DNA of 64,000 nt from contig CAJTDE010000008.1 in the NCBI GenBank assembly GCA_910574835.1, forward strand, positions 1-64,000, read 5' to 3'. Made by a program: the position numbers and the translations under genes. Positions 1-64,000 of this stretch are shown here, in pieces. Position 1 is the stretch's first letter. Each line of letters starts with the position of its first letter. The stretch is from Clostridia bacterium. Its GTDB lineage: Bacteria > Bacillota > Clostridia > Lachnospirales > Lachnospiraceae. The notes under the pieces are model-generated. The model ran no database searches. It was not told the DNA's origin and was given only the letters and a program-made list of their open reading frames with translations.

Positions 1-76
1 CACTAAATATTGCTAGATAGTAAAACAAAAAAGTTGACAAAAAAATAAGCCTATTACAAGGCTTAAAGGTACTTTT

Positions 77-286
77 TTGATTACTGATGTGTCAAACACC
101 CGGGTTCAATATCATTTAATCCGCCTGGGATTTCTTACATATAAAAACAGCAGAGGAAAAAGTAATATCGACGGTTTTTTTGGAAAGGATACAAATGCGG
201 CCTTAAAAGCAGCGCAGACATATTTCGGCATAGCAGCAGATGGAATTGTCGGCCCCATAACAACGTACATTTTAAAGAACAATTAA
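77..286 (+). CDS. Short peptidoglycan-binding-domain protein or remnant
   Basis: The 69-residue product is almost entirely one PG_binding_1-type repeat: a helix, an FFGKDTNAAL segment (about residues 34-43) and a GIVGPITTYIL end. Such domains normally form one end of amidases, lysozymes or spore cortex hydrolases and anchor them to the wall. No catalytic domain or signal peptide is present. The start is a TTG after AAAGG; an in-frame TGA lies at 35-37, so the frame does not extend much further upstream. It may be a free-standing binding module or the 3' remnant of a decayed hydrolase. Confidence 0.55.
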   Translation: MITDVSNTRVQYHLIRLGFLTYKNSRGKSNIDGFFGKDTNAALKAAQTYFGIAADGIVGPITTYILKNN

Positions 287-509
287 CATCAGATATTTCT
301 ATGAATATAACATTCTAAAAAATATAACCCTGCAACAGACTATGAAAGTTTAACTATTTGTGTTAAAATACAAAGGATATTCCAAAGCTTTTACGGAATC
401 TTAATAAAAATATAGAAAGAAGTTAATAAATCTGCGATAACATACATAACAGGATATACCGTAATATCCGCCCATCTGAAACAGGAGACTTTGTATAGCA
501 GCAGGCAGA

Positions 510-1202
510 TTGAAAAATACTATGAAGTATAATCATATGGAACAGGCAGTTTTCCTGGAGCGTCCCAACCGCTTTATCGCCTACGTGGAGCAGGCGGGAA
601 AACGGGAAATCTGTCATGTAAAAAATACAGGCCGGTGCAGAGAATTGCTTTTGCCCGGCACGCAGGTATATATACAGCGTCAGTCCAATCCGGCAAGAAA
701 GACGCCCTTTGATCTGATTGCGGTAAAAAAAGGAGAGCGCCTCATTAACATGGATTCTCAGGCGCCTAATAAGGTAACGGCGGAATGGCTCCGCACGGGT
801 GGCTTTTGCAGTTCGCAAGCCAGAATAAAACCGGAATGTACCTATGGAAATTCCCGTTTTGATTTTTACATTGAGGACGGCCTCCGCAGGATTTTTATGG
901 AAGTAAAGGGCGTCACCCTGGAGGAGGACGGAATTGTCCGCTTTCCGGATGCTCCCACCGAGCGCGGCGTCAAGCATATTCAGGAATTAATAGAATGTAA
1001 AAAAGCAGGCTATGAGGCATATATATTTTTTGTAATTCAGATGAAAGACGTCCTTTTTATGGAGCCTAACGACAGGACGCATCCGGCTTTTGGAGAGGCG
1101 CTTCGAAAAGCGGCAAAAGAGGGCGTCGGCATATTTGCCAGGGATTGCCTGGTGAAGCCCGATGAGCTTACGATAGATCAGGAAGTTGAGGTTCGTTTGT
1201 AG
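510..1202 (+). CDS. sfsA: SfsA family protein (sugar fermentation stimulation protein homologue)
   Basis: Recognised as SfsA by the conserved F-ERPNRF-A opening, the CHVKNTGRCRELLLPG block, the DSQAPN block, the DFY...MEVKGVTLE nuclease-like core and RG-KH-QEL. The core resembles PD-(D/E)XK nucleases and the family binds nucleic acid, but its cellular role is poorly defined. The TTG at 510 gives the longest form; ATG 522 or ATG 537 is a more likely start, since the conserved sequence begins around MEQAVFLERP. The stop is immediately followed by the mutY start, so the two are probably co-transcribed. Confidence 0.88.
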   Translation: MKNTMKYNHMEQAVFLERPNRFIAYVEQAGKREICHVKNTGRCRELLLPGTQVYIQRQSNPARKTPFDLIAVKKGERLINMDSQAPNKVTAEWLRTGGFCSSQARIKPECTYGNSRFDFYIEDGLRRIFMEVKGVTLEEDGIVRFPDAPTERGVKHIQELIECKKAGYEAYIFFVIQMKDVLFMEPNDRTHPAFGEALRKAAKEGVGIFARDCLVKPDELTIDQEVEVRL

Positions 1203-2258
1203 ATGGAAGCATTAAAGGAAATTGTCAATCCTATTTTAAAGTGGTATGACAGTCATGCGCGGGTGCTGCCCTGGAGGGAGGAGCCGTCCCCTTACCGGGT
1301 GTGGGTATCGGAAATCATGCTTCAACAGACACGGGTGGAGGCAGTAAAGCCATATTTTGAGCGGTTTATAAAGGAGCTTCCTACGATTCGGGCTTTGGCA
1401 GAGGCGCCGGAGGATCGGCTGATGAAGCTGTGGGAGGGCCTGGGATATTATAACAGGGTTCGCAATATGCAGAAAGCAGCCATAGAACTAACCGAAGAAT
1501 ATGGCGGCGAGATGCCGGCAGACTTTGAACGGATTCTGAAGCTTCCCGGAATCGGAAGCTACACGGCGGGAGCTATCGCCTCCATTGCCTTCGGGATTCC
1601 AAGGCCCGCGGTGGACGGCAATGTGTTGCGGGTCCTGTCAAGGGTTCAAAAAAGCTATGAAGATATTATGAAGCAGTCTGTACGGAAAAGCTTTGAAGAG
1701 CAGGTAAGGGCTGTGATTCCAAAGGTTCGGGCGGGAGACTTCAACCAATCCCTGATTGAATTGGGAGCTATTGTGTGCGTGCCGAACGGTGCGCCCAAAT
1801 GCGAGGAATGTCCTCTGAAGGAGCTTTGCAGGGCACATGCCGACGGCGTGGAGCTGGAGCTTCCGAAGAAAACTCCGCCCAAAAAGAGGCGCGTTGAGGA
1901 CAGAACCGTTCTCGTACTGCTTTCGGACAACAAGGCCGCACTGAAAAAGCGCCCGTCCAAGGGACTGCTGGCCGGCCTCTATGAGCTGCCCAATCTGGAG
2001 GGCAGGTATGAAAGCCAGGAGATTCTTAGTTATGTCAAAGAGCTTGGCCTGTCGCCCATCCGTATTCAGTCCTTGCCGGAGGCAAAGCACATTTTCAGCC
2101 ATATCGAATGGCATATGGCCGGATATGCGGTGAAGATTGAGGAACCGGATAAGGAGCCGGAGGGATTTTTCTTTGTGGAAAAGGCGCAGATGGAGGATAC
2201 CTACTCTATTCCGGCGGCATTTGGGGCTTATACGGAATATTTTAAGCACCGCTTTTAA
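1203..2258 (+). CDS. mutY: A/G-specific adenine glycosylase MutY
   Basis: A base-excision repair enzyme that removes adenine mispaired with 8-oxoguanine or guanine. The helix-hairpin-helix reads LPGIGSYTAGAIAS, followed by the VDGN segment carrying the catalytic Asp, then four cysteines (C-X7-C-X2-C-X5-C, starting CVPNGAPKC) for a [4Fe-4S] cluster. The C-terminal third is the NUDIX-like lesion-recognition domain. At 351 residues it has normal length. The ATG directly abuts the sfsA stop, indicating translational coupling. Nothing in the sequence looks damaged. Confidence 0.95.
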   Translation: MEALKEIVNPILKWYDSHARVLPWREEPSPYRVWVSEIMLQQTRVEAVKPYFERFIKELPTIRALAEAPEDRLMKLWEGLGYYNRVRNMQKAAIELTEEYGGEMPADFERILKLPGIGSYTAGAIASIAFGIPRPAVDGNVLRVLSRVQKSYEDIMKQSVRKSFEEQVRAVIPKVRAGDFNQSLIELGAIVCVPNGAPKCEECPLKELCRAHADGVELELPKKTPPKKRRVEDRTVLVLLSDNKAALKKRPSKGLLAGLYELPNLEGRYESQEILSYVKELGLSPIRIQSLPEAKHIFSHIEWHMAGYAVKIEEPDKEPEGFFFVEKAQMEDTYSIPAAFGAYTEYFKHRF

Positions 2259-2421
2259 CTTACAATTTGATTACCGGGTAGATAGTACGTTAGATATCGT
2301 TAAGAAACTGTCCCGAAATAACTTGAGATAAAACGTATTTTGATTCCTAATAAGAATATCTACCAGGCACGATAGAATTGAGTATACAAATAGATGCAAA
2401 TAAACACAGAGGTGAAGAAAG
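2259..2421. other. Intergenic stretch with a long-range inverted repeat upstream of glf
   Basis: There is no gene here. GGTAGATA near 2276-2283 is complementary to TATCTACC near 2357-2364, enclosing about 70 bases. It could be a leader structure or a decayed repeat. No convincing promoter was assigned. Confidence 0.3.
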
Positions 2422-3576
2422 ATGTATGATGCAATCGTAATAGGTTCCGGAATCGCCGGGGCTGCTGCGGCAAGAGTGCTGGCAGAGGAACAGAATAAGT
2501 CCGTACTGGTGTTGGAAAAAAAGGCGCATATCGGCGGAAACTGCTATGATGAAGAGGACGCCTACGGAGTTTTGATTCACCGGTACGGCCCCCATATTTT
2601 CCATACCTGTGACGAGGAGGTCTACGCCTGGCTTTCCCGCTTTACCGATTGGTATGCCTTTGGCCATGAGGTAGTGGCAAAGGTGGGAGAAAAGCTGATT
2701 CCGGTGCCCTTTAATCTCAACACCTTAAGGCAGGTTTACGGGGAGGAAAAGGCTGCGGCTTTGGAAGAGAAGCTTAAAAGCACCTTCGGGGAAGGCGCGC
2801 GCGTGCCGATTCTCAAGCTTCGGGAGCAGCAGGACCCGGAGATTCAGGCGATTGCGGACTATGTGTATGAAAATATTTTCTTAAAATATACCATGAAACA
2901 GTGGGGACAGAAGCCGGAGGAAATTGATCCGGCGGTGACGGGCCGTGTTCCGGTGGTGATTTCCTATGATAACCGGTATTTTGGCGACAAATACCAGGGA
3001 ATGCCTCGTGACGGCTACACGCCTATGTTTGAAAAAATTCTGGATCATCCCTTGATTGAGGTGCGGGCAGGAGTGGATGCAAGGGATGTAATGGAGCTTT
3101 CGGAGAGCATGGGAAAGGTCCTGCTTTATGGGGAGGAATTTTCCGGCAGCGTGATTTATACGGGACCGGTTGACGAGCTGTTTGGATGCCGGTTCGGGCG
3201 TTTGCCTTATCGCTCTCTGCGGTTTGATTTTGAGCATCTTGACATTCCTGATTATCAGGGACACAGTGTGGTGAATTATACGGTGAGTGAGGAGTTTACA
3301 AGGATTACGGAATTTAAGTATCTCACCGGGCAGGAGACGGAAGGGACGACGATTGTGCGGGAGTATCCGTTTGCTTACACGGGAGCAGAGGGAGAGATTC
3401 CCTATTATGCAATTATGAATCCGGAAAATAATAAGCTGTATGAGAGATACGCGGCCCTTACGGAGCAATTTTCACATTTCCATCTATTGGGACGGCTTGC
3501 GGAATATAAATATTATAATATAGACGCTATGGCCGGGAAAGCGATTGCGCTGGCAAGGAGCCTGGCGAAAGACTGA
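2422..3576 (+). CDS. glf: UDP-galactopyranose mutase
   Basis: A flavoenzyme that interconverts UDP-galactopyranose and UDP-galactofuranose, the donor for Galf residues in surface glycans. The N-terminal FAD-binding motif GSGIAGAAAA (residues 8-17), the E-K---IGGNCYDE region and RYGPHIFHT (about 54-62) are diagnostic, and the C-terminal EYKYYNIDAM motif is typical. Length (384) is normal. GAGGTG precedes the ATG. The next gene is a GT2 glycosyltransferase 14 bases downstream, consistent with a Galf-containing polymer. Confidence 0.95.
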   Translation: MYDAIVIGSGIAGAAAARVLAEEQNKSVLVLEKKAHIGGNCYDEEDAYGVLIHRYGPHIFHTCDEEVYAWLSRFTDWYAFGHEVVAKVGEKLIPVPFNLNTLRQVYGEEKAAALEEKLKSTFGEGARVPILKLREQQDPEIQAIADYVYENIFLKYTMKQWGQKPEEIDPAVTGRVPVVISYDNRYFGDKYQGMPRDGYTPMFEKILDHPLIEVRAGVDARDVMELSESMGKVLLYGEEFSGSVIYTGPVDELFGCRFGRLPYRSLRFDFEHLDIPDYQGHSVVNYTVSEEFTRITEFKYLTGQETEGTTIVREYPFAYTGAEGEIPYYAIMNPENNKLYERYAALTEQFSHFHLLGRLAEYKYYNIDAMAGKAIALARSLAKD

Positions 3577-3590
3577 CACAGGAGGACAAT

Positions 3591-4616
3591 ATGAAACTTT
3601 TATCGATTGCAATTCCATGCTACAATTCGGAAAATTATATGCGCAACTGTATTCATTCGCTTCTGGTAGGAGGCGAGGAGGTCGAGATTATCATTGTGGA
3701 CGACGGCTCTACGGACGGAACGGCGGCTATCGCAGATGAGTATGCGGAGAAGTATCCTTCCATTATCAAAGCGGTACACCAGGAAAACGGAGGCCACGGC
3801 GAGGCGGTCAATACGGGGCTTCGCAATGCCACGGGGCTGTATTTCAAAGTGGTGGACAGTGATGACTGGGTATCAATTTCCGCCTATAAGGAGATTTTGA
3901 AAACTTTGGAAAATCTGGCGGGGGCAAGGCCGCTGGTGGATATGCTGATCAGCAATTTTGTCTATGAGAAGGAAGGGCAGAAGCGCAAGAAGGTTATGAG
4001 CTACCGTTCCGCATTTCCGCAGGATCGTGTTTTTACCTGGGATGATGTGAAGTTTCTTCTGAAGGGGCAGTATATTTTAATGCATTCCGTGATTTACCGG
4101 ACAAAGCTTCTGCGGGAGTGTGAATTGGAGCTGCCGAAGCATACCTTCTATGTGGATAATATTTTTGTATACCATCCGCTGCCTTATGTGAAATATCTGT
4201 ATTATATGGATGTGAATTTTTATCGGTATTATATTGGACGGGAGGATCAGTCGGTCAATGAGAAGGTGATGATCAGCCGCCTGGATCAGCAGTTAAAGGT
4301 AAATTATCTGATGATTGACGACTATAAGCTGACAGATCCCAAGCAGATACCCAATCGGAAGCTGCGCCATTATATGAAGAATTATCTGGAGATTATTATG
4401 GTGGTTTCTTCTATCATTGCCATCCGATCCGGTACGAAGGAAAACCTGGAGAAGAAATATGAGCTTTGGAAGTATCTGAAAAAGAAGGACCCGAAGCTTT
4501 ACTATGAATTGAAATGGGGGATTATGGGAAGGAGTATGAACCTGCCGGGCAGAAGCGGCCGGAAGATTTCGGAGACGGCTTATAAGATTGCGAATAAGTT
4601 TGTGGGATTTAATTAA
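3591..4616 (+). CDS. Family 2 glycosyltransferase
   Basis: GT-A fold inverting transferase: SIAIPCYNSENYMRNCIHSL at the N-terminus, IIVDDGSTDGT nucleotide-binding strand, NGGHGEAVNTGL, and the metal-binding VVDSDDWV (DxD region). No membrane segment is apparent; the long basic C-terminal half (about residues 200-341) may be peripheral to the membrane. It lies 14 bases after glf behind AGGAGG, so it may use UDP-Galf or extend the same chain; acceptor and linkage cannot be read from the sequence. Confidence 0.88.
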   Translation: MKLLSIAIPCYNSENYMRNCIHSLLVGGEEVEIIIVDDGSTDGTAAIADEYAEKYPSIIKAVHQENGGHGEAVNTGLRNATGLYFKVVDSDDWVSISAYKEILKTLENLAGARPLVDMLISNFVYEKEGQKRKKVMSYRSAFPQDRVFTWDDVKFLLKGQYILMHSVIYRTKLLRECELELPKHTFYVDNIFVYHPLPYVKYLYYMDVNFYRYYIGREDQSVNEKVMISRLDQQLKVNYLMIDDYKLTDPKQIPNRKLRHYMKNYLEIIMVVSSIIAIRSGTKENLEKKYELWKYLKKKDPKLYYELKWGIMGRSMNLPGRSGRKISETAYKIANKFVGFN

Positions 4617-4662
4617 AATCATATCCCCTCTGTGTACCTTTGTGCACAGAGGGGATATGATT
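4617..4662. terminator. Bidirectional hairpin terminator between convergent genes
   Basis: A perfect 18-bp inverted repeat (AATCATATCCCCTCTGTG at 4617-4634 against its complement at 4645-4662) with a 10-base loop lies between the convergent glycosyltransferase and HEPN genes. A/T-rich flanks on each side are compatible with termination in both directions. Confidence 0.7.
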
Positions 4663-4690
4663 AATGTAGAGAATGGATTTTCGGGATTCC

Positions 4691-5131
4691 CTATATTTTG
4701 GAGGCCTTATCCGTTAAATAAATCTGCTCCTTACAATACTTTTCAATCATCTGTATAAATTCATCAGCTGTCGCGACTTGACGTTCGGATTCTTCCCGGC
4801 TGGCAATGTAGAAATCATCATAATCGCTTGCATGACGTATCTCTTCTGCCTCGCCGATTTTTCGCCCAATATCTCTTGGGAATATTCCTGTTTTTACATA
4901 ACTTTTATTAAAATTTCCAATTGCATCTTTGTGGCGCTTAAAAGCATTGCCGTATAAAGCATGCACTGCATTTACAGTGTAAAAAATTGCATAATAAGCT
5001 CTGTTATTTGCACTTTTGTATTCATCTGCCGCCAATAATATTTTAGCCGCCCGCAGATTATCTTTTGCGGTTCGGATTCGGTGCAAACATAAGTCTTTAC
5101 GTGATCCTATATCTTCTTTATGCTGCTCCAT
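4691..5131 (-). CDS. HEPN domain protein of an MNT-HEPN pair
   Basis: A 146-residue, mostly helical protein. The SANNRAYYAIFYTVNAVHAL stretch (residues 40-59) and the later EEIRHASDYDDFY stretch match the PF05168-type HEPN domain. HEPN partners of MNT proteins are RNases or nucleotide-binding partners in toxin-antitoxin modules. The strict RX4-6H RNase motif of the HepT/DUF86 branch is not obvious, so toxicity is uncertain. The start overlaps the upstream nucleotidyltransferase gene by 14 bases, indicating coupled translation. Confidence 0.8.
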   Translation of the reverse strand: MEQHKEDIGSRKDLCLHRIRTAKDNLRAAKILLAADEYKSANNRAYYAIFYTVNAVHALYGNAFKRHKDAIGNFNKSYVKTGIFPRDIGRKIGEAEEIRHASDYDDFYIASREESERQVATADEFIQMIEKYCKEQIYLTDKASKI

Positions 5132-5459
5132 ATAAAATCACTCCTTCTTTATAGATGTTTGCATAGAACGGATAATTTGTTCTCCACTTTGTAAAATGCT
5201 CCTTATTCTTTGCAATGGGCTTTATATCAAGATCATTATCCAAGTTAAAATCGTAGGTCATATAAGAGAGCTTCCGGCTATATGCCTTTAAATCGGAATC
5301 TGGCAAATCAAGCAAGAACATAAGATCTATGTCAGAATCTGTTTTGAAATCACCTCTGGCATAGGAACCATATAAAATCACTGCTTGTAAATAGGGACCA
5401 TAGATTTTCTTAACTTCAGAAAGATACTGTTCTATTAAATGCTGCATTGCTTGTGACAT
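5118..5459 (-). CDS. Minimal nucleotidyltransferase (MNT) partner of HEPN
   Basis: A 113-residue protein with the polymerase-beta-type motif GS-X10-D-X-D: G31 S32 and D43/D45 in GSYARGDFKTDSDID. All catalytic residues are intact, so it should be active. In characterised MNT-HEPN modules such an enzyme adds nucleotides to the HEPN toxin or to RNA and so acts as antitoxin; this is family knowledge rather than something shown here. It is the first gene of a two-gene minus-strand operon. Confidence 0.85.
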   Translation of the reverse strand: MSQAMQHLIEQYLSEVKKIYGPYLQAVILYGSYARGDFKTDSDIDLMFLLDLPDSDLKAYSRKLSYMTYDFNLDNDLDIKPIAKNKEHFTKWRTNYPFYANIYKEGVILYGAA

Positions 5460-5514
5460 ACGCCATGCCCCCTTCCCTTACATTTATCTATCTTTTAAAC
5501 GAGATTCTGTTTAT

Positions 5515-5543
5515 ATTATACCCTTTAATAGATATTTTCACAA
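5515..5543 (-). promoter_or_regulatory. Promoter of the MNT-HEPN operon
   Basis: On the minus strand, TTGTGA (plus 5538-5543) and TATAAT (plus 5515-5520) are separated by 17 bases, about 55 bases before the MNT start. Confidence 0.6.
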
Positions 5544-5555
5544 TCCGATTTTTAT

Positions 5556-5587
5556 CAAAAAAAGAGGACGGTTGACACCGCCCTCAA
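5556..5587 (-). terminator. Rho-independent terminator of the PAP2 gene
   Basis: On the minus strand a GAGGGCGGT/ACCGTCCTC hairpin is followed by a run of seven T, just beyond the stop at 5615. Confidence 0.7.
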
Positions 5588-5614
5588 AAATATGCTTTTT
5601 ACAATCCGGACAAT

Positions 5615-6277
5615 TCAGGCACCCACCGGCTTCCTCCGCCCGGAACGTGCAAAGGAGAAATCCGTATGGTACACAAGCTGCTCCATCAAAACGCCTAGCA
5701 GCGTACCGGCAATCACATCCAACACGGAATGCTGCTTCAAAAACATGGTAGCCAGTATAATGGACACCATCAGCAGGAAGGACCCGCCGCGAATCCAAAT
5801 ATTTCCTCCAAGCTTCCGGTTCTTCGCCACAGCCACATGAGCCGCAATGGAATTAAACACGTGAATACTCGGAAAAATATTAGTAGCCGTATCCGTCCGG
5901 TAAAGCATCTGAACGGCAAAAGTAAAAATATTGTGCCGCTCAAAAGAGGTCGGCCGGAGCAGATGCCCGTTGGGGTATACGGTAGACACCACCAGAAACA
6001 GCGTCATCCCCGTAAACAGGAAAATACAGTACTGATAAAATTCCTTCTTCTTATCAAACTGAAAAAACAGATAAACAAAAACAGCCGCCACATAAACAAA
6101 CCACAGCAGGTAAGGCACAATAAATACTTCCGAAAAAGGAATCAAATCGTCCAACCGCACATGAATCACATGGTAAGGCAGGTTTGCCCGGCTCTCAAGC
6201 CATATAAACCAGGGCATATAAATAAGTCCGTAGAGCAGGACAAGAGCATGCCGATATTTTTTCCACAAAGCCTTCAT
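5615..6277 (-). CDS. PAP2-family membrane phosphatase/phosphotransferase
   Basis: A 220-residue membrane protein with about six hydrophobic segments. The PAP2 motifs are present: NGHLLRP (about residues 103-109, C1-like), FPSIHV (PSIH 136-139, C2) and KQHSVLDVIAG (181-191, C3). The AUR1/inositol-phosphotransferase-like arrangement suggests a lipid or polyprenyl phosphate substrate, but the substrate is not readable. It is monocistronic with its own promoter and terminator. A lipid kinase gene lies upstream on the same strand, so both could belong to lipid-phosphate turnover. Confidence 0.85.
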   Translation of the reverse strand: MKALWKKYRHALVLLYGLIYMPWFIWLESRANLPYHVIHVRLDDLIPFSEVFIVPYLLWFVYVAAVFVYLFFQFDKKKEFYQYCIFLFTGMTLFLVVSTVYPNGHLLRPTSFERHNIFTFAVQMLYRTDTATNIFPSIHVFNSIAAHVAVAKNRKLGGNIWIRGGSFLLMVSIILATMFLKQHSVLDVIAGTLLGVLMEQLVYHTDFSFARSGRRKPVGA

Positions 6278-6334
6278 ATCTTCATCTTCTTTCCTTAAAA
6301 TCTTCTATTTCATCATTGTCATTTTCTGAATCGA

Positions 6335-6363
6335 AGTATATCACTTTGAAAATACCAATACAA
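6335..6363 (-). promoter_or_regulatory. Promoter of the PAP2 gene
   Basis: Minus-strand TTGTAT (plus 6358-6363) and TATACT (plus 6335-6340) are separated by 17 bases, about 58 bases before the start codon. Confidence 0.5.
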
Positions 6364-6538
6364 TGACCTTTAAAATATTTTAAGAAAATTTTATAAAAAT
6401 ATGCTATTCCCACAAATAATCATTGATAAAAACAGACTTGCGGATACAATTTAATAAACGGCCCGGGGGTATACGGCTCGAACAGTGGAAAATAACGGCA
6501 ATACACTTGTTAATATACGGCAATTAATGAGCAATGTG

Positions 6539-7468
6539 TTACATTCTTTGTCTCCCTCCAATGATAGTAAGCGTCCCCGAAAGGCAGGAAACCGTCAGCA
6601 CATCTTCCGGCGCATAAGGCTCTCCGTCCGTGTGGAAGGGGAGGGGCTTCTCCGGCCGTATTTCCAGAGACTTTACCCGGTACTGATGAATCCCTTTAAA
6701 GATATTATGCCATCCCCGATAGGCCGTAGGGAACATAAGAGCAATGGTCAGCTTGCTTAAGCCTTCCACCACACATATATCCAGAAACCCGTCATCTGCC
6801 TTTGCCTGGGGACACATTTTCAATCCGCCGCCCTCATAGGGACAATTCAAAGCAGAGAGAAAATAAGTCCGTGGAAAACGCAGCTTCTTGTGGTGATCCA
6901 AAGTAAGACGTACGGGAACAGGACGAAACAGAAGAATCTGTTTCAGAGCAATCCCCACATAAGTCAGCTTCCCAAGACCAAAACGGTTCAGTACATTCTT
7001 AATAGGAGAACCAAGAGCCTCCTGACAAACCGCGGCGTCAAAGCCGCAGCCGCAGCTTCCCGCAAACCGCCGTGACCAGGAGCCATAGGTTATAAGCCCC
7101 AGATCAATCCTCTGAAAATAAGAGGGATGCAGAATATTATGAAGAGCCGCCTCCGGTGCGGAGGGAAGCTTTAAGCTTCTGGCAAAATCATTGCTGGAAC
7201 CGGTGGGAATATAGCCAAAGGTAACCTTATTGAAATACTGAATCCCGTCAACAACCTCATTCACCGTACCGTCTCCTCCAACGGTCACAAGAGTCAGTTT
7301 TTCCCCTCTTGAAGTGATTTCCTTAGCCAGCTTTGTCGCATGATAACGGTAAGAAGTAAAATACACCCGATATTCTACCTGTTCCCGTTCCAAAATCTCT
7401 TCTATGGTCTGCCAGACAACTTTCCCGTTTCCGGAACGAGAACCGGGATTGACAATGAAATAGTACAT
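6539..7468 (-). CDS. Diacylglycerol kinase family lipid kinase (YegS/BmrU-like)
   Basis: A soluble lipid kinase that phosphorylates diacylglycerol or a related lipid with ATP. It shows IVNPGSRSGNGK at residues 5-16 and the nucleotide-binding VGGDGTVNEVVDG (63-75), then PTGSSNDFARSL and the C-terminal PLPFHTDGEP motif. Length (309) is normal. A second copy lies at 59277-60233. It begins right before the divergent MFS gene and has its own promoter. The role, either DAG recycling from lipoteichoic acid or glycolipid synthesis, is inferred only. Confidence 0.9.
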   Translation of the reverse strand: MYYFIVNPGSRSGNGKVVWQTIEEILEREQVEYRVYFTSYRYHATKLAKEITSRGEKLTLVTVGGDGTVNEVVDGIQYFNKVTFGYIPTGSSNDFARSLKLPSAPEAALHNILHPSYFQRIDLGLITYGSWSRRFAGSCGCGFDAAVCQEALGSPIKNVLNRFGLGKLTYVGIALKQILLFRPVPVRLTLDHHKKLRFPRTYFLSALNCPYEGGGLKMCPQAKADDGFLDICVVEGLSKLTIALMFPTAYRGWHNIFKGIHQYRVKSLEIRPEKPLPFHTDGEPYAPEDVLTVSCLSGTLTIIGGRQRM

Positions 7469-7544
7469 TCGTTTCCCCTCTCCTCACAGGGAAGCTTTGC
7501 TGCAATTTCCCTGCAAACTGTAAAAATCCAATACTCCTTTTCCC

Positions 7545-7573
7545 ATTATAGCATTGTAAAAAAACCTGTTCAA
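7545..7573 (-). promoter_or_regulatory. Promoter of the lipid kinase gene
   Basis: Minus-strand TTGAAC (plus 7568-7573), a 17-base spacer and TATAAT (plus 7545-7550), upstream of the kinase start at 7468. Confidence 0.6.
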
Positions 7574-7600
7574 GAAGCTTTTGACAGCATGGAGTTCTCC

Positions 7601-7629
7601 TTGACGGTCTTGGCCGGATCATGTAGAAT
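7601..7629 (+). promoter_or_regulatory. Promoter of the MFS transporter gene
   Basis: TTGACG (7601-7606), a 17-base spacer and TAGAAT (7624-7629) lie about 58 bases before the MFS start. It is divergent from, and within about 30 bases of, the lipid kinase promoter. Confidence 0.6.
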
Positions 7630-7687
7630 AAACGAATACAAAAGGGCCTCTTTTCAGATATATAAGATTGTACCGGGGAGGAAAAGA

Positions 7688-8836
7688 ATGGGAAATAGAC
7701 GGTGGCGTCTGACGGCAGTGTGCTTTTTTATTTTATTTCTGCTGGGCTTTGAGGCGGGAGGATTTCAGATTTCGCTTTTGAAAATTATAGAGGCAGAGGG
7801 GTTTTCCTCCGGCTTAAGCGGCGTCTTGGTGTCCGGTCAGTACGGTGCGATCATCATTATGCCCCTGCTGGTTGGCGGTTTTGCAGATCGAAGGGGAAAA
7901 CGCAAGGTACTGGCGGCTTCCTGTCTGATTTTTGCTCTTGGAGCATTTGGGATGTCGTCCCTGCATGCCTTTGGAGCTTTGATGCTTTCGGCGTTTGCCA
8001 TTGGCACGGGCTACAGTGTCAGCGAAAGCATCGGTTCGGCGCTCTTAGCCGAGGTTCACGGAGAAAAGTCAGGAAAATATATGAATCTTTCCCAGTGCTT
8101 TTTCAGTCTCGGTGCGATGGTAAGTCCGCAGCTTTTGGAATATGGCAGCGGAAGCTTTGGGTGGAGCTATCAAAGCCTTTTTCGAATCTGCGGAGCTGCC
8201 GGAGTAGCTGCCGGAATCAGTGTTATAGCCTTGACAGGGAAGGATACCGTACAAGAGGCTGCCTCCAATCAAGAGGTTAGTCAGCCTATAGGAAAAGAGA
8301 TACTCTACCTGGCAGCAGGACTTTTTGTCTATGCCGGCCTGGAAGGAGGCATCAGTTATTATCTGGACGGTTTTGCCGCAAGGGAGCTGATGCGTCCGGA
8401 GCACGGAGCGAATATGCTGTCCCTCTTTTGGCTGTTTATGCTGGGAGGCAGGATTATCTGCGGTATGCTGTACCGCTTCCGCCGGCAGCTTTTAAAGTTA
8501 AGCCTTTTGGGGACCGGCCTGTTCTTGCTCCTGTTAAGCTTATTTCCCTCCCTGCCTATGGGCTACGTCTGCTTCTCCATGACAGGGTTTTGCCTGGCGT
8601 CCATCTGGCCGAACTTGATGAGTCTTGCAGTGGAGAGCTATGAGGGCAGCTCCGGCCGGGCGGCTGGGATTATCTCTACCGGAGCAGGCTTTGGCTCGGT
8701 GTTTTCTCCCCTGCTTTTGGGAATGTTAATGGATGGCGCCGGTTTGCGGCCGGGATTCGGGATACTGGGACTTTTTGCCCTCTTGGGCGTCCTGATTTGC
8801 AGAGGATATTATAAAGTCATGGAGAAAAAAGAATAG
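7688..8836 (+). CDS. MFS transporter
   Basis: A 382-residue protein with about 12 hydrophobic segments and a basic loop GGFADRRGKRKVLA between TM2 and TM3, the classical MFS motif A. The reading frame is open further upstream, but ATG 7688 behind GGGGAGG is the only start that fits a membrane N-terminus. The YAGLEGGISYYLDGF segment at the start of the second half resembles FucP/sugar-type members, but no substrate can be assigned. Confidence 0.85.
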   Translation: MGNRRWRLTAVCFFILFLLGFEAGGFQISLLKIIEAEGFSSGLSGVLVSGQYGAIIIMPLLVGGFADRRGKRKVLAASCLIFALGAFGMSSLHAFGALMLSAFAIGTGYSVSESIGSALLAEVHGEKSGKYMNLSQCFFSLGAMVSPQLLEYGSGSFGWSYQSLFRICGAAGVAAGISVIALTGKDTVQEAASNQEVSQPIGKEILYLAAGLFVYAGLEGGISYYLDGFAARELMRPEHGANMLSLFWLFMLGGRIICGMLYRFRRQLLKLSLLGTGLFLLLLSLFPSLPMGYVCFSMTGFCLASIWPNLMSLAVESYEGSSGRAAGIISTGAGFGSVFSPLLLGMLMDGAGLRPGFGILGLFALLGVLICRGYYKVMEKKE

Positions 8837-8923
8837 CGGAATTTTAAACGCAGCGAATGAGCGGACAAGGTTTTACCTTAAAATAAATGTTGGATGCATG
8901 TGAAAACAGAAAGGCGGCAACTT

Positions 8924-9448
8924 ATGAATGAATTAGCGGTGCGGGCCGTATTATCCTTGCCCAAGGTGCTTTTATGGAAATGCAGATATGGAAGCCGGCT
9001 TCGTATGCCCTGGGTGCAGTCATTCGGCAGGCATGCGGAGCTGCATCTGGATAAAAAGGCTAAGGTATCGGTGGGAAAGGAAACGGTCTCGCGGTTTGGA
9101 CTGTTTCTGCGGGCCGAGGGCGGAGAACTGATCATCGGCGACAAATGTTTTTTCAACACGCAGGTTGCCATTACCTGTCTGGAGCGTATTACCATCGGCG
9201 AACGCTGCCAGATTGCAAATAATGTGGTGATCGTAGATCAGGATCACGATTATCGGACAGGATGGGGAACCTATCGGACAGAGCCGGTAACGATCGGGAA
9301 TGATGTCTGGATTGGAGCAAATGCGGTGATTTTAAAGGGAAGCGTTATCGGTGACGGGGCGGTGATTGCGGCCGGCACAGTAGTAAAGGGACGTGTGGAA
9401 CCCCATACGCTGTATCTGGGCATGACAAAACAACCCCGCCCTATTTAA
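8924..9448 (+). CDS. Hexapeptide-repeat acyltransferase (maltose/WcaF-like O-acetyltransferase)
   Basis: A 174-residue left-handed beta-helix protein built of [LIV]-G-x4 repeats (IIGDKCFFNTQVAITC, ITIGERCQIANNVVIV, VTIGNDVWIGANAVIL). The DQDHDYRTG segment carries the expected catalytic His. It probably O-acetylates a sugar or lipid-linked oligosaccharide from acetyl-CoA. ATG 8924 is chosen because AAGGCGG lies 6 bases upstream. Its stop overlaps the stop of the convergent fucosyltransferase gene within TTAA. Confidence 0.87.
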   Translation: MNELAVRAVLSLPKVLLWKCRYGSRLRMPWVQSFGRHAELHLDKKAKVSVGKETVSRFGLFLRAEGGELIIGDKCFFNTQVAITCLERITIGERCQIANNVVIVDQDHDYRTGWGTYRTEPVTIGNDVWIGANAVILKGSVIGDGAVIAAGTVVKGRVEPHTLYLGMTKQPRPI

Positions 9449-10227
9449 TCTTCGCCGGCAATGACCTTTTCAATGCCTTTCATATCTGCGGCAATATCCG
9501 TAAAGGAACTCCAGTAGCTTCCAATCAGCTTTTTTGCGGCCGCAAGACAGTAAAGATCCAGAAGGGCATCCTGCATCCCCTCCAGGGAATCGCGGCTTAA
9601 TGTGCGCGTCTCATTGCTGATAATCCGTCCGGGGAAGGTTTTTCGAAGAAGAGCTTCTTCCTTGCCGTCATCCGTGGCTACAAAAAAGCATGTCTCGGGA
9701 TAGGCGTCAAGCTCTTTATGCATCAGGGCAAGAAACTGCTCTGTGGTGCTCTTCCCCATAGATATTGTGTTGTCGGTCCGGCGGATATGCACGCCGACAC
9801 AGCGCTTTCCAAAAGAAGCGGTGATCCTGTCGATGCGCTTTTGAAGGGAAGCGGCCGGCACATAAAAATGGTAATCATGGGAAGGATAAAAATGCTCCCA
9901 GGTAAAAAGGTAGACGGGATTCTTCAGGCTTTCGTAAAAGTTTTGGTGAAGGATACCGTCCGTTTTATTCTTAAGAATATCTTCGTTGCCAAAGCGCTGT
10001 CTGGCAGTAAGCTGATAAAAAAGCTTTCGCGGATCTTTTAATGAACGGATGTTGATAATTCGTATTTCTTTTACCGGTTTGAACAAAGCTTCAAAGGGGC
10101 AATTAAGCTCAGGACAGAGATACCAGAGAACCGTAAGCCGATCTCCGCGTTTTTTTGCCAGTTCCCATGCGGAATTAATCACCCGCATCCTATTGCATAA
10201 ACCGCCCGAAGGTTGTATTATTATCAT
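9445..10227 (-). CDS. Fucosyltransferase-like glycosyltransferase (NodZ/O-FucT superfamily)
   Basis: A 260-residue protein with an N-terminal GGLCNR (residues 8-13) and the peptide I motif HIRRTD (147-152), characteristic of alpha-1,2/1,6-fucosyltransferases and NodZ; FFVATDDGKEE and an RTLSRDSLEGMQDALLDL segment continue the GDP-fucose site. The start at 10227 is chosen because the conserved sequence starts at MIIIQPSGG. It is divergent from the GDP-fucose synthase gene fkp 170 bases away, so donor supply and use are linked. The acceptor is unknown. Confidence 0.78.
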   Translation of the reverse strand: MIIIQPSGGLCNRMRVINSAWELAKKRGDRLTVLWYLCPELNCPFEALFKPVKEIRIINIRSLKDPRKLFYQLTARQRFGNEDILKNKTDGILHQNFYESLKNPVYLFTWEHFYPSHDYHFYVPAASLQKRIDRITASFGKRCVGVHIRRTDNTISMGKSTTEQFLALMHKELDAYPETCFFVATDDGKEEALLRKTFPGRIISNETRTLSRDSLEGMQDALLDLYCLAAAKKLIGSYWSSFTDIAADMKGIEKVIAGED

Positions 10228-10261
10228 AGTATGCTTTGCCTTTCTTTGGAAAATTTGTATT

Positions 10262-10290
10262 AGTATAACACATTTTACAATAAATGAAAA
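10262..10290 (-). promoter_or_regulatory. Putative promoter of the fucosyltransferase gene
   Basis: A minus-strand extended -10 (TG-T-TATACT, core at plus 10262-10267) with a weak TTTTCA (plus 10285-10290) 17 bases upstream. Confidence 0.4.
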
Positions 10291-10327
10291 CATAGTCCGG
10301 CTGAGAAATGTTAAGTGTTTATAGAAA

Positions 10328-10386
10328 CATTACATGTGTGCCGAAGGGACTTTACCCTTTAGTGCTGTCGCGCAGCGACTATAATA
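10328..10386 (+). repeat. Element A, copy 1 (3' half only), directly upstream of fkp
   Basis: This 59-base stretch matches the right half of the elements at 30968-31091 and 38950-39067: CATTACA, GTGTGCCGAAGG, ACTTTACCCTTTAGTGC, then the small hairpin GTCGC-GCA-GCGAC and TATAATA. The left arms are absent, so the outer stem cannot form. As in the other copies, the ribosome binding site (AGGAG) follows immediately, and the fkp ATG lies at 10396. Confidence 0.8.
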
Positions 10387-10395
10387 GGAGAGAAT

Positions 10396-13300
10396 ATGAA
10401 GCCACAGAAAATGAAAAATCTTTTTTTGCGTCAAAGCTATCAGGACGCGTGGGAAGAGTATGAAAAATCTCTGACAAAAAAATACTTTATCCACTGGGAT
10501 TATGTTATTTTGACAGCGTCCAATGAGGAGCAGGCAGCCGCGTATCAGGCTCAGATAGACGCCAGGCTTGTTCAGGGGAGGCTTCCGTCTCATACCGTAT
10601 ATAAGGTATTGCCGGACCCGGAAGGGAAGCGTGTGGGTTCCGGAGGGGCAACCTTTCATGTGATGAAATATATCAGCGATCAGTGTGAAGAGGAGCATTG
10701 CTTTCGGAATAAAAGAATTTTGGTGATTCATTCCGGCGGGGATTCCAAGAGGGTTCCTCAGTATTCGGCCTGCGGCAAGCTCTTTTCCCCGGTACCCCGT
10801 GAGCTGCCGGACGGACGCCGTTCCACCCTGTTCGATGAATTTATAATCGGAATGTCAGGGATGCCGGCACGCTTTAAGGAGGGAATGCTGGTATTGTCCG
10901 GCGATGTACTCTTGCTTTTCAATCCTCTGCAGGTGGATGTGGCTTTTCATGGAGCGGCGGCTGTCTCAGTGAAGGAGAACGTGGAGACCGGAAAGGATCA
11001 CGGAGTATTCTTAAGTGACGACCAGGGAAATGTGGGAAATTTCCTGCATAAGCAGAGTATCGAAGAGCTGCGCCGCCTTGGAGCTGTGAATAGTCAGAAT
11101 GCGGTGGATCTGGACACAGGGGCGATTCTGCTGGACTGCGATCTGCTGGAAAGCTTATTTGGCCTTATTGGGGAAAAAGGAAGAGTTGTTCCGGAAAAAT
11201 ACGGGCGCTTTGTAAATGAAAAAGCGCGTATCAGCTTTTACGGAGACTTTTTGTATCCGTTGGCTTCAAAGGCAACCCTGGAGCAGTATTTGGAGGAAAA
11301 AGCGGAAGGGGAGATGTGTCAAGAGCTTTTGGCCTGCCGCCGCAGGATTTGGGAGGCTATCAGTTCCTATTCCCTAAAGCTTGTTTGTCTGTCGCCGGCC
11401 AGATTTATACATTTTGGCACTACCGGAGAGCTGCTCGGGCTTTTGACTGAGGAGATTGATAATTACGAATTTTTAGACTGGCGGGGACAGATCTTCGGAG
11501 TGGAGGAGAATCCCGGCGCATGTGCCTACAGTAACAGTTATATTGAGAAGAATACGAAAATTGACGCCTCCTCTTATATTGAGGACAGCTATATTTATGA
11601 AGGAACCCAGGTGGGAAGCCGCTGTGTGATCGCAGCTGTGACCTTGAGGGGAGAACGGGTTCCCGATGGTACGGTCTTACATGGATTGAAGCAGAAAGAT
11701 GGTTCTTTTGTAATACGGGTATATGGTGTGAATGATAATCCCAAGGAAACCCTGGAGCAGCAGAGCGCTTTTTTGGGAGGAACCTTAAAGGGCTTTCTTG
11801 ATACGGCCGGGCTAAAGCAGAAGGATGTGTGGAGAGGTGAGGAGCATTATCTGTGGAACGCTGCTTTATACCCCGTATGCGATACCATTGGAGAGGCGGT
11901 AGAGTCCGCCATGCTGATTTTGGATCTGGCTGCGGGAAGGAATGAGCGTGCAGGGGAGTATCGGGCTATGAAGCGGCTCAGCCTGCAGGAAAGCTTTGAG
12001 ATGGCGGATATCCAGGAGATTGCCGCCTGGCAGAGTAAGCTGAATACACAGGTGCGGATTACCCGGTTTCTGCTGGCGCTTGAGGAGCGTAAGAGCATTT
12101 CGGAAGCAGCGGCGGTATTCGGAAGCCAGGGCTTGACAGGGGTTCAGCTTGAAAGGCTTAAGGAAATCGCGGAGCAGTCCGAATTTGGACTTCGTATGCG
12201 CCTGTATTACTATCTGTCCAGGATGACAAAGGGACATGAAAGCGAAGAACTGGAGGATAAGTGCTTCCGCTATATCTGTGACAGCCTCTATGATGCAAGC
12301 ATTGGAAGAACGCCCACGGAAATAAGCTATCATATTACAAAGGATGAGGTAAAGGCAGAGCTTCCGGTGCGGGTTAATTTCGGAGGGGGCTGGTCGGATA
12401 CGCCGCCCTACTGTGTGGAACACGGGGGGACCGTGCTCAATGCTGCGGTGAAGCTGAACGGAATACTGCCGGTTGTGGTAACTGTGCGGAGGATTGACAA
12501 GCCCTGTATTGCTCTTGCCAGTACGGATCTTGGAGCTTATGAGGAATTTACGGATATCGGGCGCTTAAGAAGCTGCCGCGATCCTTTTGATACGTATGCC
12601 TTGCATAAGGCCGCTCTGCTGGCCTGTGGAATTGTGCCGCTTAAGGAGGAGTTAACCTTTGAAGCGCTTTTGGAAAGACTGGGAGGAGGACTGTATCTTT
12701 CTACGGCAGTTATGGGGATTCCCAAAGGCTCCGGTCTTGGCACAAGCAGCATTTTGGCGGGGGCTTGCGTGAAAGCGATCTTTGAATATATTGGCAAGAA
12801 GGTCACGGAAAATGATCTGTATACCCATGTGCTGTGTATGGAGCAGCTTATGAGTACCGGAGGCGGCTGGCAGGATCAGGTCGGGGGCCTTACGGACGGA
12901 ATCAAGCTTGCTTCTACAAGGCCCGGATTGCTGCAGGAGATTCAGGTAGAGCATTTGGCAATGCCGAAAGCGGCTGTGGAAGAACTACAGGAGCGGTTTG
13001 TCCTTATTTATACCGGGCAGCGCCGTCTGGCCAGGAATCTGTTAAGAGAGGTTGTGGGAGGCTATATCGGCTCCAATCCCAATTCCATTGAAGTTCTCTA
13101 CGAGATTCAGAGAACTGCGGTCCTGATGAAGTTTGAGCTGGAAAAGGGAAATATTGACGGCTTTGCGGAGCTTTTGGAACAGCACTGGGAGCTGTCAAAG
13201 CGTCTGGACGGGGGCAGTACCAATACATGTATAGATCAGATTTTCCTAAGCTGCCAGGATCTGCTGGCGGCCCGGATGATCTGCGGAGCCGGCGGAGGTG

Positions 13301-13416
13301 GCTTCTTGCAGGCGGTTCTGAAAAAAGGATGCACGAAGGAAGAGCTGCGCGCTCGTATCCGCAGCGTCTTCCAGGACAGCGGCGTAGATGTGTGGGATTG
13401 TGAGATTGTTTTTTGA
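10396..13416 (+). CDS. fkp: Bifunctional L-fucokinase / GDP-L-fucose pyrophosphorylase
   Basis: Makes GDP-L-fucose from free L-fucose by the salvage route. The N-terminal pyrophosphorylase half has GSGGATFHV (residues 81-89) and HSGGDSKRVPQYSACGK (112-128). The C-terminal half is a GHMP kinase: PVRVNFGGGWSDTPP (about 657-671), GIPKGSGLGTSS (about 774-785) and GAGGGGFLQAV near residue 964. At 1006 residues it is slightly longer than Bacteroides Fkp. An element A half-copy occupies its leader. With the divergent fucosyltransferase it implies fucosylation of a surface glycan using host- or diet-derived fucose. Confidence 0.9.
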   Translation: MKPQKMKNLFLRQSYQDAWEEYEKSLTKKYFIHWDYVILTASNEEQAAAYQAQIDARLVQGRLPSHTVYKVLPDPEGKRVGSGGATFHVMKYISDQCEEEHCFRNKRILVIHSGGDSKRVPQYSACGKLFSPVPRELPDGRRSTLFDEFIIGMSGMPARFKEGMLVLSGDVLLLFNPLQVDVAFHGAAAVSVKENVETGKDHGVFLSDDQGNVGNFLHKQSIEELRRLGAVNSQNAVDLDTGAILLDCDLLESLFGLIGEKGRVVPEKYGRFVNEKARISFYGDFLYPLASKATLEQYLEEKAEGEMCQELLACRRRIWEAISSYSLKLVCLSPARFIHFGTTGELLGLLTEEIDNYEFLDWRGQIFGVEENPGACAYSNSYIEKNTKIDASSYIEDSYIYEGTQVGSRCVIAAVTLRGERVPDGTVLHGLKQKDGSFVIRVYGVNDNPKETLEQQSAFLGGTLKGFLDTAGLKQKDVWRGEEHYLWNAALYPVCDTIGEAVESAMLILDLAAGRNERAGEYRAMKRLSLQESFEMADIQEIAAWQSKLNTQVRITRFLLALEERKSISEAAAVFGSQGLTGVQLERLKEIAEQSEFGLRMRLYYYLSRMTKGHESEELEDKCFRYICDSLYDASIGRTPTEISYHITKDEVKAELPVRVNFGGGWSDTPPYCVEHGGTVLNAAVKLNGILPVVVTVRRIDKPCIALASTDLGAYEEFTDIGRLRSCRDPFDTYALHKAALLACGIVPLKEELTFEALLERLGGGLYLSTAVMGIPKGSGLGTSSILAGACVKAIFEYIGKKVTENDLYTHVLCMEQLMSTGGGWQDQVGGLTDGIKLASTRPGLLQEIQVEHLAMPKAAVEELQERFVLIYTGQRRLARNLLREVVGGYIGSNPNSIEVLYEIQRTAVLMKFELEKGNIDGFAELLEQHWELSKRLDGGSTNTCIDQIFLSCQDLLAARMICGAGGGGFLQAVLKKGCTKEELRARIRSVFQDSGVDVWDCEIVF

Positions 13417-13427
13417 GGAGAAACATA

Positions 13428-14639
13428 TTGAAGGTAATGCAAATAAATACCGTATGCGGCAGCGGCAGTGTGGGCCGCATTATGGTGGATTTGATACATG
13501 CTCTGGAAGCTGAGGGCGGGCATGGCATAGCAGCCTTTGGCCGGCGGGAGGCGCCCTTTGGGTTGGAGACGTATAAGTTCGGGACCAATGGCGATATGGG
13601 AGTTCATGTGCTCCATACCTTTTTTCGGGGTGAGCATGGATTTGCATCAAAGGGACAGACGGAAAAGCTGATTAGAAAAATAGAAGAATACGATCCGGAT
13701 ATCGTTCATCTTCACAATATTCATGGCTTTTACTTAAATGTGGAGAGACTTTTTGAGTATTTGAAAAAAGCAGGGAAGCCTGTGGTTTGGACGCTTCATG
13801 ACTGCTGGAGCTTTACCGGGCATTGCGCTTATTTTGATTATGTTGGCTGCACAAAGTGGAAGACCGGCTGTGGGAGCTGTCCTCAGTACAAGAGAGTGTA
13901 TCCCTACGCTTTATTTAAGGATAATTCAAGGCAGAATTACCATAGAAAAAAGGCTGCATTTACAGGGGTGCCGGGGCTTACGCTTGTGACGCCCTCTCGG
14001 TGGCTGGCCGATCTGGTTAAAGAGTCATATCTGCGGGATTACCCTGTTCGGGTGATTCCCAATGGCATTGCTCTTGATAAGTTCCGTCCGGTGGACAAAG
14101 GGCTTCGCCGGCGCCTTCATATGGAGAAAAAGTTTATTATTTTAGGTGTTGCAGGTATGTGGGAGGAAAGAAAGGGCTATGCTTATTTTGAAGCCCTGGC
14201 AGATCGTCTGGAGGATTCCTGTCAGATTATTTTGATAGGACTTTCCAAACAAAAGCTTAAAAAACTCCACCCAAGAATCTACGGAGTGATGCGCACGGAA
14301 AGCATGGAGGAATTGGCGGAATATTATTCTATGGCAGATGTCTATGTGAATCCCACGCTGGAGGATAATTTCCCGACTACGAATCTGGAGGCGCTGGCCT
14401 GCGGGACTCCGGTGATTACCTTTGCCACTGGCGGCAGTGTGGAGTCGGTGGATGAAGAAACCGGGAAGATTGTCCCCAAAGGAGATACGGAAGGTCTTCT
14501 TAAAGCTGTTGCTAAGCTGCGCAGTGAGCCGTCTAAGCGCGAGGCATGTCTTAGAAGGGCGGCAAAGTACAACAAGGATGACAGGTTCCGGGAGTATTTG
14601 AAGCTATACCGGGAACTTTTGGAGGAAACGGATGCATAA
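13428..14639 (+). CDS. Family 4 glycosyltransferase
   Basis: A GT-B fold retaining transferase: MQINTVCGSGSVGRIMVDL opening, HLHNIHGFYLN, TLHDCWSFTGHC (WcaC-like), VIPNGIALDKF between the domains and the donor-site NPTLEDNFPTTNLEALACGTP (E-x7-E) near the C-terminus. GAGGAG lies 7 bases before TTG 13428, which I prefer to TTG 13413; the latter would overlap the fkp stop. Tight spacing to fkp suggests one operon, and it may act on the fucosylated chain. Length about 403 is normal. Confidence 0.87.
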   Translation: MKVMQINTVCGSGSVGRIMVDLIHALEAEGGHGIAAFGRREAPFGLETYKFGTNGDMGVHVLHTFFRGEHGFASKGQTEKLIRKIEEYDPDIVHLHNIHGFYLNVERLFEYLKKAGKPVVWTLHDCWSFTGHCAYFDYVGCTKWKTGCGSCPQYKRVYPYALFKDNSRQNYHRKKAAFTGVPGLTLVTPSRWLADLVKESYLRDYPVRVIPNGIALDKFRPVDKGLRRRLHMEKKFIILGVAGMWEERKGYAYFEALADRLEDSCQIILIGLSKQKLKKLHPRIYGVMRTESMEELAEYYSMADVYVNPTLEDNFPTTNLEALACGTPVITFATGGSVESVDEETGKIVPKGDTEGLLKAVAKLRSEPSKREACLRRAAKYNKDDRFREYLKLYRELLEETDA

Positions 14640-15378
14640 GCCCAAGGTGTCGATTGTGACAACTACTTACAACGATAAAGAAAGCCTGAAAAAGACTATT
14701 TTTCAGATACGGCAGCAGGACTATGATAATCTGGAATATATTATTGTGGACGGCGGATCGACGGACGGGACGCCGGAAGTGATAGAGAAGGCGAAAGAGG
14801 AGTTCGGGGAAAGACTTTCCTGGATCTCCGAGCCGGATAAAGGAATTTATGATGCGCTGAATAAGGGATTCCGCCTGGCCTCCGGGGATATTCTGGGGTG
14901 CTGCTTTGACCAATTCGCAGGGCCGGACGTGATTTCCAAGATGGTAAATGCGATTCTTCGGGAGGGCACGGACGGCGTTCACGGAGATCTCTGTTATATG
15001 GAGGGAGAGCGGGTAGTCCGCCGCTGGCATCAGGGACAGGGGAAGATACGCTATGGCTGGATGCCCGGGCATCCTACGCTGTACCTGCGCCGGGAGGTTT
15101 ATGAGCAATTTGGTTATTATAAGACGGATTACCGGATCTCGGCGGATTACGAGTTTATGATTCGGATTTTGAAGGACGGGCAGGTGAAGCTCTCCTATCT
15201 GCCGGAGGTTTTGATTTATATGGCTCACGGCGGAACCAGCACGCACAGCTTGGGCGCCTATCTGGCGGGCCTAAAGGAAGGACACCGGGCCTTGAAGGAA
15301 AACGGCGTGAGGGCAGCCTGGTTTACGGATATGTGCCGGACACTTCGTGTGCTTGCACAATTTGTCAAAAAGGAGTAA
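14632..15378 (+). CDS. Family 2 glycosyltransferase (WcaE-like)
   Basis: A 248-residue GT-A protein: VSIVTTTYNDKESLKKT, YIIVDGGSTDGT, SEPDKGIYDALNKG and a C-terminal GHPTLYLRREVY / ISADYEFMIR pair, the signature of the WcaE/colanic-acid-type subfamily. It overlaps the preceding GT4 gene by 8 bases, so translation is coupled. It is soluble and cytoplasmic. Donor and acceptor cannot be identified; in colanic acid synthesis a relative is thought to be a fucosyltransferase, which would fit the fkp context but is only suggestive. Confidence 0.87.
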   Translation: MHKPKVSIVTTTYNDKESLKKTIFQIRQQDYDNLEYIIVDGGSTDGTPEVIEKAKEEFGERLSWISEPDKGIYDALNKGFRLASGDILGCCFDQFAGPDVISKMVNAILREGTDGVHGDLCYMEGERVVRRWHQGQGKIRYGWMPGHPTLYLRREVYEQFGYYKTDYRISADYEFMIRILKDGQVKLSYLPEVLIYMAHGGTSTHSLGAYLAGLKEGHRALKENGVRAAWFTDMCRTLRVLAQFVKKE

Positions 15379-15473
15379 ACTATTACAATTCATATTTCTT
15401 TTCCGGTATGAAGGTGTGAAAAATCATAAACGGCCCGGAACAAATGAAAAAGGAAGATTATAGAAGATAGCAG

Positions 15474-17090
15474 GTGGATGAAGTGGAATTAATCTATCAA
15501 ATAACAAATATGCTGTGGAAGCAGTTGACGGAATGGATGAAGGAGGAAAAGAATCAGGAACGGTTTCTGATAGTGTGCTTTGGAATCAGTCTCCTTCCTC
15601 TTTTGGTACTGAGCTTTTTTAATCATCCGACGATGGACGATTTTAATTATGGCGTCTTGACACATCAGGCAGTAGTAAATCATAAGGGGCTTGGTTGCAT
15701 TTTTCCGGTGCTTCAGGCAGCCGTGCAGCGTGCGGTGAATACCTGGCACAACTGGCAGGGGACTTTTACCTTTAGTATTCTTGCGGCTTTACGGCCGTCA
15801 ATTTTTACGGAAAAGCTGACATTTTTGAATACCTTCATTTTGCTGGGATTGTTTATCAGCGGTTTCCTTTATTTTTCTAAGGTTGTACTTCACAAGCTCC
15901 TGGGGCTGTCCAAAGAGATTGCCGTAGGTATGGCTATCGTAGTTATGACCTTGTGTATTCAATATGTTCCGATTGGAATGGAGGCTTTTTTCTGGTGGAA
16001 CGGCAGTATTGGCTATACGGGGCTTTTTGCTGTGATGCTGGTTTTCCTTGGTATGCTGTTTTTGTGCAAATACGAAAAGAAGATTTCGGCTAAGCGCATG
16101 GCAGCTTTGCTTGCTTTGGCTGTGTTGCTGTCCGGAGATATGTTCCCGATTATACTTTTATCTGCGGTAGTTCTTGTGCTGATCCTGCTGGATGTGTTAA
16201 TCGGAAAGCAGTATGATAAGAGAATGAAGATTCAGCTGGCTGTTTTAAATGTTGTATTTTTTGGCGGTTTCATTTTGAATGTTGCCGCACCGGGCAATAA
16301 ACGCAGACAAGCTTTCTTTCAGCCCCGCACCCCTGTAGAGGCTATTTATAAATCTTACACCAAATCCATTGATTATTTATTTGAGTGTACAAATGTAGTG
16401 ATTGCGTTGGTAACAATCGGAGTGTTCCTTTATATGCTGTACAAGCTTAAGAACACAAAATTTTCTTTCCGGTGCCCATTGATGTTTACACTGATAAGCT
16501 ACAGCATGGTTGTAGTGATGTGGGTTCCGGGCATTTTTGCAATACGCTATATTCCCGGAGGACGCTATTATAATATTCTTTATTATGGAGTAATTTTGTT
16601 CTACATTGCCAATGCTATTTACTATGCAGGATGGCTGCGGCGCAGGTTTGAGCAGTGCGAAGCCCAGGTGCAGGAAGTGATTCGGAAGGCGGCGCCGATG
16701 CTTTTGGGCGTTGTGGGAATGTTATGTGTAGTTCTGGGCTTTTTGAAGATCAATATTGTGCGGGATCTGGAGGAAATCACGACTGCTACGGCTCTGAAGT
16801 CTCTGGTATACGGCGAAGCACGTGTATATCATGAGGAAATGAAGGCCAGAGAGGCCATATACAACGATCCTGATATTCAGATGGTGGAGGTGGAAGAGCT
16901 TACCTACCATCCGGAGCTTTTGTACTTTGGAACTTTGACTGAGGACCCGGACGACAGCCGTAATCAGGCTATGTGTGCTTACTACGGAAAGGAATATATG
17001 GTTTTGCTTGTGCCAAAGGAGGAAACGGAAGGCGCCAGCGAAGAAGGAACTGAGACTGAAGCAGAGACAGAAGAAGGAGAAGCAGAATGA
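15474..17090 (+). CDS. Multispanning membrane protein (DUF6056-like, probable GT-C type)
   Basis: A 538-residue protein with about ten hydrophobic segments. An early extracytoplasmic loop contains NHPTMDDFNYG followed by NTWHNWQGTF, the arrangement of DUF6056-like proteins, where an acidic DD pair sits as in GT-C glycosyltransferases. The C-terminus is a Glu/Thr-rich low-complexity tail (about residues 515-538) that runs into the next gene. The start is GTG 15474 or GTG 15483. It overlaps a DPM1-like synthase gene by 4 bases, which suggests it uses a polyprenyl-phosphate sugar outside the membrane. Confidence 0.65.
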   Translation: MDEVELIYQITNMLWKQLTEWMKEEKNQERFLIVCFGISLLPLLVLSFFNHPTMDDFNYGVLTHQAVVNHKGLGCIFPVLQAAVQRAVNTWHNWQGTFTFSILAALRPSIFTEKLTFLNTFILLGLFISGFLYFSKVVLHKLLGLSKEIAVGMAIVVMTLCIQYVPIGMEAFFWWNGSIGYTGLFAVMLVFLGMLFLCKYEKKISAKRMAALLALAVLLSGDMFPIILLSAVVLVLILLDVLIGKQYDKRMKIQLAVLNVVFFGGFILNVAAPGNKRRQAFFQPRTPVEAIYKSYTKSIDYLFECTNVVIALVTIGVFLYMLYKLKNTKFSFRCPLMFTLISYSMVVVMWVPGIFAIRYIPGGRYYNILYYGVILFYIANAIYYAGWLRRRFEQCEAQVQEVIRKAAPMLLGVVGMLCVVLGFLKINIVRDLEEITTATALKSLVYGEARVYHEEMKAREAIYNDPDIQMVEVEELTYHPELLYFGTLTEDPDDSRNQAMCAYYGKEYMVLLVPKEETEGASEEGTETEAETEEGEAE

Positions 17091-17788
17091 AGTGTCTGGT
17101 GATTGTTCCGGCATATAACGAAGAAGAGAGCATTGTAAGGGTGATAGAGAATCTGAAGAAGCATTACGCTGCTTATGATTATGTGGTAATCAATGACGGC
17201 TCCTCCGATAATACGGCCGAACTGTGCCGGAAAATGGGGTATGAGCTGATTGATTTGCCGGTGAACCTGGGGCTGGCGGGGGCGTTTCAGACAGGACTTA
17301 AGTATGCTTACCGTAAAGGCTACGACTATGCGATTCAATTTGATGCCGATGGTCAGCATCGTCCGGAATTTATAGAGGCTATGCTGGATAAGATTCAGGA
17401 GGGGTACGATATTGTCATAGGCTCTCGCTTTGTGACAGAGAAGAAGCCTCACTCTATGCGGATGCTTGGAAGCAATTTGATTTCGCTTGCTACCAGAATC
17501 ACAACAGGAAGAAAGGTGAAGGACCCGACTTCAGGTATGCGGATGTTTAACAAGAAGATGATTGCCGAGTTTGCCCTCAATCTCAATTATGGACCGGAGC
17601 CGGATACGATTTCTTATCTGCTGAAGCAGGGGGCGACCATTGCGGAGGTTCAGGTGGAGATGGATGAGCGGGCGGCGGGAGAGAGCTACCTGAACCTGTC
17701 CCGATCGGTGATGTATATGCTGCGGATGCTGATGTCCATTCTTTTTATTCAAAACTTTCGGAAGCGCAGGGAGGTGAAATCCAAATGA
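17087..17788 (+). CDS. DPM1-like family 2 glycosyltransferase (polyprenyl-phosphate sugar synthase type)
   Basis: A 233-residue GT-A domain without the C-terminal membrane helices of GtrB: LVIVPAYNEEESI, VVINDGSSDNT, NLGLAGAFQTGLKYA and QFDADGQHRPEFI (DxD), then PTSGMRMFNKKM. It resembles dolichyl/polyprenyl-phosphate mannose or glucose synthases. It overlaps both neighbours by 4 bases (ATGA), so it is made together with the DUF6056-like and DUF2304 proteins; a small membrane partner would compensate for its missing membrane anchor (inference). Confidence 0.85.
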   Translation: MKCLVIVPAYNEEESIVRVIENLKKHYAAYDYVVINDGSSDNTAELCRKMGYELIDLPVNLGLAGAFQTGLKYAYRKGYDYAIQFDADGQHRPEFIEAMLDKIQEGYDIVIGSRFVTEKKPHSMRMLGSNLISLATRITTGRKVKDPTSGMRMFNKKMIAEFALNLNYGPEPDTISYLLKQGATIAEVQVEMDERAAGESYLNLSRSVMYMLRMLMSILFIQNFRKRREVKSK

Positions 17789-18186
17789 CACCCATATTTC
17801 GAATATTATTGATTGTCGTGTCCTTGTTTACCACCTATTATATTTTGAAGAGGATTCGTCAGTCAAAGCTTCAGATTGAGTATGCGATTTTTTGGATTCT
17901 CTTTTCCGGGGTGCTGATTGTATTTAGCTTATTTCCGTGGCTGGTATCCCTGTTCACGCGGATGATAGGCATGCAGCTTCCGGTTAACTTTATTTTTCTG
18001 CTGTTTATCTTTGTGTTGATGGTAAAGCTGTTCTTTACAACGATTGAATTGTCCTCCCTGGAAAATAAGGTCAAAGATTTGACCCAGGAGCTGGCTTTGG
18101 AAGAAAAGGAACGGCGGGATGAGCAAAAGAAGCTTTTGGAAGAGACAAATTCGGTGAAGGATAGAATCATAGAGAATGATAGATAA
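17785..18186 (+). CDS. DUF2304 family small membrane protein
   Basis: A 133-residue protein with three hydrophobic segments (about residues 3-18, 31-54 and 64-82) and a charged C-terminal coiled coil (about 88-130) containing LSSLENKVKDLTQELALEEK. DUF2304 genes commonly follow DPM1-like synthases and the protein is thought to assist them at the membrane. It overlaps the previous gene by ATGA. Confidence 0.8.
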   Translation: MTPIFRILLIVVSLFTTYYILKRIRQSKLQIEYAIFWILFSGVLIVFSLFPWLVSLFTRMIGMQLPVNFIFLLFIFVLMVKLFFTTIELSSLENKVKDLTQELALEEKERRDEQKKLLEETNSVKDRIIENDR

Positions 18187-18196
18187 GGAGAAGATG

Positions 18197-19060
18197 ATGA
18201 AAAAGATTATGATTACAGGCTGCAATGGGCAGTTAGGACGGGCAGTTAATCAGCAGTATGCAGGAAGCATGGAATATGAGCTGGTGAATACGGATGTAGG
18301 AGAGCTGGATATCACAAAGATTGAGGATGTGCTGGCGTTTACCAGAGAGGTAAAGCCATGTGCCATTATCAACTGCGCTGCCTATACCAATGTGGACAAG
18401 TGTGAGACAGAGGTGGATCTGGCATACAAGATCAACGCAATCGGCGCAAGAAACCTTGCCATTGCCGCTACGGATGCAAAGGCAAAGCTTATGCATATTT
18501 CTACGGATTATGTGTTTTCGGGGGATGTCTGCGAGAAGCCGCTTATTGAGTTTGATACGCCGAAACCCAAAAGTATGTATGGCGCTACAAAGCTGGCGGG
18601 AGAGCAGTTTGTTCGCGATTTTGCGGAGCGGTATTTTATTATCCGAACAGCTTGGCTGTATGGAGACGGTCACAATTTTGCAAAAACTATGCTGAAGCTT
18701 TCTGAGACAAATTACACCATCGGCGTTGTGATGGATCAGGTGGGAACGCCTACCAGCGCTGCGGAGCTTGCAAAGGCGGTAAAATATCTTTTGCCCACAG
18801 ATAACTATGGTCTGTTTCACGGTACCTGCGAGGGAGATACCAACTGGGCGGAGTTTGCCAAGACAGTTCTCAGGCTGGCAGGGAAGAAAACGGAGATCGA
18901 GCCTATCACGACAGAAGAGTATAAGCGCCGTTTTCCGGCTTCCGCAGATCGGCCGGCTTACTCGATTTTAGAGAATTATATGCTGAAGCTGACAACGGAC
19001 TTTACCTTTGCCAGCTGGCAGGATGCTATTGAGGTATATATGAAGGAATTGGAACTGTGA
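18197..19060 (+). CDS. rfbD: dTDP-4-dehydrorhamnose reductase
   Basis: Last step of dTDP-L-rhamnose synthesis, NADPH-dependent. An SDR fold with ITGCNGQLGRAV (GxxGxxG), NCAAYTNVDKCE, STDYVFSG, YGATKLAGE (Y-x3-K) and a C-terminal RPAYSILEN. ATG 18197 is preferred over upstream ATGs because AAGGAG lies 6 bases before it. The rfbA, rfbB and rfbC partners are not in the window and must lie elsewhere. The gene's presence indicates that rhamnose enters a polymer made from this region. Confidence 0.92.
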   Translation: MKKIMITGCNGQLGRAVNQQYAGSMEYELVNTDVGELDITKIEDVLAFTREVKPCAIINCAAYTNVDKCETEVDLAYKINAIGARNLAIAATDAKAKLMHISTDYVFSGDVCEKPLIEFDTPKPKSMYGATKLAGEQFVRDFAERYFIIRTAWLYGDGHNFAKTMLKLSETNYTIGVVMDQVGTPTSAAELAKAVKYLLPTDNYGLFHGTCEGDTNWAEFAKTVLRLAGKKTEIEPITTEEYKRRFPASADRPAYSILENYMLKLTTDFTFASWQDAIEVYMKELEL

Positions 19061-19123
19061 TGGTTCTTTCCATATAGGTGCATAAGAAGAGAGTTTACGG
19101 GACTGAAATAGGAGAAATGCCTG

Positions 19124-20095
19124 ATGACAGGAAATGACATTTTATATTTGGTGATACCCTGCTACAACGAGGAGGCCGTGCTGCCGGAGACTGCAAAGCA
19201 GCTTCTTGAAAAAATGGAATCCATGTTTGAGAGAAACATGATTTCCAAAGAGAGCAAGATCATGTTTGTGAATGATGGATCGAAGGATAGGACCTGGGAG
19301 ATGATTGAGGAGCTTCATGCTTCCAATCCCATCTATTCCGGAGTAAAGCTTTCCCGAAATAAGGGGCACCAAAATGCGCTTCTGGCCGGATTGATGACGG
19401 CCAAGGACAAGGCGGACATGACGATTTCTTTGGATGCGGATCTGCAGGATGACATTGACGTGATTGATCAGATGGTAGAGAAGTATTATGCCGGCAATGA
19501 TGTAGTCTATGGAGTACGCAGCGCAAGAAAAACGGATACTTTTTTCAAGAAGTTTACGGCGCAGGGATTTTATAAAATGATGCAGGCTATGGGTGTGGAT
19601 ATCGTGTATAATCATGCGGATTACCGGTTAATGAGTAAGAGAGCGCTGGAAGGTCTGGCTGAGTTTAAGGAGGTCAATCTATTCCTGCGGGGGATTGTTC
19701 CGCTGATTGGATTTCAGTCAGATGTGGTGACCTATGAGCGGCATGAGCGATTTGCAGGGGAGTCAAAATATCCTTTGAAAAAGATGCTTTCCTTTGCAAC
19801 GGATGGGATTACTTCCTTTAGTATAAAACCTATCCGCATGATTACGGTCTGCGGATTTTTGATTTTTGCGGTCAGTATTTTGATGCTGATTTATTCTCTC
19901 ATCGTTCATTTTACCGGGCGGACGATTCATGGCTGGACAAGTATGATAGTGTCTATCTGGGCTATCGGCGGATTGCAGCTACTGGCTATTGGTGTTGTAG
20001 GCGAATATATCGGGAAGATTTATCTGGAGACGAAGGAGCGTCCGAAGTTTATTATTGAGACAGTATTGGATGATATTATGGAACCGGAACAGTAA
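19124..20095 (+). CDS. GtrB-like polyprenyl-phosphate glycosyltransferase (copy 1)
   Basis: A 323-residue GT2 domain followed by two C-terminal transmembrane helices. Motifs: LVIPCYNEEAVLPET, MFVNDGSKDRT, SRNKGHQNALLAGL, SLDADLQDDIDV (DxD) and the juxtamembrane ERFAGESKYPLKKM, then GWTSM...GEYIGKIYLETKERPKF. The family attaches a sugar to undecaprenyl phosphate for use outside the membrane. Two relatives occur at 45267 and 46249. The stop codon lies inside the 15-bp hairpin that precedes the next gene. Confidence 0.9.
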   Translation: MTGNDILYLVIPCYNEEAVLPETAKQLLEKMESMFERNMISKESKIMFVNDGSKDRTWEMIEELHASNPIYSGVKLSRNKGHQNALLAGLMTAKDKADMTISLDADLQDDIDVIDQMVEKYYAGNDVVYGVRSARKTDTFFKKFTAQGFYKMMQAMGVDIVYNHADYRLMSKRALEGLAEFKEVNLFLRGIVPLIGFQSDVVTYERHERFAGESKYPLKKMLSFATDGITSFSIKPIRMITVCGFLIFAVSILMLIYSLIVHFTGRTIHGWTSMIVSIWAIGGLQLLAIGVVGEYIGKIYLETKERPKFIIETVLDDIMEPEQ

Positions 20096-20127
20096 TACCT
20101 GAGAGAAGTATTACTGTTCCGGAATAA
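20084..20127 (+). repeat. Perfect 15-bp hairpin before a GT-C gene (element B, short form)
   Basis: CCGGAACAGTAATAC (20084-20098) pairs perfectly with 20108-20122 across a 9-base loop and is followed by AATAAGGAG, the ribosome binding site of the next gene. There is no T tract, so it is not a classical terminator. The arms and the trailing CCGGAATA-AGGAG resemble the leaders at 27682 and 53600. Confidence 0.6.
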
Positions 20128-20135
20128 GGAGACTT

Positions 20136-21368
20136 ATGAAGCGGATTTTGGAAAAATATCAGTTAGACCGGGCGGATGTTTTATATTTACTGGTTATAAC
20201 TATGATAGGTCTGGCTATTCGGGGAATCCTGCGGGTAGTGACAACAGTAGACTGGACCACATACTGGGACCCCTGGATTATGGATTTGAAGGAGATGGGC
20301 TTTTCTTATCTGGCGACTGATCGGTATGATTATGCCCCTTCTTTTGTATATATTTTGTGGGTGATTAGCAAGCTCCCTATAAATCCGATGACCAGCTATA
20401 AAACACTTCATATTGTTCTTGATTTTGTAGCGGCCGCAGTGATGGGAAAGCTTGTATCAGAGTCCACAGGAAGCAAGACAAAGAGCTTTATCGCTTATGG
20501 TGCAATGCTGCTTGTACCAACGATTTGGGCGGACAGCGCACTCTGGGCGCAGTGTGATATTATTTTTATGCTCTTTATCTTGTTAAGCTTCTACTATCTG
20601 TTTCGGGAAATGCCGAACCGGGCTATGATTTTTTATGGACTGGCCTTTGCCTTCAAGCTGCAGTCCCTGTTTATTTTCCCTTTTTTGGTGATTCTGTGGG
20701 TAAACAAAAAGATTAAAATACAGCATTTTCTGTGGATACCCGGCCTCTATTTGATAAGTATCATTCCGGCCTGGATTGCAGGGCGGCCGCTGATTGAACT
20801 GATTAATATTTATATGGCGCAGGGAATGCAGGATGTGTGGTCTCTGTCTATTAAGTGGGCCAATATTTATCAGATTATTGGAAATCAATATTTCCTTTTG
20901 GAATATGCAGAGGCGGGAACCTGGCTGATTTTGGGCATTTTAATGTGTGTGATGTTTGCTATGGCACAGAAGCGTTATCGCATTACGAAGGAATTTATAG
21001 TGCAGATGGCATTGTTTTTTGCGATTCTAACGCCATTTTTCCTGCCTCATATGCATGAGCGTTACGGGTGTCTGGCCGATATTCTGGCCATTCTTTATGC
21101 AATGATGAATCGGAGAAGATTTTATATTCCGTTGTTACAGATCTTGATATCCTTTAACTCTTACATGGCGTATCTGAGCCATCTGGGGGATCAGGAGCCG
21201 GCTATTTATTATGGTGTGTGGGCCTTGGCGGAGCTTGGTCTTTTGATTGTGGTTGGGGCGGATGTTTGGAGATACATGATGGACAAAGACAACCGGATTT
21301 TGCTTAAAGAGACGGCCGTATCAGGAGGTGTTTCTCAAAGCAGAAGAGCCGCAAGGAGAGGAGGATGA
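20136..21368 (+). CDS. GT-C fold membrane glycosyltransferase
   Basis: A 410-residue protein with about ten transmembrane segments. The first extracytoplasmic loop has VDWTTYWDPWIMDL with acidic residues, and NSALWAQCD-type (DSALWAQCDI, residues about 131-140) and LPHMHERY motifs are those of polyprenyl-phosphate-mannose/rhamnose-type GT-C enzymes. It should transfer a sugar from the lipid carrier made by the preceding GtrB-like protein to an external acceptor. A truncated paralogue follows directly. Confidence 0.75.
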   Translation: MKRILEKYQLDRADVLYLLVITMIGLAIRGILRVVTTVDWTTYWDPWIMDLKEMGFSYLATDRYDYAPSFVYILWVISKLPINPMTSYKTLHIVLDFVAAAVMGKLVSESTGSKTKSFIAYGAMLLVPTIWADSALWAQCDIIFMLFILLSFYYLFREMPNRAMIFYGLAFAFKLQSLFIFPFLVILWVNKKIKIQHFLWIPGLYLISIIPAWIAGRPLIELINIYMAQGMQDVWSLSIKWANIYQIIGNQYFLLEYAEAGTWLILGILMCVMFAMAQKRYRITKEFIVQMALFFAILTPFFLPHMHERYGCLADILAILYAMMNRRRFYIPLLQILISFNSYMAYLSHLGDQEPAIYYGVWALAELGLLIVVGADVWRYMMDKDNRILLKETAVSGGVSQSRRAARRGG

Positions 21369-21372
21369 CCGA

Positions 21373-22275
21373 ATGGATGAATTTTTAAGAGGATTGCTCA
21401 TAAAAAAATGGAAGCTCGGGAGTCTGGAATTTACCTTTTTAGATGCTCTTCTAGCCATTTGTATTACCGGAACAGGTGTGATGATGCGCATCGCAGTGAA
21501 AGGGTATACGGTAACGGACAACCAGAAAATCGGAGCCATGCTGATTGATTTTATTCTGGCCTTTTTCTGCGGAGGACTTGTTTACGATTATACCGGACAT
21601 CGGAATAAGGCGTTTTTGACGTATTCCATTCTTGTGATTTATCCCACCATGATAGCAAACAGCGCTCTGTGGGGGCGTAACAGTGTGTACAGTGTGTTCT
21701 TCTTTTTCGTGGGCCTATACTATTTTGTTAAACACATTGGAACAAGAGGAAAATGGTGGGGGCTGCTTGCAATTGCTGCTGGCGCAGCCAGGGCAGGAAT
21801 ACAGTTTCGATTAAGTGACAAGAGACTTACTCTGGGCTGGCCCAATTTTTATGAAATCATTGGAAAAGAAGCATTTGTGGAGCTTTTCAATCAGGTATCG
21901 GTGCTGTGCCTCTTAGGGCTTCTTCTTACAATGGCTTATGTATTTGTTAAGCGGCAGGTAGAGATTACAAAGGATTTGGCCTTGCGGCTGTTTCTGTTTC
22001 TGGCGCTTCTCATTCCCTACCTGGCTCCGTCCATGCCGGCCTGGGCAGGACTGACGGCGGATATTGCGGCTCTTGTATATTGTATGCGTTGGCCGGAGAA
22101 GTTCTATGTGCCGATGCTGCATCTGATTGTATCCTACAGCGCTTATGCTTATGTAATCAATGGAGAGACGAAGCTTCCGATGGCGCTGTACTCAGTGATT
22201 CTTCTGCTGCTGATGATGGATACGGGGGCCGGAATTTATCGGGAAATTGCGGAAAGAAAGCAGGATTGTATTTGA
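21373..22275 (+). CDS. Shortened GT-C paralogue, probably not catalytic
   Basis: A 300-residue membrane protein that aligns with the preceding GT-C protein at both ends: NSALWGRNSVY matches DSALWAQCD, WPNFYEIIGKEAF matches WANIYQIIG, and the C-terminal halves run in parallel. It lacks the WDP-containing first loop and the central FKLQSLF...IPAWI part, and MHERYG is replaced by MPAWAG. ATG 21373 is preferred (GAGGAGG upstream) over GTG 21328. It may be a decayed duplicate or an accessory subunit; the frame is intact with good codon use. Confidence 0.7.
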   Translation: MDEFLRGLLIKKWKLGSLEFTFLDALLAICITGTGVMMRIAVKGYTVTDNQKIGAMLIDFILAFFCGGLVYDYTGHRNKAFLTYSILVIYPTMIANSALWGRNSVYSVFFFFVGLYYFVKHIGTRGKWWGLLAIAAGAARAGIQFRLSDKRLTLGWPNFYEIIGKEAFVELFNQVSVLCLLGLLLTMAYVFVKRQVEITKDLALRLFLFLALLIPYLAPSMPAWAGLTADIAALVYCMRWPEKFYVPMLHLIVSYSAYAYVINGETKLPMALYSVILLLLMMDTGAGIYREIAERKQDCI

Positions 22276-22340
22276 GTTACAGGTCATGGAATTAGTAGTA
22301 ACTATTTGAGGCAATGCTTTACTATGAAGATAGACGGTTG

Positions 22341-22369
22341 ATGACATTTTAAATCAGCTGTGTTAAAAT
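22341..22369 (+). promoter_or_regulatory. Promoter of the VapD-like pair
   Basis: ATGACA (22341-22346), a 17-base spacer and the extended -10 TG-T-TAAAAT (core 22364-22369), followed by an AGAGGGG ribosome binding site and the start at 22412. Confidence 0.5.
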
Positions 22370-22411
22370 GAAAGTGGTTCAGAATATGCAGATTGGGAAA
22401 GAGGGGAAACA

Positions 22412-22702
22412 ATGTATAAGGTTGAATTGAGCTTTGATACGAATTTGTTGGATGTGACTCATGCTGAGAGTTTGTGTATGCAGACGGATGAAATATTTGA
22501 AAAGGAAGATTTGAGCTGCGCAGATCGGCAGCCGGGAAAAAGGATATATCAGGATAAGGGAAGAAAGCAGGATTATGGAAGATTCTGGGCGGCCATTTTT
22601 GCTTTAAAGGATATGAGAGGGATCGTAGAAAATTTAAAGGAATGTTTTTGGTATAATGGAGCGGAAAAGGAAAATTTGATTACTGAGTTCTTGAGGAATT
22701 AA
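22412..22702 (+). CDS. Hypothetical partner of the VapD-like protein
   Basis: A 96-residue acidic/basic mixed protein that I do not recognise. It has a strong ribosome binding site (AGAGGGG) and ends 5 bases before the vapD-like start. Size, order and coupling suit an antitoxin encoded upstream of its toxin. No DNA-binding fold is evident. Confidence 0.6.
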   Translation: MYKVELSFDTNLLDVTHAESLCMQTDEIFEKEDLSCADRQPGKRIYQDKGRKQDYGRFWAAIFALKDMRGIVENLKECFWYNGAEKENLITEFLRN

Positions 22703-22707
22703 ATAGT

Positions 22708-23022
22708 ATGGATAGTACATTAAGGAAGGGAATCAATTTTGACTTGGACACAGATGCTTTGAAGCAGTACTATTCAAAGGGTGATTGGCATAATGCATAC
22801 CATGATGTACGCGCTTATTTTATGAAGAATAAATTTAATCACATACAGGGTTCCGGTTATCATTCTGAAAAACCAATGTCAGAAGCGCGGGCAATGTCCG
22901 TTATTTATAAAATGACAAAAGAATTTCCGTGGCTGAATTATTGCGTGAATATTTGCACCATATCGGATGTTCCGGAGCTATTTGACATTTCACACGTGTT
23001 TATGGAAAGACGAAAGAATTAA
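22708..23022 (+). CDS. VapD-like endoribonuclease family protein
   Basis: A 104-residue protein with the VapD/Cas2-like ferredoxin pattern: INFDLDTDAL at the start, YHDVRAYFMKNKFNHIQGSGY (phe-rich helix leading to QGSGY, as in VapD QGSVY) and MTKEFPWL. VapD proteins are mRNA endonucleases of toxin-antitoxin pairs in Haemophilus and Helicobacter. It has a weak ribosome binding site of its own and probably depends on translation of the preceding gene. A strong terminator follows at 23067. Confidence 0.72.
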   Translation: MDSTLRKGINFDLDTDALKQYYSKGDWHNAYHDVRAYFMKNKFNHIQGSGYHSEKPMSEARAMSVIYKMTKEFPWLNYCVNICTISDVPELFDISHVFMERRKN

Positions 23023-23066
23023 GCCTTTGCAGGCGAGCAAAACTTATGATATGGATATAGCAGATA

Positions 23067-23101
23067 AAACCGTGCCGGAGAGAAGCTTTCGGCACGGTTT
23101 T
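23067..23101 (+). terminator. Rho-independent terminator after the VapD-like pair
   Basis: AAAACCGTGCCG pairs with CGGCACGGTTTT across an 11-base loop and is followed by T-rich sequence. Confidence 0.8.
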
Positions 23102-23145
23102 ATAATTGAGAAGAAAACTTAATGAATTACTAAGAAATGGATTTA

Positions 23146-23174
23146 TTGTCAATTATTTTTGTATGTGGTACAAT
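23146..23174 (+). promoter_or_regulatory. Promoter of the orphan membrane protein gene
   Basis: TTGTCA (23146-23151), a 17-base spacer and the extended -10 TG-G-TACAAT (core 23169-23174), about 80 bases before the TTG start. Confidence 0.65.
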
Positions 23175-23252
23175 TGGAACGACAATATAAAACAGATAAG
23201 ATATTATCCTTCATAAGGGATATTGGATTTTTAAATTGGGGAGGGATATAAA

Positions 23253-24965
23253 TTGGAAAAGAAGAATAAGGGCTTTGGCGGCATCCCCTGGCCGTGGAAT
23301 CTCATTCTTTCCATCGTATTCGTAGTGGGAGCCGGATTTTTTATCGGGTATCTCTGGAGCTTCCTGATAGCGCTTGGAGTATCGGCCTGGCAGAAAAGCC
23401 GCAATCCCGGTATGCCAAACGGGGGATACTGTCTGGAGAAAACACGAAAGCAGCTATCCTCCCTTGGAATCGCCGTACTTGTGCTGATTCTGGGGGCCTG
23501 CTGTGTGCTGTATACGTGGATCGAGCTTCAGGAGGGCACGGATGGCTGGGAGAGCATGGATTATGCCAAGATGGTTGTAGGAGGTGTAGGAGGCCTGATT
23601 TTTTTCCTGGGCGGTATTTATACGGCGTACATAGCAATCAGGGATACCTTCTGGCCGGAGAAGAGCACCCTTGCCCAATCCATCCGCTCCCAGCTCCCCT
23701 ATCCGGACGCAGCTCCGGGAGTGACGGAGCTTTTTGCAATGGTAGATAAGGACATTGAAGAACATGGTCAGTGGTTTGACAAGGTTGCCGTGGGAAAGGA
23801 ATGGATTCTGGGGGAGGTGGCAAGCTGTATTCCCCGCATCCGGGTATATTTCGGAAGAGACGAGATAAAGACCCGCAGAAACGGCGATCATGTGAACAGC
23901 TCCCGGATTATAGAGCTTCATATCCTGGACGACCGCAAGCAGCACCATATTATTTCTCTGCGGAATCCCAGAGAGCTTGAGCCTCTCTTAAACTGTATCT
24001 CCTTACGCGCGCCGGACGCCGTCAGAAGGCCCTACGGCGAATTTGGCAAATGGCAGGGAAAGTCCGATATGGAGTGGGAGAATATGCTTCGGGAATTTCG
24101 GGTAAAGCAGGGGAACCGGGAAATGGCGGCCTTCCAATATGGAAGCCAAGATGATAACATTCGGCAAAATGTAACGCTGACCCGTCCCGACGGAAGCGTA
24201 ACCTCCCGCGTGACGGCGGAGCTGATACACCAATCCATGCTGGAGTGCCTTCAGGAAGGAGAGGGAACCTTTTCTCTGGCCCTTGGATGTCCCATCGAGC
24301 AGTACAATGTCCGCTATGTAGAAATGGAATGTTTTGCGTCTTTCTACGAGGATATGGAGGATGTGGAGAATCCGACGCCGGAGGATATGATGGATCTTGG
24401 TGAGGCGGAGCTGTTTTTGAAAACGACCTCCGTGGGCGAAGCCGGAAAGAATCTCTATTCCGGTCATGTACTGGAGACAGACATCCGAACGGCGGAGGAG
24501 ATTTTGAAGAAATGGGCCGGGGGTGTGATTCCTGATATGACAGATTGGGAGGCAACACCTCTGTGGGAGAAGAAGGAGCAGGAGAAAAAAAGAGAAGTTC
24601 CGCCTCCCCATCTGGCCCTGCTGTCGCCCTCCGGTGTATTTCAGAGCCATGACCGCTTTACCATAGAGGACGTGGAGGTTGCGGCAGACGGACTGGTGGA
24701 CGGAAGCTATCAGATGGTAGAACTGGTTCTCACAGGCGGTTACCTGGTGATGCGGATAGACGGCGGCAATAAAATGGACGGCCGCTGTAGCGTAACGGTT
24801 ACAAAGCCGGACGGAGCAAAGCTTCGCTTCTTTAAAAATCAATGCACACACAGACAGGCGGCAGCCTGGCTTTTGGAATTTGCACAGGGAAGATTTGCGC
24901 CGAATTGGACGGAATGGAAGGATTGTACCAGACAGACGGAACGAAATATGGCCCATAAAAAATAA
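23253..24965 (+). CDS. Orphan membrane protein of unknown function
   Basis: A 570-residue protein I cannot place in a family. It starts with TTG after GGGGAGGG. Three hydrophobic segments (about residues 15-42, 68-90 and 108-128) are followed by a long soluble region without recognised motifs; it includes an acidic stretch (EDMEDVENPTPEDMMDLGEA) and a KKEQEKKREVPPPH linker near residue 450. The topology suggests a membrane-anchored cytoplasmic or extracellular domain. It has its own promoter and lies 25 bases before a Sel1-repeat gene, with which it is probably co-expressed. Confidence 0.75.
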   Translation: MEKKNKGFGGIPWPWNLILSIVFVVGAGFFIGYLWSFLIALGVSAWQKSRNPGMPNGGYCLEKTRKQLSSLGIAVLVLILGACCVLYTWIELQEGTDGWESMDYAKMVVGGVGGLIFFLGGIYTAYIAIRDTFWPEKSTLAQSIRSQLPYPDAAPGVTELFAMVDKDIEEHGQWFDKVAVGKEWILGEVASCIPRIRVYFGRDEIKTRRNGDHVNSSRIIELHILDDRKQHHIISLRNPRELEPLLNCISLRAPDAVRRPYGEFGKWQGKSDMEWENMLREFRVKQGNREMAAFQYGSQDDNIRQNVTLTRPDGSVTSRVTAELIHQSMLECLQEGEGTFSLALGCPIEQYNVRYVEMECFASFYEDMEDVENPTPEDMMDLGEAELFLKTTSVGEAGKNLYSGHVLETDIRTAEEILKKWAGGVIPDMTDWEATPLWEKKEQEKKREVPPPHLALLSPSGVFQSHDRFTIEDVEVAADGLVDGSYQMVELVLTGGYLVMRIDGGNKMDGRCSVTVTKPDGAKLRFFKNQCTHRQAAAWLLEFAQGRFAPNWTEWKDCTRQTERNMAHKK

Positions 24966-24990
24966 TGTTAAATATAGGAGGAACTTTGAT

Positions 24991-26241
24991 ATGGGAAAAT
25001 GCTACAGTGATGAGGTAGAGCAGGCGTTGCGGTATATCTATTACGATCTGCGCGCAGGAAAAGGAGCGGAAGGGCTGGCCCTTCTTGAGAAGGCTTCCGC
25101 AGCAGGAGACGGGGATGCTTCCTGTATCCTGGCACGATGCTACTGCGGGCCGCAGTACGTGTGGAGCGGACACAATTTCCCGGAGGATGACGACAAGGTG
25201 GTTTCTCTGATTCACAAAGCTGTGGAGCAGGGAAGCGGAATCGGCGTCTTGGTGGCAATGCGTACCGGAGAGCTGACGCCTTCTCTGGAAAGGAAAATGG
25301 GCTTTGCCAATCTTCAGGAGGCTTTTGACAGTGTGCTTGAAAAAGCGGAGATGGGAGATGCTTTCAGCCAGTATACGGCGGCAAACGCATATTTTTGGTG
25401 GGATTTCCTGCGTATTCAGGGAAAAGGACGGGAATCTTTTTCCACTGACAGCGAATTTAAAGCCTATTTACGGGAAAATATATCAAAATGTGAGGACCTG
25501 TTCCAGAAGGCGTTCCGGGGCGGTATGTATTTTGCGGCAAATAATCTGAACAAATATTATTCGGAGGGCGATGAGGACTTGATTGCGCCCCGTCCGGAGC
25601 TGGCAAAGGATCTGTACAAGACAGGGGCGGAGAGGGGATTCCCTATTCATCAATGGTTCTATGCGGATGAACTGTATGATGCCGAACAGTTTCAGGAGGC
25701 CGTTCACTGGTATAAGCTGGGAGCGGAGGGCGGCCAGCTGGAGTGCTGGTTCCGAATCGGCCTGATATACGAGGAAGGCAAGGGGGTTGCAAAGGACCCG
25801 GCTTATGCGGCCCAGTGCTATGAAAAGGGCCTGGCACAGAAGCAGGACAGCGGCAAACGGATCGGCTGTGCAAACCGCCTGGGCGCTTTGTATTATGACG
25901 GCAACGGAGTGGAGAAGGACTATGCCAAGGCATTCCAGCTTCTGAAATATGCATACGATCACGACAACAACTGGGGAGTCTGCTATCTTGGAAAATTGTA
26001 TTTCCGGGGATGGGGAACGCAGCAGGATTACGGTAAGGCGAGAGAGCTTTTAGAGAAAGTGAACTGGAATAACCTGGAGGCCTTTTATATGCTGGGCGTT
26101 ATCTACGGACAGGGTCTCGGCGTGCCGGAAGATATCAAGAAAGGCGTGGAATATCTCCAGAAGGCCGGCAGCAATGAGGAGGCCAAGAAGGAGCTTTTGA
26201 AATATAAAAAGACCTTATTTGGAAAATGGGTACGCCGGTAA
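24991..26241 (+). CDS. Sel1-like repeat (SLR) protein
   Basis: A 416-residue protein made of roughly 36-residue alpha-alpha repeats of the Sel1/TPR class, clearest at GLIYEEGKGVAKDPAYAAQC, GALYYDGNGVEKDYAKAFQL, GKLYFRGWGTQQDYGKAREL and GVIYGQGLGVPEDIKKGVEY. No signal peptide is visible, so it is probably cytoplasmic. SLR proteins act as protein-protein adaptors. ATG 24991 is set by the AGGAGG before it. It is co-directional with the orphan membrane protein and the MBOAT gene. Confidence 0.88.
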   Translation: MGKCYSDEVEQALRYIYYDLRAGKGAEGLALLEKASAAGDGDASCILARCYCGPQYVWSGHNFPEDDDKVVSLIHKAVEQGSGIGVLVAMRTGELTPSLERKMGFANLQEAFDSVLEKAEMGDAFSQYTAANAYFWWDFLRIQGKGRESFSTDSEFKAYLRENISKCEDLFQKAFRGGMYFAANNLNKYYSEGDEDLIAPRPELAKDLYKTGAERGFPIHQWFYADELYDAEQFQEAVHWYKLGAEGGQLECWFRIGLIYEEGKGVAKDPAYAAQCYEKGLAQKQDSGKRIGCANRLGALYYDGNGVEKDYAKAFQLLKYAYDHDNNWGVCYLGKLYFRGWGTQQDYGKARELLEKVNWNNLEAFYMLGVIYGQGLGVPEDIKKGVEYLQKAGSNEEAKKELLKYKKTLFGKWVRR

Positions 26242-26253
26242 AGAGGAACTTAT

Positions 26254-27678
26254 ATGGCATCTGATATTATGCTGACCCTCTTGTTTCTGGGAGCGGCGCT
26301 TGTAATTTATTACCTGGCGCCCTCCCGGATAAGGTGGGGGATTCTCCTTGCAGCAAGCCTGATTTTTTATGCAAGCGCTTCCGTATGGATGCTGCTGCTT
26401 ACGGGCATTTCAGCCTGTTGGTCCTGGTTTGCAGGAGGAAGGATAGAAGAGATACACATAGAAAAAGGCAAGAGAGGCTGGCTGCTGTTAGGCATCCTGC
26501 CTCTTCTTGGCGTTCTTTTTGTATTTAAATATTTTAATTTTTTCAGCGCATCCGTGGCTTCTCTTTTGGCCCTGGCAGGACTTCCGGCCGATCCCCTTGT
26601 GCTGAAACTGATGCTTCCCCTGGGAATTTCCTATTACACCTTTAAAATGATAAGCTATCTGGCGGATATCTATCTGGGAAAAAGATCTTCCGAGCCTTAT
26701 GTGGGATATTATGTAACCTATGTGCTGTTTTTTCCCCAGATTCTTTCGGGACCTATTGAGCGGTCCGAGGGCTTTTTGGAGCAGCTTCACAGGGGATTGT
26801 ATTATGACAGCGGGCTTTTTGCGGAAGGGATTCAGAGGATTATTCTTGGGCTTTTCAAGAAAATGGTGATTGCCAACCGCCTGGGCGGATATGTGGATAC
26901 AATATTTGCCTCTCCGGGAGACTATCCGGGGCTGGCGGCAGTAATGGCGGCATTTTTTTACTCCTTTCAGCTCTACTGTGATTTTTCCGGATATTCGGAT
27001 ATTGCCATTGGCATGGGGGAGCTGCTGGGGATTCGCAGCAGGCAGAACTTCCGCTGTCCCTACTTTGCGCGGAATATCCGGGACTTCTGGAATCGCTGGC
27101 ATATTTCCCTGTCAAGCTGGCTTAGGGACTATGTGTACATTTCTCTGGGAGGAAGCCGTGTGTCCAAGGCGAAGCGGGGACGGAATGTGCTGCTGACCTT
27201 TCTGGCAAGCGGACTTTGGCATGGAGATAATTGGACCTTTGTGGCGTGGGGCGGTATACATGGGGTATGGAATCTGTTTTGCCGGAAAAAAAGGGCGGAG
27301 GCAGCCGGGCCTGTCAGGGTGCTGCGACAGACATTGGCGACGTTTTGCGGCGTTACCCTTGGGTGGGTATTCTTTCGGGCCGAAAGCTTATCGGCGGCGG
27401 TTTTTTACCTTCGGCGGGCGGTTTTCGGATTTTCGCTTTCCGTGACGGATATTCAGAACTCCATTCTGCCTTTTACGGGGGACAATACCTGTGCGGCCTA
27501 TTTTCTGACGGTTTGCCTGTTTTTGCTTCTTCTGTTTCTCTATGAGTGGGGACAGGTTTACGGGAAGGGGAGGGATAAAGAGTTTTCCCTTTCCGGGATC
27601 TGGATGACGGTTATGGGGCTTAGTGTTGCCCTATTCGGCGTGTTCGGGGCTTCCGGGTTTTTATATGCGCAGTTTTAA
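26254..27678 (+). CDS. MBOAT family O-acyltransferase (copy 1)
   Basis: A 474-residue AlgI/DltB-type membrane protein. It shows FPQILSGPIERSEGFLEQL, YCDFSGYSDIAIGMGELLGI, FWNRWHISLSSWLRDYVYI and the active-site SGLWHGDNWTFVAWGGIHG (His in WHG and in IHG). It transfers acyl groups from the cytoplasm to surface polysaccharide. The next gene encodes an SGNH-like partner, the usual two-component arrangement. A second such pair lies at 41237-43683. Confidence 0.93.
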   Translation: MASDIMLTLLFLGAALVIYYLAPSRIRWGILLAASLIFYASASVWMLLLTGISACWSWFAGGRIEEIHIEKGKRGWLLLGILPLLGVLFVFKYFNFFSASVASLLALAGLPADPLVLKLMLPLGISYYTFKMISYLADIYLGKRSSEPYVGYYVTYVLFFPQILSGPIERSEGFLEQLHRGLYYDSGLFAEGIQRIILGLFKKMVIANRLGGYVDTIFASPGDYPGLAAVMAAFFYSFQLYCDFSGYSDIAIGMGELLGIRSRQNFRCPYFARNIRDFWNRWHISLSSWLRDYVYISLGGSRVSKAKRGRNVLLTFLASGLWHGDNWTFVAWGGIHGVWNLFCRKKRAEAAGPVRVLRQTLATFCGVTLGWVFFRAESLSAAVFYLRRAVFGFSLSVTDIQNSILPFTGDNTCAAYFLTVCLFLLLLFLYEWGQVYGKGRDKEFSLSGIWMTVMGLSVALFGVFGASGFLYAQF

Positions 27679-27681
27679 GCG

Positions 27682-27760
27682 GGAATAAAACAGTGATATC
27701 CTTACTACACATACCTCAATTTATTGGAAAAGGTTATTGCGGAACTGGAATGAAATAAGT
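27682..27760 (+). repeat. Element B-like leader between the MBOAT and SGNH genes
   Basis: GGGAATAAAACAGTGATATCCTT (27681-27703) and the partly complementary AAGGTTATTGC-GGAACTGGAA (27730-27750) enclose about 26 bases. The same sequence pattern precedes the nucleotidyltransferase gene at 53718. Confidence 0.45.
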
Positions 27761-28696
27761 ATGAAACATATAGGAAAAATTCTGGCAGGCGTATTATTTG
27801 CAGTACTTCTGCTTACAGGAATCAAAAATGAATATGCCAGGCTTCTGCCCGTGTCTTCTTACGGAATGCAGGCGGCCGTCAAAAAGAAATCCGTGGACCA
27901 TCTGTTCATCGGCTCTTCCATGTTCCGCCAGGGATTGTCCATTGATGTGCTGGAGGAAATGCTGGAAGGAGAAGTCTACATTCTCTCCTACAATGGCAAT
28001 CAGCCGGCATTTATGGCGATGGAGCTGGAATATATGCTGAAAGAAGGTCTGGAAATAGGCACCCTCTATGTGGATCTCTATCCCTATACGGCCGCGGCCG
28101 CTCCCTGGATCAGCGACACCAAGATTCTTCTGGATACGGATCTGAGCTTTAAGCTGGATGCCTGGAAGCTGATGAATGTGTATAATGACACAAAGCTTTT
28201 GGACTTCTATGAGTTGTTTGTCACAGCCAACAATGAGCAGATCCTAACCTACCCCATCCATAACCGCCTGGTATCCGCACAGTTCCGCAATGGCGGAAAT
28301 ATCCTGACGCCCGGGGGACAGACAAAGGAGCATCTGGATTCGCTGGGGATGCTTGGGGGAAGGGATGGCTTGCAGGAGGCGCAGGTGGAGGGATATAAAA
28401 AGATACTGGAGCTTGCCAGGGAGCATGGGGTGAAAGTATACTTTATTGAAACGCCGAAGTATGAGCGGATGTACCGGGATGCAGACTATATGGAGCTGTA
28501 TGAGGCTTGCAGAAATAAGATGGAAGAACTGACAGAAGCAGATGTGTACAATGCCGAAGTGATTCTGGCAGAAGAGCTGGCATTTGATTTTGGAGATGCG
28601 GCCTGCTTCCAGGATTTGATTCATTTATCTACGGAAGGACGCACGCTGTATACTAAGCTTTTGTGTGAAAAATTAGAAGAATTAAGAGCGGAATAA
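27761..28696 (+). CDS. SGNH/AlgX-like partner of MBOAT (copy 1)
   Basis: A 311-residue protein with one N-terminal membrane helix and an extracellular domain. HLFIGSSMFRQGLSID is the GSS version of the SGNH block I; DLIHLSTEGRTLYTKLL at the C-terminus supplies the Asp-x-x-His pair. Together with the preceding MBOAT it should transfer or trim acyl groups on the wall polymer. ATG 27761 is preferred to TTG 27737, although both have weak ribosome binding sites. Confidence 0.82.
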   Translation: MKHIGKILAGVLFAVLLLTGIKNEYARLLPVSSYGMQAAVKKKSVDHLFIGSSMFRQGLSIDVLEEMLEGEVYILSYNGNQPAFMAMELEYMLKEGLEIGTLYVDLYPYTAAAAPWISDTKILLDTDLSFKLDAWKLMNVYNDTKLLDFYELFVTANNEQILTYPIHNRLVSAQFRNGGNILTPGGQTKEHLDSLGMLGGRDGLQEAQVEGYKKILELAREHGVKVYFIETPKYERMYRDADYMELYEACRNKMEELTEADVYNAEVILAEELAFDFGDAACFQDLIHLSTEGRTLYTKLLCEKLEELRAE

Positions 28697-28774
28697 AGGC
28701 ATTTATAGACAATCGAAGGACAAAAAGCAGAAAACAGATGCAAAGAAAACAGAGGCAAAGAAAATGGAGGCGAA

Positions 28775-29914
28775 ATGAAGAAGCTGGATTATATTGACGG
28801 ATTAAAAGGCATCGGCGCGCTGATGGTATATCTCTGCCATTTTGTATTTGCCTTCTACTATGCTGCCTACACGCTGCTGCCTGAGCATGTGAATACAAAG
28901 TCAGGCGCTGAGATTTTTATAGGAAAAACACCTCTTAATTTCTTTTACAATGGAAACGGAGCGGTCTGCCTTTTCCTGGTATTCAGCGGCTTTGTGCTCT
29001 GCCTGACCTATTTTCGGACAAGGGATCGGGCCAGGCTGAAAAGCGGGGCGCTTAAGCGGTATTTTCGGCTGATGCCGGTGATTCTGGCGGTGAATGTTCT
29101 GATTTTTATTCTTATGTATTTTGGTTTCTATCAAAACGCAGAGACAGCGGTCCTTACGAAGTCTGTTCCCTGGTTTCAGGGCTTTAACCAATTTGAACCG
29201 GGGATTTTGAGTATGCTCTATGAAAGCCTGATCGGGTGTTTTGTAAGGGGGAGCAACAATTATAACGGTGTGCTCTGGACGATTCCCTATCTGTTCTGGG
29301 GGGCTTTGGTTGTATATCTGGCGGCTTTTCTGGTGGCGGAGAATCCTCTGCGGTATATTGCGTACGGCGTTATGATTCTTGTGGCTTTAAAAACGGATAT
29401 CTATTTTGTGGGAATTTTTCTGGGCTTTGTGCTCTGTGATTTTTTCAGCACACAGGAGCGGCTTGTGAGGCTGTACCGGAGATTTCGGCTGATTCCGCTG
29501 CTGGTGTTTCTGCTGGGATTTTATCTGACCTCGTATCCTTCTATCGGAACGGAGCTGCCGGGAACGATCTACGGGGTGCTGCCTGCCGCCTATACGGTGA
29601 TTTATCACATTGCCGGGGCATTTTTGCTGACGGCGGGAGTGCTGGGATGTGATTGGCTGCAGTGGTTCTTTTCGCGAAAGCCTTTTTTGTACCTGGGGAA
29701 GATTTCTTACTCCCTCTATCTTCTGCATTTTCCCATTATAGCCACATTTTCCTGCTGGTTTTTCCTGAAATTCCAGGGGAGTATCGGGTATGGGCTGACG
29801 GTGGGGGCTGATTTTGTGCTGACGACAGCTCTGGTACTGACGCTTTCGTCTTTAAGCAGCCGATATCTGGAGCCGTTGGGGGCGCGGTTTTGGAAGCGGG
29901 GAGGAAAGGCGTAA
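28775..29914 (+). CDS. Acyltransferase family 3 protein (copy 1)
   Basis: A 379-residue PF01757 membrane protein. It opens YIDGLKGIGALMVYLCHFVF (RGIA-like motif plus His), then SGFVLCLTYFRTR and ten hydrophobic segments, ending SYSLYLLHFPI (the typical YxxHxP motif). It O-acylates a surface glycan or lipid. It belongs to a run of modification genes following the MBOAT-SGNH pair. Confidence 0.9.
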   Translation: MKKLDYIDGLKGIGALMVYLCHFVFAFYYAAYTLLPEHVNTKSGAEIFIGKTPLNFFYNGNGAVCLFLVFSGFVLCLTYFRTRDRARLKSGALKRYFRLMPVILAVNVLIFILMYFGFYQNAETAVLTKSVPWFQGFNQFEPGILSMLYESLIGCFVRGSNNYNGVLWTIPYLFWGALVVYLAAFLVAENPLRYIAYGVMILVALKTDIYFVGIFLGFVLCDFFSTQERLVRLYRRFRLIPLLVFLLGFYLTSYPSIGTELPGTIYGVLPAAYTVIYHIAGAFLLTAGVLGCDWLQWFFSRKPFLYLGKISYSLYLLHFPIIATFSCWFFLKFQGSIGYGLTVGADFVLTTALVLTLSSLSSRYLEPLGARFWKRGGKA

Positions 29915-29997
29915 GAAGGCGATTGGCCGTTATGTGAAGGGCAAAATAAGAAGTTTCATGAATCAGCCGGAATTGAGAAAGGCGAAGGAGGAGCAGA

Positions 29998-30915
29998 ATG
30001 GAAAAGCAGAGGATTCTCTGGATGGATATAGCGAAGGCATTCGGCATATTGGTTGTACTCATTGTCCACAGCGGAATCAGCCTGGGGCCGGTTACATTTT
30101 TTGGCGGGATGTTTTACATGCCGGTGTTTTTTGTGCTGGCCGGCATGACATTTACCTGGAGGAAGGAGGAGACATTCGGCGCCTTTGTGAAGAAAAAGGC
30201 CCGTCGTCTTTTGGTTCCCTATTTTGGGTATAATTTGTTCCTGTTTCTCTTTTTCTTTGTTAAGGACAGCATGCTTACGGGAAATGTTGCCTCGGAGTCC
30301 TTTTTTCCATTGCTTGGGATTCTGTATTCCAGAAACAGTCTCTTTGGAAGGGGGGCGGCGGAAAATGTATATTTTATGCAGATTCTCAATGCGCCGACCT
30401 GGTTTTTGACAGGCTTGTTTGTAAGTCTGGTGGTATTTTGGATACTGATGCAGGCTGTGGGAGGAGAGCTTCGCAAGCTTTTCATTATGAACAGCGGGGT
30501 GCTTCTTTTTTCCGTACTGCTGCATTATTTCTGTCCCATTCTTTTGCCGTGGAGCGTAGACTGTGCCCTGTATGCGGTGTCCTTCTTAACCTTTGGGAAG
30601 GCACTGGCGGAGTATGGCTTAGTGGAAAAGCTTTCGAAGAAGCCGCTTGCTCTTATTTTAATAATGGGCGCTTTTGGGGGCCTGTCCTTGGTAAACGGCA
30701 GCGTTAATATGTCTGTCGGAGAGTATGGAAGTTCTATGGTGATATATTTAATCGTAGGAGGGCTGGGGTCTCTGCTCTGTATGGAGGTATCCTATTTTGT
30801 GGAAAAATATACGGACCTTCCGGCCAGGGGCTTGGCGTGGCTGGGGAGGCATACGATGCCTGTGCTGTGCCTGCATCTCTTTGTGTACTCGGTAATTGGC
30901 CTGCTCTTGTTTTAA
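29998..30915 (+). CDS. Acyltransferase family 3 protein (copy 2)
   Basis: A 305-residue, smaller PF01757 protein of the WecH/YfiQ-like type: RILWMDIAKAFGILVVLIVHSG, FYMPVFFVLAGMTF and a C-terminal LGRHTMPVLCLHLFVY. About nine to ten membrane segments. GGAGGAG precedes ATG 29998. It probably O-acetylates a membrane-linked intermediate or the finished polymer. It ends the modification gene run before the element A leader. Confidence 0.87.
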   Translation: MEKQRILWMDIAKAFGILVVLIVHSGISLGPVTFFGGMFYMPVFFVLAGMTFTWRKEETFGAFVKKKARRLLVPYFGYNLFLFLFFFVKDSMLTGNVASESFFPLLGILYSRNSLFGRGAAENVYFMQILNAPTWFLTGLFVSLVVFWILMQAVGGELRKLFIMNSGVLLFSVLLHYFCPILLPWSVDCALYAVSFLTFGKALAEYGLVEKLSKKPLALILIMGAFGGLSLVNGSVNMSVGEYGSSMVIYLIVGGLGSLLCMEVSYFVEKYTDLPARGLAWLGRHTMPVLCLHLFVYSVIGLLLF

Positions 30916-30935
30916 ATGTGCTTTGATGCTATACT
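30907..30935 (+). promoter_or_regulatory. Putative promoter upstream of element A copy 2
   Basis: TTGTTT (30907-30912), a 17-base spacer and TATACT (30930-30935). A transcript from here would carry the whole element A as its 5' leader. Confidence 0.4.
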
Positions 30936-30967
30936 CTCATAATATAGAAAAGGGGAGATGTGCGTCT

Positions 30968-31091
30968 GGTAAAGTCGCAAAGGCGCACGAGAGAAACTTT
31001 TATGAGTGCCCTTTCGAATAAAAGTTTCTCTCATTACAGGCGTGTCGAAGCGACTTTACCCTTTAGTGCCGTCGCGCAGCGACTATAATAG
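30968..31091 (+). repeat. Element A, copy 2 (full), upstream of the HisC-like gene
   Basis: The outer stem GGTAAAGTCGC (30968-30978) pairs with GCGACTTTACC (31050-31060); the inner 15-bp stem GAGAGAAACTTTTAT (30989-31003) pairs perfectly with 31018-31032 over the loop GAGTGCCCTTTCGA; the tail hairpin GTCGC-GCA-GCGAC (31071-31083) runs into TATAATAG and then the AGGAGG of the next gene. About 124 bases in all; no reading frame and no target-site duplication noted. Confidence 0.85.
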
Positions 31092-31106
31092 TAGGAGGAA
31101 ATGCTC

Positions 31107-32171
31107 ATGAGCTATTATGTAGATGAAAATATAAAAAACACCCTTCGTATTTTCCCGGAACAGGGAAGGTATGATTACCACCGTTTTGATATGAATGAGA
31201 ACCCCGAGGGACTTCCCAAGAGCTTTGTGGATTCCGTGCTGAAGGAGATAACGCCGGAGTTCCTTTCCATCTATCCGGAGCCGGAACGGTTTATTCGCAA
31301 ATATACGGAATATGTTTCCGGCCTTTCCGCGGAAAATGTGCTGCCAACCAATGGTTCGGACATGGCGATCCGGTATCTACTGGAAACCTTCGGGGAAAAG
31401 GGCAAAGAGGTTGTGACGGTAGCTCCTTCCTTTGAAATGTACTGGGTCAATTGCAGCATCCTGGGTCTTAAGCATGTGCCGGTAGCCTATGAAAAGGATT
31501 TGACTATTCGCATTGAAAAGATTGTGGAGGCAGTCACAGAGAACACCAGGGTAGTCGTACTGCTGAATCCCAATAACCCGGTGGGCAATGTCTATACGGA
31601 GGAAGAGCTTCAGCAAGTAATTGAAAAGGCCCGCAAGGTGGGGGCCGTTGTGATAATTGACGAAGCATATCATTATTTTTATGATAAAACCTTTATAAAA
31701 TACGCAGTATCCGGAGATAATGTGATAGTATTGCGCACCTTCTCTAAGCTGATGTCTTTGGCGGCCTGCAGGCTGGGCGTAATTATCAGCAATCCGCAGA
31801 TTATCGGCTATGTAAAAAATGCAAAGCTTACCTTTGATGTGAACTCTATCGCACTTCTGTTTGGGGAACGGATTTTGGAACATCCGGAGCTGATAGAGGA
31901 GCTGATTCAAAAGGAAAAGGAAGGAAAGGAATATACCCTGGATGTCCTTCGAAAATCCGGCTACTGGTGCCAGGACTGCAGGGGGAATTTTATCTTTGTG
32001 AAGCCGAATCAGAATGCCCGGGCTTTGGTGCAGCGTTTGAAGGAAGAAAAGCGGATATTAGTGCATGCCTATGGAAATGAGCTTTTGAAGGATTTGCTGC
32101 GGGTATCCGTAGGCTCAAAAGAAGCAATGCAGATTTTCCTGGACGGATTTTTGGATTTGGATAAAGCTTAA
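31107..32171 (+). CDS. HisC-like PLP-dependent aminotransferase (polysaccharide context)
   Basis: A 354-residue fold-type I enzyme with NPNNPVG (154-160), DEAYHYF (185-191, PLP Asp) and TFSKLMSLAACRLG with the Schiff-base Lys214 and phosphate-binding Arg222. The region reads like histidinol-phosphate aminotransferase or CobD-type decarboxylases. A separate, standard hisC lies at 57622, and the next genes encode a TagD-like cytidylyltransferase fusion and a TagF-like polymerase. It may therefore make an amino-alcohol phosphate (such as serinol- or ethanolamine-phosphate) for a surface polymer. ATG 31107 has the better AGGAGG spacing. Confidence 0.78.
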   Translation: MSYYVDENIKNTLRIFPEQGRYDYHRFDMNENPEGLPKSFVDSVLKEITPEFLSIYPEPERFIRKYTEYVSGLSAENVLPTNGSDMAIRYLLETFGEKGKEVVTVAPSFEMYWVNCSILGLKHVPVAYEKDLTIRIEKIVEAVTENTRVVVLLNPNNPVGNVYTEEELQQVIEKARKVGAVVIIDEAYHYFYDKTFIKYAVSGDNVIVLRTFSKLMSLAACRLGVIISNPQIIGYVKNAKLTFDVNSIALLFGERILEHPELIEELIQKEKEGKEYTLDVLRKSGYWCQDCRGNFIFVKPNQNARALVQRLKEEKRILVHAYGNELLKDLLRVSVGSKEAMQIFLDGFLDLDKA

Positions 32172-32264
32172 TGGATATGCTGATATAAGATGAGCTTGTT
32201 CGGGCAAAAGGCGGCGCCGGGTTTGTTTAGGCGCTGTTTGCAGGAAGAAAGAGGAGAAGCAGAT

Positions 32265-33614
32265 ATGGTAAAGGTAATTACATATGGAACCTATGATTTG
32301 CTGCACTACGGCCATATCCGGCTTTTGGAACGTGCAAAGGCGCTGGGAGATTATCTCATTGTGGGCGTGACCACAGATGATTTTGACAAAACCAGGGGAA
32401 AGATCAATGTACAGCAGCCCCTTATGGAACGGGTAGAGTCCGTAAAAGCTACCGGCATTGCGGATGAGATTATCATAGAAGAATATGAGGGGCAGAAGAT
32501 TGATGATATCCGGCGGTACGGTGTGGATATTTTTACGGTAGGTTCCGATTGGGAAGGAAAGTTTGATTATCTGAAGGAATACTGTAAGGTTGTATATCTG
32601 GAGAGGACGCAGGGAATCTCCAGCACGGAGGTCCGCAGTCATCAGCAGGAGCTTCGTCTCGGGCTGGTAGGGGAATTTGCCATGCTCAATACGGTGGGGC
32701 AGGAGAGCAGCTATGTGAACGGTCTGTCTGCCAGCAGTGTTTATACGGAGGACAGCTCCCGGCTTTCCAAACAGCTGAAGGAGCTGATTACCGAAAAGAC
32801 CTACGAAGGTTTTCTGGGGGATGTGGATGCCGTCTATATTGCCTCTCGCCCGGAAAAGCATTATGAACAGGTGAAGCAGGCGCTTGAACAGGGAAAGCAT
32901 GTATTGGTGGAATCTCCGGTGACGCTTGAAAGAACCCGGTGTAAGGAACTGCTGGAACTGGCGGAGAAGAAGAACCGGATTTTAATGGAATCCATTAAGA
33001 CCGCCTATGCAACAGCCTACAGCCGGCTTCTCTTACTGATAAAGAGTGGAAAAATCGGAAGCGTGGTTTCTGTGGATGCCACCTGTACCAGTCTAAGAGA
33101 GATTGGGGAAGACGGGATGGCGGAACAGAGTGCGTGGAGCAGCATTTGTGAGTGGGGACCGGTAGCCATGCTTCCTATCTTACAGATTCTGGGGGCGAAT
33201 TATGAAGAGAAGCGGATTGTCTCCCATCTTATCAAAAGTCCGGCAGACACCGTAAAGTTTGACGCCTTTACAAAAATTGATTTTGTATATCCGGAGGCGG
33301 TTGCTTCCCTAAAGGTCGGAAAAGGCGTAAAATCAGAGGGAGAGCTGATTGTCTCCGGAACAAAGGGCTACGTTTATGTTCCGGCGCCCTGGTGGAAAAC
33401 AGATTATTTTGAAATCCGTTATGAAAATCCGGCGGATAACCAACGCTATTTTTACCAGCTGGATGGAGAGGGGCTGCGGTATGAGCTGGTGACTTTTTTA
33501 AAGTCGATTCGTATGGGAAAGGATATGTCCTATGTGGACAAAGAGATTACGGCAGTTATTGCAGGGCTGATAAGTGACTTTGAGAATGGAGTAGATATGA
33601 AAACCATTCTTTAG
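32265..33614 (+). CDS. Fusion of TagD-like cytidylyltransferase and Gfo/Idh/MocA-like domain
   Basis: A 449-residue two-domain protein. Residues 1-128 are a glycerol-3-phosphate cytidylyltransferase-type domain with HYGH (14-17, the HxGH motif) and RTQGISST (114-121). Residues about 131-449 are Gfo/Idh/MocA-like, but the Rossmann glycine motif reads LGLVGEFAMLN and the EKP signature reads ESP (216-218), so the usual catalytic Lys is missing. It probably makes a CDP-polyol or CDP-amino-alcohol; the second domain may bind the substrate rather than oxidise it. ATG 32265 follows GAGGAG. Confidence 0.85.
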   Translation: MVKVITYGTYDLLHYGHIRLLERAKALGDYLIVGVTTDDFDKTRGKINVQQPLMERVESVKATGIADEIIIEEYEGQKIDDIRRYGVDIFTVGSDWEGKFDYLKEYCKVVYLERTQGISSTEVRSHQQELRLGLVGEFAMLNTVGQESSYVNGLSASSVYTEDSSRLSKQLKELITEKTYEGFLGDVDAVYIASRPEKHYEQVKQALEQGKHVLVESPVTLERTRCKELLELAEKKNRILMESIKTAYATAYSRLLLLIKSGKIGSVVSVDATCTSLREIGEDGMAEQSAWSSICEWGPVAMLPILQILGANYEEKRIVSHLIKSPADTVKFDAFTKIDFVYPEAVASLKVGKGVKSEGELIVSGTKGYVYVPAPWWKTDYFEIRYENPADNQRYFYQLDGEGLRYELVTFLKSIRMGKDMSYVDKEITAVIAGLISDFENGVDMKTIL

Positions 33615-33616
33615 AA

Positions 33617-33665
33617 GAAAAAGGCATAGCGGGAGCAAATCAATCCTGCCAATGCCTTTTGTTCC
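33617..33665. terminator. Bidirectional terminator between convergent genes
   Basis: AAAAAGGCATAGCGGGA and its near-complement TCCTGCCAATGCCTTTT form an imperfect stem flanked by an A tract on the left and a T tract on the right, so it can serve both the fusion gene and the minus-strand TagF-like gene. Confidence 0.75.
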
Positions 33666-34825
33666 TATTTTTTGCCGTTATGGTATTCAAGAATCAGGTC
33701 AGCTACGGCTTCGGAGGCATGTCCGTCATCATAGAATTGCAACATATCCCGAAATTCCTTACAGCCTTTTTCATAAGCCTCCTCATCAAAAGCTTCGATT
33801 TGCTCCATAAGCTCTTCGTTGGAGAGCGCCAGAGTGAAAGGAAGCTCTTTCAGATCGAAATAATAGTCCTTTGTCCGCTTCATTTCTTCATAATCCTCAG
33901 CGTACAGAAAGCCGGGCTTCCCGATCATGGGAAAATCAAAGGCACAGCCGGAATAGTCGCTGATAATAATATCGGAGGCAACCAGCAGCTCCTGCATATT
34001 CTCGTAAGGGCTGGCATTCAGAATCCGCTCCGTGTAAGTAAGAGGATAGTCTTGATAGCTTACATTCGGATGCATCCGCACCAGCACGGCCCAGGTTCCG
34101 CCAAAGCGTTTTTTCAGCGACAATAAAAGCTGCTCATAGTTTAGATTATACATGTCTGTTTTGCGGCTGTCCCGATAGGTAGGGGCATAGAGAGCAAGCT
34201 TTGTATCGGAGGGCAGGGAAAAATGCTTTAAAACTTTTTCGCGGTAGGGGGCCGGGTCCTCAAAGTAAATATCATTTTTAGGGATACCCTTTTGGAGAAT
34301 GGGGCCGTCATACCAGAAGGATTCCTGATAGGAATCATACTCCCACTTGCAGCAAACCAGCAGCAGATCTATATTTTGGGAGTCAATTTTGGCATAGTTG
34401 ACATATTCCCGGCTTAAAGCAGCTTCACAATCCTTTTCCACTTTTTTTAGACCCAGACCGCCGTGCCAAGTTTGGATATAAAACTGCCCCGGACGCTTTT
34501 TGAAATAATACAGCTTGCGGGTATCGTCCACCCAGGTTCCGGCTGTGGCCATATGAAAGGCAAAGGCCGCTGTGTTGGGACGAAGAGGAAGAATCCCTTT
34601 TGGAAGATTGTAATCAGAGGCTGACACCCAATACAGCTTGAGATCCAAACCGCGTTTTAGAAATTCCTGCGCAATAAATTTGGGATTGTCCCCATAGCCG
34701 CCGCCGTTGAAGTTGCTGAATATAATCTTTCTCCGATCAAGAGGGAGAAAAACAAACAGGTTCCAACATATCTTCATATACAGTCGATGAAGGGCCAGGT
34801 AGACAGGAAGTATGAATTTTTTCAT
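33665..34825 (-). CDS. CDP-glycerol:poly(glycerophosphate) glycerophosphotransferase family protein
   Basis: A 386-residue GT-B protein of the TagB/TagF type. It shows IIFSNFNGGGYGDNPKFIAQE, YIQTWHGGLGLKKVEKD (catalytic His region), ALYAPTYRDS and SDIIISDYSGCAFDFPM near the C-terminus. It transfers polyol-phosphate units from a CDP donor, so it is the natural user of the product of the convergent cytidylyltransferase fusion. ATG 34825 is preferred; AAGGAGG lies about 11 bases upstream. The substrate may not be glycerol. Confidence 0.85.
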   Translation of the reverse strand: MKKFILPVYLALHRLYMKICWNLFVFLPLDRRKIIFSNFNGGGYGDNPKFIAQEFLKRGLDLKLYWVSASDYNLPKGILPLRPNTAAFAFHMATAGTWVDDTRKLYYFKKRPGQFYIQTWHGGLGLKKVEKDCEAALSREYVNYAKIDSQNIDLLLVCCKWEYDSYQESFWYDGPILQKGIPKNDIYFEDPAPYREKVLKHFSLPSDTKLALYAPTYRDSRKTDMYNLNYEQLLLSLKKRFGGTWAVLVRMHPNVSYQDYPLTYTERILNASPYENMQELLVASDIIISDYSGCAFDFPMIGKPGFLYAEDYEEMKRTKDYYFDLKELPFTLALSNEELMEQIEAFDEEAYEKGCKEFRDMLQFYDDGHASEAVADLILEYHNGKK

Positions 34826-34916
34826 AGAAAAGGGGGCCTCCTTGTTAAACTTTTGCAATAAATTTCCTTTATTTTAGCATTTTGGCAAAAGAATGTGAAG
34901 TATGAAAAATATTCCT

Positions 34917-34944
34917 TTGACTTTTTGGAAAAATGTGTTATATT
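34917..34944 (+). promoter_or_regulatory. Promoter of rho
   Basis: TTGACT (34917-34922), a 16-base spacer and TATATT (34939-34944). The resulting leader is about 150 bases long. Confidence 0.65.
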
Positions 34945-34960
34945 TTAGGGTAGAGTAGGT

Positions 34961-34976
34961 GTCATCAATTGATGAC
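34961..34976. promoter_or_regulatory. 16-base perfect palindrome in the rho leader
   Basis: GTCATCAATTGATGAC lies about 10 bases after the expected rho transcription start. It could be an operator, or the stem of a leader hairpin used in autoregulation. This is a sequence observation only. Confidence 0.5.
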
Positions 34977-35106
34977 ATGGAAGTAAAAGGATTTCTGTTT
35001 CAAATATGCCAAATGATTCTGGCAGGGATTCCCAAGATAAATAAAAAATGTTTCATGATAGATACGTTTTGGAGAAAAGACAGAATGAGAAAATAGGAGG
35101 ATTAGA

Positions 35107-36501
35107 ATGACAAGAGAGCAATATGCGTCCCTTCCGCTTTCGGAGCTGAAAGAGATTGCGAAAGCGAGAGGCTTGAAGGGCACTTCTACTATGAAAAAAG
35201 GGGATCTGATTCAGCTGATGCTGGATAAAGATGAGGAAGGCAGCGCCCAGAAGAGCACGGAGAAGCAGGAACGGACGGAACGAACGGAAAAAACCGAGAG
35301 AACGGAGCGCCCGGAACGGACAGCAGAGAGGGCGCCGGCCGAACGTCCGGGAGTTCAGGATATGTCGCAGCTGGACAGCGGACAAGTTGCCAATGGAATT
35401 TTAGAGGTTTTGGCGGATGGCTACGGCTTTATCCGCAGCGCCAATTATCTTCCGGGAGAAAATGATATCTATATCAATCCGGCTATGATTCGGCGCTATA
35501 ATTTGAAAACAGGCGATATTCTTTGCGGTAATATCAAGGTGCGCAGCCAGACGGAGAAGTTTGCCGCGCTCTTGTATCTGAAAACAGTGAACGGATATCG
35601 GCCGGAGGAAGCGGCCAGAAGAAGAAACTTTGAGGATTTGACGCCTATTTTCCCAAATTCACGGATTCATCTGGAGCGTCCGGGGGGAAGTATGGCCATG
35701 CGTATTATGGATTTGATATCTCCCATCGGTAAGGGGCAGCGCGGTATGATCGTGTCTCCGCCGAAAGCAGGTAAGACGACTTTGCTGAAGGACGTAGCCA
35801 AATCAATTACAAAGAACCATCCGGAGATGCAGCTTTTGATTCTTCTGATTGATGAGCGTCCGGAGGAGGTTACGGATATCCGCGAAGCCATTGCGGGACC
35901 GAATGTGGAAGTAATCTACTCCACCTTTGACGAGCTTCCGGAGCATCACAAGCGGGTGTCGGAGATGGTAATTGAACGTGCAAAGCGTTTGGTGGAACAT
36001 AAAAAAGATGTTGTTATACTGCTGGACAGTATTACAAGACTGGCAAGAGCCTATAACCTGACCGTGCCCCCCAGCGGACGTACCTTATCCGGCGGTTTGG
36101 ACCCGGCAGCTCTGCATATGCCTAAGCGTTTCTTCGGCGCGGCCCGGAATATGCGCGAAGGCGGAAGCTTAACCATTTTGGCTACCGCTCTGGTAGAAAC
36201 CGGCAGCAAGATGGATGATGTAATCTACGAGGAGTTTAAAGGAACGGGCAACATGGAGCTGGTATTGAACCGTAAGCTTCAGGAAAAGCGTGTATTCCCG
36301 GCCGTGGACATCCCGAAATCAAGTACCAGACGAGAGGATCTTCTGCTTACGCCGGAAGAACTGGAGGCTATTGATACGGTCCGCAAGGGACTTAACGGGC
36401 TGAAGGCGGACGAGGCGGTGGAGAATATTCTGAATCTCTTTGCCCGCACACGATATAACAGCGAATTTGTGCAAACAGCCAAAAAGACAAAATTCATCTA
36501 A
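35107..36501 (+). CDS. rho: Transcription termination factor Rho
   Basis: An RNA-dependent ATPase hexamer that ends transcription. The N-terminal Rho-N SAP-like region ([20 protein letters not shown]) is followed by a Glu/Arg/Thr-rich low-complexity insert (about residues 46-78, built of RTE/KTE repeats), then the RNA-binding cold-shock-like domain and the ATPase with Walker [12 protein letters not shown] (217-227) and the [15 protein letters not shown] box. Length (464) exceeds the shortest Rho proteins because of the insert. AGGAGG precedes ATG. First gene of the rho-rpmE-DUF1385-prmC-prfA block. Confidence 0.97.
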
Positions 36502-36507
36502 AAATGC

Positions 36508-36536
36508 TTGAAATGCCTATTTTTTTATGATATAAT
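36508..36536 (+). promoter_or_regulatory. Promoter of rpmE
   Basis: TTGAAA (36508-36513), a 17-base spacer and TATAAT (36531-36536), only a few bases after the rho stop. Confidence 0.75.
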
Positions 36537-36537
36537 T

Positions 36538-36674
36538 TATAAGCTGTCTGTATGGACAGGGAACTGTAGGGACTTGCAGGGATAGCTCAGGGAAGCTTGC
36601 TGTGGAAATATCGGAGCAGCATTGACTGAGAATGGAAGAGCGAAGTTCACAAATATGAAGAAGAGGTGAAAATC
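36538..36674 (+). promoter_or_regulatory. Candidate L31 leader RNA
   Basis: About 130 untranslated bases separate the promoter and ATG, with a GCTGTCTGTATGGACAGGGA-type stem-loop at 36542-36561 and several G-rich segments. Ribosomal protein L31 leaders are known in Firmicutes; I infer autoregulation from length and position only. Confidence 0.4.
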
Positions 36675-36878
36675 ATGAAGGAAGGAATCCATCCGTCTTA
36701 TTACCAGGCAACCGTAACCTGTAACTGCGGCAATACATTTGTGACAGGTTCCACAAAGAAAGATATTCATGTTGAAATCTGCTCCAAGTGTCACTCATTC
36801 TACACAGGACAGCAGAAGGCAGCGGCAGCCCGCGGACGTATTGATAAGTTCAATCGTAAATATGGTATCAACAAATAA
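36675..36878 (+). CDS. rpmE: 50S ribosomal protein L31
   Basis: A 67-residue L31 of the zinc-binding type, with Cys16, Cys18, Cys36 and Cys39 (CNC...CSKC) and the [11 protein letters not shown] opening. GAGGTG lies 6 bases before ATG 36675, which I use instead of the upstream GTG 36666. It lies between rho and DUF1385 as in many Clostridia. Confidence 0.96.
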
Positions 36879-36966
36879 GAATGTGTAAGTCAGGGGTGAG
36901 GTTGGAAAATCTCGCCCTGTTTTACTATCCGGATCTTATATGCGGATGGTATTACGGAGGAAGAAC

Positions 36967-38130
36967 ATGAAGAAAGTATGCAAATCTTCAGGTATCGGAG
37001 GGCAGGCCGTACTGGAAGGCATTATGATGAAAAATCAAGAGGTCTATTCCATTGGCGTGCGCAAACCGGACGGAGAGATTGAGGTAAATTTAAGTACCCA
37101 TGAAGGGATTGGAAATAAAAAGCTGAAAAAGGTACCGATTATCCGGGGAGTGATTAATTTTATAGATTCTCTGGTATTGGGTATGAAGTGCCTGACCTTT
37201 TCCGCCAGCTTTTATGACGAGGAGGAGGCACGGCCTTCCAAAACGGATGTTGTGCTGCAGAAGGTTTTTAAGGAGCGGGCGGAAAAAGTTGTAATGGGAG
37301 TAACCGTAGCCTTTTCGATTGTCATTGCGATAGCTATTTTTATGATATTACCCTACTATCTTGCAGATATTCTGCGTCAGTATATTGTATCCGATACGGT
37401 ACTGGCGGTTGTGGAGGGAGCAATCCGGCTTCTTTTGTTTATTAGCTATGTGCTTCTGATTTCCAGGATGAAGGATATACAGCGGGTATTTCAGTATCAC
37501 GGTGCGGAGCATAAATGTATTAATTGTATAGAGACAGGGCTGGAACTTAACGTTGAAAATGTTCGGAAAAGCTCGAAGCATCACAGACGCTGCGGAACAA
37601 GTTTTATGCTGATTGTTATGGTGATCAGTATTATATTCTTTATTTTTATTCGGGTGGATTCGCCGATTCTGCGAGTTGTCTACCGAGTAGCCCTTGTTCC
37701 TGTGATTGCAGGCGTATCTTATGAATTTATCCGGTTTGCAGGCAACACAAACAATCTGCTTATACGGATTTTGAGCATTCCGGGTATGTGGCTGCAGGCA
37801 CTGACTACAAAAGAACCGGATGATGATATGATAGAAGTGGCCATTGCGGCTGTGGAAGCAGTCTTTGACTGGCGGGCTTATCAGGGAAGAAGCGAGGAGA
37901 ATCCGCTGGAGGCAGAGGTTTTTGTAGAGGAAGAAGCAAAAGAGACGGAGGAACAGACACAAGAGGAGACGGCGAAAAAAGAGGAAGAGGCAGAGGCACC
38001 TGCCTTGGAAAAGGAGCCGGAACAGACAAAAGAGCCGGCAGAAGATAATGAATCAGCCGAAGAAGCCGCTTCTGATAAAGAGGCGGATGAGCTGCAGGAT
38101 ATTGAAGATATTCTGGAGGCAAAGGAATGA
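36967..38130 (+). CDS. DUF1385 family membrane protein
   Basis: A 387-residue protein with SSGIGGQAVLEGIMMKN at the N-terminus, several transmembrane segments (about residues 95-125, 140-165, 205-240) and HGAEHKCINCIETG, the Cys/His core of DUF1385 (QueT-like or SLC-like role unknown). The last 80-90 residues are an unusually long Glu/Lys/Ala-rich tail (EEEAKETEEQTQEETAKKEE). It overlaps prmC by four bases (ATGA). Confidence 0.9.
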   Translation: MKKVCKSSGIGGQAVLEGIMMKNQEVYSIGVRKPDGEIEVNLSTHEGIGNKKLKKVPIIRGVINFIDSLVLGMKCLTFSASFYDEEEARPSKTDVVLQKVFKERAEKVVMGVTVAFSIVIAIAIFMILPYYLADILRQYIVSDTVLAVVEGAIRLLLFISYVLLISRMKDIQRVFQYHGAEHKCINCIETGLELNVENVRKSSKHHRRCGTSFMLIVMVISIIFFIFIRVDSPILRVVYRVALVPVIAGVSYEFIRFAGNTNNLLIRILSIPGMWLQALTTKEPDDDMIEVAIAAVEAVFDWRAYQGRSEENPLEAEVFVEEEAKETEEQTQEETAKKEEEAEAPALEKEPEQTKEPAEDNESAEEAASDKEADELQDIEDILEAKE

Positions 38131-38954
38131 CACTCTTGGAAGCCTGTTTATATGGAGAGAAAAGGCTTAAGGAGGCAGGCGTTCCGGAAGCAAAGCTCAA
38201 TGCATGGCTTCTCCTGGAATATGCGAGCGGATGTACCAGAAGCCACTATTTGGCCTATCAGGAGGAAGTGCTGCCGGCGGAAGCGGAGCGGCAGTTTTTA
38301 GAAGCGGCAGAGCGCCGGAGTAAGAGGGAACCGCTGCAGTATATTACCGGAATACAGGAGTTTATGGGACATTCTTTTTTGGTCAGCGATCAAGTATTGA
38401 TTCCGCGGCAGGATACGGAACTTCTGGTGGAGGAAGCGCTTATGTATCTAAAGCCGGGGATGAAGTTCCTGGATCTGTGTACCGGTTCGGGATGTATCCT
38501 GCTCAGTATATTGAAGGGGTGCCCGGGCGTTATTGGCGTAGGCTCGGATATCTCGGCAGGCGCCTTGAAGGTTGCGCAGAAGAACCAGGAGCGTTTGGAA
38601 CAGGAGGCGGTGCTGCTGCAAAGCGATCTGTTTGAGAAGATAGAAGGTTCCTTTGATCTGATTGTTTCCAATCCGCCTTATATCAGGAGCGGAGAGATTC
38701 CGAAGCTTATGGAAGAGGTACGTGATTTCGAGCCTGTAACCGCGCTTGACGGCCGTGAGGACGGCCTGTATTTTTATCGAAGGATTGCAGAAGAAAGCAG
38801 CGCTTACTTAAAGGCAGGCGGAAGGCTGTATTTGGAGATTGGATACGATCAGGGATCTTTGGTTTCGGAGCTTTTGGGAGAACAAGGATTTTGTGAGATA
38901 GAGGTAAAAAAGGATTTGGCCGGTCTGGACAGGGTAGTGAAAGGACGCAGGTAA
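38127..38954 (+). CDS. prmC: Peptide chain release factor N5-glutamine methyltransferase
   Basis: Methylates the Gln of the GGQ motif in release factors. The C-terminal SAM domain shows LDLCTGSGCILLSIL and VSNPPYIRSGEIP (NPPY), and the N-terminal helical domain contacts the release factor. Its target, prfA, is two genes on. The TAA stop lies in the first bases of element A copy 3 (GGTAAAG), so the element abuts or supplies the stop codon. Confidence 0.95.
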   Translation: MTLLEACLYGEKRLKEAGVPEAKLNAWLLLEYASGCTRSHYLAYQEEVLPAEAERQFLEAAERRSKREPLQYITGIQEFMGHSFLVSDQVLIPRQDTELLVEEALMYLKPGMKFLDLCTGSGCILLSILKGCPGVIGVGSDISAGALKVAQKNQERLEQEAVLLQSDLFEKIEGSFDLIVSNPPYIRSGEIPKLMEEVRDFEPVTALDGREDGLYFYRRIAEESSAYLKAGGRLYLEIGYDQGSLVSELLGEQGFCEIEVKKDLAGLDRVVKGRR

Positions 38955-39067
38955 AGTTGCAAAGGCGTACGAGAGGAACTTTCATGAGTGCTCTTTCGAA
39001 TAAAAGTTTCTCTCATTACAGGTGTGTCGAAGCAGCTTTACCCTTTAGTGCCGTCGCGCAGCGACTT
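38950..39067 (+). repeat. Element A, copy 3 (full), between prmC and prfA
   Basis: The outer stem GGTAAAGTTGC (38950-38960) pairs with GCAGCTTTACC (39032-39042); the inner stem GAGAGGAACTTTCAT (38971-38985) pairs with 39000-39014 over the loop GAGTGCTCTTTCGA; the tail hairpin GTCGC-GCA-GCGAC is at 39053-39065. Relative to copy 2, one outer-stem pair changes from C-G to T-A and its neighbour from T-A to T-G, preserving pairing. AGGAGG of prfA follows within 10 bases. Confidence 0.85.
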
Positions 39068-39084
39068 AAAATAGGAGGAACAGG

Positions 39085-40158
39085 ATGTTTGATAAATTAG
39101 AAGATCTGCTGTTACGATTTGAGGATGTGATGAATGAGCTGAATGAGCCGTCTGTGGTAAATGATCAGGAGCGGTTCCGGAGGCTTATGAAGGAGCAGAA
39201 CGATTTGCAGCCCATTGTAAATGCCTACACAGAATATAAAAAGTGTAAAGATACGGTAGAAGAGAGTCTCCAAATGCTGGAAGAGGAAAATGATGAGGAG
39301 ATGCGCGAGATGCTCAAAGAGGAGCTTGGCGGAGCAAAGGAGCGCATAGGTGAGCTGGAGCATGAGATGAAGATTCTTCTTCTCCCCAAGGACCCCAATG
39401 ACGACAAGAATGTAATTGTGGAGATACGCGCAGGCGCAGGAGGCGACGAAGCGGCTCTGTTTGCGGCAGAGATATATCGTATGTATGTGCACTATGCGGA
39501 AGGCCGCCGCTGGAAGGTTGAGGTAATGGAGGCTGACGAGATCGGCATAGGCGGAATGAAAAGCGTTACCTTCATGATCAATGGGCAGGGAGCTTACTCC
39601 GTGATGAAATACGAGTCCGGCGTACATCGTGTACAGCGCGTTCCGGAGACAGAGTCCGGCGGGCGGATTCATACCTCCACGATCACTGTGGCGGTGATGC
39701 CGGAGGCGGAAGAGGTGGATGTACAGATAGATGACAAGGACATCCGCATTGACGTTATGCGTGCGTCCGGAAACGGCGGCCAGTGTGTCAACACCACGGA
39801 CTCAGCAGTGCGTCTTACACACTATCCCACGGGTATTGTGGTATACAGCCAGACGGAAAAGTCCCAGCTTCAAAATAAAGCGAAGGCATTCGCCCTGCTT
39901 CGTGCAAAGCTCTATGATATTGAGTGTCAGAAGGCCCATGATGCGGAGGCGGAGGCGCGCAGAAGCCAGATAGGAACGGGAGATCGTTCCGAGAAAATCC
40001 GGACCTATAATTTTCCCCAGGGTCGTGTGACAGATCATCGCATCGGTTTGACCCTCTATAAGCTGGATAAGATTATGAATGGGGATATTCAGGAGATTAT
40101 AGATGCCTGCATAGCAGCCGATCAGGCAGCCAAGCTTTTAAAGATGAATGAAGAGTAG
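39085..40158 (+). CDS. prfA: Peptide chain release factor 1
   Basis: Recognises UAA and UAG. It has the GGQ catalytic motif (residues 231-233 in [18 protein letters not shown]), the [20 protein letters not shown] recognition region and a C-terminal [16 protein letters not shown]. Length 357 is normal. Its leader consists of element A copy 3. It overlaps the next frame only by open reading frame extension; the real acyltransferase start is downstream. Confidence 0.97.
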
Positions 40159-40222
40159 AAGAGAGATAAAAGAATCAATAAAAAGTGACAGCTACACGCA
40201 AAAAGAGAGAGCAGGGAATAGA

Positions 40223-41212
40223 ATGGCAGATACGCGCAGCCAGACCATTGATGCATTGAAGGGAATTGCCATCCTCATTGTGATGCTGGGGCATGTCTTA
40301 AGCTGGAATCATATGGAGGATGGTTATCTCTATGATGCGATTAAAGTAGTTCAAATGCCGCTGTTTATTCTGGTCAGCGGCTATTTGTGTGGAATCGGGA
40401 GGCCGGTGAGAACATGGGCCGATTACGGAAGGGTGCTGAAAAGGCGCGCCCTTGCCTACCTGGTTCCTTTCTTTTTTTGGATTATTTTACAGCATCCGTT
40501 GACGGCGGCTTCCCATATTGCAGAGACCTTATTTGCGCTGGATAAGGGATTGTGGTTTTTGATGACGCTCTTCCTTTTGAATGTGATGCTTTACACGGCG
40601 CAGCTTTTGGGAGCATTGGCAGGGTGCTGGGAGAGGCAGATATTTTGGCTGGTTTATCTGGGGCTGGCGGCCTTTGTGGTGCTGGAAACTCTTCTTGGAT
40701 GGGAATTTTTAAGTCCCGGCCTTACACGGCTGTACATTCCCTTTTATCTGACAGGATATCTGGCAGGGGTCCACAGAGAATGGCTGACAGGGATTTCAGG
40801 AGCTTTGAAGAACGCCGTATTCGGCGCTGCTCTGGCAGGCTTTCTTTATCTGGTGCTTGCCCGGGATTTGCAGGATGTGGGCAGTTTGCCGCTTCTGGGA
40901 CAGCAGATCTTGGCCTCTTTTTTGGGCTGCTATGTGATTGTGTATCTGGCTGCTCTGTGGAAAACGGGGAGAGAGAAGGAGTTTGCCGCCTGGCTTGGCG
41001 GATATACTTTGGAAATCTATGTGTTGCATTTTCACTTTGCCACAATTCTCAATCAGGGAGAGACTTATGAGCTTTATTCATGGCAGGGAGCCGTATTTGT
41101 ATTGGCTTCTTTCGCAGCTATGAGCCTCATTACGGCAGGAATTATTGCGGTTACAAAGAAGATTCCTTTGCTGGACTTTCTTCTATACGGGAAACTTTCA
41201 CGAAAAAAATAG
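40223..41212 (+). CDS. Acyltransferase family 3 protein (copy 3)
   Basis: A 329-residue PF01757 membrane protein: QTIDALKGIAILIVMLGHVL, QMPLFILVSGYLCG and the C-terminal YTLEIYVLHFHFATI. About ten membrane helices. ATG 40223 is used because the conserved motif begins there. It opens the second polysaccharide segment, after the housekeeping block, and is followed 24 bases later by an MBOAT gene. Confidence 0.87.
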   Translation: MADTRSQTIDALKGIAILIVMLGHVLSWNHMEDGYLYDAIKVVQMPLFILVSGYLCGIGRPVRTWADYGRVLKRRALAYLVPFFFWIILQHPLTAASHIAETLFALDKGLWFLMTLFLLNVMLYTAQLLGALAGCWERQIFWLVYLGLAAFVVLETLLGWEFLSPGLTRLYIPFYLTGYLAGVHREWLTGISGALKNAVFGAALAGFLYLVLARDLQDVGSLPLLGQQILASFLGCYVIVYLAALWKTGREKEFAAWLGGYTLEIYVLHFHFATILNQGETYELYSWQGAVFVLASFAAMSLITAGIIAVTKKIPLLDFLLYGKLSRKK

Positions 41213-41236
41213 CCGGAACTTTATTCGGAGGATAGG

Positions 41237-42592
41237 ATGGGATTTACGTCACTCGGATTTTTTTGCTTTTTTCCAATTATATATCTTTTATATTTAGCGG
41301 TACCCTCTAAGCTGAGAGTATTATGGCTTCTTATAGCCAGCTATGGCTTTTGTATCAGCTTTGGGGTGAGTTATGCGCTGATTCTTTTGCTGTCCACCCT
41401 TGCAACCTGGCTGGCTGCAATTGCAGTGGAAAAGTGCGGAAGCTATGCGTATGGCAGGTGGATCATAGGAGCTGTAGTTCTCTTCCATGTGCTTCTGTTA
41501 TGCTTTTTTAAATATGGCAGCCGAAATCCTGTGCTTCCGGTAGGGATATCCTTTTATACTTTTCAGGCGATAGGTTATTTGCTGGATGTAGCCCGCGGCA
41601 CGGTGAGGGCGGAGCGCAATGTGATTCGCTTTGGCATGTTCCAGGCATTTTTCCCTAAGCTGGTTCAGGGGCCTATTGAGCGGTCCGACAGCCTTCTTTG
41701 CCAGATCCGCAGCTTGGACAAGAAAAAACTTCTTGATGAGAGCCGTATACGGGAAGGTTCTTTGCTTTTGCTATGGGGCTTGTTTCAGAAGCTGATGGTA
41801 GCGGATCGAATTGCGATTCCGGTGAATGCGGTCTATGGACAGTTTGGAGCTTTTGGCGGCGTGGAAATTCTGTTTGTTACATTGCTGTACGCGTTTCAGA
41901 TCTATTGTGATTTTTCGGGATATACCTGTATGGCCAGGGGAATTGCAAAGCTCTGCGGAATTGAGCTTATGGAAAACTTTCGTCGGCCGTATCTGTCGCT
42001 CTCTGTCCGTGAATTTTGGCGCAGGTGGCATATTTCTTTAAGTACCTGGCTTCGCGATTATATCTATATCTCCCTGGGCGGAAACCGAAAGGGGCGTTGG
42101 CGAAAATATGTGAATATTATGCTGACCTTTCTAATCAGCGGCATTTGGCATGGAACAGGCTTTCATTTTCTCCTCTGGGGTTGTATGCACGGCGCAATCC
42201 AGATTTTGGAAACTCTTTGGCAGAGGGCGCCAAAGGCCATCCGCTGGCTTTTGACCTTTGGATTTGTGGATTTATCCTGGATGGTATTTCGGGTAAATTC
42301 TCTGGGGGATTTGAAAGGGATGCTTTGGATTGCGGTTACAGATTTCCGGCTTCGAGATCCGGCGGGTATGGAGCTTGGAGGATTGGAATGGCTGCTTTTG
42401 CTCTTGGGCATTTTACTGGTAGCAGGAAAAGACGTCTTGAATGAGAAGGGGATTGGTATTCAGGGATGGCTGCAAAAAAGAAACTGGATGATACGGGCCT
42501 TGGTTTATACGGCCTTGCTCTCAGGTATTGTGATATTTGGCGTGTATGGAGGAGCTTATGATACCAGCGGCTTTTTGTATACGCAGTTTTGA
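41237..42592 (+). CDS. MBOAT family O-acyltransferase (copy 2)
   Basis: A 451-residue AlgI/DltB-type protein with FPKLVQGPIERSDSLL, YCDFSGYTCMARGIAKL, FWRRWHISLSTWLRDYIYI and the active-site SGIWHGTGFHFLLWGCMHG. It ends SGFLYTQF, as copy 1 ends SGFLYAQF. The SGNH-like partner follows directly. It differs enough from copy 1 (26254) to be a separate acylation system rather than a recent duplication. Confidence 0.92.
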   Translation: MGFTSLGFFCFFPIIYLLYLAVPSKLRVLWLLIASYGFCISFGVSYALILLLSTLATWLAAIAVEKCGSYAYGRWIIGAVVLFHVLLLCFFKYGSRNPVLPVGISFYTFQAIGYLLDVARGTVRAERNVIRFGMFQAFFPKLVQGPIERSDSLLCQIRSLDKKKLLDESRIREGSLLLLWGLFQKLMVADRIAIPVNAVYGQFGAFGGVEILFVTLLYAFQIYCDFSGYTCMARGIAKLCGIELMENFRRPYLSLSVREFWRRWHISLSTWLRDYIYISLGGNRKGRWRKYVNIMLTFLISGIWHGTGFHFLLWGCMHGAIQILETLWQRAPKAIRWLLTFGFVDLSWMVFRVNSLGDLKGMLWIAVTDFRLRDPAGMELGGLEWLLLLLGILLVAGKDVLNEKGIGIQGWLQKRNWMIRALVYTALLSGIVIFGVYGGAYDTSGFLYTQF

Positions 42593-42612
42593 TAAAAGAA
42601 AGGAATTTCAAA

Positions 42613-43683
42613 ATGAAATTAAAGAGGTTTCCCTGGGGGATAAGATGGATAGGGATGTGCATTTTCGTGCTCCTGCTGTCTGCTTTTCTCATACGGAGCT
42701 GCAACTATCTGCTTTTGGATGACAGTCAGAGCTATACAAGGCTTACCATGCATGAGCTGTATGAGACAGAGGAGCCAATCCGGACGCTTTTCCTTGGGAG
42801 TTCCCACTGTTTTCGGGCCTATGATCCGGAGCTTTTTACACAATTAACAGGAAAAACCGCATTTAATCTGGGTTCCTCCGCCCAAAATTACGATACCTCT
42901 TATTATATTCTTCGAGAGGTGATAAAGAAGCATCCTCTGGAGACGGTTTATCTGGATATGCACTATAAGTTCTTGTTTGTGGACAGAGAAGGGCGGGATT
43001 TGGTGCAGGCGAATATCATTTCAGATTATATGCGCCCCTCTTTGAATAAGCTGGAATTTCTGACACAGACCTCGGAGCTAAAGCAGTTTACCAATCGTTT
43101 TCTGCCGTTTCGCAGGAATTGGCAAAGGCTGTCAGATCTCTCTTATCTGCGGCAGGTATGGGAGAAAAAACAGACAAAGGCATATCGGGAATATGAGCCG
43201 GTGGTGCTGGAGCAGGAATATTATGCGGGGAAGGGTTTTGTTTTCTCCAATGAAAAGCTGGACGCAGAGTCCATTACCTGGTGGGATCGCTTTACGCCGG
43301 TAGAAGAGGATATGGACAGTGACGTAACCTATACCCTCTCTTATATAGAAAAAATCGTAGAGCTTTGCAGGCAGGAAAATATCCGTCTTGTTTTTGTGAC
43401 GGCGCCAAGCTTTGATCAGTATCTTGAGACAATAGGTCCCTATGATTTGGCATATAATTATATTGAAGCAATGGCGAAGAGCTGTGAAGTTCCGTATTAT
43501 GATTTTAATTTGTGTAAAAAGGAGTATTTGGAACTGAATGAGGACAGCTTTCTTGACGTGGATCATCTGAACGGAGAGGGAGCAAAAAAGCTTACAACTT
43601 TGCTGGCAAAGCTTGATTTGGGAGAGGTGAACATTGACGAATATTTCAACCCATGTTATGATGAAAAGAGTGCTGGCAGGTAA
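42613..43683 (+). CDS. SGNH/DltD-like partner of MBOAT (copy 2)
   Basis: A 356-residue protein with an N-terminal membrane helix and an extracellular SGNH-like domain: TLFLGSSHCFRAYDP (block I), NLGSSAQNYDTSYY, and DVDHLNGEGAKKL near the C-terminus with the Asp-x-x-His pair. ATG 42613 follows AGAAAGGA; the longer TTG form overlaps the MBOAT stop. It is expected to act with the preceding MBOAT on the exported polymer. Confidence 0.83.
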   Translation: MKLKRFPWGIRWIGMCIFVLLLSAFLIRSCNYLLLDDSQSYTRLTMHELYETEEPIRTLFLGSSHCFRAYDPELFTQLTGKTAFNLGSSAQNYDTSYYILREVIKKHPLETVYLDMHYKFLFVDREGRDLVQANIISDYMRPSLNKLEFLTQTSELKQFTNRFLPFRRNWQRLSDLSYLRQVWEKKQTKAYREYEPVVLEQEYYAGKGFVFSNEKLDAESITWWDRFTPVEEDMDSDVTYTLSYIEKIVELCRQENIRLVFVTAPSFDQYLETIGPYDLAYNYIEAMAKSCEVPYYDFNLCKKEYLELNEDSFLDVDHLNGEGAKKLTTLLAKLDLGEVNIDEYFNPCYDEKSAGR

Positions 43684-43723
43684 AAAATGGGTTATATAAA
43701 AATCATAGGAAGAATATAAAAAT

Positions 43724-44815
43724 ATGAAAATTATGGCAAACCGTATGGATCGGGGATTTTTCCGATACCAAAAAGAATTTGAAGATAAAGCGCTTGAAGT
43801 ACTGCGTTCCGGCTGGTATGTGCTGGGAAATGAAGTAAAAAATTTTGAGGAAGAGTTCGCGGCCTATACGGGCGGCGGTTACTGTGTGGGCTTGGCAAGC
43901 GGTCTGGATGCGCTCTGGATTGCTTTTCGGGTTCTTGGGATCGGCCCCGGAGATGAGGTGATTGTCCAGGGGAATACTTATATTGCAAGTGTCATGGGAA
44001 TTACGATGAACGGGGCGACTCCTGTTTTTGTTGAGCCGGATGAATACTTTAATATAGATACGGCGAAAATTGAAGAGAAGATTACAGAGCGCACCAAAGC
44101 GATTCTGGTGGTGCATTTATATGGTCAGGCGTCTAAGATGGATACTGTCGCGGAGTTGGCGGAGAAATATAATCTTAGGCTGGTAGAGGACTGCGCCCAG
44201 TCTCATGGAGCTTGCTTTCAGGGCCGGATGACAGGAACCTTTGGAGATGTGGGCTGCTTTTCTTTTTATCCGTCCAAGAATATCGGAGCCTTTGGAGACG
44301 GGGGAGCCGTGGTAGTAAAGGATAAAAAGCTGGCGGAGGATTTTCGAATCTTCCGGAACTATGGAAGTGAGAAACGCTATTACAACAAGCTTGTAGGGGC
44401 AAATTCACGGTTAGATGAGCTGCAGGCCGGTCTTTTGCGCATCCGTCTTAAGCATGTACGGGAGTGTGAGGAGGAGCGCTGCAGGATAGCAAAAAGATAT
44501 CTTGATGAGGTTAAAAACCCGAAGCTTAAGCTTCCCCAAGTGCGTGCGGGGGCAACGGCTGTGTGGCATCAGTTTGTAATCCGCTCCTCCGTGCGGGAAG
44601 AATTGATCTCTTATTTGAATGAGCGGGAGATTGGAACTATTATTCATTATCCCATTCCTCCCCATTTGTCAGAAGCCTATGGGTATCTGGGCTGCCAAAA
44701 AGGGGCTTTTCCGATAACAGAGCGGTATGCGGATGAGGTATTGTCCCTGCCTATGTACAATGGGATGACGGACGAGGAACAGACTTTTGTGATTGAGGCA
44801 TTGAATCAGTTTTAG
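43724..44815 (+). CDS. DegT/DnrJ/EryC1/StrS sugar aminotransferase
   Basis: A 363-residue PLP enzyme that aminates a nucleotide-linked keto sugar. It shows GLASGLDALWIAFRVLGIGPGDEVIVQ, VEDCAQSHGA (PLP Asp) and FSFYPSKNIGAFGDGGA with Lys185. The adjacent FdtA-like ketoisomerase indicates a 3-keto substrate, so the product should be dTDP-3-amino-3,6-dideoxy-hexose (FdtB or QdtB type). Which epimer is formed cannot be decided from sequence. The start is ATG 43724. Confidence 0.85.
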   Translation: MKIMANRMDRGFFRYQKEFEDKALEVLRSGWYVLGNEVKNFEEEFAAYTGGGYCVGLASGLDALWIAFRVLGIGPGDEVIVQGNTYIASVMGITMNGATPVFVEPDEYFNIDTAKIEEKITERTKAILVVHLYGQASKMDTVAELAEKYNLRLVEDCAQSHGACFQGRMTGTFGDVGCFSFYPSKNIGAFGDGGAVVVKDKKLAEDFRIFRNYGSEKRYYNKLVGANSRLDELQAGLLRIRLKHVRECEEERCRIAKRYLDEVKNPKLKLPQVRAGATAVWHQFVIRSSVREELISYLNEREIGTIIHYPIPPHLSEAYGYLGCQKGAFPITERYADEVLSLPMYNGMTDEEQTFVIEALNQF

Positions 44816-44847
44816 GAGTTTAGGAGTGCTGCATTAGGAGGCAGGGC

Positions 44848-45270
44848 ATGAATATTAAAGATCAGTATAAGATTTTGGAGTTCGGTGATCTGGGAGACGA
44901 GCGGGGCAACTTGGTCGTAGTGGAGGGAGCCAGGGATATTCCCTTTGAGATCAAGCGTGTATTCTATATATATGGTTCCGACAGCGAGGTTGTTCGGGGA
45001 CAGCATGCCAATCGAAAGGCCGAATTTGTTTTGATTAACGTAAGCGGCACGAGTAAGGTTCGTGTGGACAATGGATTTGAAGAGACGATTATTGAGCTGA
45101 ACCGTCCCAGAATGGGGCTTTATCTCCCGACCATGATCTGGAAGGACATGTATGATTTCAGTGAAGATTCCGTGCTGCTTGTTTTGAGTAATATTCATTA
45201 CGATGGGACGGAGTATATTCGTGATTACGATGAATATTTAAAAGAAGTGGGAGGAACTAAGATTAAATGA
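44848..45270 (+). CDS. FdtA/QdtA-like dTDP-4-oxo-6-deoxyglucose 3,4-ketoisomerase (WxcM-like)
   Basis: A 140-residue cupin. GDERGNLVVVEG and the RGQHANRKAEF block (residues 50-60) match the family signature RGxHAH, but the second His is Asn; whether this matters depends on the subfamily. The protein isomerises dTDP-4-keto-6-deoxyglucose to the 3-keto sugar that the DegT aminotransferase just upstream aminates. AGGAGG precedes ATG, and the stop overlaps the next GT start by ATGA. Confidence 0.78.
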   Translation: MNIKDQYKILEFGDLGDERGNLVVVEGARDIPFEIKRVFYIYGSDSEVVRGQHANRKAEFVLINVSGTSKVRVDNGFEETIIELNRPRMGLYLPTMIWKDMYDFSEDSVLLVLSNIHYDGTEYIRDYDEYLKEVGGTKIK

Positions 45271-46202
45271 GCAGGCTTTCGATTATTGTTCCTGTATACT
45301 GGAATTCGGATACGCTGATGCTTCTCTATGAGGATATGAAAGAAAAGATCCTTCATAAACTGGAGGATTATGAGATTGTATTTGTAGATGATGGATCAGG
45401 GGACAATTCCTGGGAGATTATGAATCAGATTCGGGACATGGATGCACACGTGAAGCTTGTTAAGCTGTCACGGAATTTCGGAGAGCATGCGGCTATTCTT
45501 GCAGGGCTTTCCAACTGTACCGGAGATTGTGCGGTGACAAAGCAGGCGGATCTTCAGGAGGACTCGGAACTGATTTTAGATTTGTATGAAAAGTGGAAAG
45601 AGGGCAATAAAGTGGTTTTGGCCGTTCGCTCGGACAGAGACGAGGGAGCGGTTAAGAAGTTTTTTGCCAATCTGTACTATACCCTGATGCGTAAGCTGGT
45701 GATCAAGGACATGCCTAAGGGTGGGTTTGACTGTTATCTGCTGGATCGTCAGGTTATTCAGGTCTTAATGATGCTGGATGAAAAAAATTCGGCCTTGACT
45801 CTTCAGGTTTTATGGGTGGGCTTTAAGAGCGATAAGGTGTATTTCCACAGGAAAGCCCGGGAGATAGGGGAATCCAGATGGACCCTGTCGAAAAAAGTGA
45901 AGCTGGTGCTGGATTCTATGATGAGTTTTTCCTATTTTCCGGTTCGGTTTATGTCCGGTATGGGCGCGTCCTTTGCCTTTATTGCTGTGATTTGGGCGAT
46001 TGTTCTTGTAGCTCAGCGTTTAAGCGGAGTGGAGGATGTGGCAGGATGGACCTCTATGATGGTTCTGATGCTTTTTGGATTCGGGGCAATTATGGTGATG
46101 CTGGGACTTCTGGGAGAATACATTTGGCGTGCCTTAGATGCTTCACGGAATCGTCCCCCGTTTTTGGTTGAGGAGACAAAAGGATTTGACAGCAAGGAAT
46201 GA
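45267..46202 (+). CDS. GtrB-like polyprenyl-phosphate glycosyltransferase (copy 2)
   Basis: A 311-residue GT2 domain with two C-terminal membrane helices: SIIVPVYWNSDTLM, VFVDDGSGDNSW, SRNFGEHAAILAGL, KQADLQEDSELI (metal site reads QADLQ, so the usual first Asp is Gln/Ala shifted) and REIGESRWTLSKKVKL before the helices. Directly coupled to the ketoisomerase, it may load the 3-amino sugar onto undecaprenyl phosphate. A related GT follows. Confidence 0.85.
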   Translation: MSRLSIIVPVYWNSDTLMLLYEDMKEKILHKLEDYEIVFVDDGSGDNSWEIMNQIRDMDAHVKLVKLSRNFGEHAAILAGLSNCTGDCAVTKQADLQEDSELILDLYEKWKEGNKVVLAVRSDRDEGAVKKFFANLYYTLMRKLVIKDMPKGGFDCYLLDRQVIQVLMMLDEKNSALTLQVLWVGFKSDKVYFHRKAREIGESRWTLSKKVKLVLDSMMSFSYFPVRFMSGMGASFAFIAVIWAIVLVAQRLSGVEDVAGWTSMMVLMLFGFGAIMVMLGLLGEYIWRALDASRNRPPFLVEETKGFDSKE

Positions 46203-46248
46203 TCAGGGAGATGGAAGTGTTCGAAGGTTGAAAAAGAGAGAAGCAGAT

Positions 46249-47184
46249 ATGGATAAGATTTCCGTAATTATACCCTGCTACAATGAGCAGGAGGCGATAC
46301 CTATTTTTTATGATGCGATAGTCAAGACCGCACAAGACTTATCGCAGGCAGAAATGGAGTTCTTGTTTGTCAATGACGGCTCTAAGGACGAGAGTTTAAA
46401 AGAGATGAAGGCTTTGGCTGACAGGGACGAACGAGTAAAGTATGTGAGCTTTTCCAGAAATTTTGGAAAAGAAGCAGCCATGTATGCAGGGCTTAGCTAT
46501 GCCTCCGGGGATTATGTGGCGATTATGGACGTAGATTTGCAGGACCCGCCGGGCCTTCTGCCACAGATGTATCAAATCATAACAACAGAGGACTATGACT
46601 GTGTGGCCACCAGACGGGTCACCCGGAAGGGAGAGCCTCCGATCCGTTCGTTTTTTGCAAGGTGCTTTTACAGATTGATGCACAAGCTTTCGAATACTGA
46701 CATTGTAGACGGAGCCAGAGACTACCGGCTTATGACGCGGCAATTTGTGGACGAGCTTTTGAAGCTTGGCGAGTATAATCGTTTTTCAAAAGGACTTTTC
46801 GGCTGGGTAGGCTTTCATACAAAGTGGCTGGAATATGAAAACGTAGAGCGCAGTGCCGGAGAAACAAAATGGTCCTTTTGGAAGCTCTTGATCTACAGTA
46901 TAGAAGGGATAGTCGGCTTTACTACGGTTCCCCTGGTGATGGCGGCTTTTTTGGGAGTCTTTTTCTGTGCGGTAGCCTTTCTGGCGATTTGCTTTATTGT
47001 TGTCCGCACAATTCTCTATGGCGATCCCGTTTCGGGCTGGCCGTCCATGACATGTATCATTGTGTTCCTTGGGGGGATTCAGCTTTTCTGTATGGGGATT
47101 CTGGGGGAATATCTGGCAAAGACTTACATGGAGACAAAACATCGGCCTATTTTTATTTGTAAGGAGACGAATGTTGCTGAATAA
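46249..47184 (+). CDS. GtrB-like polyprenyl-phosphate glycosyltransferase (copy 3)
   Basis: A 311-residue GT2 with the same layout: SVIIPCYNEQEAIPIFYDA, LFVNDGSKDES, SRNFGKEAAMYAGLSYA, IMDVDLQDPPGLL (intact DxD), ERSAGETKWSFWKL and two C-terminal helices ending GEYLAKTYMETKHRPIF. ATG 46249 is chosen since the fold begins there and the upstream open frame overlaps the previous gene. It probably makes a second lipid-linked sugar. Confidence 0.88.
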   Translation: MDKISVIIPCYNEQEAIPIFYDAIVKTAQDLSQAEMEFLFVNDGSKDESLKEMKALADRDERVKYVSFSRNFGKEAAMYAGLSYASGDYVAIMDVDLQDPPGLLPQMYQIITTEDYDCVATRRVTRKGEPPIRSFFARCFYRLMHKLSNTDIVDGARDYRLMTRQFVDELLKLGEYNRFSKGLFGWVGFHTKWLEYENVERSAGETKWSFWKLLIYSIEGIVGFTTVPLVMAAFLGVFFCAVAFLAICFIVVRTILYGDPVSGWPSMTCIIVFLGGIQLFCMGILGEYLAKTYMETKHRPIFICKETNVAE

Positions 47185-48250
47185 AATGAAACCGCTTCCG
47201 ACAGTCTTGACGCTTCTGCTTGTGTCAATGATGCTTTGGAATATCTTCCTTCATATGGAGCTTGAGAAGTATAAGCCTCAGATAGAAGCCTACTTGCCGG
47301 AGGATATCTATGTGGCTGTCGGAAGCACGATAGAGCTTTATGATAATCAGGTGGCATGGACAGGAATCCGGGAAGGATATTCCTTTAACTGGGATTGCCC
47401 GGTAGGTGAAAATCTGGAGGATCGCTTTTCCATTACCGGGAAAGAGGAGCAAATAGGAGAATATCCGCTGATCCTTACAATCTATGATTACAATGTAAAT
47501 AAAATTATGACTCTGGAAAGCACGCTTCATGTGGTGGATCGGGTGCTGGAGGAGGAGTACTCTGTTATGAATATGGGAGACAGTCTGTCCAACGGGAGAG
47601 AATGGTATCGTACCATTTTCTATTTATCCGATGGGCAGATTACATTTACAGGGACCAGAGGGTGGACAAAGTACGGCCATGAGGGGAGGAGCGGATTTTC
47701 CGCAGAGGATTATCTGAATCCTACGGAATACTTGGAAGAAGGCACCAGCGAGGGAATCCATCCTTTTTACGATCCGGTTCAAGAGATGTTTGACTGGAAT
47801 TATTACAAGCTGTATACAGGAAAGAATCCCAATGTAATCCAGATCTTTTTGGGCACAAACGGATTGAAGGATGACCCCTCCGATACTGTCGAAGCTATTG
47901 CGCAGATGATTAAAAATATTCGCAGGCATGATAAAGATATCCCGATTTATCTGGTAAATCCCATCTATTGGGCGGACCAGGAGAAGATTGGGAGCATGGT
48001 GCGTCCGAATGGAACTGCTTTTCTCCAGGGAGAATTTAAAAATCGCTGTGACAGACGCATTATGAAGCTTATGAAGGCGATGGATAAAAAATTCGGACAT
48101 ATGGACGGTGTGACATTGATTCCCTTGGCCTTAATGCATAACAGCCGGGATAATTTTAATTCAGATGATGCGCTGCACCCGGGGGAGGCCGGGGATCAGC
48201 AGTTTGGGGATGTGATGTACAGCGTGTATTGCGGGACATTTGAATCGTAA
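47171..48250 (+). CDS. Membrane-anchored SGNH/GDSL hydrolase-like protein
   Basis: A 359-residue protein with an N-terminal membrane anchor (about residues 8-28), a region of about 100 residues resembling an Ig-like insertion, and an SGNH hydrolase core with GDSLSNGR (GDS at 136-138) and the C-terminal DALHPGEAG (Asp333, His336). It is expected to deacylate or transacylate surface glycans outside the cell. It overlaps the preceding GT by 14 bases. AAGGAG precedes ATG 47171. Confidence 0.82.
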   Translation: MLLNKMKPLPTVLTLLLVSMMLWNIFLHMELEKYKPQIEAYLPEDIYVAVGSTIELYDNQVAWTGIREGYSFNWDCPVGENLEDRFSITGKEEQIGEYPLILTIYDYNVNKIMTLESTLHVVDRVLEEEYSVMNMGDSLSNGREWYRTIFYLSDGQITFTGTRGWTKYGHEGRSGFSAEDYLNPTEYLEEGTSEGIHPFYDPVQEMFDWNYYKLYTGKNPNVIQIFLGTNGLKDDPSDTVEAIAQMIKNIRRHDKDIPIYLVNPIYWADQEKIGSMVRPNGTAFLQGEFKNRCDRRIMKLMKAMDKKFGHMDGVTLIPLALMHNSRDNFNSDDALHPGEAGDQQFGDVMYSVYCGTFES

Positions 48251-48273
48251 TATAACTTATAGTAGGAGAAGCA

Positions 48274-49851
48274 ATGATACGGAGAACATACAAAGCAGCT
48301 ATTACTTTATTTGAAAAATACTATTGGTTCTTTTTTGCCGCCGCCTGCCTGACTCTGGCCTTTTATTGCTTCCGCTGTCTTGATGTGCGGTATGTGGATT
48401 CCTGGGACGAGGCAAGGCATGGAGTCAACGCCTATGAGATGATACAAAACGGAGACTACATCCGCCATACTTATAACTACGAGACAGACGACTGGAACCT
48501 AAAGCCTTCTATCAGTTATTGGGGAATTGTACTTGGCTTTCGCTTGTTTGGGTATGGGGTATTCGGCCTGCGGTTTACCTCGGCTCTGGCATATCTTCTG
48601 ACAGGAATCGTCTGCGGCCTGTTCGCAAAGAGGTACGGCAAGGAGGCGTCCATACTGGTAATGGGCTTTTTCTGTGCCAATACAAGGCCGTTATCCGCTC
48701 ATTTGGCCCGTTCCGGCGATGCGGATGCGTTGTATCTTTTGTTCTTTACCTTTGCTATGCTGGCGATGTTTCAAATACGTAAGAATCATAGATATCTGTA
48801 TGCCTGCGGCCTTTTATTTTCCCTTGCTTTTCTTACAAAAAGCTGGCATGCCGGTATGATCGCGGTGATTGGCGTCCTGTATCTGCTGTTGACGAGAACG
48901 TTTTTTTCCATAAAAGTTAAAGAATGGGGCTTGTTTTTGATTTCCGTATTTGCGCCTCTGCTGGCCTGGTTTGGATGGCGCTATACGAAGGATGGTTTTG
49001 TTTTTTTAGACCAGATGATCAAGGTGGATCTCCTGGCCCGGACAGGCGGCTCCAATTATGAGGGGCATGAATTTCCGTTTTCCTTTTATTATGATACCGT
49101 GTTTGGGCACGAAGCTTATATTTACCGGTGGCTTTTGGTGATTTGTATCCTGGGAATTGGCATGGGACTGTTTGCGATGCTCCGGAGCAGGATGTGGAAA
49201 AGAGCGGCGCTTGAGGAGGGAGTGGGGTATTTCCTTTGGTTTTTTATTCCCTTTTTTGGATTTTCCTGTATTCGGACAAAGCTGATTTGGTACTGCTATC
49301 CCTGTACGATTCCCTTGTTTCTTGCTGCTGCGATTTTTCTCGGTTATGCTCTTCGGGCATCTGTGCCTGCAAAGCCAGGGAGCGAGCAACAGGGAATAGA
49401 GGAGGAAGGGGCGGAAAAAGGCTCTTCAAGCCTCAAGGCCGAACTTTTTGGAGTATGCAGATGGCTTTTTGCTTTTCTGTGTATATTTATGACGGCTTAT
49501 TATATGAGGGGGGCTTATTTTGAAGTAATCCGCGAAGCTCATGGGGACAGCTTCCAGCTCTTTATTCAGGAAAGTGTGGTTCGGGATTCTTCTTATGCAG
49601 GGCAAAAGGCTTATCTTATGGCGCCGACAGAGAATCCGGAAAATCTGGGTTCCTGGGATCAGAATATGTTGTTTTTGGCGGAAATAAACGGTGATTTTCA
49701 TTGCATGGACGGCGGTGTGGAGGGGTTTCTCACAGAGACGGAGCCGGCAGTGCTTTATCTGGATCAGGGACAATATGAGCAGCATACGGAGCGGCTTGCA
49801 GGCATGAAGGTGCTGCATCGGAATGAGGGATACTTGCTTTTGGGAAACTAG
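48274..49851 (+). CDS. GT39/ArnT-like membrane glycosyltransferase
   Basis: A 525-residue multispanning protein. VDSWDEARHGVNAYEMIQNG (first loop with the acidic DEARH site) and TDDWNLKPSISYWGIVLGF match the ArnT/protein-mannosyltransferase family. About 11 membrane segments and a small C-terminal extracellular domain. It should transfer a sugar from undecaprenyl phosphate to an external acceptor and is a good candidate user of the product of the adjacent GtrB-like enzymes. Its TAG stop shares the palindrome CTAG with the convergent gene. Confidence 0.83.
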   Translation: MIRRTYKAAITLFEKYYWFFFAAACLTLAFYCFRCLDVRYVDSWDEARHGVNAYEMIQNGDYIRHTYNYETDDWNLKPSISYWGIVLGFRLFGYGVFGLRFTSALAYLLTGIVCGLFAKRYGKEASILVMGFFCANTRPLSAHLARSGDADALYLLFFTFAMLAMFQIRKNHRYLYACGLLFSLAFLTKSWHAGMIAVIGVLYLLLTRTFFSIKVKEWGLFLISVFAPLLAWFGWRYTKDGFVFLDQMIKVDLLARTGGSNYEGHEFPFSFYYDTVFGHEAYIYRWLLVICILGIGMGLFAMLRSRMWKRAALEEGVGYFLWFFIPFFGFSCIRTKLIWYCYPCTIPLFLAAAIFLGYALRASVPAKPGSEQQGIEEEGAEKGSSSLKAELFGVCRWLFAFLCIFMTAYYMRGAYFEVIREAHGDSFQLFIQESVVRDSSYAGQKAYLMAPTENPENLGSWDQNMLFLAEINGDFHCMDGGVEGFLTETEPAVLYLDQGQYEQHTERLAGMKVLHRNEGYLLLGN

Positions 49852-52037
49852 CCTTTTTCATTTATGCGCTTCATCAGCGCCGTAATCCCTCCGGCCAGCA
49901 GAAGGAGAACGGCGCTGAGAACCAGATAAAATTTCAAGCTGAAATAAGTGGTGACCTTGTATTCATAGACAGAGAATGCCAGGTCGCCTTTTTCTTGTAT
50001 TTCTTCCCCAATTGTCAGATAGCCATCGGAATACATATCACAATTGCCCGTATTGTAGGAGAGAAATTCCAGGCTGTTTTCACCTTCGATATAACCGGGA
50101 GTAATCTCCAGAGTATAGATTGTAAGCTTATCCGGAATAATCATATCAAGCTCAAATTCATAAGGAATGACGCTTACAACCGTGCCGGACAAAAACCGAT
50201 CATTTTCATAAAGGACGGTCCCATTCTCATCAGTCAATTTTACACGAAAGGCCGACTGATTCGATTCCCCAACCGGATTGACGGCGCGGACGGCGATACG
50301 GTTAAAGGGCTGATCTGCGGCAAAGGTTTGTGTATAAACCTGAGAGTATTCCCTGACATATCCGTCATAGCCGCCGGCATATTGATATTGATCTACACAA
50401 TACTGCCGCTCTTCTATGGGAGTATCCACCAATACCTTTTTTCCTGCAAGCAAAAGAAATAAAAGCATAAGGGAAGCAAAGCCGTAGTATCTCCACGCTT
50501 TTTGAGATTGCGTACTCCGGAAGCACACATCGGCCAGAGAAGCCATGCTGTCAGCAAGAAGCATAAGGCCCAAAAAGGTAAACCCAATACTATAAAGAGG
50601 GCTTGTCTCCCACAAAATATGAAAAGAGATACCGCCCAAAAGAGTCAATTGGATAACAAAGAGGCGAGGCGGTTCTTTACCTTTTTGAATCCCAAGCAGG
50701 CAGAAGAGAGCGGCAAGCCCGATTGCCAGCATTTGAAAAGCCCGGAAAGCCTGGCTGTAAATGGTGAGAAAACCGCTTTTGCTGCCAAGAAGATATTGAT
50801 AGGGCTTACCGTAGGAAGCAAAGCTGTTTTCTGCTTGATAGCTGTCCGTGCCATCCGCCCAGGTATTGAGAAGCTTGCGGCCGGTAAGGGAAATAAGACC
50901 AATAGGTCCGGCTTCCTGGATACGTTCCATAAGCACCTGCTTATCTGCGGCTATCTTTTCTTTTTTTGTAGGAAAGCTAAAAGTATACAGCTCGTCCGTC
51001 TGATCAAAGGAGCCATCCCAGCGGGCGCCCATCATAACCCAGTGGAGGGCGGGAAAGCCCGTATTTTTATAGTCAAAGTCAACGTAATGATTGACAGCAG
51101 CATTCCAAAAACAAAGAGAGAGAACGGCGGTAAGCAAAAAGGCGGCGCCGGAAGCAAAATATGGCTTGAGGAGCGCCGTAAGGGAAAAGGCGCTTCCGGA
51201 TCTGCGCGAGTTCCAAAATTGTCCCCAAAGCCTCCGCACAGCCAATAGGATCACGGCAATCATAGCAATCATAGCGGTAGCCCGCAGCTTAAAGCCAAGG
51301 ATGAGAATCAGCCCCAGCGCACCGCCCGGAACGATGCGGCGAAGAGGCGTGCGTGCCTTGGTAAGCAAAAGGTACAGATAAAGAATCCCCATAAGACACG
51401 GCATGGATAGGGTGGCAGTGTAAAAATAACCTGCCCATACATAAGAAAGAGGGCAAAGAACGCAAAGGCTAAGATAAAAGACGCCTGTGCGCTGACCTTT
51501 AAGCTCTTTTAAAATCAGATAGCCTAACCAAACGGAGCCTGAGATACAGGCAATATTGATAAGCTGAACCGCAGGCATAAACAGAGCGTTTGGAATACCG
51601 CACTTGGAAAGAAGAAGCAAAAACCAGTAAGTGAGAATGGTAATGGGATAATTGTTCGTATAACGGGCAAAATATCCCGTTTCATAGGTGCCGGAGATGG
51701 TGTGTGTTCTTAACATCTCCACAGCCATATCAAAAACCTTCAGGGGATCGTAGCGCAGCATAGGCTGAATCAGAAATAAAAAGGCAAGCTGACCGATTAG
51801 AAGAACTGCCATACAAACAAAAGCCAATCTCCCCAGAGTTGTTTTGCTTTGCCTCTTTAAAAAATGAAAAATCAGCAGAGAAGCCCCCAGAAGAAAAAAG
51901 AGTGCAAGTGCAATCACCAAAATACGCACAGGCATCACATCCATATGACGAAGCCAGGAGGCGTCCCAGCGGACAAAGGACCAGGCGCCGATATACAGGC
52001 TGAATACGGCAAGTAAGAGAAGTACAAGTGTATACAT
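49848..52037 (-). CDS. Large GT-C-like membrane protein with C-terminal extracellular domain
   Basis: A 729-residue protein with about 12 membrane segments in the first 480 residues, including a GYFARYTNNYPITILTYW stretch and ETGYFARYTNNYP-type first-loop motif of GT-C enzymes, then a beta-rich extracellular domain (about residues 540-690) and a final membrane helix with KRINEKG. I do not recognise a named family. ATG 52037 follows GGAGGA. It is convergent with the ArnT-like gene, sharing the stop palindrome CTAG. Confidence 0.7.
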   Translation of the reverse strand: MYTLVLLLLAVFSLYIGAWSFVRWDASWLRHMDVMPVRILVIALALFFLLGASLLIFHFLKRQSKTTLGRLAFVCMAVLLIGQLAFLFLIQPMLRYDPLKVFDMAVEMLRTHTISGTYETGYFARYTNNYPITILTYWFLLLLSKCGIPNALFMPAVQLINIACISGSVWLGYLILKELKGQRTGVFYLSLCVLCPLSYVWAGYFYTATLSMPCLMGILYLYLLLTKARTPLRRIVPGGALGLILILGFKLRATAMIAMIAVILLAVRRLWGQFWNSRRSGSAFSLTALLKPYFASGAAFLLTAVLSLCFWNAAVNHYVDFDYKNTGFPALHWVMMGARWDGSFDQTDELYTFSFPTKKEKIAADKQVLMERIQEAGPIGLISLTGRKLLNTWADGTDSYQAENSFASYGKPYQYLLGSKSGFLTIYSQAFRAFQMLAIGLAALFCLLGIQKGKEPPRLFVIQLTLLGGISFHILWETSPLYSIGFTFLGLMLLADSMASLADVCFRSTQSQKAWRYYGFASLMLLFLLLAGKKVLVDTPIEERQYCVDQYQYAGGYDGYVREYSQVYTQTFAADQPFNRIAVRAVNPVGESNQSAFRVKLTDENGTVLYENDRFLSGTVVSVIPYEFELDMIIPDKLTIYTLEITPGYIEGENSLEFLSYNTGNCDMYSDGYLTIGEEIQEKGDLAFSVYEYKVTTYFSLKFYLVLSAVLLLLAGGITALMKRINEKG

Positions 52038-52192
52038 AAATCCTCCGAGAGTAATCAGTAATTTTAAGTTTAAGCCCACGTTTATAGGATAGCGTAAAAA
52101 TGTGCGGGGGTCAAGACGCAACAGCATGGGCGGGGCCGGACGGGCAGCAGGTGATTTTTAAAGATAAGTCTCAGATGCGGTAAAATTTTTTC

Positions 52193-52220
52193 TTGTGAAT
52201 TTTCAATTATTTGGTATAAT
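52193..52220 (+). promoter_or_regulatory. Promoter of glmM
   Basis: TTGTGA (52193-52198), a 16-base spacer and TATAAT (52215-52220), 37 bases before the glmM start. Confidence 0.7.
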
Positions 52221-52257
52221 GATTGAGGTAGGCAAATGCATAAAGAAGGAGTAAATT

Positions 52258-53592
52258 ATGGGAAAGTATTTTGGTACGGACGGCTTCCGAGGGGAAGCAA
52301 ACGTGAAATTAACCGTAGAGCATGCCTTTAAGGTAGGAAGATACTTGGGATGGTACTATGGAAGAGACCACAAGGCACAGATTGTAATCGGCAAAGATAC
52401 AAGAAGAAGCAGCTACATGTTTGAATATGCGCTGGCAGCAGGAATCACGGCATCAGGCGCGGATGCTTATCTTCTTCATGTAACTACGACCCCCAGCGTT
52501 TCCTATGTGGTGCGCACGGAAGGATTTGACTGCGGTATTATGATTTCTGCAAGCCACAATCCCTTTTATGACAACGGAATCAAGGTAATCAACGGCCTGG
52601 GGCACAAGCTGGAGGCTGAGGTTGAAGAAAAGATAGAGCGTTACATTGACGGCGAGGTGGAAGAACGCCCCCTGGCGACAGGCGAACATATTGGAAGGAC
52701 CATAGACTTTGCGGCAGGGCGGAATCGTTATCTGGGATATTTGATTTCTCTGCCTACACGGTCATTCAAAAATATGCGGGTGGGTTTGGACTGTGCCAAT
52801 GGAAGCGCCTCTGCCATTGCGAAAAGCGTTTTTGACGCTTTAGGCGCAAAGACCTACGTGATCAGCAACGATCCCGATGGCACGAATATTAATACCAACT
52901 GTGGTTCTACCCATATCGAAGCGCTGCAGGAGTTTGTGAGGGAGAAGCATTTGGATGTGGGCTTTGCCTATGACGGAGATGCGGACCGCTGCCTGGCAGT
53001 AGATGAGAACGGCAATGTGGTAGACGGAGATCGCATAATGTACATCTGCGGTAAGTATATGATGGAGCAGCACGCTTTGCGGGACAATACCATTGTGACT
53101 ACAGTCATGTCAAATTTGGGACTTTACAAAGCCTGCGATAAGATTGGAATGAAGTATGAGAAAACTGCGGTAGGCGATAAGTACGTGTATGAGAATATGA
53201 CAGCCAATGGCTTTCAACTGGGAGGCGAGCAGTCAGGTCATATTATTTACAGCAAGCATGCTACTACGGGAGACGGTATATTAACCTCTCTTAAGATCAT
53301 GGAAGTAATTCTGGAGAAAAAGGCAACACTGGCCACGCTGGCTTCGGAAGTGAAGATTTATCCGCAGCTTCTGCAGAACTTGAAGGTCACGGATATGGAT
53401 GCCACACTGAATCATCCGGATGTGGTGAAGGCCATTGCAGAGGTGGAGGAAAAGCTGGGAAGCGACGGAAGAGTTCTGGTACGCAAGAGCGGAACGGAGC
53501 CATTGCTCCGTGTGATGGTGGAAGCATTGACGGATGAGCTTTGTGAGGAGCATGTGCTTCATATCATCAATGCAATGAAGAGTACCCTTTAG
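52258..53592 (+). CDS. glmM: Phosphoglucosamine mutase
   Basis: Converts glucosamine-6-phosphate to glucosamine-1-phosphate for UDP-GlcNAc and peptidoglycan synthesis. It shows KYFGTDGFRGEAN, the catalytic-serine loop GIMISASHNPFYDNG (about residues 95-108), the metal-binding DGDADRCLAVD (about 240) and the C-terminal phosphate-binding VRKSGTEPLLRVM. Length 444 is normal. It has its own promoter, and AAGGAG precedes ATG. Confidence 0.96.
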   Translation: MGKYFGTDGFRGEANVKLTVEHAFKVGRYLGWYYGRDHKAQIVIGKDTRRSSYMFEYALAAGITASGADAYLLHVTTTPSVSYVVRTEGFDCGIMISASHNPFYDNGIKVINGLGHKLEAEVEEKIERYIDGEVEERPLATGEHIGRTIDFAAGRNRYLGYLISLPTRSFKNMRVGLDCANGSASAIAKSVFDALGAKTYVISNDPDGTNINTNCGSTHIEALQEFVREKHLDVGFAYDGDADRCLAVDENGNVVDGDRIMYICGKYMMEQHALRDNTIVTTVMSNLGLYKACDKIGMKYEKTAVGDKYVYENMTANGFQLGGEQSGHIIYSKHATTGDGILTSLKIMEVILEKKATLATLASEVKIYPQLLQNLKVTDMDATLNHPDVVKAIAEVEEKLGSDGRVLVRKSGTEPLLRVMVEALTDELCEEHVLHIINAMKSTL

Positions 53593-53599
53593 GGGGCTT

Positions 53600-53708
53600 G
53601 GAATAAAAAACAGTGATATCTCCCAAAGCTGACAGACACAGAATATTTGTGACCGGAAGCATTTCATGCTTGTGTACTTTGAGAGATATTGCAGAACCGG
53701 AATAGGAG
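53600..53708 (+). repeat. Element B-like leader upstream of the nucleotidyltransferase gene
   Basis: GGAATAAAAAACAGTGATATCTC (left arm core 53611-53622) pairs imperfectly with GAGATATTGCAG (53683-53694), followed by AACCGGAATAGGAGG, the ribosome binding site. A small inner hairpin AAGCAT-TTC-ATGCTT lies within. The flanking patterns recur at 27682 and 20084. Confidence 0.5.
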
Positions 53709-53717
53709 GTACAGGGT

Positions 53718-54638
53718 ATGAAAAAGACAGCATTAGTAGTTATGGCAGCCGGAATCGGCAGCCGTTTCGGCGGAGGAATCAAGCAGTTAGAGCCGGTAGG
53801 ACCCAGCGGTGAGATCATTATGGATTATTCCATCCACGATGCACTGGAAGCAGGCTTTAATAAGGTGGTATTCATCATCCGCAAGGATCTGGAGAAGGAC
53901 TTCAAGGAGATCATCGGCAACCGGATCGAAAAGCTTGTGGAGGTAGAGTATGCATTTCAGGAGCTTGAAAATCTGCCGGGAGGCTTTAAGAATCCGGAAG
54001 GCCGCACCAAGCCGTGGGGAACCGGTCAGGCGGTTCTTAGCTGCAAGGGTCTGTTAAATGAGCCGTTTGTGGTAATCAATGCGGATGACTATTACGGAAA
54101 GGAAGCCTTTGTAAAGGTGCATGATTATCTGGTGGAGGAGCATCCGGATAACGGCATGCTTGATTTTTGCATGGCAGGCTTTATTCTGGGCAACACCTTA
54201 AGCGATAACGGAGCTGTTACAAGAGGAATCTGTAAGGTGGAGAACGGATACCTGACAGACGTTGTGGAGACCTCCGGCATTGAAAAGCTGCAAAATGGCG
54301 GAGCAGCCGTTCCGGGAGAGGACGGAAAGCTGGTGCCTGTTGACGCAGAGAGCTACGTTTCTATGAATATGTGGGGACTGACTCCGGAGCTTCTGGATGA
54401 GATTGAGAAGGGCTTTATCGAATTTCTGGGCAATGTAAAGCCGGGTGATCTGAAGGCGGAGTATCTCCTTCCGGGAATTATCGACAATCTGTTAAAGCAG
54501 CAGAAAGCCACCGTAAAGGTTCTGGAGACAAAGGACAAATGGTTCGGCGTTACCTACAAGGAGGATAAGCAGTCCGTAGTGGATTCTTTCAAGAAGCTGA
54601 TTGCCGACGGCGTGTACAAGGAGAAATTGTTTGCATAA
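53718..54638 (+). CDS. Sugar-1-phosphate nucleotidyltransferase family protein
   Basis: A 306-residue NTP-transferase-fold protein: VVMAAGIGSRFGGGIKQLEPV (G-x-G-x-R-x-K variant), PWGTGQAVLSCKG, NADDYYGKEAF (metal Asp) and a C-terminal region ending KWFGVTYKEDKQSV. It is related to GalU/UTP-glucose-1-phosphate uridylyltransferases but shorter and with a divergent signature, so nucleotide and sugar are open. It probably makes an activated sugar for wall or capsule synthesis. AGGAGG precedes ATG. Confidence 0.78.
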   Translation: MKKTALVVMAAGIGSRFGGGIKQLEPVGPSGEIIMDYSIHDALEAGFNKVVFIIRKDLEKDFKEIIGNRIEKLVEVEYAFQELENLPGGFKNPEGRTKPWGTGQAVLSCKGLLNEPFVVINADDYYGKEAFVKVHDYLVEEHPDNGMLDFCMAGFILGNTLSDNGAVTRGICKVENGYLTDVVETSGIEKLQNGGAAVPGEDGKLVPVDAESYVSMNMWGLTPELLDEIEKGFIEFLGNVKPGDLKAEYLLPGIIDNLLKQQKATVKVLETKDKWFGVTYKEDKQSVVDSFKKLIADGVYKEKLFA

Positions 54639-54676
54639 GCAATAGCAGGCAAAAGATAAAAAGGGAGGTCAGGGAA

Positions 54677-54769
54677 ATGTACGAGACTATAAAAGTAGTG
54701 GTAGAGATCGCTTTTTTCGTATGTGCCGCGATTGCTCTTATTACCGCTCTTAAGAAAAAGAAAAAATAG
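54677..54769 (+). CDS. 30-residue single-span membrane peptide
   Basis: A short gene with a strong ribosome binding site (GGGAGGTC) 38 bases after the nucleotidyltransferase stop. The product has one hydrophobic helix (VVVEIAFFVCAAIALITAL) and a KKKKK C-terminus, followed by a stop and a strong terminator. It looks translated as the last gene of the operon. No family is recognised. Confidence 0.6.
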   Translation: MYETIKVVVEIAFFVCAAIALITALKKKKK

Positions 54770-54787
54770 CAAATGAATCAGATTTGA

Positions 54788-54826
54788 TAAAAGGATGCCG
54801 AAAAAGAGCCGGCATCCTTTTTCTTC
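54788..54826 (+). terminator. Rho-independent terminator
   Basis: AAAAGGATGCCG pairs with CCGGCATCCTTTTT across a short loop, with a T tract, right after the small membrane peptide. Confidence 0.85.
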
Positions 54827-54868
54827 TGGAAAAACTGAAATATATATGTTATACTATTATGATTGTCA

Positions 54869-56659
54869 ATGAAAAAAACACAAGAAATCGGGCACAATAA
54901 AATGGAAACAAAAGCAATGAAAACAAGTACGCTTCTGAAACGATTCGTTCCCTATTACAAAAAGTATACAGGAATCATGGTTATGGACCTTTTCTGCGCC
55001 GCCCTCACTACGGTCTGCGAGATGATTCTGCCTTTGATTCTGCGCCATATCACCGATATGGGAATGCGCGACCTATCCGCTCTCACGGTGCGCACCATTG
55101 TAACCATCGGCGTGATATACTTTGCGCTGCGCATTGTAGACGGAATGGCCAGTTATTATATGGCGTACACAGGACATGTAATGGGAGCGGCGATTGAGAC
55201 AGATATGCGTGAGGATGCCTTCGCACATCTGCAAAAGCTTTCGGATAACTATTTCAACAATACCAAGGTAGGGCAGATTATGTCCCGCATCACCAGTGAT
55301 TTGTTCGATGTGACGGAGTTTGCACATCACTGTCCGGAGGAGTTTTTTATCGCCTTTTTAAAAGCGGTGGTCTCTTTCGCGATACTGGCAAGGGTGAATC
55401 TGCTGCTGACGGGGATTATTTTTGCACTGATCCCTGTGATGGCCATATCCTGTACTTATTTTAATCTTCAGGTGCGCAAGGCATTCAAGCGTCAGAGGAA
55501 CCACATCGGAGAGCTGAACGCCAGGATTGAGGACAGCCTTCTGGGAAATAAGGTAGTACGGGCCTTTGCCAATGAGGAGGTAGAGCTTGAGAAGTTCAAC
55601 CGGGATAATCATGAATTTTTGAAAATCAAGCGTCAGACCTATAAGTATATGGCAGCCTTTCAGAATACCATCCGCATCTTTGACGGTCTGATGTATGTGG
55701 TAGTGATTGTGGCCGGAGGAATCTTTATGGTAAGAGGATTGATTGCGCCGGCGGATCTGGTGGCCTATACTCTGTATGTGACGACCCTTCTGGCAACTAT
55801 CCGCCGGATTATTGAATTTGCGGAGCAGTTCCAGAGAGGCATGACAGGCATAGAGCGGTTTACGGAGCTAATGGATGCCAGTGCGGATATTTTTGACGAG
55901 GAAGGAGCCGTATCCCTTGCCCAAGCGGAGGGAGAGATTACTTTTCGTCATGTGTCTTTTGAATATCCGGACGATCACACTCCGGTGCTGTCCGACATTG
56001 ATTTGACCATCCGCCCGGGAGAAAAGGTAGCTTTGGTGGGGCCGTCGGGAGGCGGAAAGACCACTCTGTGCAATCTGATTCCCCGTTTTTACGATCCCAC
56101 TCAGGGAGAGATTCTTCTGGATGGGCAGAATATACGGATGGTAACCCTGGAGAGCCTTCGCAGCAATGTGGGTGTGGTTCAGCAGGATGTATACCTCTTT
56201 TCCGGCAGTATCTATGAGAATATAGCTTACGGACGGCCCGGAGCAAGCCGGGAGGAAGTGATAGAGGCGGCAAAGCTTGCAGGAGCCAATGATTTTATTA
56301 TGGAATTAAAGGACGGCTATGACACCTATGTGGGGGAGCGGGGAGTGAAGCTCTCCGGCGGACAGAAGCAGAGAATCAGTATTGCCCGGGTATTCTTAAA
56401 GGCGCCCAGGGTGCTTCTTCTGGATGAGGCCACGGCAGCTTTGGACAACGAAAGCGAGCACTTGGTATCCGAATCCCTGGACAAGCTGGCGGCAGGCAGA
56501 ACGACACTTACCATAGCCCACCGGCTGACCACGATTCACGGCGCCGACCGGATACTCGTCCTGTCAGGCAGCCGGATTGTGGAAGAAGGAAATCACGAAG
56601 CGCTGATGAAGAAGAAGGGCATATACTATCATCTTTATGAGTCGGCGAATATTACGTAA
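54869..56659 (+). CDS. ABC transporter, half-size (MdlB/MsbA-like exporter)
   Basis: About 597 residues: six membrane helices (residues about 25-320) then an ATPase domain with Walker A GPSGGGKTT, Q-loop VVQQDVYLFSGS, signature LSGGQKQR, Walker B VLLLDEATAALD and the H-loop TIAHRL. It works as a homodimer or with another half-transporter; substrate unknown. ATG 54869 has no clear ribosome binding site and sits just after a TATACT box, so the mRNA could be nearly leaderless; ATG 54902 is an alternative. Confidence 0.92.
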   Translation: MKKTQEIGHNKMETKAMKTSTLLKRFVPYYKKYTGIMVMDLFCAALTTVCEMILPLILRHITDMGMRDLSALTVRTIVTIGVIYFALRIVDGMASYYMAYTGHVMGAAIETDMREDAFAHLQKLSDNYFNNTKVGQIMSRITSDLFDVTEFAHHCPEEFFIAFLKAVVSFAILARVNLLLTGIIFALIPVMAISCTYFNLQVRKAFKRQRNHIGELNARIEDSLLGNKVVRAFANEEVELEKFNRDNHEFLKIKRQTYKYMAAFQNTIRIFDGLMYVVVIVAGGIFMVRGLIAPADLVAYTLYVTTLLATIRRIIEFAEQFQRGMTGIERFTELMDASADIFDEEGAVSLAQAEGEITFRHVSFEYPDDHTPVLSDIDLTIRPGEKVALVGPSGGGKTTLCNLIPRFYDPTQGEILLDGQNIRMVTLESLRSNVGVVQQDVYLFSGSIYENIAYGRPGASREEVIEAAKLAGANDFIMELKDGYDTYVGERGVKLSGGQKQRISIARVFLKAPRVLLLDEATAALDNESEHLVSESLDKLAAGRTTLTIAHRLTTIHGADRILVLSGSRIVEEGNHEALMKKKGIYYHLYESANIT

Positions 56660-56676
56660 CGGAAATGGAGAATATC

Positions 56677-57585
56677 ATGGAAATCAATTTGAAGCGTCCA
56701 AAGCTGGAAGACAGGGCACTGATCAATGACTATTTAAAATACGCAGATACCAGAAGCTGCGAAATGACTTTTGCGAACACCTACCTATGGTCCCGGCATT
56801 ATGACGTAGGCTTTGCCATTGTGGAGGATATGCTGGTGTTTGGCCGAACGGCCGGAGACGTCTCCTTTACGGTTCCGGTAGGCCCGGGCGGTGAAGAGCG
56901 TTTAAAACAGGCGCTGGATACGCTGATGCGTTACTGTGAGGAGCAAGAAGTTCCTTTTCAGCTCCACAATGTGACAAAAGAGGATTTTGACAGACTGGAA
57001 GCGCTGTATCCGGGGCAGTTTTTCATATCCTATGAGCGGGAATATGCGGATTACGTGTATGAGACGGAAAAACTGGCAAAGCTGTCAGGGAAAAAATATC
57101 ACAGCAAAAAGAATCATGCCAACAAGTTTAAAGCCTTGTATCCGGACTGGAGCTATGAGCCGATTACCAAGGACAATGTGGAGGAGTGCTTTCAGATGGC
57201 GCTTCGCTGGAGAGAGCTTAACGGCTGTGAGGAGGATGAAGAGAAGCATGCGGAAATCTGCGTCACGCTCAACTATCTGCGTCTTTTTGAAGAGCTGAAT
57301 ATGCGCGGAGGAGCTTTGCGGGTCAATGGGGAAATCGTTGCGTTTACGGTTGGAGAACCGGTTGGAAAAGATACTCTGGTGGTACACATTGAGAAGGCAT
57401 TTGCGGATATTCAGGGAGCCTACACTATGATTAATCAGCAATTTGCCGAGCATGAAGGAGCAGGCTTTACTTATCTCAACCGGGAGGAGGATATGGGAGA
57501 AGAGGGGCTTAGACAGGCGAAAATGTCGTATAAGCCGGTATTTCTTGTTGAAAAAGGGGTTGTAAGAAAGCGCAGTGTCCTGTAA
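56677..57585 (+). CDS. DUF2156 protein (phosphatidylglycerol lysyltransferase C-terminal-like)
   Basis: A 302-residue protein of the GNAT-like LPG-synthase C-terminal fold: DTRSCEMTFANTYLWSRHY, KLSGKKYHSKKNHANKFKA, VHIEKAFADIQGAYTMINQQF and YLNREEDMGEEGLRQAKMSY. Related domains transfer aminoacyl groups from tRNA to lipid, but this stand-alone form lacks the membrane half and its role is unknown. ATG 56677 is preferred over ATG 56665. It follows the ABC transporter gene by 17 bases. Confidence 0.85.
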   Translation: MEINLKRPKLEDRALINDYLKYADTRSCEMTFANTYLWSRHYDVGFAIVEDMLVFGRTAGDVSFTVPVGPGGEERLKQALDTLMRYCEEQEVPFQLHNVTKEDFDRLEALYPGQFFISYEREYADYVYETEKLAKLSGKKYHSKKNHANKFKALYPDWSYEPITKDNVEECFQMALRWRELNGCEEDEEKHAEICVTLNYLRLFEELNMRGGALRVNGEIVAFTVGEPVGKDTLVVHIEKAFADIQGAYTMINQQFAEHEGAGFTYLNREEDMGEEGLRQAKMSYKPVFLVEKGVVRKRSVL

Positions 57586-57621
57586 GATAGTCAGGTAGTA
57601 ATTGCAAATGAGGAGTTTTCT

Positions 57622-58701
57622 ATGATGAAAAAATGGGAAGAAAACATACGGAGGGTTGTTCCTTATACGCCGGGGGAGCAGCCGAATGAATCCGGTATGA
57701 TTAAACTGAATACGAATGAAAATCCGTATCCGCCGTCTCCTGATGTCAGGCGTGCTCTGGAGGAAATGGAAGAAGAAAGCTTTCGGCTTTACCCGGACCC
57801 TTCGGCTTCTGTTTTGGTGGATGCACTGGCAGAATACTATCACAGGCCGAGAGAACAGTTTTTTACAGGAGTGGGTTCGGATGATGTGCTTGCGATGGCC
57901 TTTCAGACTTTTTTTAATTCGGATAAGCCTATTTTATTTCCGGATATTACGTATTCCTTCTATCCGGTTTGGGCGGAGCTGTTTGGAATCCCCTATGAGC
58001 AGCCGGCCTTAGACGAGGAGTTTCGGATTGTAAAGAAAGACTATGAGAGGGAGAACGGAGGAATCATTTTTCCCAATCCCAACGCACCTACGGGGCTTTA
58101 TATGAAGCTTGCCGAGGTGGAAGAGATCGTTCGGAAAAATCAGGATGTGATTGTGATCGTAGACGAAGCCTATGTGGACTTTGCAGGACCTTCCGCTATG
58201 GAGCTTGTGGATCGGTACGAAAATCTTCTGGTGGTTCAGACCTTTTCCAAGTCCCGCTCTATGGCGGGGATGCGCATTGGCTTTGCCGTTGGAAATCCGG
58301 TTCTTATCAAGTATCTGAATGATGTAAAGTACTCCTTCAACTCTTATACAATGAGTCAGGCGGCCTTAAGCTTAGGAGCTGCGGCGATGAAGGATCAGGC
58401 GTACTTCCAAAAGAATATAAGGAAGCTTGTGGCGACCAGGGAACGAACGAAAAAAGAGCTTAAGGCATTGGGGTTCCGCTTTCCGGATTCCGGAGCGAAT
58501 TTTATCTTTGCTTCTCATGAATCCTGTTCGGCAAGGGAGCTTTTTGAGGCGCTGCGGGAGCGGAAAATCTATGTGCGCTATTTTGACGCCCCAAGGCTTA
58601 GGGATTACCTTAGGATTACCATAGGAACAGATGAAGAGATGGATGCTTTGCTGGCATTTCTGCAAGAATACATAAGGAAAGAAAGGATACGGAAATTATG
58701 A
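57622..58701 (+). CDS. hisC: Histidinol-phosphate aminotransferase
   Basis: Seventh step of histidine synthesis. It shows MIKLNTNENPYPPSP, PNPNAPTG (151-158), VDEAYVDFAG (PLP Asp) and QTFSKSRSMAGMRIGFAVG with Lys210. Normal length (359) and conventional motifs support the standard enzyme, in contrast to the HisC-like gene at 31107. No other his genes are nearby. It overlaps the next gene by ATGA-type spacing. Confidence 0.88.
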   Translation: MMKKWEENIRRVVPYTPGEQPNESGMIKLNTNENPYPPSPDVRRALEEMEEESFRLYPDPSASVLVDALAEYYHRPREQFFTGVGSDDVLAMAFQTFFNSDKPILFPDITYSFYPVWAELFGIPYEQPALDEEFRIVKKDYERENGGIIFPNPNAPTGLYMKLAEVEEIVRKNQDVIVIVDEAYVDFAGPSAMELVDRYENLLVVQTFSKSRSMAGMRIGFAVGNPVLIKYLNDVKYSFNSYTMSQAALSLGAAAMKDQAYFQKNIRKLVATRERTKKELKALGFRFPDSGANFIFASHESCSARELFEALRERKIYVRYFDAPRLRDYLRITIGTDEEMDALLAFLQEYIRKERIRKL

Positions 58702-59207
58702 CAGAAACATTGGTACAATGGTTTATTGATAACCTGGGAGGAAGCGCTGCAAAGGAGGTTATTATTTTTATTATCTCTATGGTTCCTATTTTGGAATTGA
58801 GGGGAGGTCTTTTAGCGGCGGGACCGGCTGCCCTGGATGTTGAGATGTGGAGGGCAATTCCCATCTGTATTGTGGGAAATCTGATCCCGGTCCCCTTTAT
58901 TTTGCTGTTTATCACAGCAATCTTTAATTGGCTGAAAAAGACAAAGCTGTTCCGTCCGATGGTGGAAAAGCTGGAAAGAAGAGCTATGAATAAAAAGGAT
59001 CAAATAGAGAAGTACGAATTTTGGGGACTTTTACTGTTTGTAGGAATCCCTTTGCCGGGAACAGGCGCCTGGACGGGGTCCCTTATTGCATCTCTTTTGG
59101 GGATCAAGTTCAGAAAGGCATTTCCGGCAGTTGTGCTGGGCGTGCTTTTGGCGGCATTTCTTATGACGATTTTATCATATACTATCCTGGGTTCATTTAT
59201 TAATTAA
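58698..59207 (+). CDS. Small multidrug export family membrane protein (PF06695)
   Basis: A 169-residue protein with four hydrophobic segments and the family pattern MVPILELRGGLLAA, FILLFITAIFNWL, WGLLLFVGIPLPGTGAWTGSLIASLLG. Despite the name, function is not established. It overlaps the hisC stop by 4 bases. Confidence 0.85.
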   Translation: MTETLVQWFIDNLGGSAAKEVIIFIISMVPILELRGGLLAAGPAALDVEMWRAIPICIVGNLIPVPFILLFITAIFNWLKKTKLFRPMVEKLERRAMNKKDQIEKYEFWGLLLFVGIPLPGTGAWTGSLIASLLGIKFRKAFPAVVLGVLLAAFLMTILSYTILGSFIN

Positions 59208-59276
59208 ACACAAATTGATTTTACATCCGTGTACGGTGCGGGATATACGGAACTTTAAATAGGAGAGGTGAAGGCT

Positions 59277-60233
59277 GTGGAGTGGCCGAAGAAGAAATTA
59301 TACTTTATCTATAATCCGCATGCGGGGAAAGAGCACATAAAAGGAAAGCTGTACGGGATTCTGCAGGTGATGTCAGACGCCGGATATGAGCTGACGGTTT
59401 ATCCCACAAAAGGGGCGGGAGACGCGGTAGAGCAGCTAAAACAGCTTCCGGAAGGGTATGATTTGGTGGTATGCAGCGGCGGAGACGGGACACTGGATGA
59501 GGTGGTGACCGGAATGATGTACCGGGAGCATAAGCTTCCTATCGGCTATATTCCGGCCGGAACCTGCAACGATTTTGCCCGTTCCTTGAAGCTTCCTGCC
59601 AATATGGCGGAGTCCGCCCGCATTGCTGTGCGGGGAGAGAATTTTCCCTGTGACGTGGGATCCTTCAATGATAACAATTTTATCTATATTGCAGGTTTCG
59701 GCATATTTACCGACATATCATACACCACAAAACAGGAAGTAAAGAATGTCTTAGGACAGATGGCCTATATTTTGGAGGGAATGAAAAGCATTTACAATGT
59801 GAAATCCTATCAGCTAAAGGTTACCAGCAAGGAAATGTGTTTTGAAGGGGATTTTCTCTTTGGCATGGTGACAAATTCCAAATCAGTAGGCGGCTTTAAG
59901 GGAATTGTAGGCAAGGATGTAGTCTTTGATGACGGGGTATACGAGGTAACTTTTATACGAAGGCCCAAGAACGCGATTGAGCTGCAGGAGATACTGGCGG
60001 CTCTCTTAATCAAAGAAATTGATAACAAATATATGTATTCTTTTCGAAGCGCCAGAATTGAAGTGCGGTCTGAGGAGGCGATTCCCTGGACCCTGGACGG
60101 AGAGTTCGGCGGGGAACACCGACAGGTGGTAATCTCCAACAATCCGAGAGCTGTGGAGATTCGCGTAACCCCGGAGTGCAGGAAAAGTATTTCGGCAGAG
60201 CCGCTTTACGGCTTAGAGGAACAAAACACTTAA
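59277..60233 (+). CDS. Diacylglycerol kinase family lipid kinase (copy 2)
   Basis: A 318-residue YegS/BmrU-like kinase: IYNPHAGKEHIKGKL, CSGGDGTLDEVVTGM (68-80), PAGTCNDFARSL and the C-terminal IPWTLDGEFGG. GTG 59277 has the better spacing to AGGAGAGG; GTG 59268 is possible. It is a paralogue of the gene at 6539 but not in the same context. Confidence 0.9.
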   Translation: MEWPKKKLYFIYNPHAGKEHIKGKLYGILQVMSDAGYELTVYPTKGAGDAVEQLKQLPEGYDLVVCSGGDGTLDEVVTGMMYREHKLPIGYIPAGTCNDFARSLKLPANMAESARIAVRGENFPCDVGSFNDNNFIYIAGFGIFTDISYTTKQEVKNVLGQMAYILEGMKSIYNVKSYQLKVTSKEMCFEGDFLFGMVTNSKSVGGFKGIVGKDVVFDDGVYEVTFIRRPKNAIELQEILAALLIKEIDNKYMYSFRSARIEVRSEEAIPWTLDGEFGGEHRQVVISNNPRAVEIRVTPECRKSISAEPLYGLEEQNT

Positions 60234-60260
60234 AATGAAAAATCTGCGAGGGAGATAAAA

Positions 60261-62384
60261 ATGGCGGAAAAGACAAATATATCCAAGATATTTGGAGAGA
60301 ACGTATTTAATGATACGGTGATGCAGGAGCGTTTGCCGAAAAAGATTTACCGGGAGCTGAAGCTCACGATACAGGAGGGAAAAGAGCTGGATCTGGCGGT
60401 GGCGGACGTGGTCGCCCATGAGATGAAGGAATGGGCCATTGAGCAGGGCGCCACACATTATTCCCACTGGTTTCAGCCCCTGACCGGCGCTACGGCCGAA
60501 AAGCATGATGCCTTTCTCTCAGCGCCTAAAACAGACGGAAAGGTCCTGATGGAGTTTTCGGGAAAGGAGCTTGTAAAGGGTGAGCCGGATGCTTCGTCCT
60601 TTCCCTCCGGAGGCTTAAGGGCGACCTTTGAGGCAAGGGGATATACGGCCTGGGATTGTACTTCGCCTGCTTTTGTGAAAAAGGATGAGGATGGCTCGAG
60701 AGCGATTTTGTATATTCCCACCGCCTTTTGTTCCTATAAAGGGGAAGCTCTGGATCAAAAGACGCCCCTCCTGCGTTCTATGGAGGCCATAAATAAGCAG
60801 GCGCTCCGTCTTCTCCGTCTCTTTGGAAATACGACTTCTCACAAGGTAACGCCTTCTGTGGGAGCTGAACAGGAATATTTTCTGGTAGACCGGGAGAAGT
60901 ATCTGAAGCGTAAGGATCTGGTATTCACAGGCCGTACTCTTTTTGGAGCTATGCCTCCGAAGGGGCAGGAGCTGGATGATCATTATTTTGGAGTAATTCG
61001 GGAGCGAATCGCTGATTTTATGGAGGATGTAAACCGGGAGCTGTGGAAGCTTGGGGTATCAGCCAAGACTCAGCATAATGAGGTGGCTCCGGGCCAGCAC
61101 GAGCTTGCGCCGATTTACGCAGAGTGCAATGTGGCGGTGGATCACAATCAGCTGGTGATGGAGACTTTAAAGAAGGTTGCTTATCAGCATGGCCTGCAAT
61201 GCCTGCTTCATGAAAAGCCCTTCGCAGGGGTAAACGGCTCAGGAAAGCATAACAACTGGTCATTGACTACGGATGACGGAATCAATCTGTTAGACCCGGG
61301 AAAGACTCCTCATGAAAACATACAATTTTTACTGATACTGACTTGCGTTTTAAAGGCGGTAGATACCCATGCGGCTCTTCTTCGGGAGTCCGCGGCAGAC
61401 GTGGGAAACGATCATCGTCTGGGAGCCAGCGAAGCGCCGCCGGCCATTATTTCCGTTTATCTGGGAGCGCAGTTAGAGGATGTGCTTTCACAGCTTATCA
61501 GTACGGGAGAGGCGACACATAGCCTTAGGGGCGGACATTTACATACAGGTGTGCGCACTCTGCCTGATTTTGCCAAGGATGCTACGGATCGGAACCGCAC
61601 TTCCCCCTTTGCTTTTACAGGCAATAAGTTTGAGTTCCGCATGGTCGGCTCAAGAGATTCCATTGCGGCGCCCAATGTAGTGCTTAATACTATTGTAGCG
61701 GAGGCGTTTTCAGAGGCATGCGATTATCTGGAGAAGGCCAAGGACTTTGATATGGCTGTCCATGATTTGATCAAGCTGTATGCTCTGGAGCACCAAAGGA
61801 TTGTTTTTAATGGAAATGGTTATTCTGAGGAATGGCTGGAGGAGGCAAATAGGCGCGGGCTGCCCAATGTAAAGACTATGGTAGATGCCATTCCGGTTTT
61901 GACTGAGGAGAAAACCGTAGATTTATTTGAAAAGTTTCGGGTTTTTACACGGGCGGAGCTGGAATCCCGGGCAGAGATTCAGTATGAAACCTATGCCAAA
62001 GCGATTAACATTGAGGCAAGATCAATGATTGACATTGCGAGCAAGCATATCATTCCTGCTGTTTTGCAGTATACTACGGCCCTTGCAACTTCTATTAATC
62101 AGATTCGTGAAGCCTGCAAGGAGGCAAATATCAGCGTTCAGATTGAGCTTTTGAAAGAGTGCTCTTCGCTGCTGGCGGCTACCAAGGCGGCGCTGCATAA
62201 GCTGACGGAGGTAACGGATGCTTCCCGGCAGATAAAGGAGGGGAGAAGCCGTGCCGTGCATTTTCAGGATGCGGTAGTTCCGGCTATGGAAGCTCTGCGT
62301 CAGCCGGTGGATAAGCTTGAAATGCTTGTAGCGAAGGATATGTGGCCGATGCCTTCCTACGGAGATTTGCTGTTTGAGGTATAG
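60261..62384 (+). CDS. glnN: Type III glutamine synthetase
   Basis: A 707-residue GSIII enzyme (about 50 percent longer than GSI), making glutamine from glutamate, ammonia and ATP. It shows the GSIII opening FGENVFNDTVMQERLPKKIY, AEQEYFLVD, QHNEVAPGQHELAP, VNGSGKHNNWSLT and FRMVGSRDSIAAPN. GSIII is common in Bacteroidetes, cyanobacteria and some Clostridia. GAGGGAG precedes ATG. A terminator follows. Confidence 0.95.
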   Translation: MAEKTNISKIFGENVFNDTVMQERLPKKIYRELKLTIQEGKELDLAVADVVAHEMKEWAIEQGATHYSHWFQPLTGATAEKHDAFLSAPKTDGKVLMEFSGKELVKGEPDASSFPSGGLRATFEARGYTAWDCTSPAFVKKDEDGSRAILYIPTAFCSYKGEALDQKTPLLRSMEAINKQALRLLRLFGNTTSHKVTPSVGAEQEYFLVDREKYLKRKDLVFTGRTLFGAMPPKGQELDDHYFGVIRERIADFMEDVNRELWKLGVSAKTQHNEVAPGQHELAPIYAECNVAVDHNQLVMETLKKVAYQHGLQCLLHEKPFAGVNGSGKHNNWSLTTDDGINLLDPGKTPHENIQFLLILTCVLKAVDTHAALLRESAADVGNDHRLGASEAPPAIISVYLGAQLEDVLSQLISTGEATHSLRGGHLHTGVRTLPDFAKDATDRNRTSPFAFTGNKFEFRMVGSRDSIAAPNVVLNTIVAEAFSEACDYLEKAKDFDMAVHDLIKLYALEHQRIVFNGNGYSEEWLEEANRRGLPNVKTMVDAIPVLTEEKTVDLFEKFRVFTRAELESRAEIQYETYAKAINIEARSMIDIASKHIIPAVLQYTTALATSINQIREACKEANISVQIELLKECSSLLAATKAALHKLTEVTDASRQIKEGRSRAVHFQDAVVPAMEALRQPVDKLEMLVAKDMWPMPSYGDLLFEV

Positions 62385-62393
62385 AGATAAAGT

Positions 62394-62427
62394 AAATGGG
62401 TGCCGGACTTTTCCGACACCCATTTTG
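62394..62427. terminator. Terminator between convergent glnN and bactofilin genes
   Basis: ATGGGTGCCGGA pairs with TCCGACACCCAT (one mismatch) over the loop CTTT, with AAA before and TTTT after, so it can act in both directions. Confidence 0.75.
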
Positions 62428-62462
62428 GGAATTATTATGTAAAAATTCAATGGAGAACCATT

Positions 62463-62918
62463 TTAATACTTATCTGCGCTTGCCTTTCCGTCTTCCTTAG
62501 CGCTTTCTTCCGGCTCTTCTTCCTCAATCTCCAAAGCGGCGGCATGGTTGGTTACCATAGCACATCTGCCGTCGAAGAATGCGTCCTCGTCAATGACAAG
62601 AGAGCGGGCCGTAATGTTGCCGGACAGCTTTCCGGTAGAAAGCAGCTCCAGCTTTCCGGAGGAATCCACATCGCCTACGACCTTACCGGAAAGAATGACA
62701 TTCTGTGCTTTGATATTGCCTTTGATCTGTCCTTCCGTTCCAAGAATCAGATTGCCCTTACATTCACAGTTGCCCGTAAGTGATCCGTCAATGCGGATAG
62801 CTTCCGGTGCGGTGATATCGCCCTTAAACACAGCTCCCGGGCCGATGATGGTGCCGATCTTGGCTGTCTGTGTCTCTACCGTAGAGGTAGTGGTGTTTGA
62901 TTTGCTTTTTCCTAACAT
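62463..62918 (-). CDS. Bactofilin family cytoskeletal protein
   Basis: A 151-residue DUF583 protein. The central region (about residues 22-125) is a right-handed beta-helix with repeats such as GDITAPEAIRIDGSLTGNCE, GNLILGTEGQIKGNIKAQNV and GKLELLSTGKLSGNITARSL; the tails are polar and the C-terminus Glu-rich. Bactofilins polymerise into filaments that position cell-shape and wall enzymes. The neighbouring M23-like gene is a common partner. Confidence 0.92.
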   Translation of the reverse strand: MLGKSKSNTTTSTVETQTAKIGTIIGPGAVFKGDITAPEAIRIDGSLTGNCECKGNLILGTEGQIKGNIKAQNVILSGKVVGDVDSSGKLELLSTGKLSGNITARSLVIDEDAFFDGRCAMVTNHAAALEIEEEEPEESAKEDGKASADKY

Positions 62919-62959
62919 GATAAAATCCTCCTTAACTTATCCGCAGCATCTGCTGCTGT

Positions 62960-63700
62960 TTATCCTTTTGCATCAATAACAGAAAGCGGATCGATGGGTT
63001 CGTCGTTTAACAGAACCTGATAATCCAACTGACAGTCATCGGATGTAATGGTCATTAACGTATCCCCGGCTTCAACCTGAGCGCCTTGTTCTGTGTTTAC
63101 CTCACAGTCCTGAAGAAGCAGGTAGCGTGTTTTATAGCCCCCTTCATGTTCAACCTCAATAATGTGAGCATAAGTATCATCGGAACTGACGACTGTCACA
63201 GTTCCGCTTCCGGCCGCGATGATATGGCCGTCCGTATAGGCGCTGATGGCGATATAAGGCTGCTCTTCGGAATAAGCCGTTTTCAGGATACCTGCGCCGT
63301 CGGAAGGATAAAGGCTGGGAACGGAAGGATCTGTTTCCTCTTTTGATTTCTCCTCCTGCGGGGCTTCCTCCGGTGCGGCAGCTGCTTCGGTTTGCTGGCG
63401 CAGAGCTTCGTTCTCTGCCGCAAGTGTCAATTTATCTTTTGTCAGGTCTTCCCGTTCTGCCTCAAGCGCCGTCAGCTGTTCCTTTAATGAGGCGACCTCC
63501 TGGCGGAGTACCTGCCGAACTCCGTCGGCTACGGAAGCTTGGTAGATGAGCCAGCCTATCACAAGGCAGAGTACAACTACCAAACTGGCACAAAAACGAA
63601 GTGTAAAAGCGGATACCTGAAATTGTTTGCTTTTTCCATCTGTGTTGGAGACCATAAGAACGGAATAGATTTCTTTACGTTTATGTCTCTGGTTTTTCAT
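62960..63700 (-). CDS. Degenerate M23-like (LytM/EnvC-type) membrane protein
   Basis: A 246-residue protein: one membrane helix (about residues 33-53), a coiled coil (62-107), a charged linker, and a lysostaphin-like beta domain (140-242). The M23 metal ligands are missing: the HxGxD position has no His, T-x-Y-x-HL reads TRYLLL (191-196) and HxHxE reads QLDYQV (224-229). It is therefore probably a regulatory or scaffold protein that acts with the downstream bactofilin, like EnvC-type activators. Confidence 0.8.
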   Translation of the reverse strand: MKNQRHKRKEIYSVLMVSNTDGKSKQFQVSAFTLRFCASLVVVLCLVIGWLIYQASVADGVRQVLRQEVASLKEQLTALEAEREDLTKDKLTLAAENEALRQQTEAAAAPEEAPQEEKSKEETDPSVPSLYPSDGAGILKTAYSEEQPYIAISAYTDGHIIAAGSGTVTVVSSDDTYAHIIEVEHEGGYKTRYLLLQDCEVNTEQGAQVEAGDTLMTITSDDCQLDYQVLLNDEPIDPLSVIDAKG

Positions 63701-63751
63701 AGATCAACCTCCTATGTCACCCATTGTAACATATTATAACGAAAAAGAAAA

Positions 63752-64000
63752 CTATTTATGATTCATTGCGGCCCTTTTTCGAAGGGTGGGGTCCAGGATC
63801 TTTTTACGGATTCTTAAGGACTTGGGCGTGATTTCTAAAAGCTCATCCGTGTCAATAAATTCAAGACACTGCTCCAGACTCAGAACTCGGGGCGGCGTCA
63901 GCTTCAGGGCCTCGTCCGCACTGGAGGATCGGGTGTTGGTCAGCTTCTTCGTCTTGCACACATTTAATTCAATATCTTCCGTCTTACCGTTCTGTCCGAT
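63752..64000 (-). CDS. typA: Translational GTPase TypA/BipA, C-terminal part (continues past the window)
   Basis: The last 82 residues match the TypA C-terminus: [34 protein letters not shown] and [18 protein letters not shown]. The reading frame is open to the window end, so the GTPase domain and start lie outside. TypA binds the ribosome and helps assembly or translation under stress. Confidence 0.88.

Follow-up and report, generated by a model that had tools for sequence, protein, structure and literature searches.

A family of structured, possibly mobile repeats ending at Shine-Dalgarno sequences in a gut Clostridia bacterium

Many bacteria are known to carry small dispersed repeats. In the stretch of a gut bacterium analysed here (64,000 nucleotides, hereafter the window), a repeat that we call element A precedes three mutually unrelated genes, namely a HisC-like aminotransferase gene, prfA and an fkp-like gene. 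The question was what kind of element comes to lie in front of such genes. An earlier note had proposed a small non-coding RNA family, mobile or structured, possibly a portable leader or promoter, rather than a classical terminator. Most of this stood, since the element is small, apparently non-coding, structured, placed in leaders and, as judged from its copies, mobile; the portable promoter was not supported. The note had missed a 5' module (M1), a second family (B) and the Shine-Dalgarno sequence (SD) itself as the insertion point.

Element A in the window and in its host

Read letter by letter, the window copies span 30968-31091, 38950-39072 and 10294-10385 (Table 1), directly before the ribosome binding sites of the three genes, as first put forward. 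The outer 11-bp stem, the 14-base loop and the tail hairpin GTCGC-GCA-GCGAC were present as described, and the 15-bp inner stem was perfect in the HisC-like copy, that of the prfA copy containing a single G-T and a single C-A. Between these two full copies, one outer-stem pair changes from C-G to T-A and another from T-A to T-G, such that pairing is kept, as had been claimed. With the copies numbered by their position in the window, the first two have TATAATA at their ends and the third has TTAAAATA. Copy 3 does lie over the prmC stop codon: its GGTAAAG provides the TAA of prmC, which ends at 38954. The copy before the fkp-like gene, taken previously for a half copy starting at 10328, is indeed partial, but it starts at 10294, and an internal deletion has joined M1 to the 3' half, giving the order M1 start, 3' arm of M2, tail hairpin and A/T tail. 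The tail motif matched three times in the window versus none in 100 shuffles, and the predicted RNA fold of the element in the window had a z-score of -5.3.

Table 1. Copies of elements A and B in the window, with the adjoining SD sequences and genes
Feature	Positions	Strand	Score or remark
Element A with internal deletion, before fkp-like gene	10294..10385	+	41.9 bits; empty site in G005
SD AGGAGA, fkp-like gene	10386..10391	+	
fkp-like fucokinase / fucose-1-phosphate guanylyltransferase gene	10396..13416	+	
Weak match to element B (remnant), before gene at 19124	19017..19117	+	27.8 bits
Weak match to element B (remnant)	27689..27759	+	30.1 bits
Element A, M2 hairpin and tail hairpin, leader of HisC-like gene	30968..31084	+	R2, 138.9 bits
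A/T tail and junction ATAAT-AG-T, tail hairpin to SD, HisC-like copy	31085..31092	+	
SD AGGAGG, HisC-like gene	31093..31098	+	
HisC-like class I/II aminotransferase gene, downstream of element A	31101..32171	+	
Element A, M2 and tail hairpin, prmC-prfA spacer	38950..39066	+	133.2 bits
A/T tail, prfA copy of element A	39067..39072	+	
SD AGGAGG, prfA	39073..39078	+	
prfA (peptide chain release factor 1)	39085..40158	+	
Degenerate element B, ends GGAAT next to AGGAGG of gene at 53718	53609..53711	+	41 bits

At full length, element A measures about 173 nt and comprises M1, which is a hairpin at the 5' end, the long hairpin M2, the tail hairpin and an A/T tail of 6-7 nt. Alignment A2 kept 57 of 58 full-length copies (one orthologue dropped), A3 40 of 60 rows (after removal of chance hairpins and of rows that were degenerate, repeated or cut, and with two rows trimmed anew) and A4 56 of 85 rows. 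Stem pairing is kept among homologues and covaries: 15 of 34 pairs in A and 25 of 33 in B had changed on both sides, against 0 of 500 shuffles in each case. G-U cells outnumbered A-C cells by 123 to 22 in A and by 90 to 18 in B. This asymmetry indicates that it is the sense strand that folds. In A, the G-U excess may stem in part from a C-to-T bias; in B, it runs opposite to the base-change bias of unpaired columns. At the gathering score, Rfam gave no match in the window or in eight loci with A or B; a single miRNA match at a loose threshold was taken as chance.

The host genome contains 185 element A 3' ends, versus none with a reversed-pattern control, and the family was found in 6 of 15 congeners and in one other genus (tail matches: 121 in G007, 109 in G012 and 17 in G004). 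Copy counts from the RNA-model searches are lower bounds because 14 candidates were scored per genome. Against the 185 tails stood 51 M1 5' ends, which points to a fixed 3' end and frequent 5' loss. We looked for a longer, autonomous form, in which a gene would separate the two ends, and rejected it: 50 of the 51 5' ends had a tail close downstream (at most 152 nt in the loci read for that distance), and the remaining one was a weak match. A plasmid or phage home was likewise dismissed, as no match was obtained.

Insertion next to the Shine-Dalgarno sequence

Among 220 distinct element A ends, counted on copies with a surviving tail, 125 abutted an SD followed by the start codon of an open frame, with the SD starting 6-7 nt past GCGAC in 110 of them. 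A further 81 adjoined another copy (63 the next A, 18 a B). About eight, judged by eye, lay at no clear SD-start and next to no further copy, which counts against an SD-directed element. Of the SD-like AGGAGG hexamers in 476,602 bp, 34 of 180 carried A or B, versus 0 of 356 other AGGAGG. The tail was 6-7 nt long in 123 of 136 SD-flanked copies, 94% A+T, and occurred in 48 distinct forms. Elements sit in one orientation relative to genes, and 42 of 53 own sites lie after a co-directional gene. Selection against copies elsewhere could have contributed to the SD association. Further copies, a gene-upstream distribution and retained pairing, on which the first proposal had been staked, were thus all found.

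Empty sites in relatives showed how copies arrive. In three pristine pairs (G000 L210 versus L078, G000 L208 versus G002, and the window fkp copy versus G005), the element had inserted precisely, directly before the SD; neither the SD nor the host flanks were damaged, and no target-site duplication was seen beyond an ambiguous AG. Sites previously devoid of any element had been filled. L057 held a near-precise truncated insert with three host bases lost. Copies also form head-to-tail arrays in which further copies stack on the SD side; in G000 L243, compared with L076, a copy had been added beside an existing tail and the old A/T tail was retained. Truncation at the 5' end affected 4 of 65 array followers, 38 of 107 single copies and 39 of 50 array-first copies. 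Array followers are probably the newest copies, and most 5'-truncated copies look like cases of later hairpin loss.

Orthologous sites differed between congeners: in the syntenic comparison of genome pairs, a single case was seen in which both members of a pair had A at the same start. The prfA leader, where the earlier note had suggested looking for empty sites, was read in 15 of 16 genomes. It carried A in G000, B in G007, G002 and G012, and the 3' end of B in G013; neither was detected in the other ten. Family B uses the same site as A, immediately 5' of the SD.

How the copies may spread

On balance, we are inclined to regard A and its sister B as non-autonomous, SD-directed mobile structured RNA elements that become leaders. 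The element would insert directly before the SD hexamer of working genes, in a single orientation. As the SD and host flanks are left intact, it would become a transcribed 5'-UTR or intercistronic leader. Copies would then be transcribed, the target would be either the SD or its complementary CCTCC, and a reverse transcriptase acting in trans would make the copy from sense-strand RNA, primed at the SD complement. The A/T tail would hold the SD unpaired, and therefore most insertions would be tolerated. Putative copying via RNA is the route that we favour; the full form of the proposal, a bacterial SINE, that is, an enzyme-less structured RNA in mRNA leaders reverse-transcribed into DNA at the SD complement, is tentative and rather doubtful. 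The growth of some arrays beside an existing tail, the 3' loss seen in B and the lack of a target-site duplication beyond an ambiguous AG count against this reading. Target-primed copying expects truncation, and its rarity in array followers runs against it and weakens 5' truncation as an indicator of reverse transcription. The search for a partner enzyme yielded no candidate among the Y1 and reverse transcriptase genes examined: the 19 kb read at the host's sole RVT_1 gene contained neither A nor B, RVT_1 was not detected in G012 despite its many tail matches, and Y1 transposases or reverse transcriptases were discarded as neighbours of copies, the loci scanned being devoid of A or B matches.

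A possibility was that a Y1/HUH enzyme of the IS200/IS605 or RAYT type transposes the element as single-stranded DNA, cutting next to the antisense CCTCCT and recognising terminal hairpins. Precise one-orientation insertion with no long target duplication speaks for it, the terminal hairpins together with the A/T spacer of 6-7 nt resemble IS200/IS605 ends, and Y1_Tnp is present in 8 of 16 genus genomes. However, in these draft genomes, which are 94-97% complete, Y1_Tnp was not detected in G007 or G004, both of which carry the element, seven Y1 loci (L132, L133, L134, L136, L142, L260, L261) contained no A or B match, and it is the sense strand that appears to fold, yet the constant target would be on the opposite strand. 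We hold this route to be unlikely. Scarcely better placed is a cis-regulatory mRNA element, acting on translation or mRNA stability, selected at chosen genes and spread by leader recombination guided by SD microhomology. The structure maintained in A and B, the L243/L076 pair, the location of most own sites after a co-directional gene, and blocks of 96-98% identity between blocks of 77-92% in G000 versus G007 all agree with it. In contrast, the turnover of orthologous sites between congeners, the unrelated genes downstream in the window and the filling of sites that had no prior element do not.

That the element is a portable promoter, an intrinsic terminator or a leader-peptide gene is very improbable, and none of these readings was supported. 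Two window copies do end in TATAATA, but TATAAT occurred in 7 of 136 SD-flanked copies, and the empty G005 orthologue retains the host sequence that precedes the insertion, with a TATACT-like stretch ahead of the HisC-like gene. Two stretches of 301 bases, one around the HisC-like copy and one around the prfA copy, contained no terminator-like site, in line with the earlier view that this is no classical terminator, and the sole promoter-like site in them lay inside prfA. In 97 of 109 copies, a loop ATG opens a frame that runs for 26 codons or more; codon-position bias was nevertheless absent, and 17 of 56 aligned frames were broken.

Known repeats and family B

RU-1, one of the RU elements, is the same as ERIC. 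Element A differs from the RU elements in ending at the SD and in being without the MITE end features tested. RU elements are described as small mobile intergenic repeats of 103-168 bp in enterobacteria, termed MITE-like (PMC2759123). Of the traits of a MITE of a DDE transposon, both terminal inverted repeats and a several-bp target-site duplication were missing: by eye, the consensus ends (5' AGTCC(A/G)GC..., 3' ...GCGACTNNNAAT) share nothing beyond a 4-bp AGTC/GACT match. The bcr1-bcr18 repeats of the Bacillus cereus group, of which bcr1-3 are termed MITE-like, are dispersed and intergenic, often in UTRs or operon spacers, and some are RNA-structured; element A is like them in dispersal and leader placement, and an SD-anchored 3' end goes unmentioned for bcr in the part of the source consulted (PMC3446304). 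REP elements associated with RAYT, tagged GTAG/CGTC, are described as high-copy palindromic extragenic repeats, thought non-autonomous (PMC3733652). Element A, in contrast, is about 173 nt long, with several hairpins, head-to-tail arrays and one orientation to genes; GTAG is absent from its consensus ends, and none of the seven Y1 loci scanned showed the Y1 gene flanked by element copies that is a REP/RAYT trait. CGTC does occur, overlapping the 5-bp tail stem, whereas the CGTC repeats of the same source have 8-9 bp stems (PMC3733652). In a 50-genome ncRNA survey, mobile or repeat candidates are structured motifs with many copies per genome, judged selfish, with inconsistent gene orientation and transposases nearby (PMC11109978); element A keeps one orientation to genes, and no transposase was found nearby.

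Element A also resembles eukaryotic SINE/LINE elements. The likeness extends to a structured RNA with no enzyme of its own, a fixed 3' end, a variable short tail and 5'-truncated copies. Element A departs from them in its bacterial host and in having neither a long poly-A nor long target duplications, and its reverse transcription is putative. An SD-targeted, one-orientation repeat family was not described among the best-ranked matches of a literature search covering few subscription papers, with preprints outside its scope; to our knowledge, a family with the SD itself as insertion site and a single orientation is new. It would show a safe harbour exploited by a bacterial element and offer, for translation studies, a naturally occurring set of hairpins in leaders, each within a few bases of the SD. 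If RNA-mediated, it would be a bacterial counterpart of SINEs, for which the translation-initiation signal serves as an address, so that the element lands where it is transcribed without breaking a gene.

A and B also add two covarying RNA families for Rfam. A covariance model suggested that M2 of A is homologous to B (E near 3e-5), which is only suggestive because a palindrome gives a similarly good match to its own reverse complement. At the gene at 53718, no element B was detected before the G011 orthologue, and G007 keeps the 5' part of B only, one case of 3' loss in B.

Anatomy and pairing of the two families

Direct reading of the window bore out the positions given in the earlier note for three copies of element A, together with their stems, loop and pair changes. 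The copy before the fkp-like gene, described there as a half copy, is present but longer, since it starts at 10294 and keeps its 5' module, the middle of the M2 hairpin being deleted. The prfA copy contributes the stop codon of prmC. In the window, the 29-base tail motif of A matched three times, as compared with none in 100 shuffles, and the RNA fold of copy 1 gave z = -5.3.

Element A begins with the M1 hairpin (5'-AGTCC(A/G)GC...GC(C/T)GGAC), followed by M2 (GGTAAAG...CTTTACC), in which three helices are stacked, then CTTTAGTGCC, the hairpin GTCGC-GCA-GCGAC, a short tail and the Shine-Dalgarno (SD) sequence. The tail measured 6-7 nt in 123/136 copies, was 94% A+T and took 48 distinct sequences. 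Family B, which uses the same site, is a single long hairpin (CAG-arm...arm'-CGGAACTGGAAT, SD next) whose arms keep their complementarity despite wide divergence among copies. Stem pairing, on which the earlier note's reading depended, was retained: 97.2% of cells were paired in A and 94.4% in B, with both-side changes in 15/34 and 25/33 pairs, respectively. Neither the slid controls nor any of the 500 shuffles attained these values, except that the number of pair types in A was matched by 1/500 shuffles. Part of the paired changes could come from quasi-palindrome repair. G-U cells outnumbered A-C cells in A (123 vs 22) and in B (90 vs 18), which points to the gene-sense strand as the folding strand, the figure for A being confounded by an excess of C-to-T over G-to-A changes in its unpaired columns as well; in unpaired columns of B the bias was opposite. 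Neither family had an Rfam match at gathering score.

Abundance and anchoring at Shine-Dalgarno sites

As the earlier note had anticipated, there were further copies: the host assembly of 133 contigs and 5.01 Mb yielded 185 matches to the tail motif at <=3 mismatches, and the reversed control none. The motif occurred in 8/61 genomes, namely the host, 6/15 congeners (9 to 121 matches each) and G028, from another genus; public records among the matches listed included Acetatifactor muris DSM 23669, Lachnospiraceae bacteria and MAGs, so that the host probably belongs to Acetatifactor or close to it, within the Lachnospiraceae. Across the host's family, sampled as 250 genomes from 249 genera, covariance models detected A in two genomes (E <= 1e-8) and B in six, from 5 genera (E <= 1e-5), a patchy distribution. 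Within the genus, A-positive genomes measured 4.1-5.0 Mb and A-negative ones 2.6-3.7 Mb.

Placement was not random. At the loci examined, 125 of 220 distinct A tails ran into an SD with an open frame of 50 codons or more beginning behind it. Another A copy came next for 42 + 17 + 4 tails and B for 18; the remaining 14 preceded other sequence, in which five further A copies and one B were recognized by eye. When 536 AGGAGG hexamers in 476,602 bp of host sequence were classed, A or B stood at 34/180 SD-like ones and at 0/356 others. Host sites lay behind a co-directional gene in 42/53 cases. For B in G028 and G223, SD-like sequence stood at the end in four of five readable loci, and the fifth lay in an array.

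Other roles for A were rejected. The portable promoter suggested earlier was not borne out, TATAAT being present in just 7/136 copies. No terminator was found near the hisC-like and prfA copies, in agreement with the earlier view that A is not a classical terminator. The loop frame was open in 97/109 copies, but a loop-encoded peptide was discarded on account of equal variation at codon positions and a frame broken in 17/56 aligned copies.

Locations of features in the window, the host genome (G000) and its congeners
Feature	Location	Remarks
A copies, 5' starts	window 10294; 30968; 38950	before fkp-like, hisC-like and prfA genes
A arrays, three or four M2-tail units, head-to-tail	G000:C27:41733-42244; G000:C9:62209-62623	one SD; 5'-truncated copy in front
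Divergent pair of A copies	C1:366 kb	each upstream of its own gene
B, outer arms with wholesale compensatory changes	window 53609-53711; L102, L077, L088, L109, L171 and others	alignment A3, model R1
B copy without 3' part	G007, orthologue of 53718	
B 3' fragments, 14-18 nt, at SDs	G007 59568; G005 91052	none in G011 and G000, respectively
Third repeat	G000 C8, minus strand, ~C8:141,400 (L203); L213, L220	5' of SD-like sites
Reverse transcriptase, 524 aa	L259:8850-10424 (G000 contig C49)	host's sole RVT_1 match
Blocks of ~98% identity, G000 vs G007	window 102-4622; 23057-27678	amid 77-92% blocks

Empty and filled sites

Three empty sites could be paired with filled ones. The empty L078 (gagtttttac^aggagg) differed from host locus L210 by 166 nt plus the tail TTAAAAT within equal flanks; G002 (cgctgtaa^aggagg) was empty relative to host L208, and G005 (aaaacat^gggagag) relative to the fkp copy. 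No host base was lost at L210 and L208, and one base differed at fkp. None of the three pairs showed a long target duplication, an AG being assignable to either side. The earlier note had proposed searching for empty prmC-prfA spacers. Among the 15 genomes read (G003, unreadable, was left out), five carried an element at prfA: A in the host, B in G007, G002 and G012, and a B 3' end in G013. Neither was detected in the other ten (G001, G004, G005, G006, G008, G009, G010, G011, G014, G015), of which G005 may hold a decayed remnant. Before the hisC-like gene, A occurred in the host and G007 and not in G005, G011, G001 or G009; at fkp, it occurred in the host and not in G005, G007 or G011. In syntenic comparison, a same-start A was shared by both genomes of a pair once. 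Comparison of L243 with L076 revealed an array grown by a copy added next to an existing tail. The ~98% blocks between the host and G007 suggest recent gene exchange between their species.

Truncation and possible routes of spread

Collectively, these data show one-way, precise, SD-anchored insertion of a structured element with no sign of coding. The chosen target would be the SD or its complement, and A may spread via an RNA intermediate. Folding on the sense strand, a location in leaders expected to be transcribed and a short, variable 3' tail would all fit RNA-mediated copying. The host had 51 M1 5' ends, 50 with a tail shortly downstream, against 185 tails, and truncation points past the M2 start clustered at consensus 113-149 (75, vs 6 at 57-112), which would fit a polymerase halting at the hairpin's 3' arm. 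However, truncated copies made up 39/50 of array-first copies, 38/107 of singles and 4/65 of followers, the latter probably being the newest, so most truncations are more simply read as later hairpin loss. In B, the G007 copy at the orthologue of 53718 had instead lost its 3' part, and the 14-18 nt B 3' fragments may be either tiny insertions or remnants. The missing target duplication also speaks against an RNA step, as does the failure to detect a reverse transcriptase beside A or B copies, or RVT_1 in the copy-rich G012. The host's own reverse transcriptase scored under NCBIfam cut-offs for the four families listed (group II, Drt3a, Drt2, retron St85). Movement by a Y1 enzyme would instead explain the precision and single direction of insertion, but Y1_Tnp was undetected in G007 and G004, and the folding strand is not the one that would bear the constant target. 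Enzyme absence is soft evidence, as G012, G007 and G004 are 92-97% complete.

In the literature searched, including excerpts of PMC3733652, PMC11109978, PMC2267715, PMC3446304 and PMC2759123, we found no description of an SD-targeted repeat. A lacks those defining features of MITEs and REPs that were tested, and is nearest in kind to bcr, RU and REP repeats. Incidentally, we noticed a third, GTGCGGATCAATGAAACACCCTTCGGGTATACCT-like repeat in the host, partly tandem.
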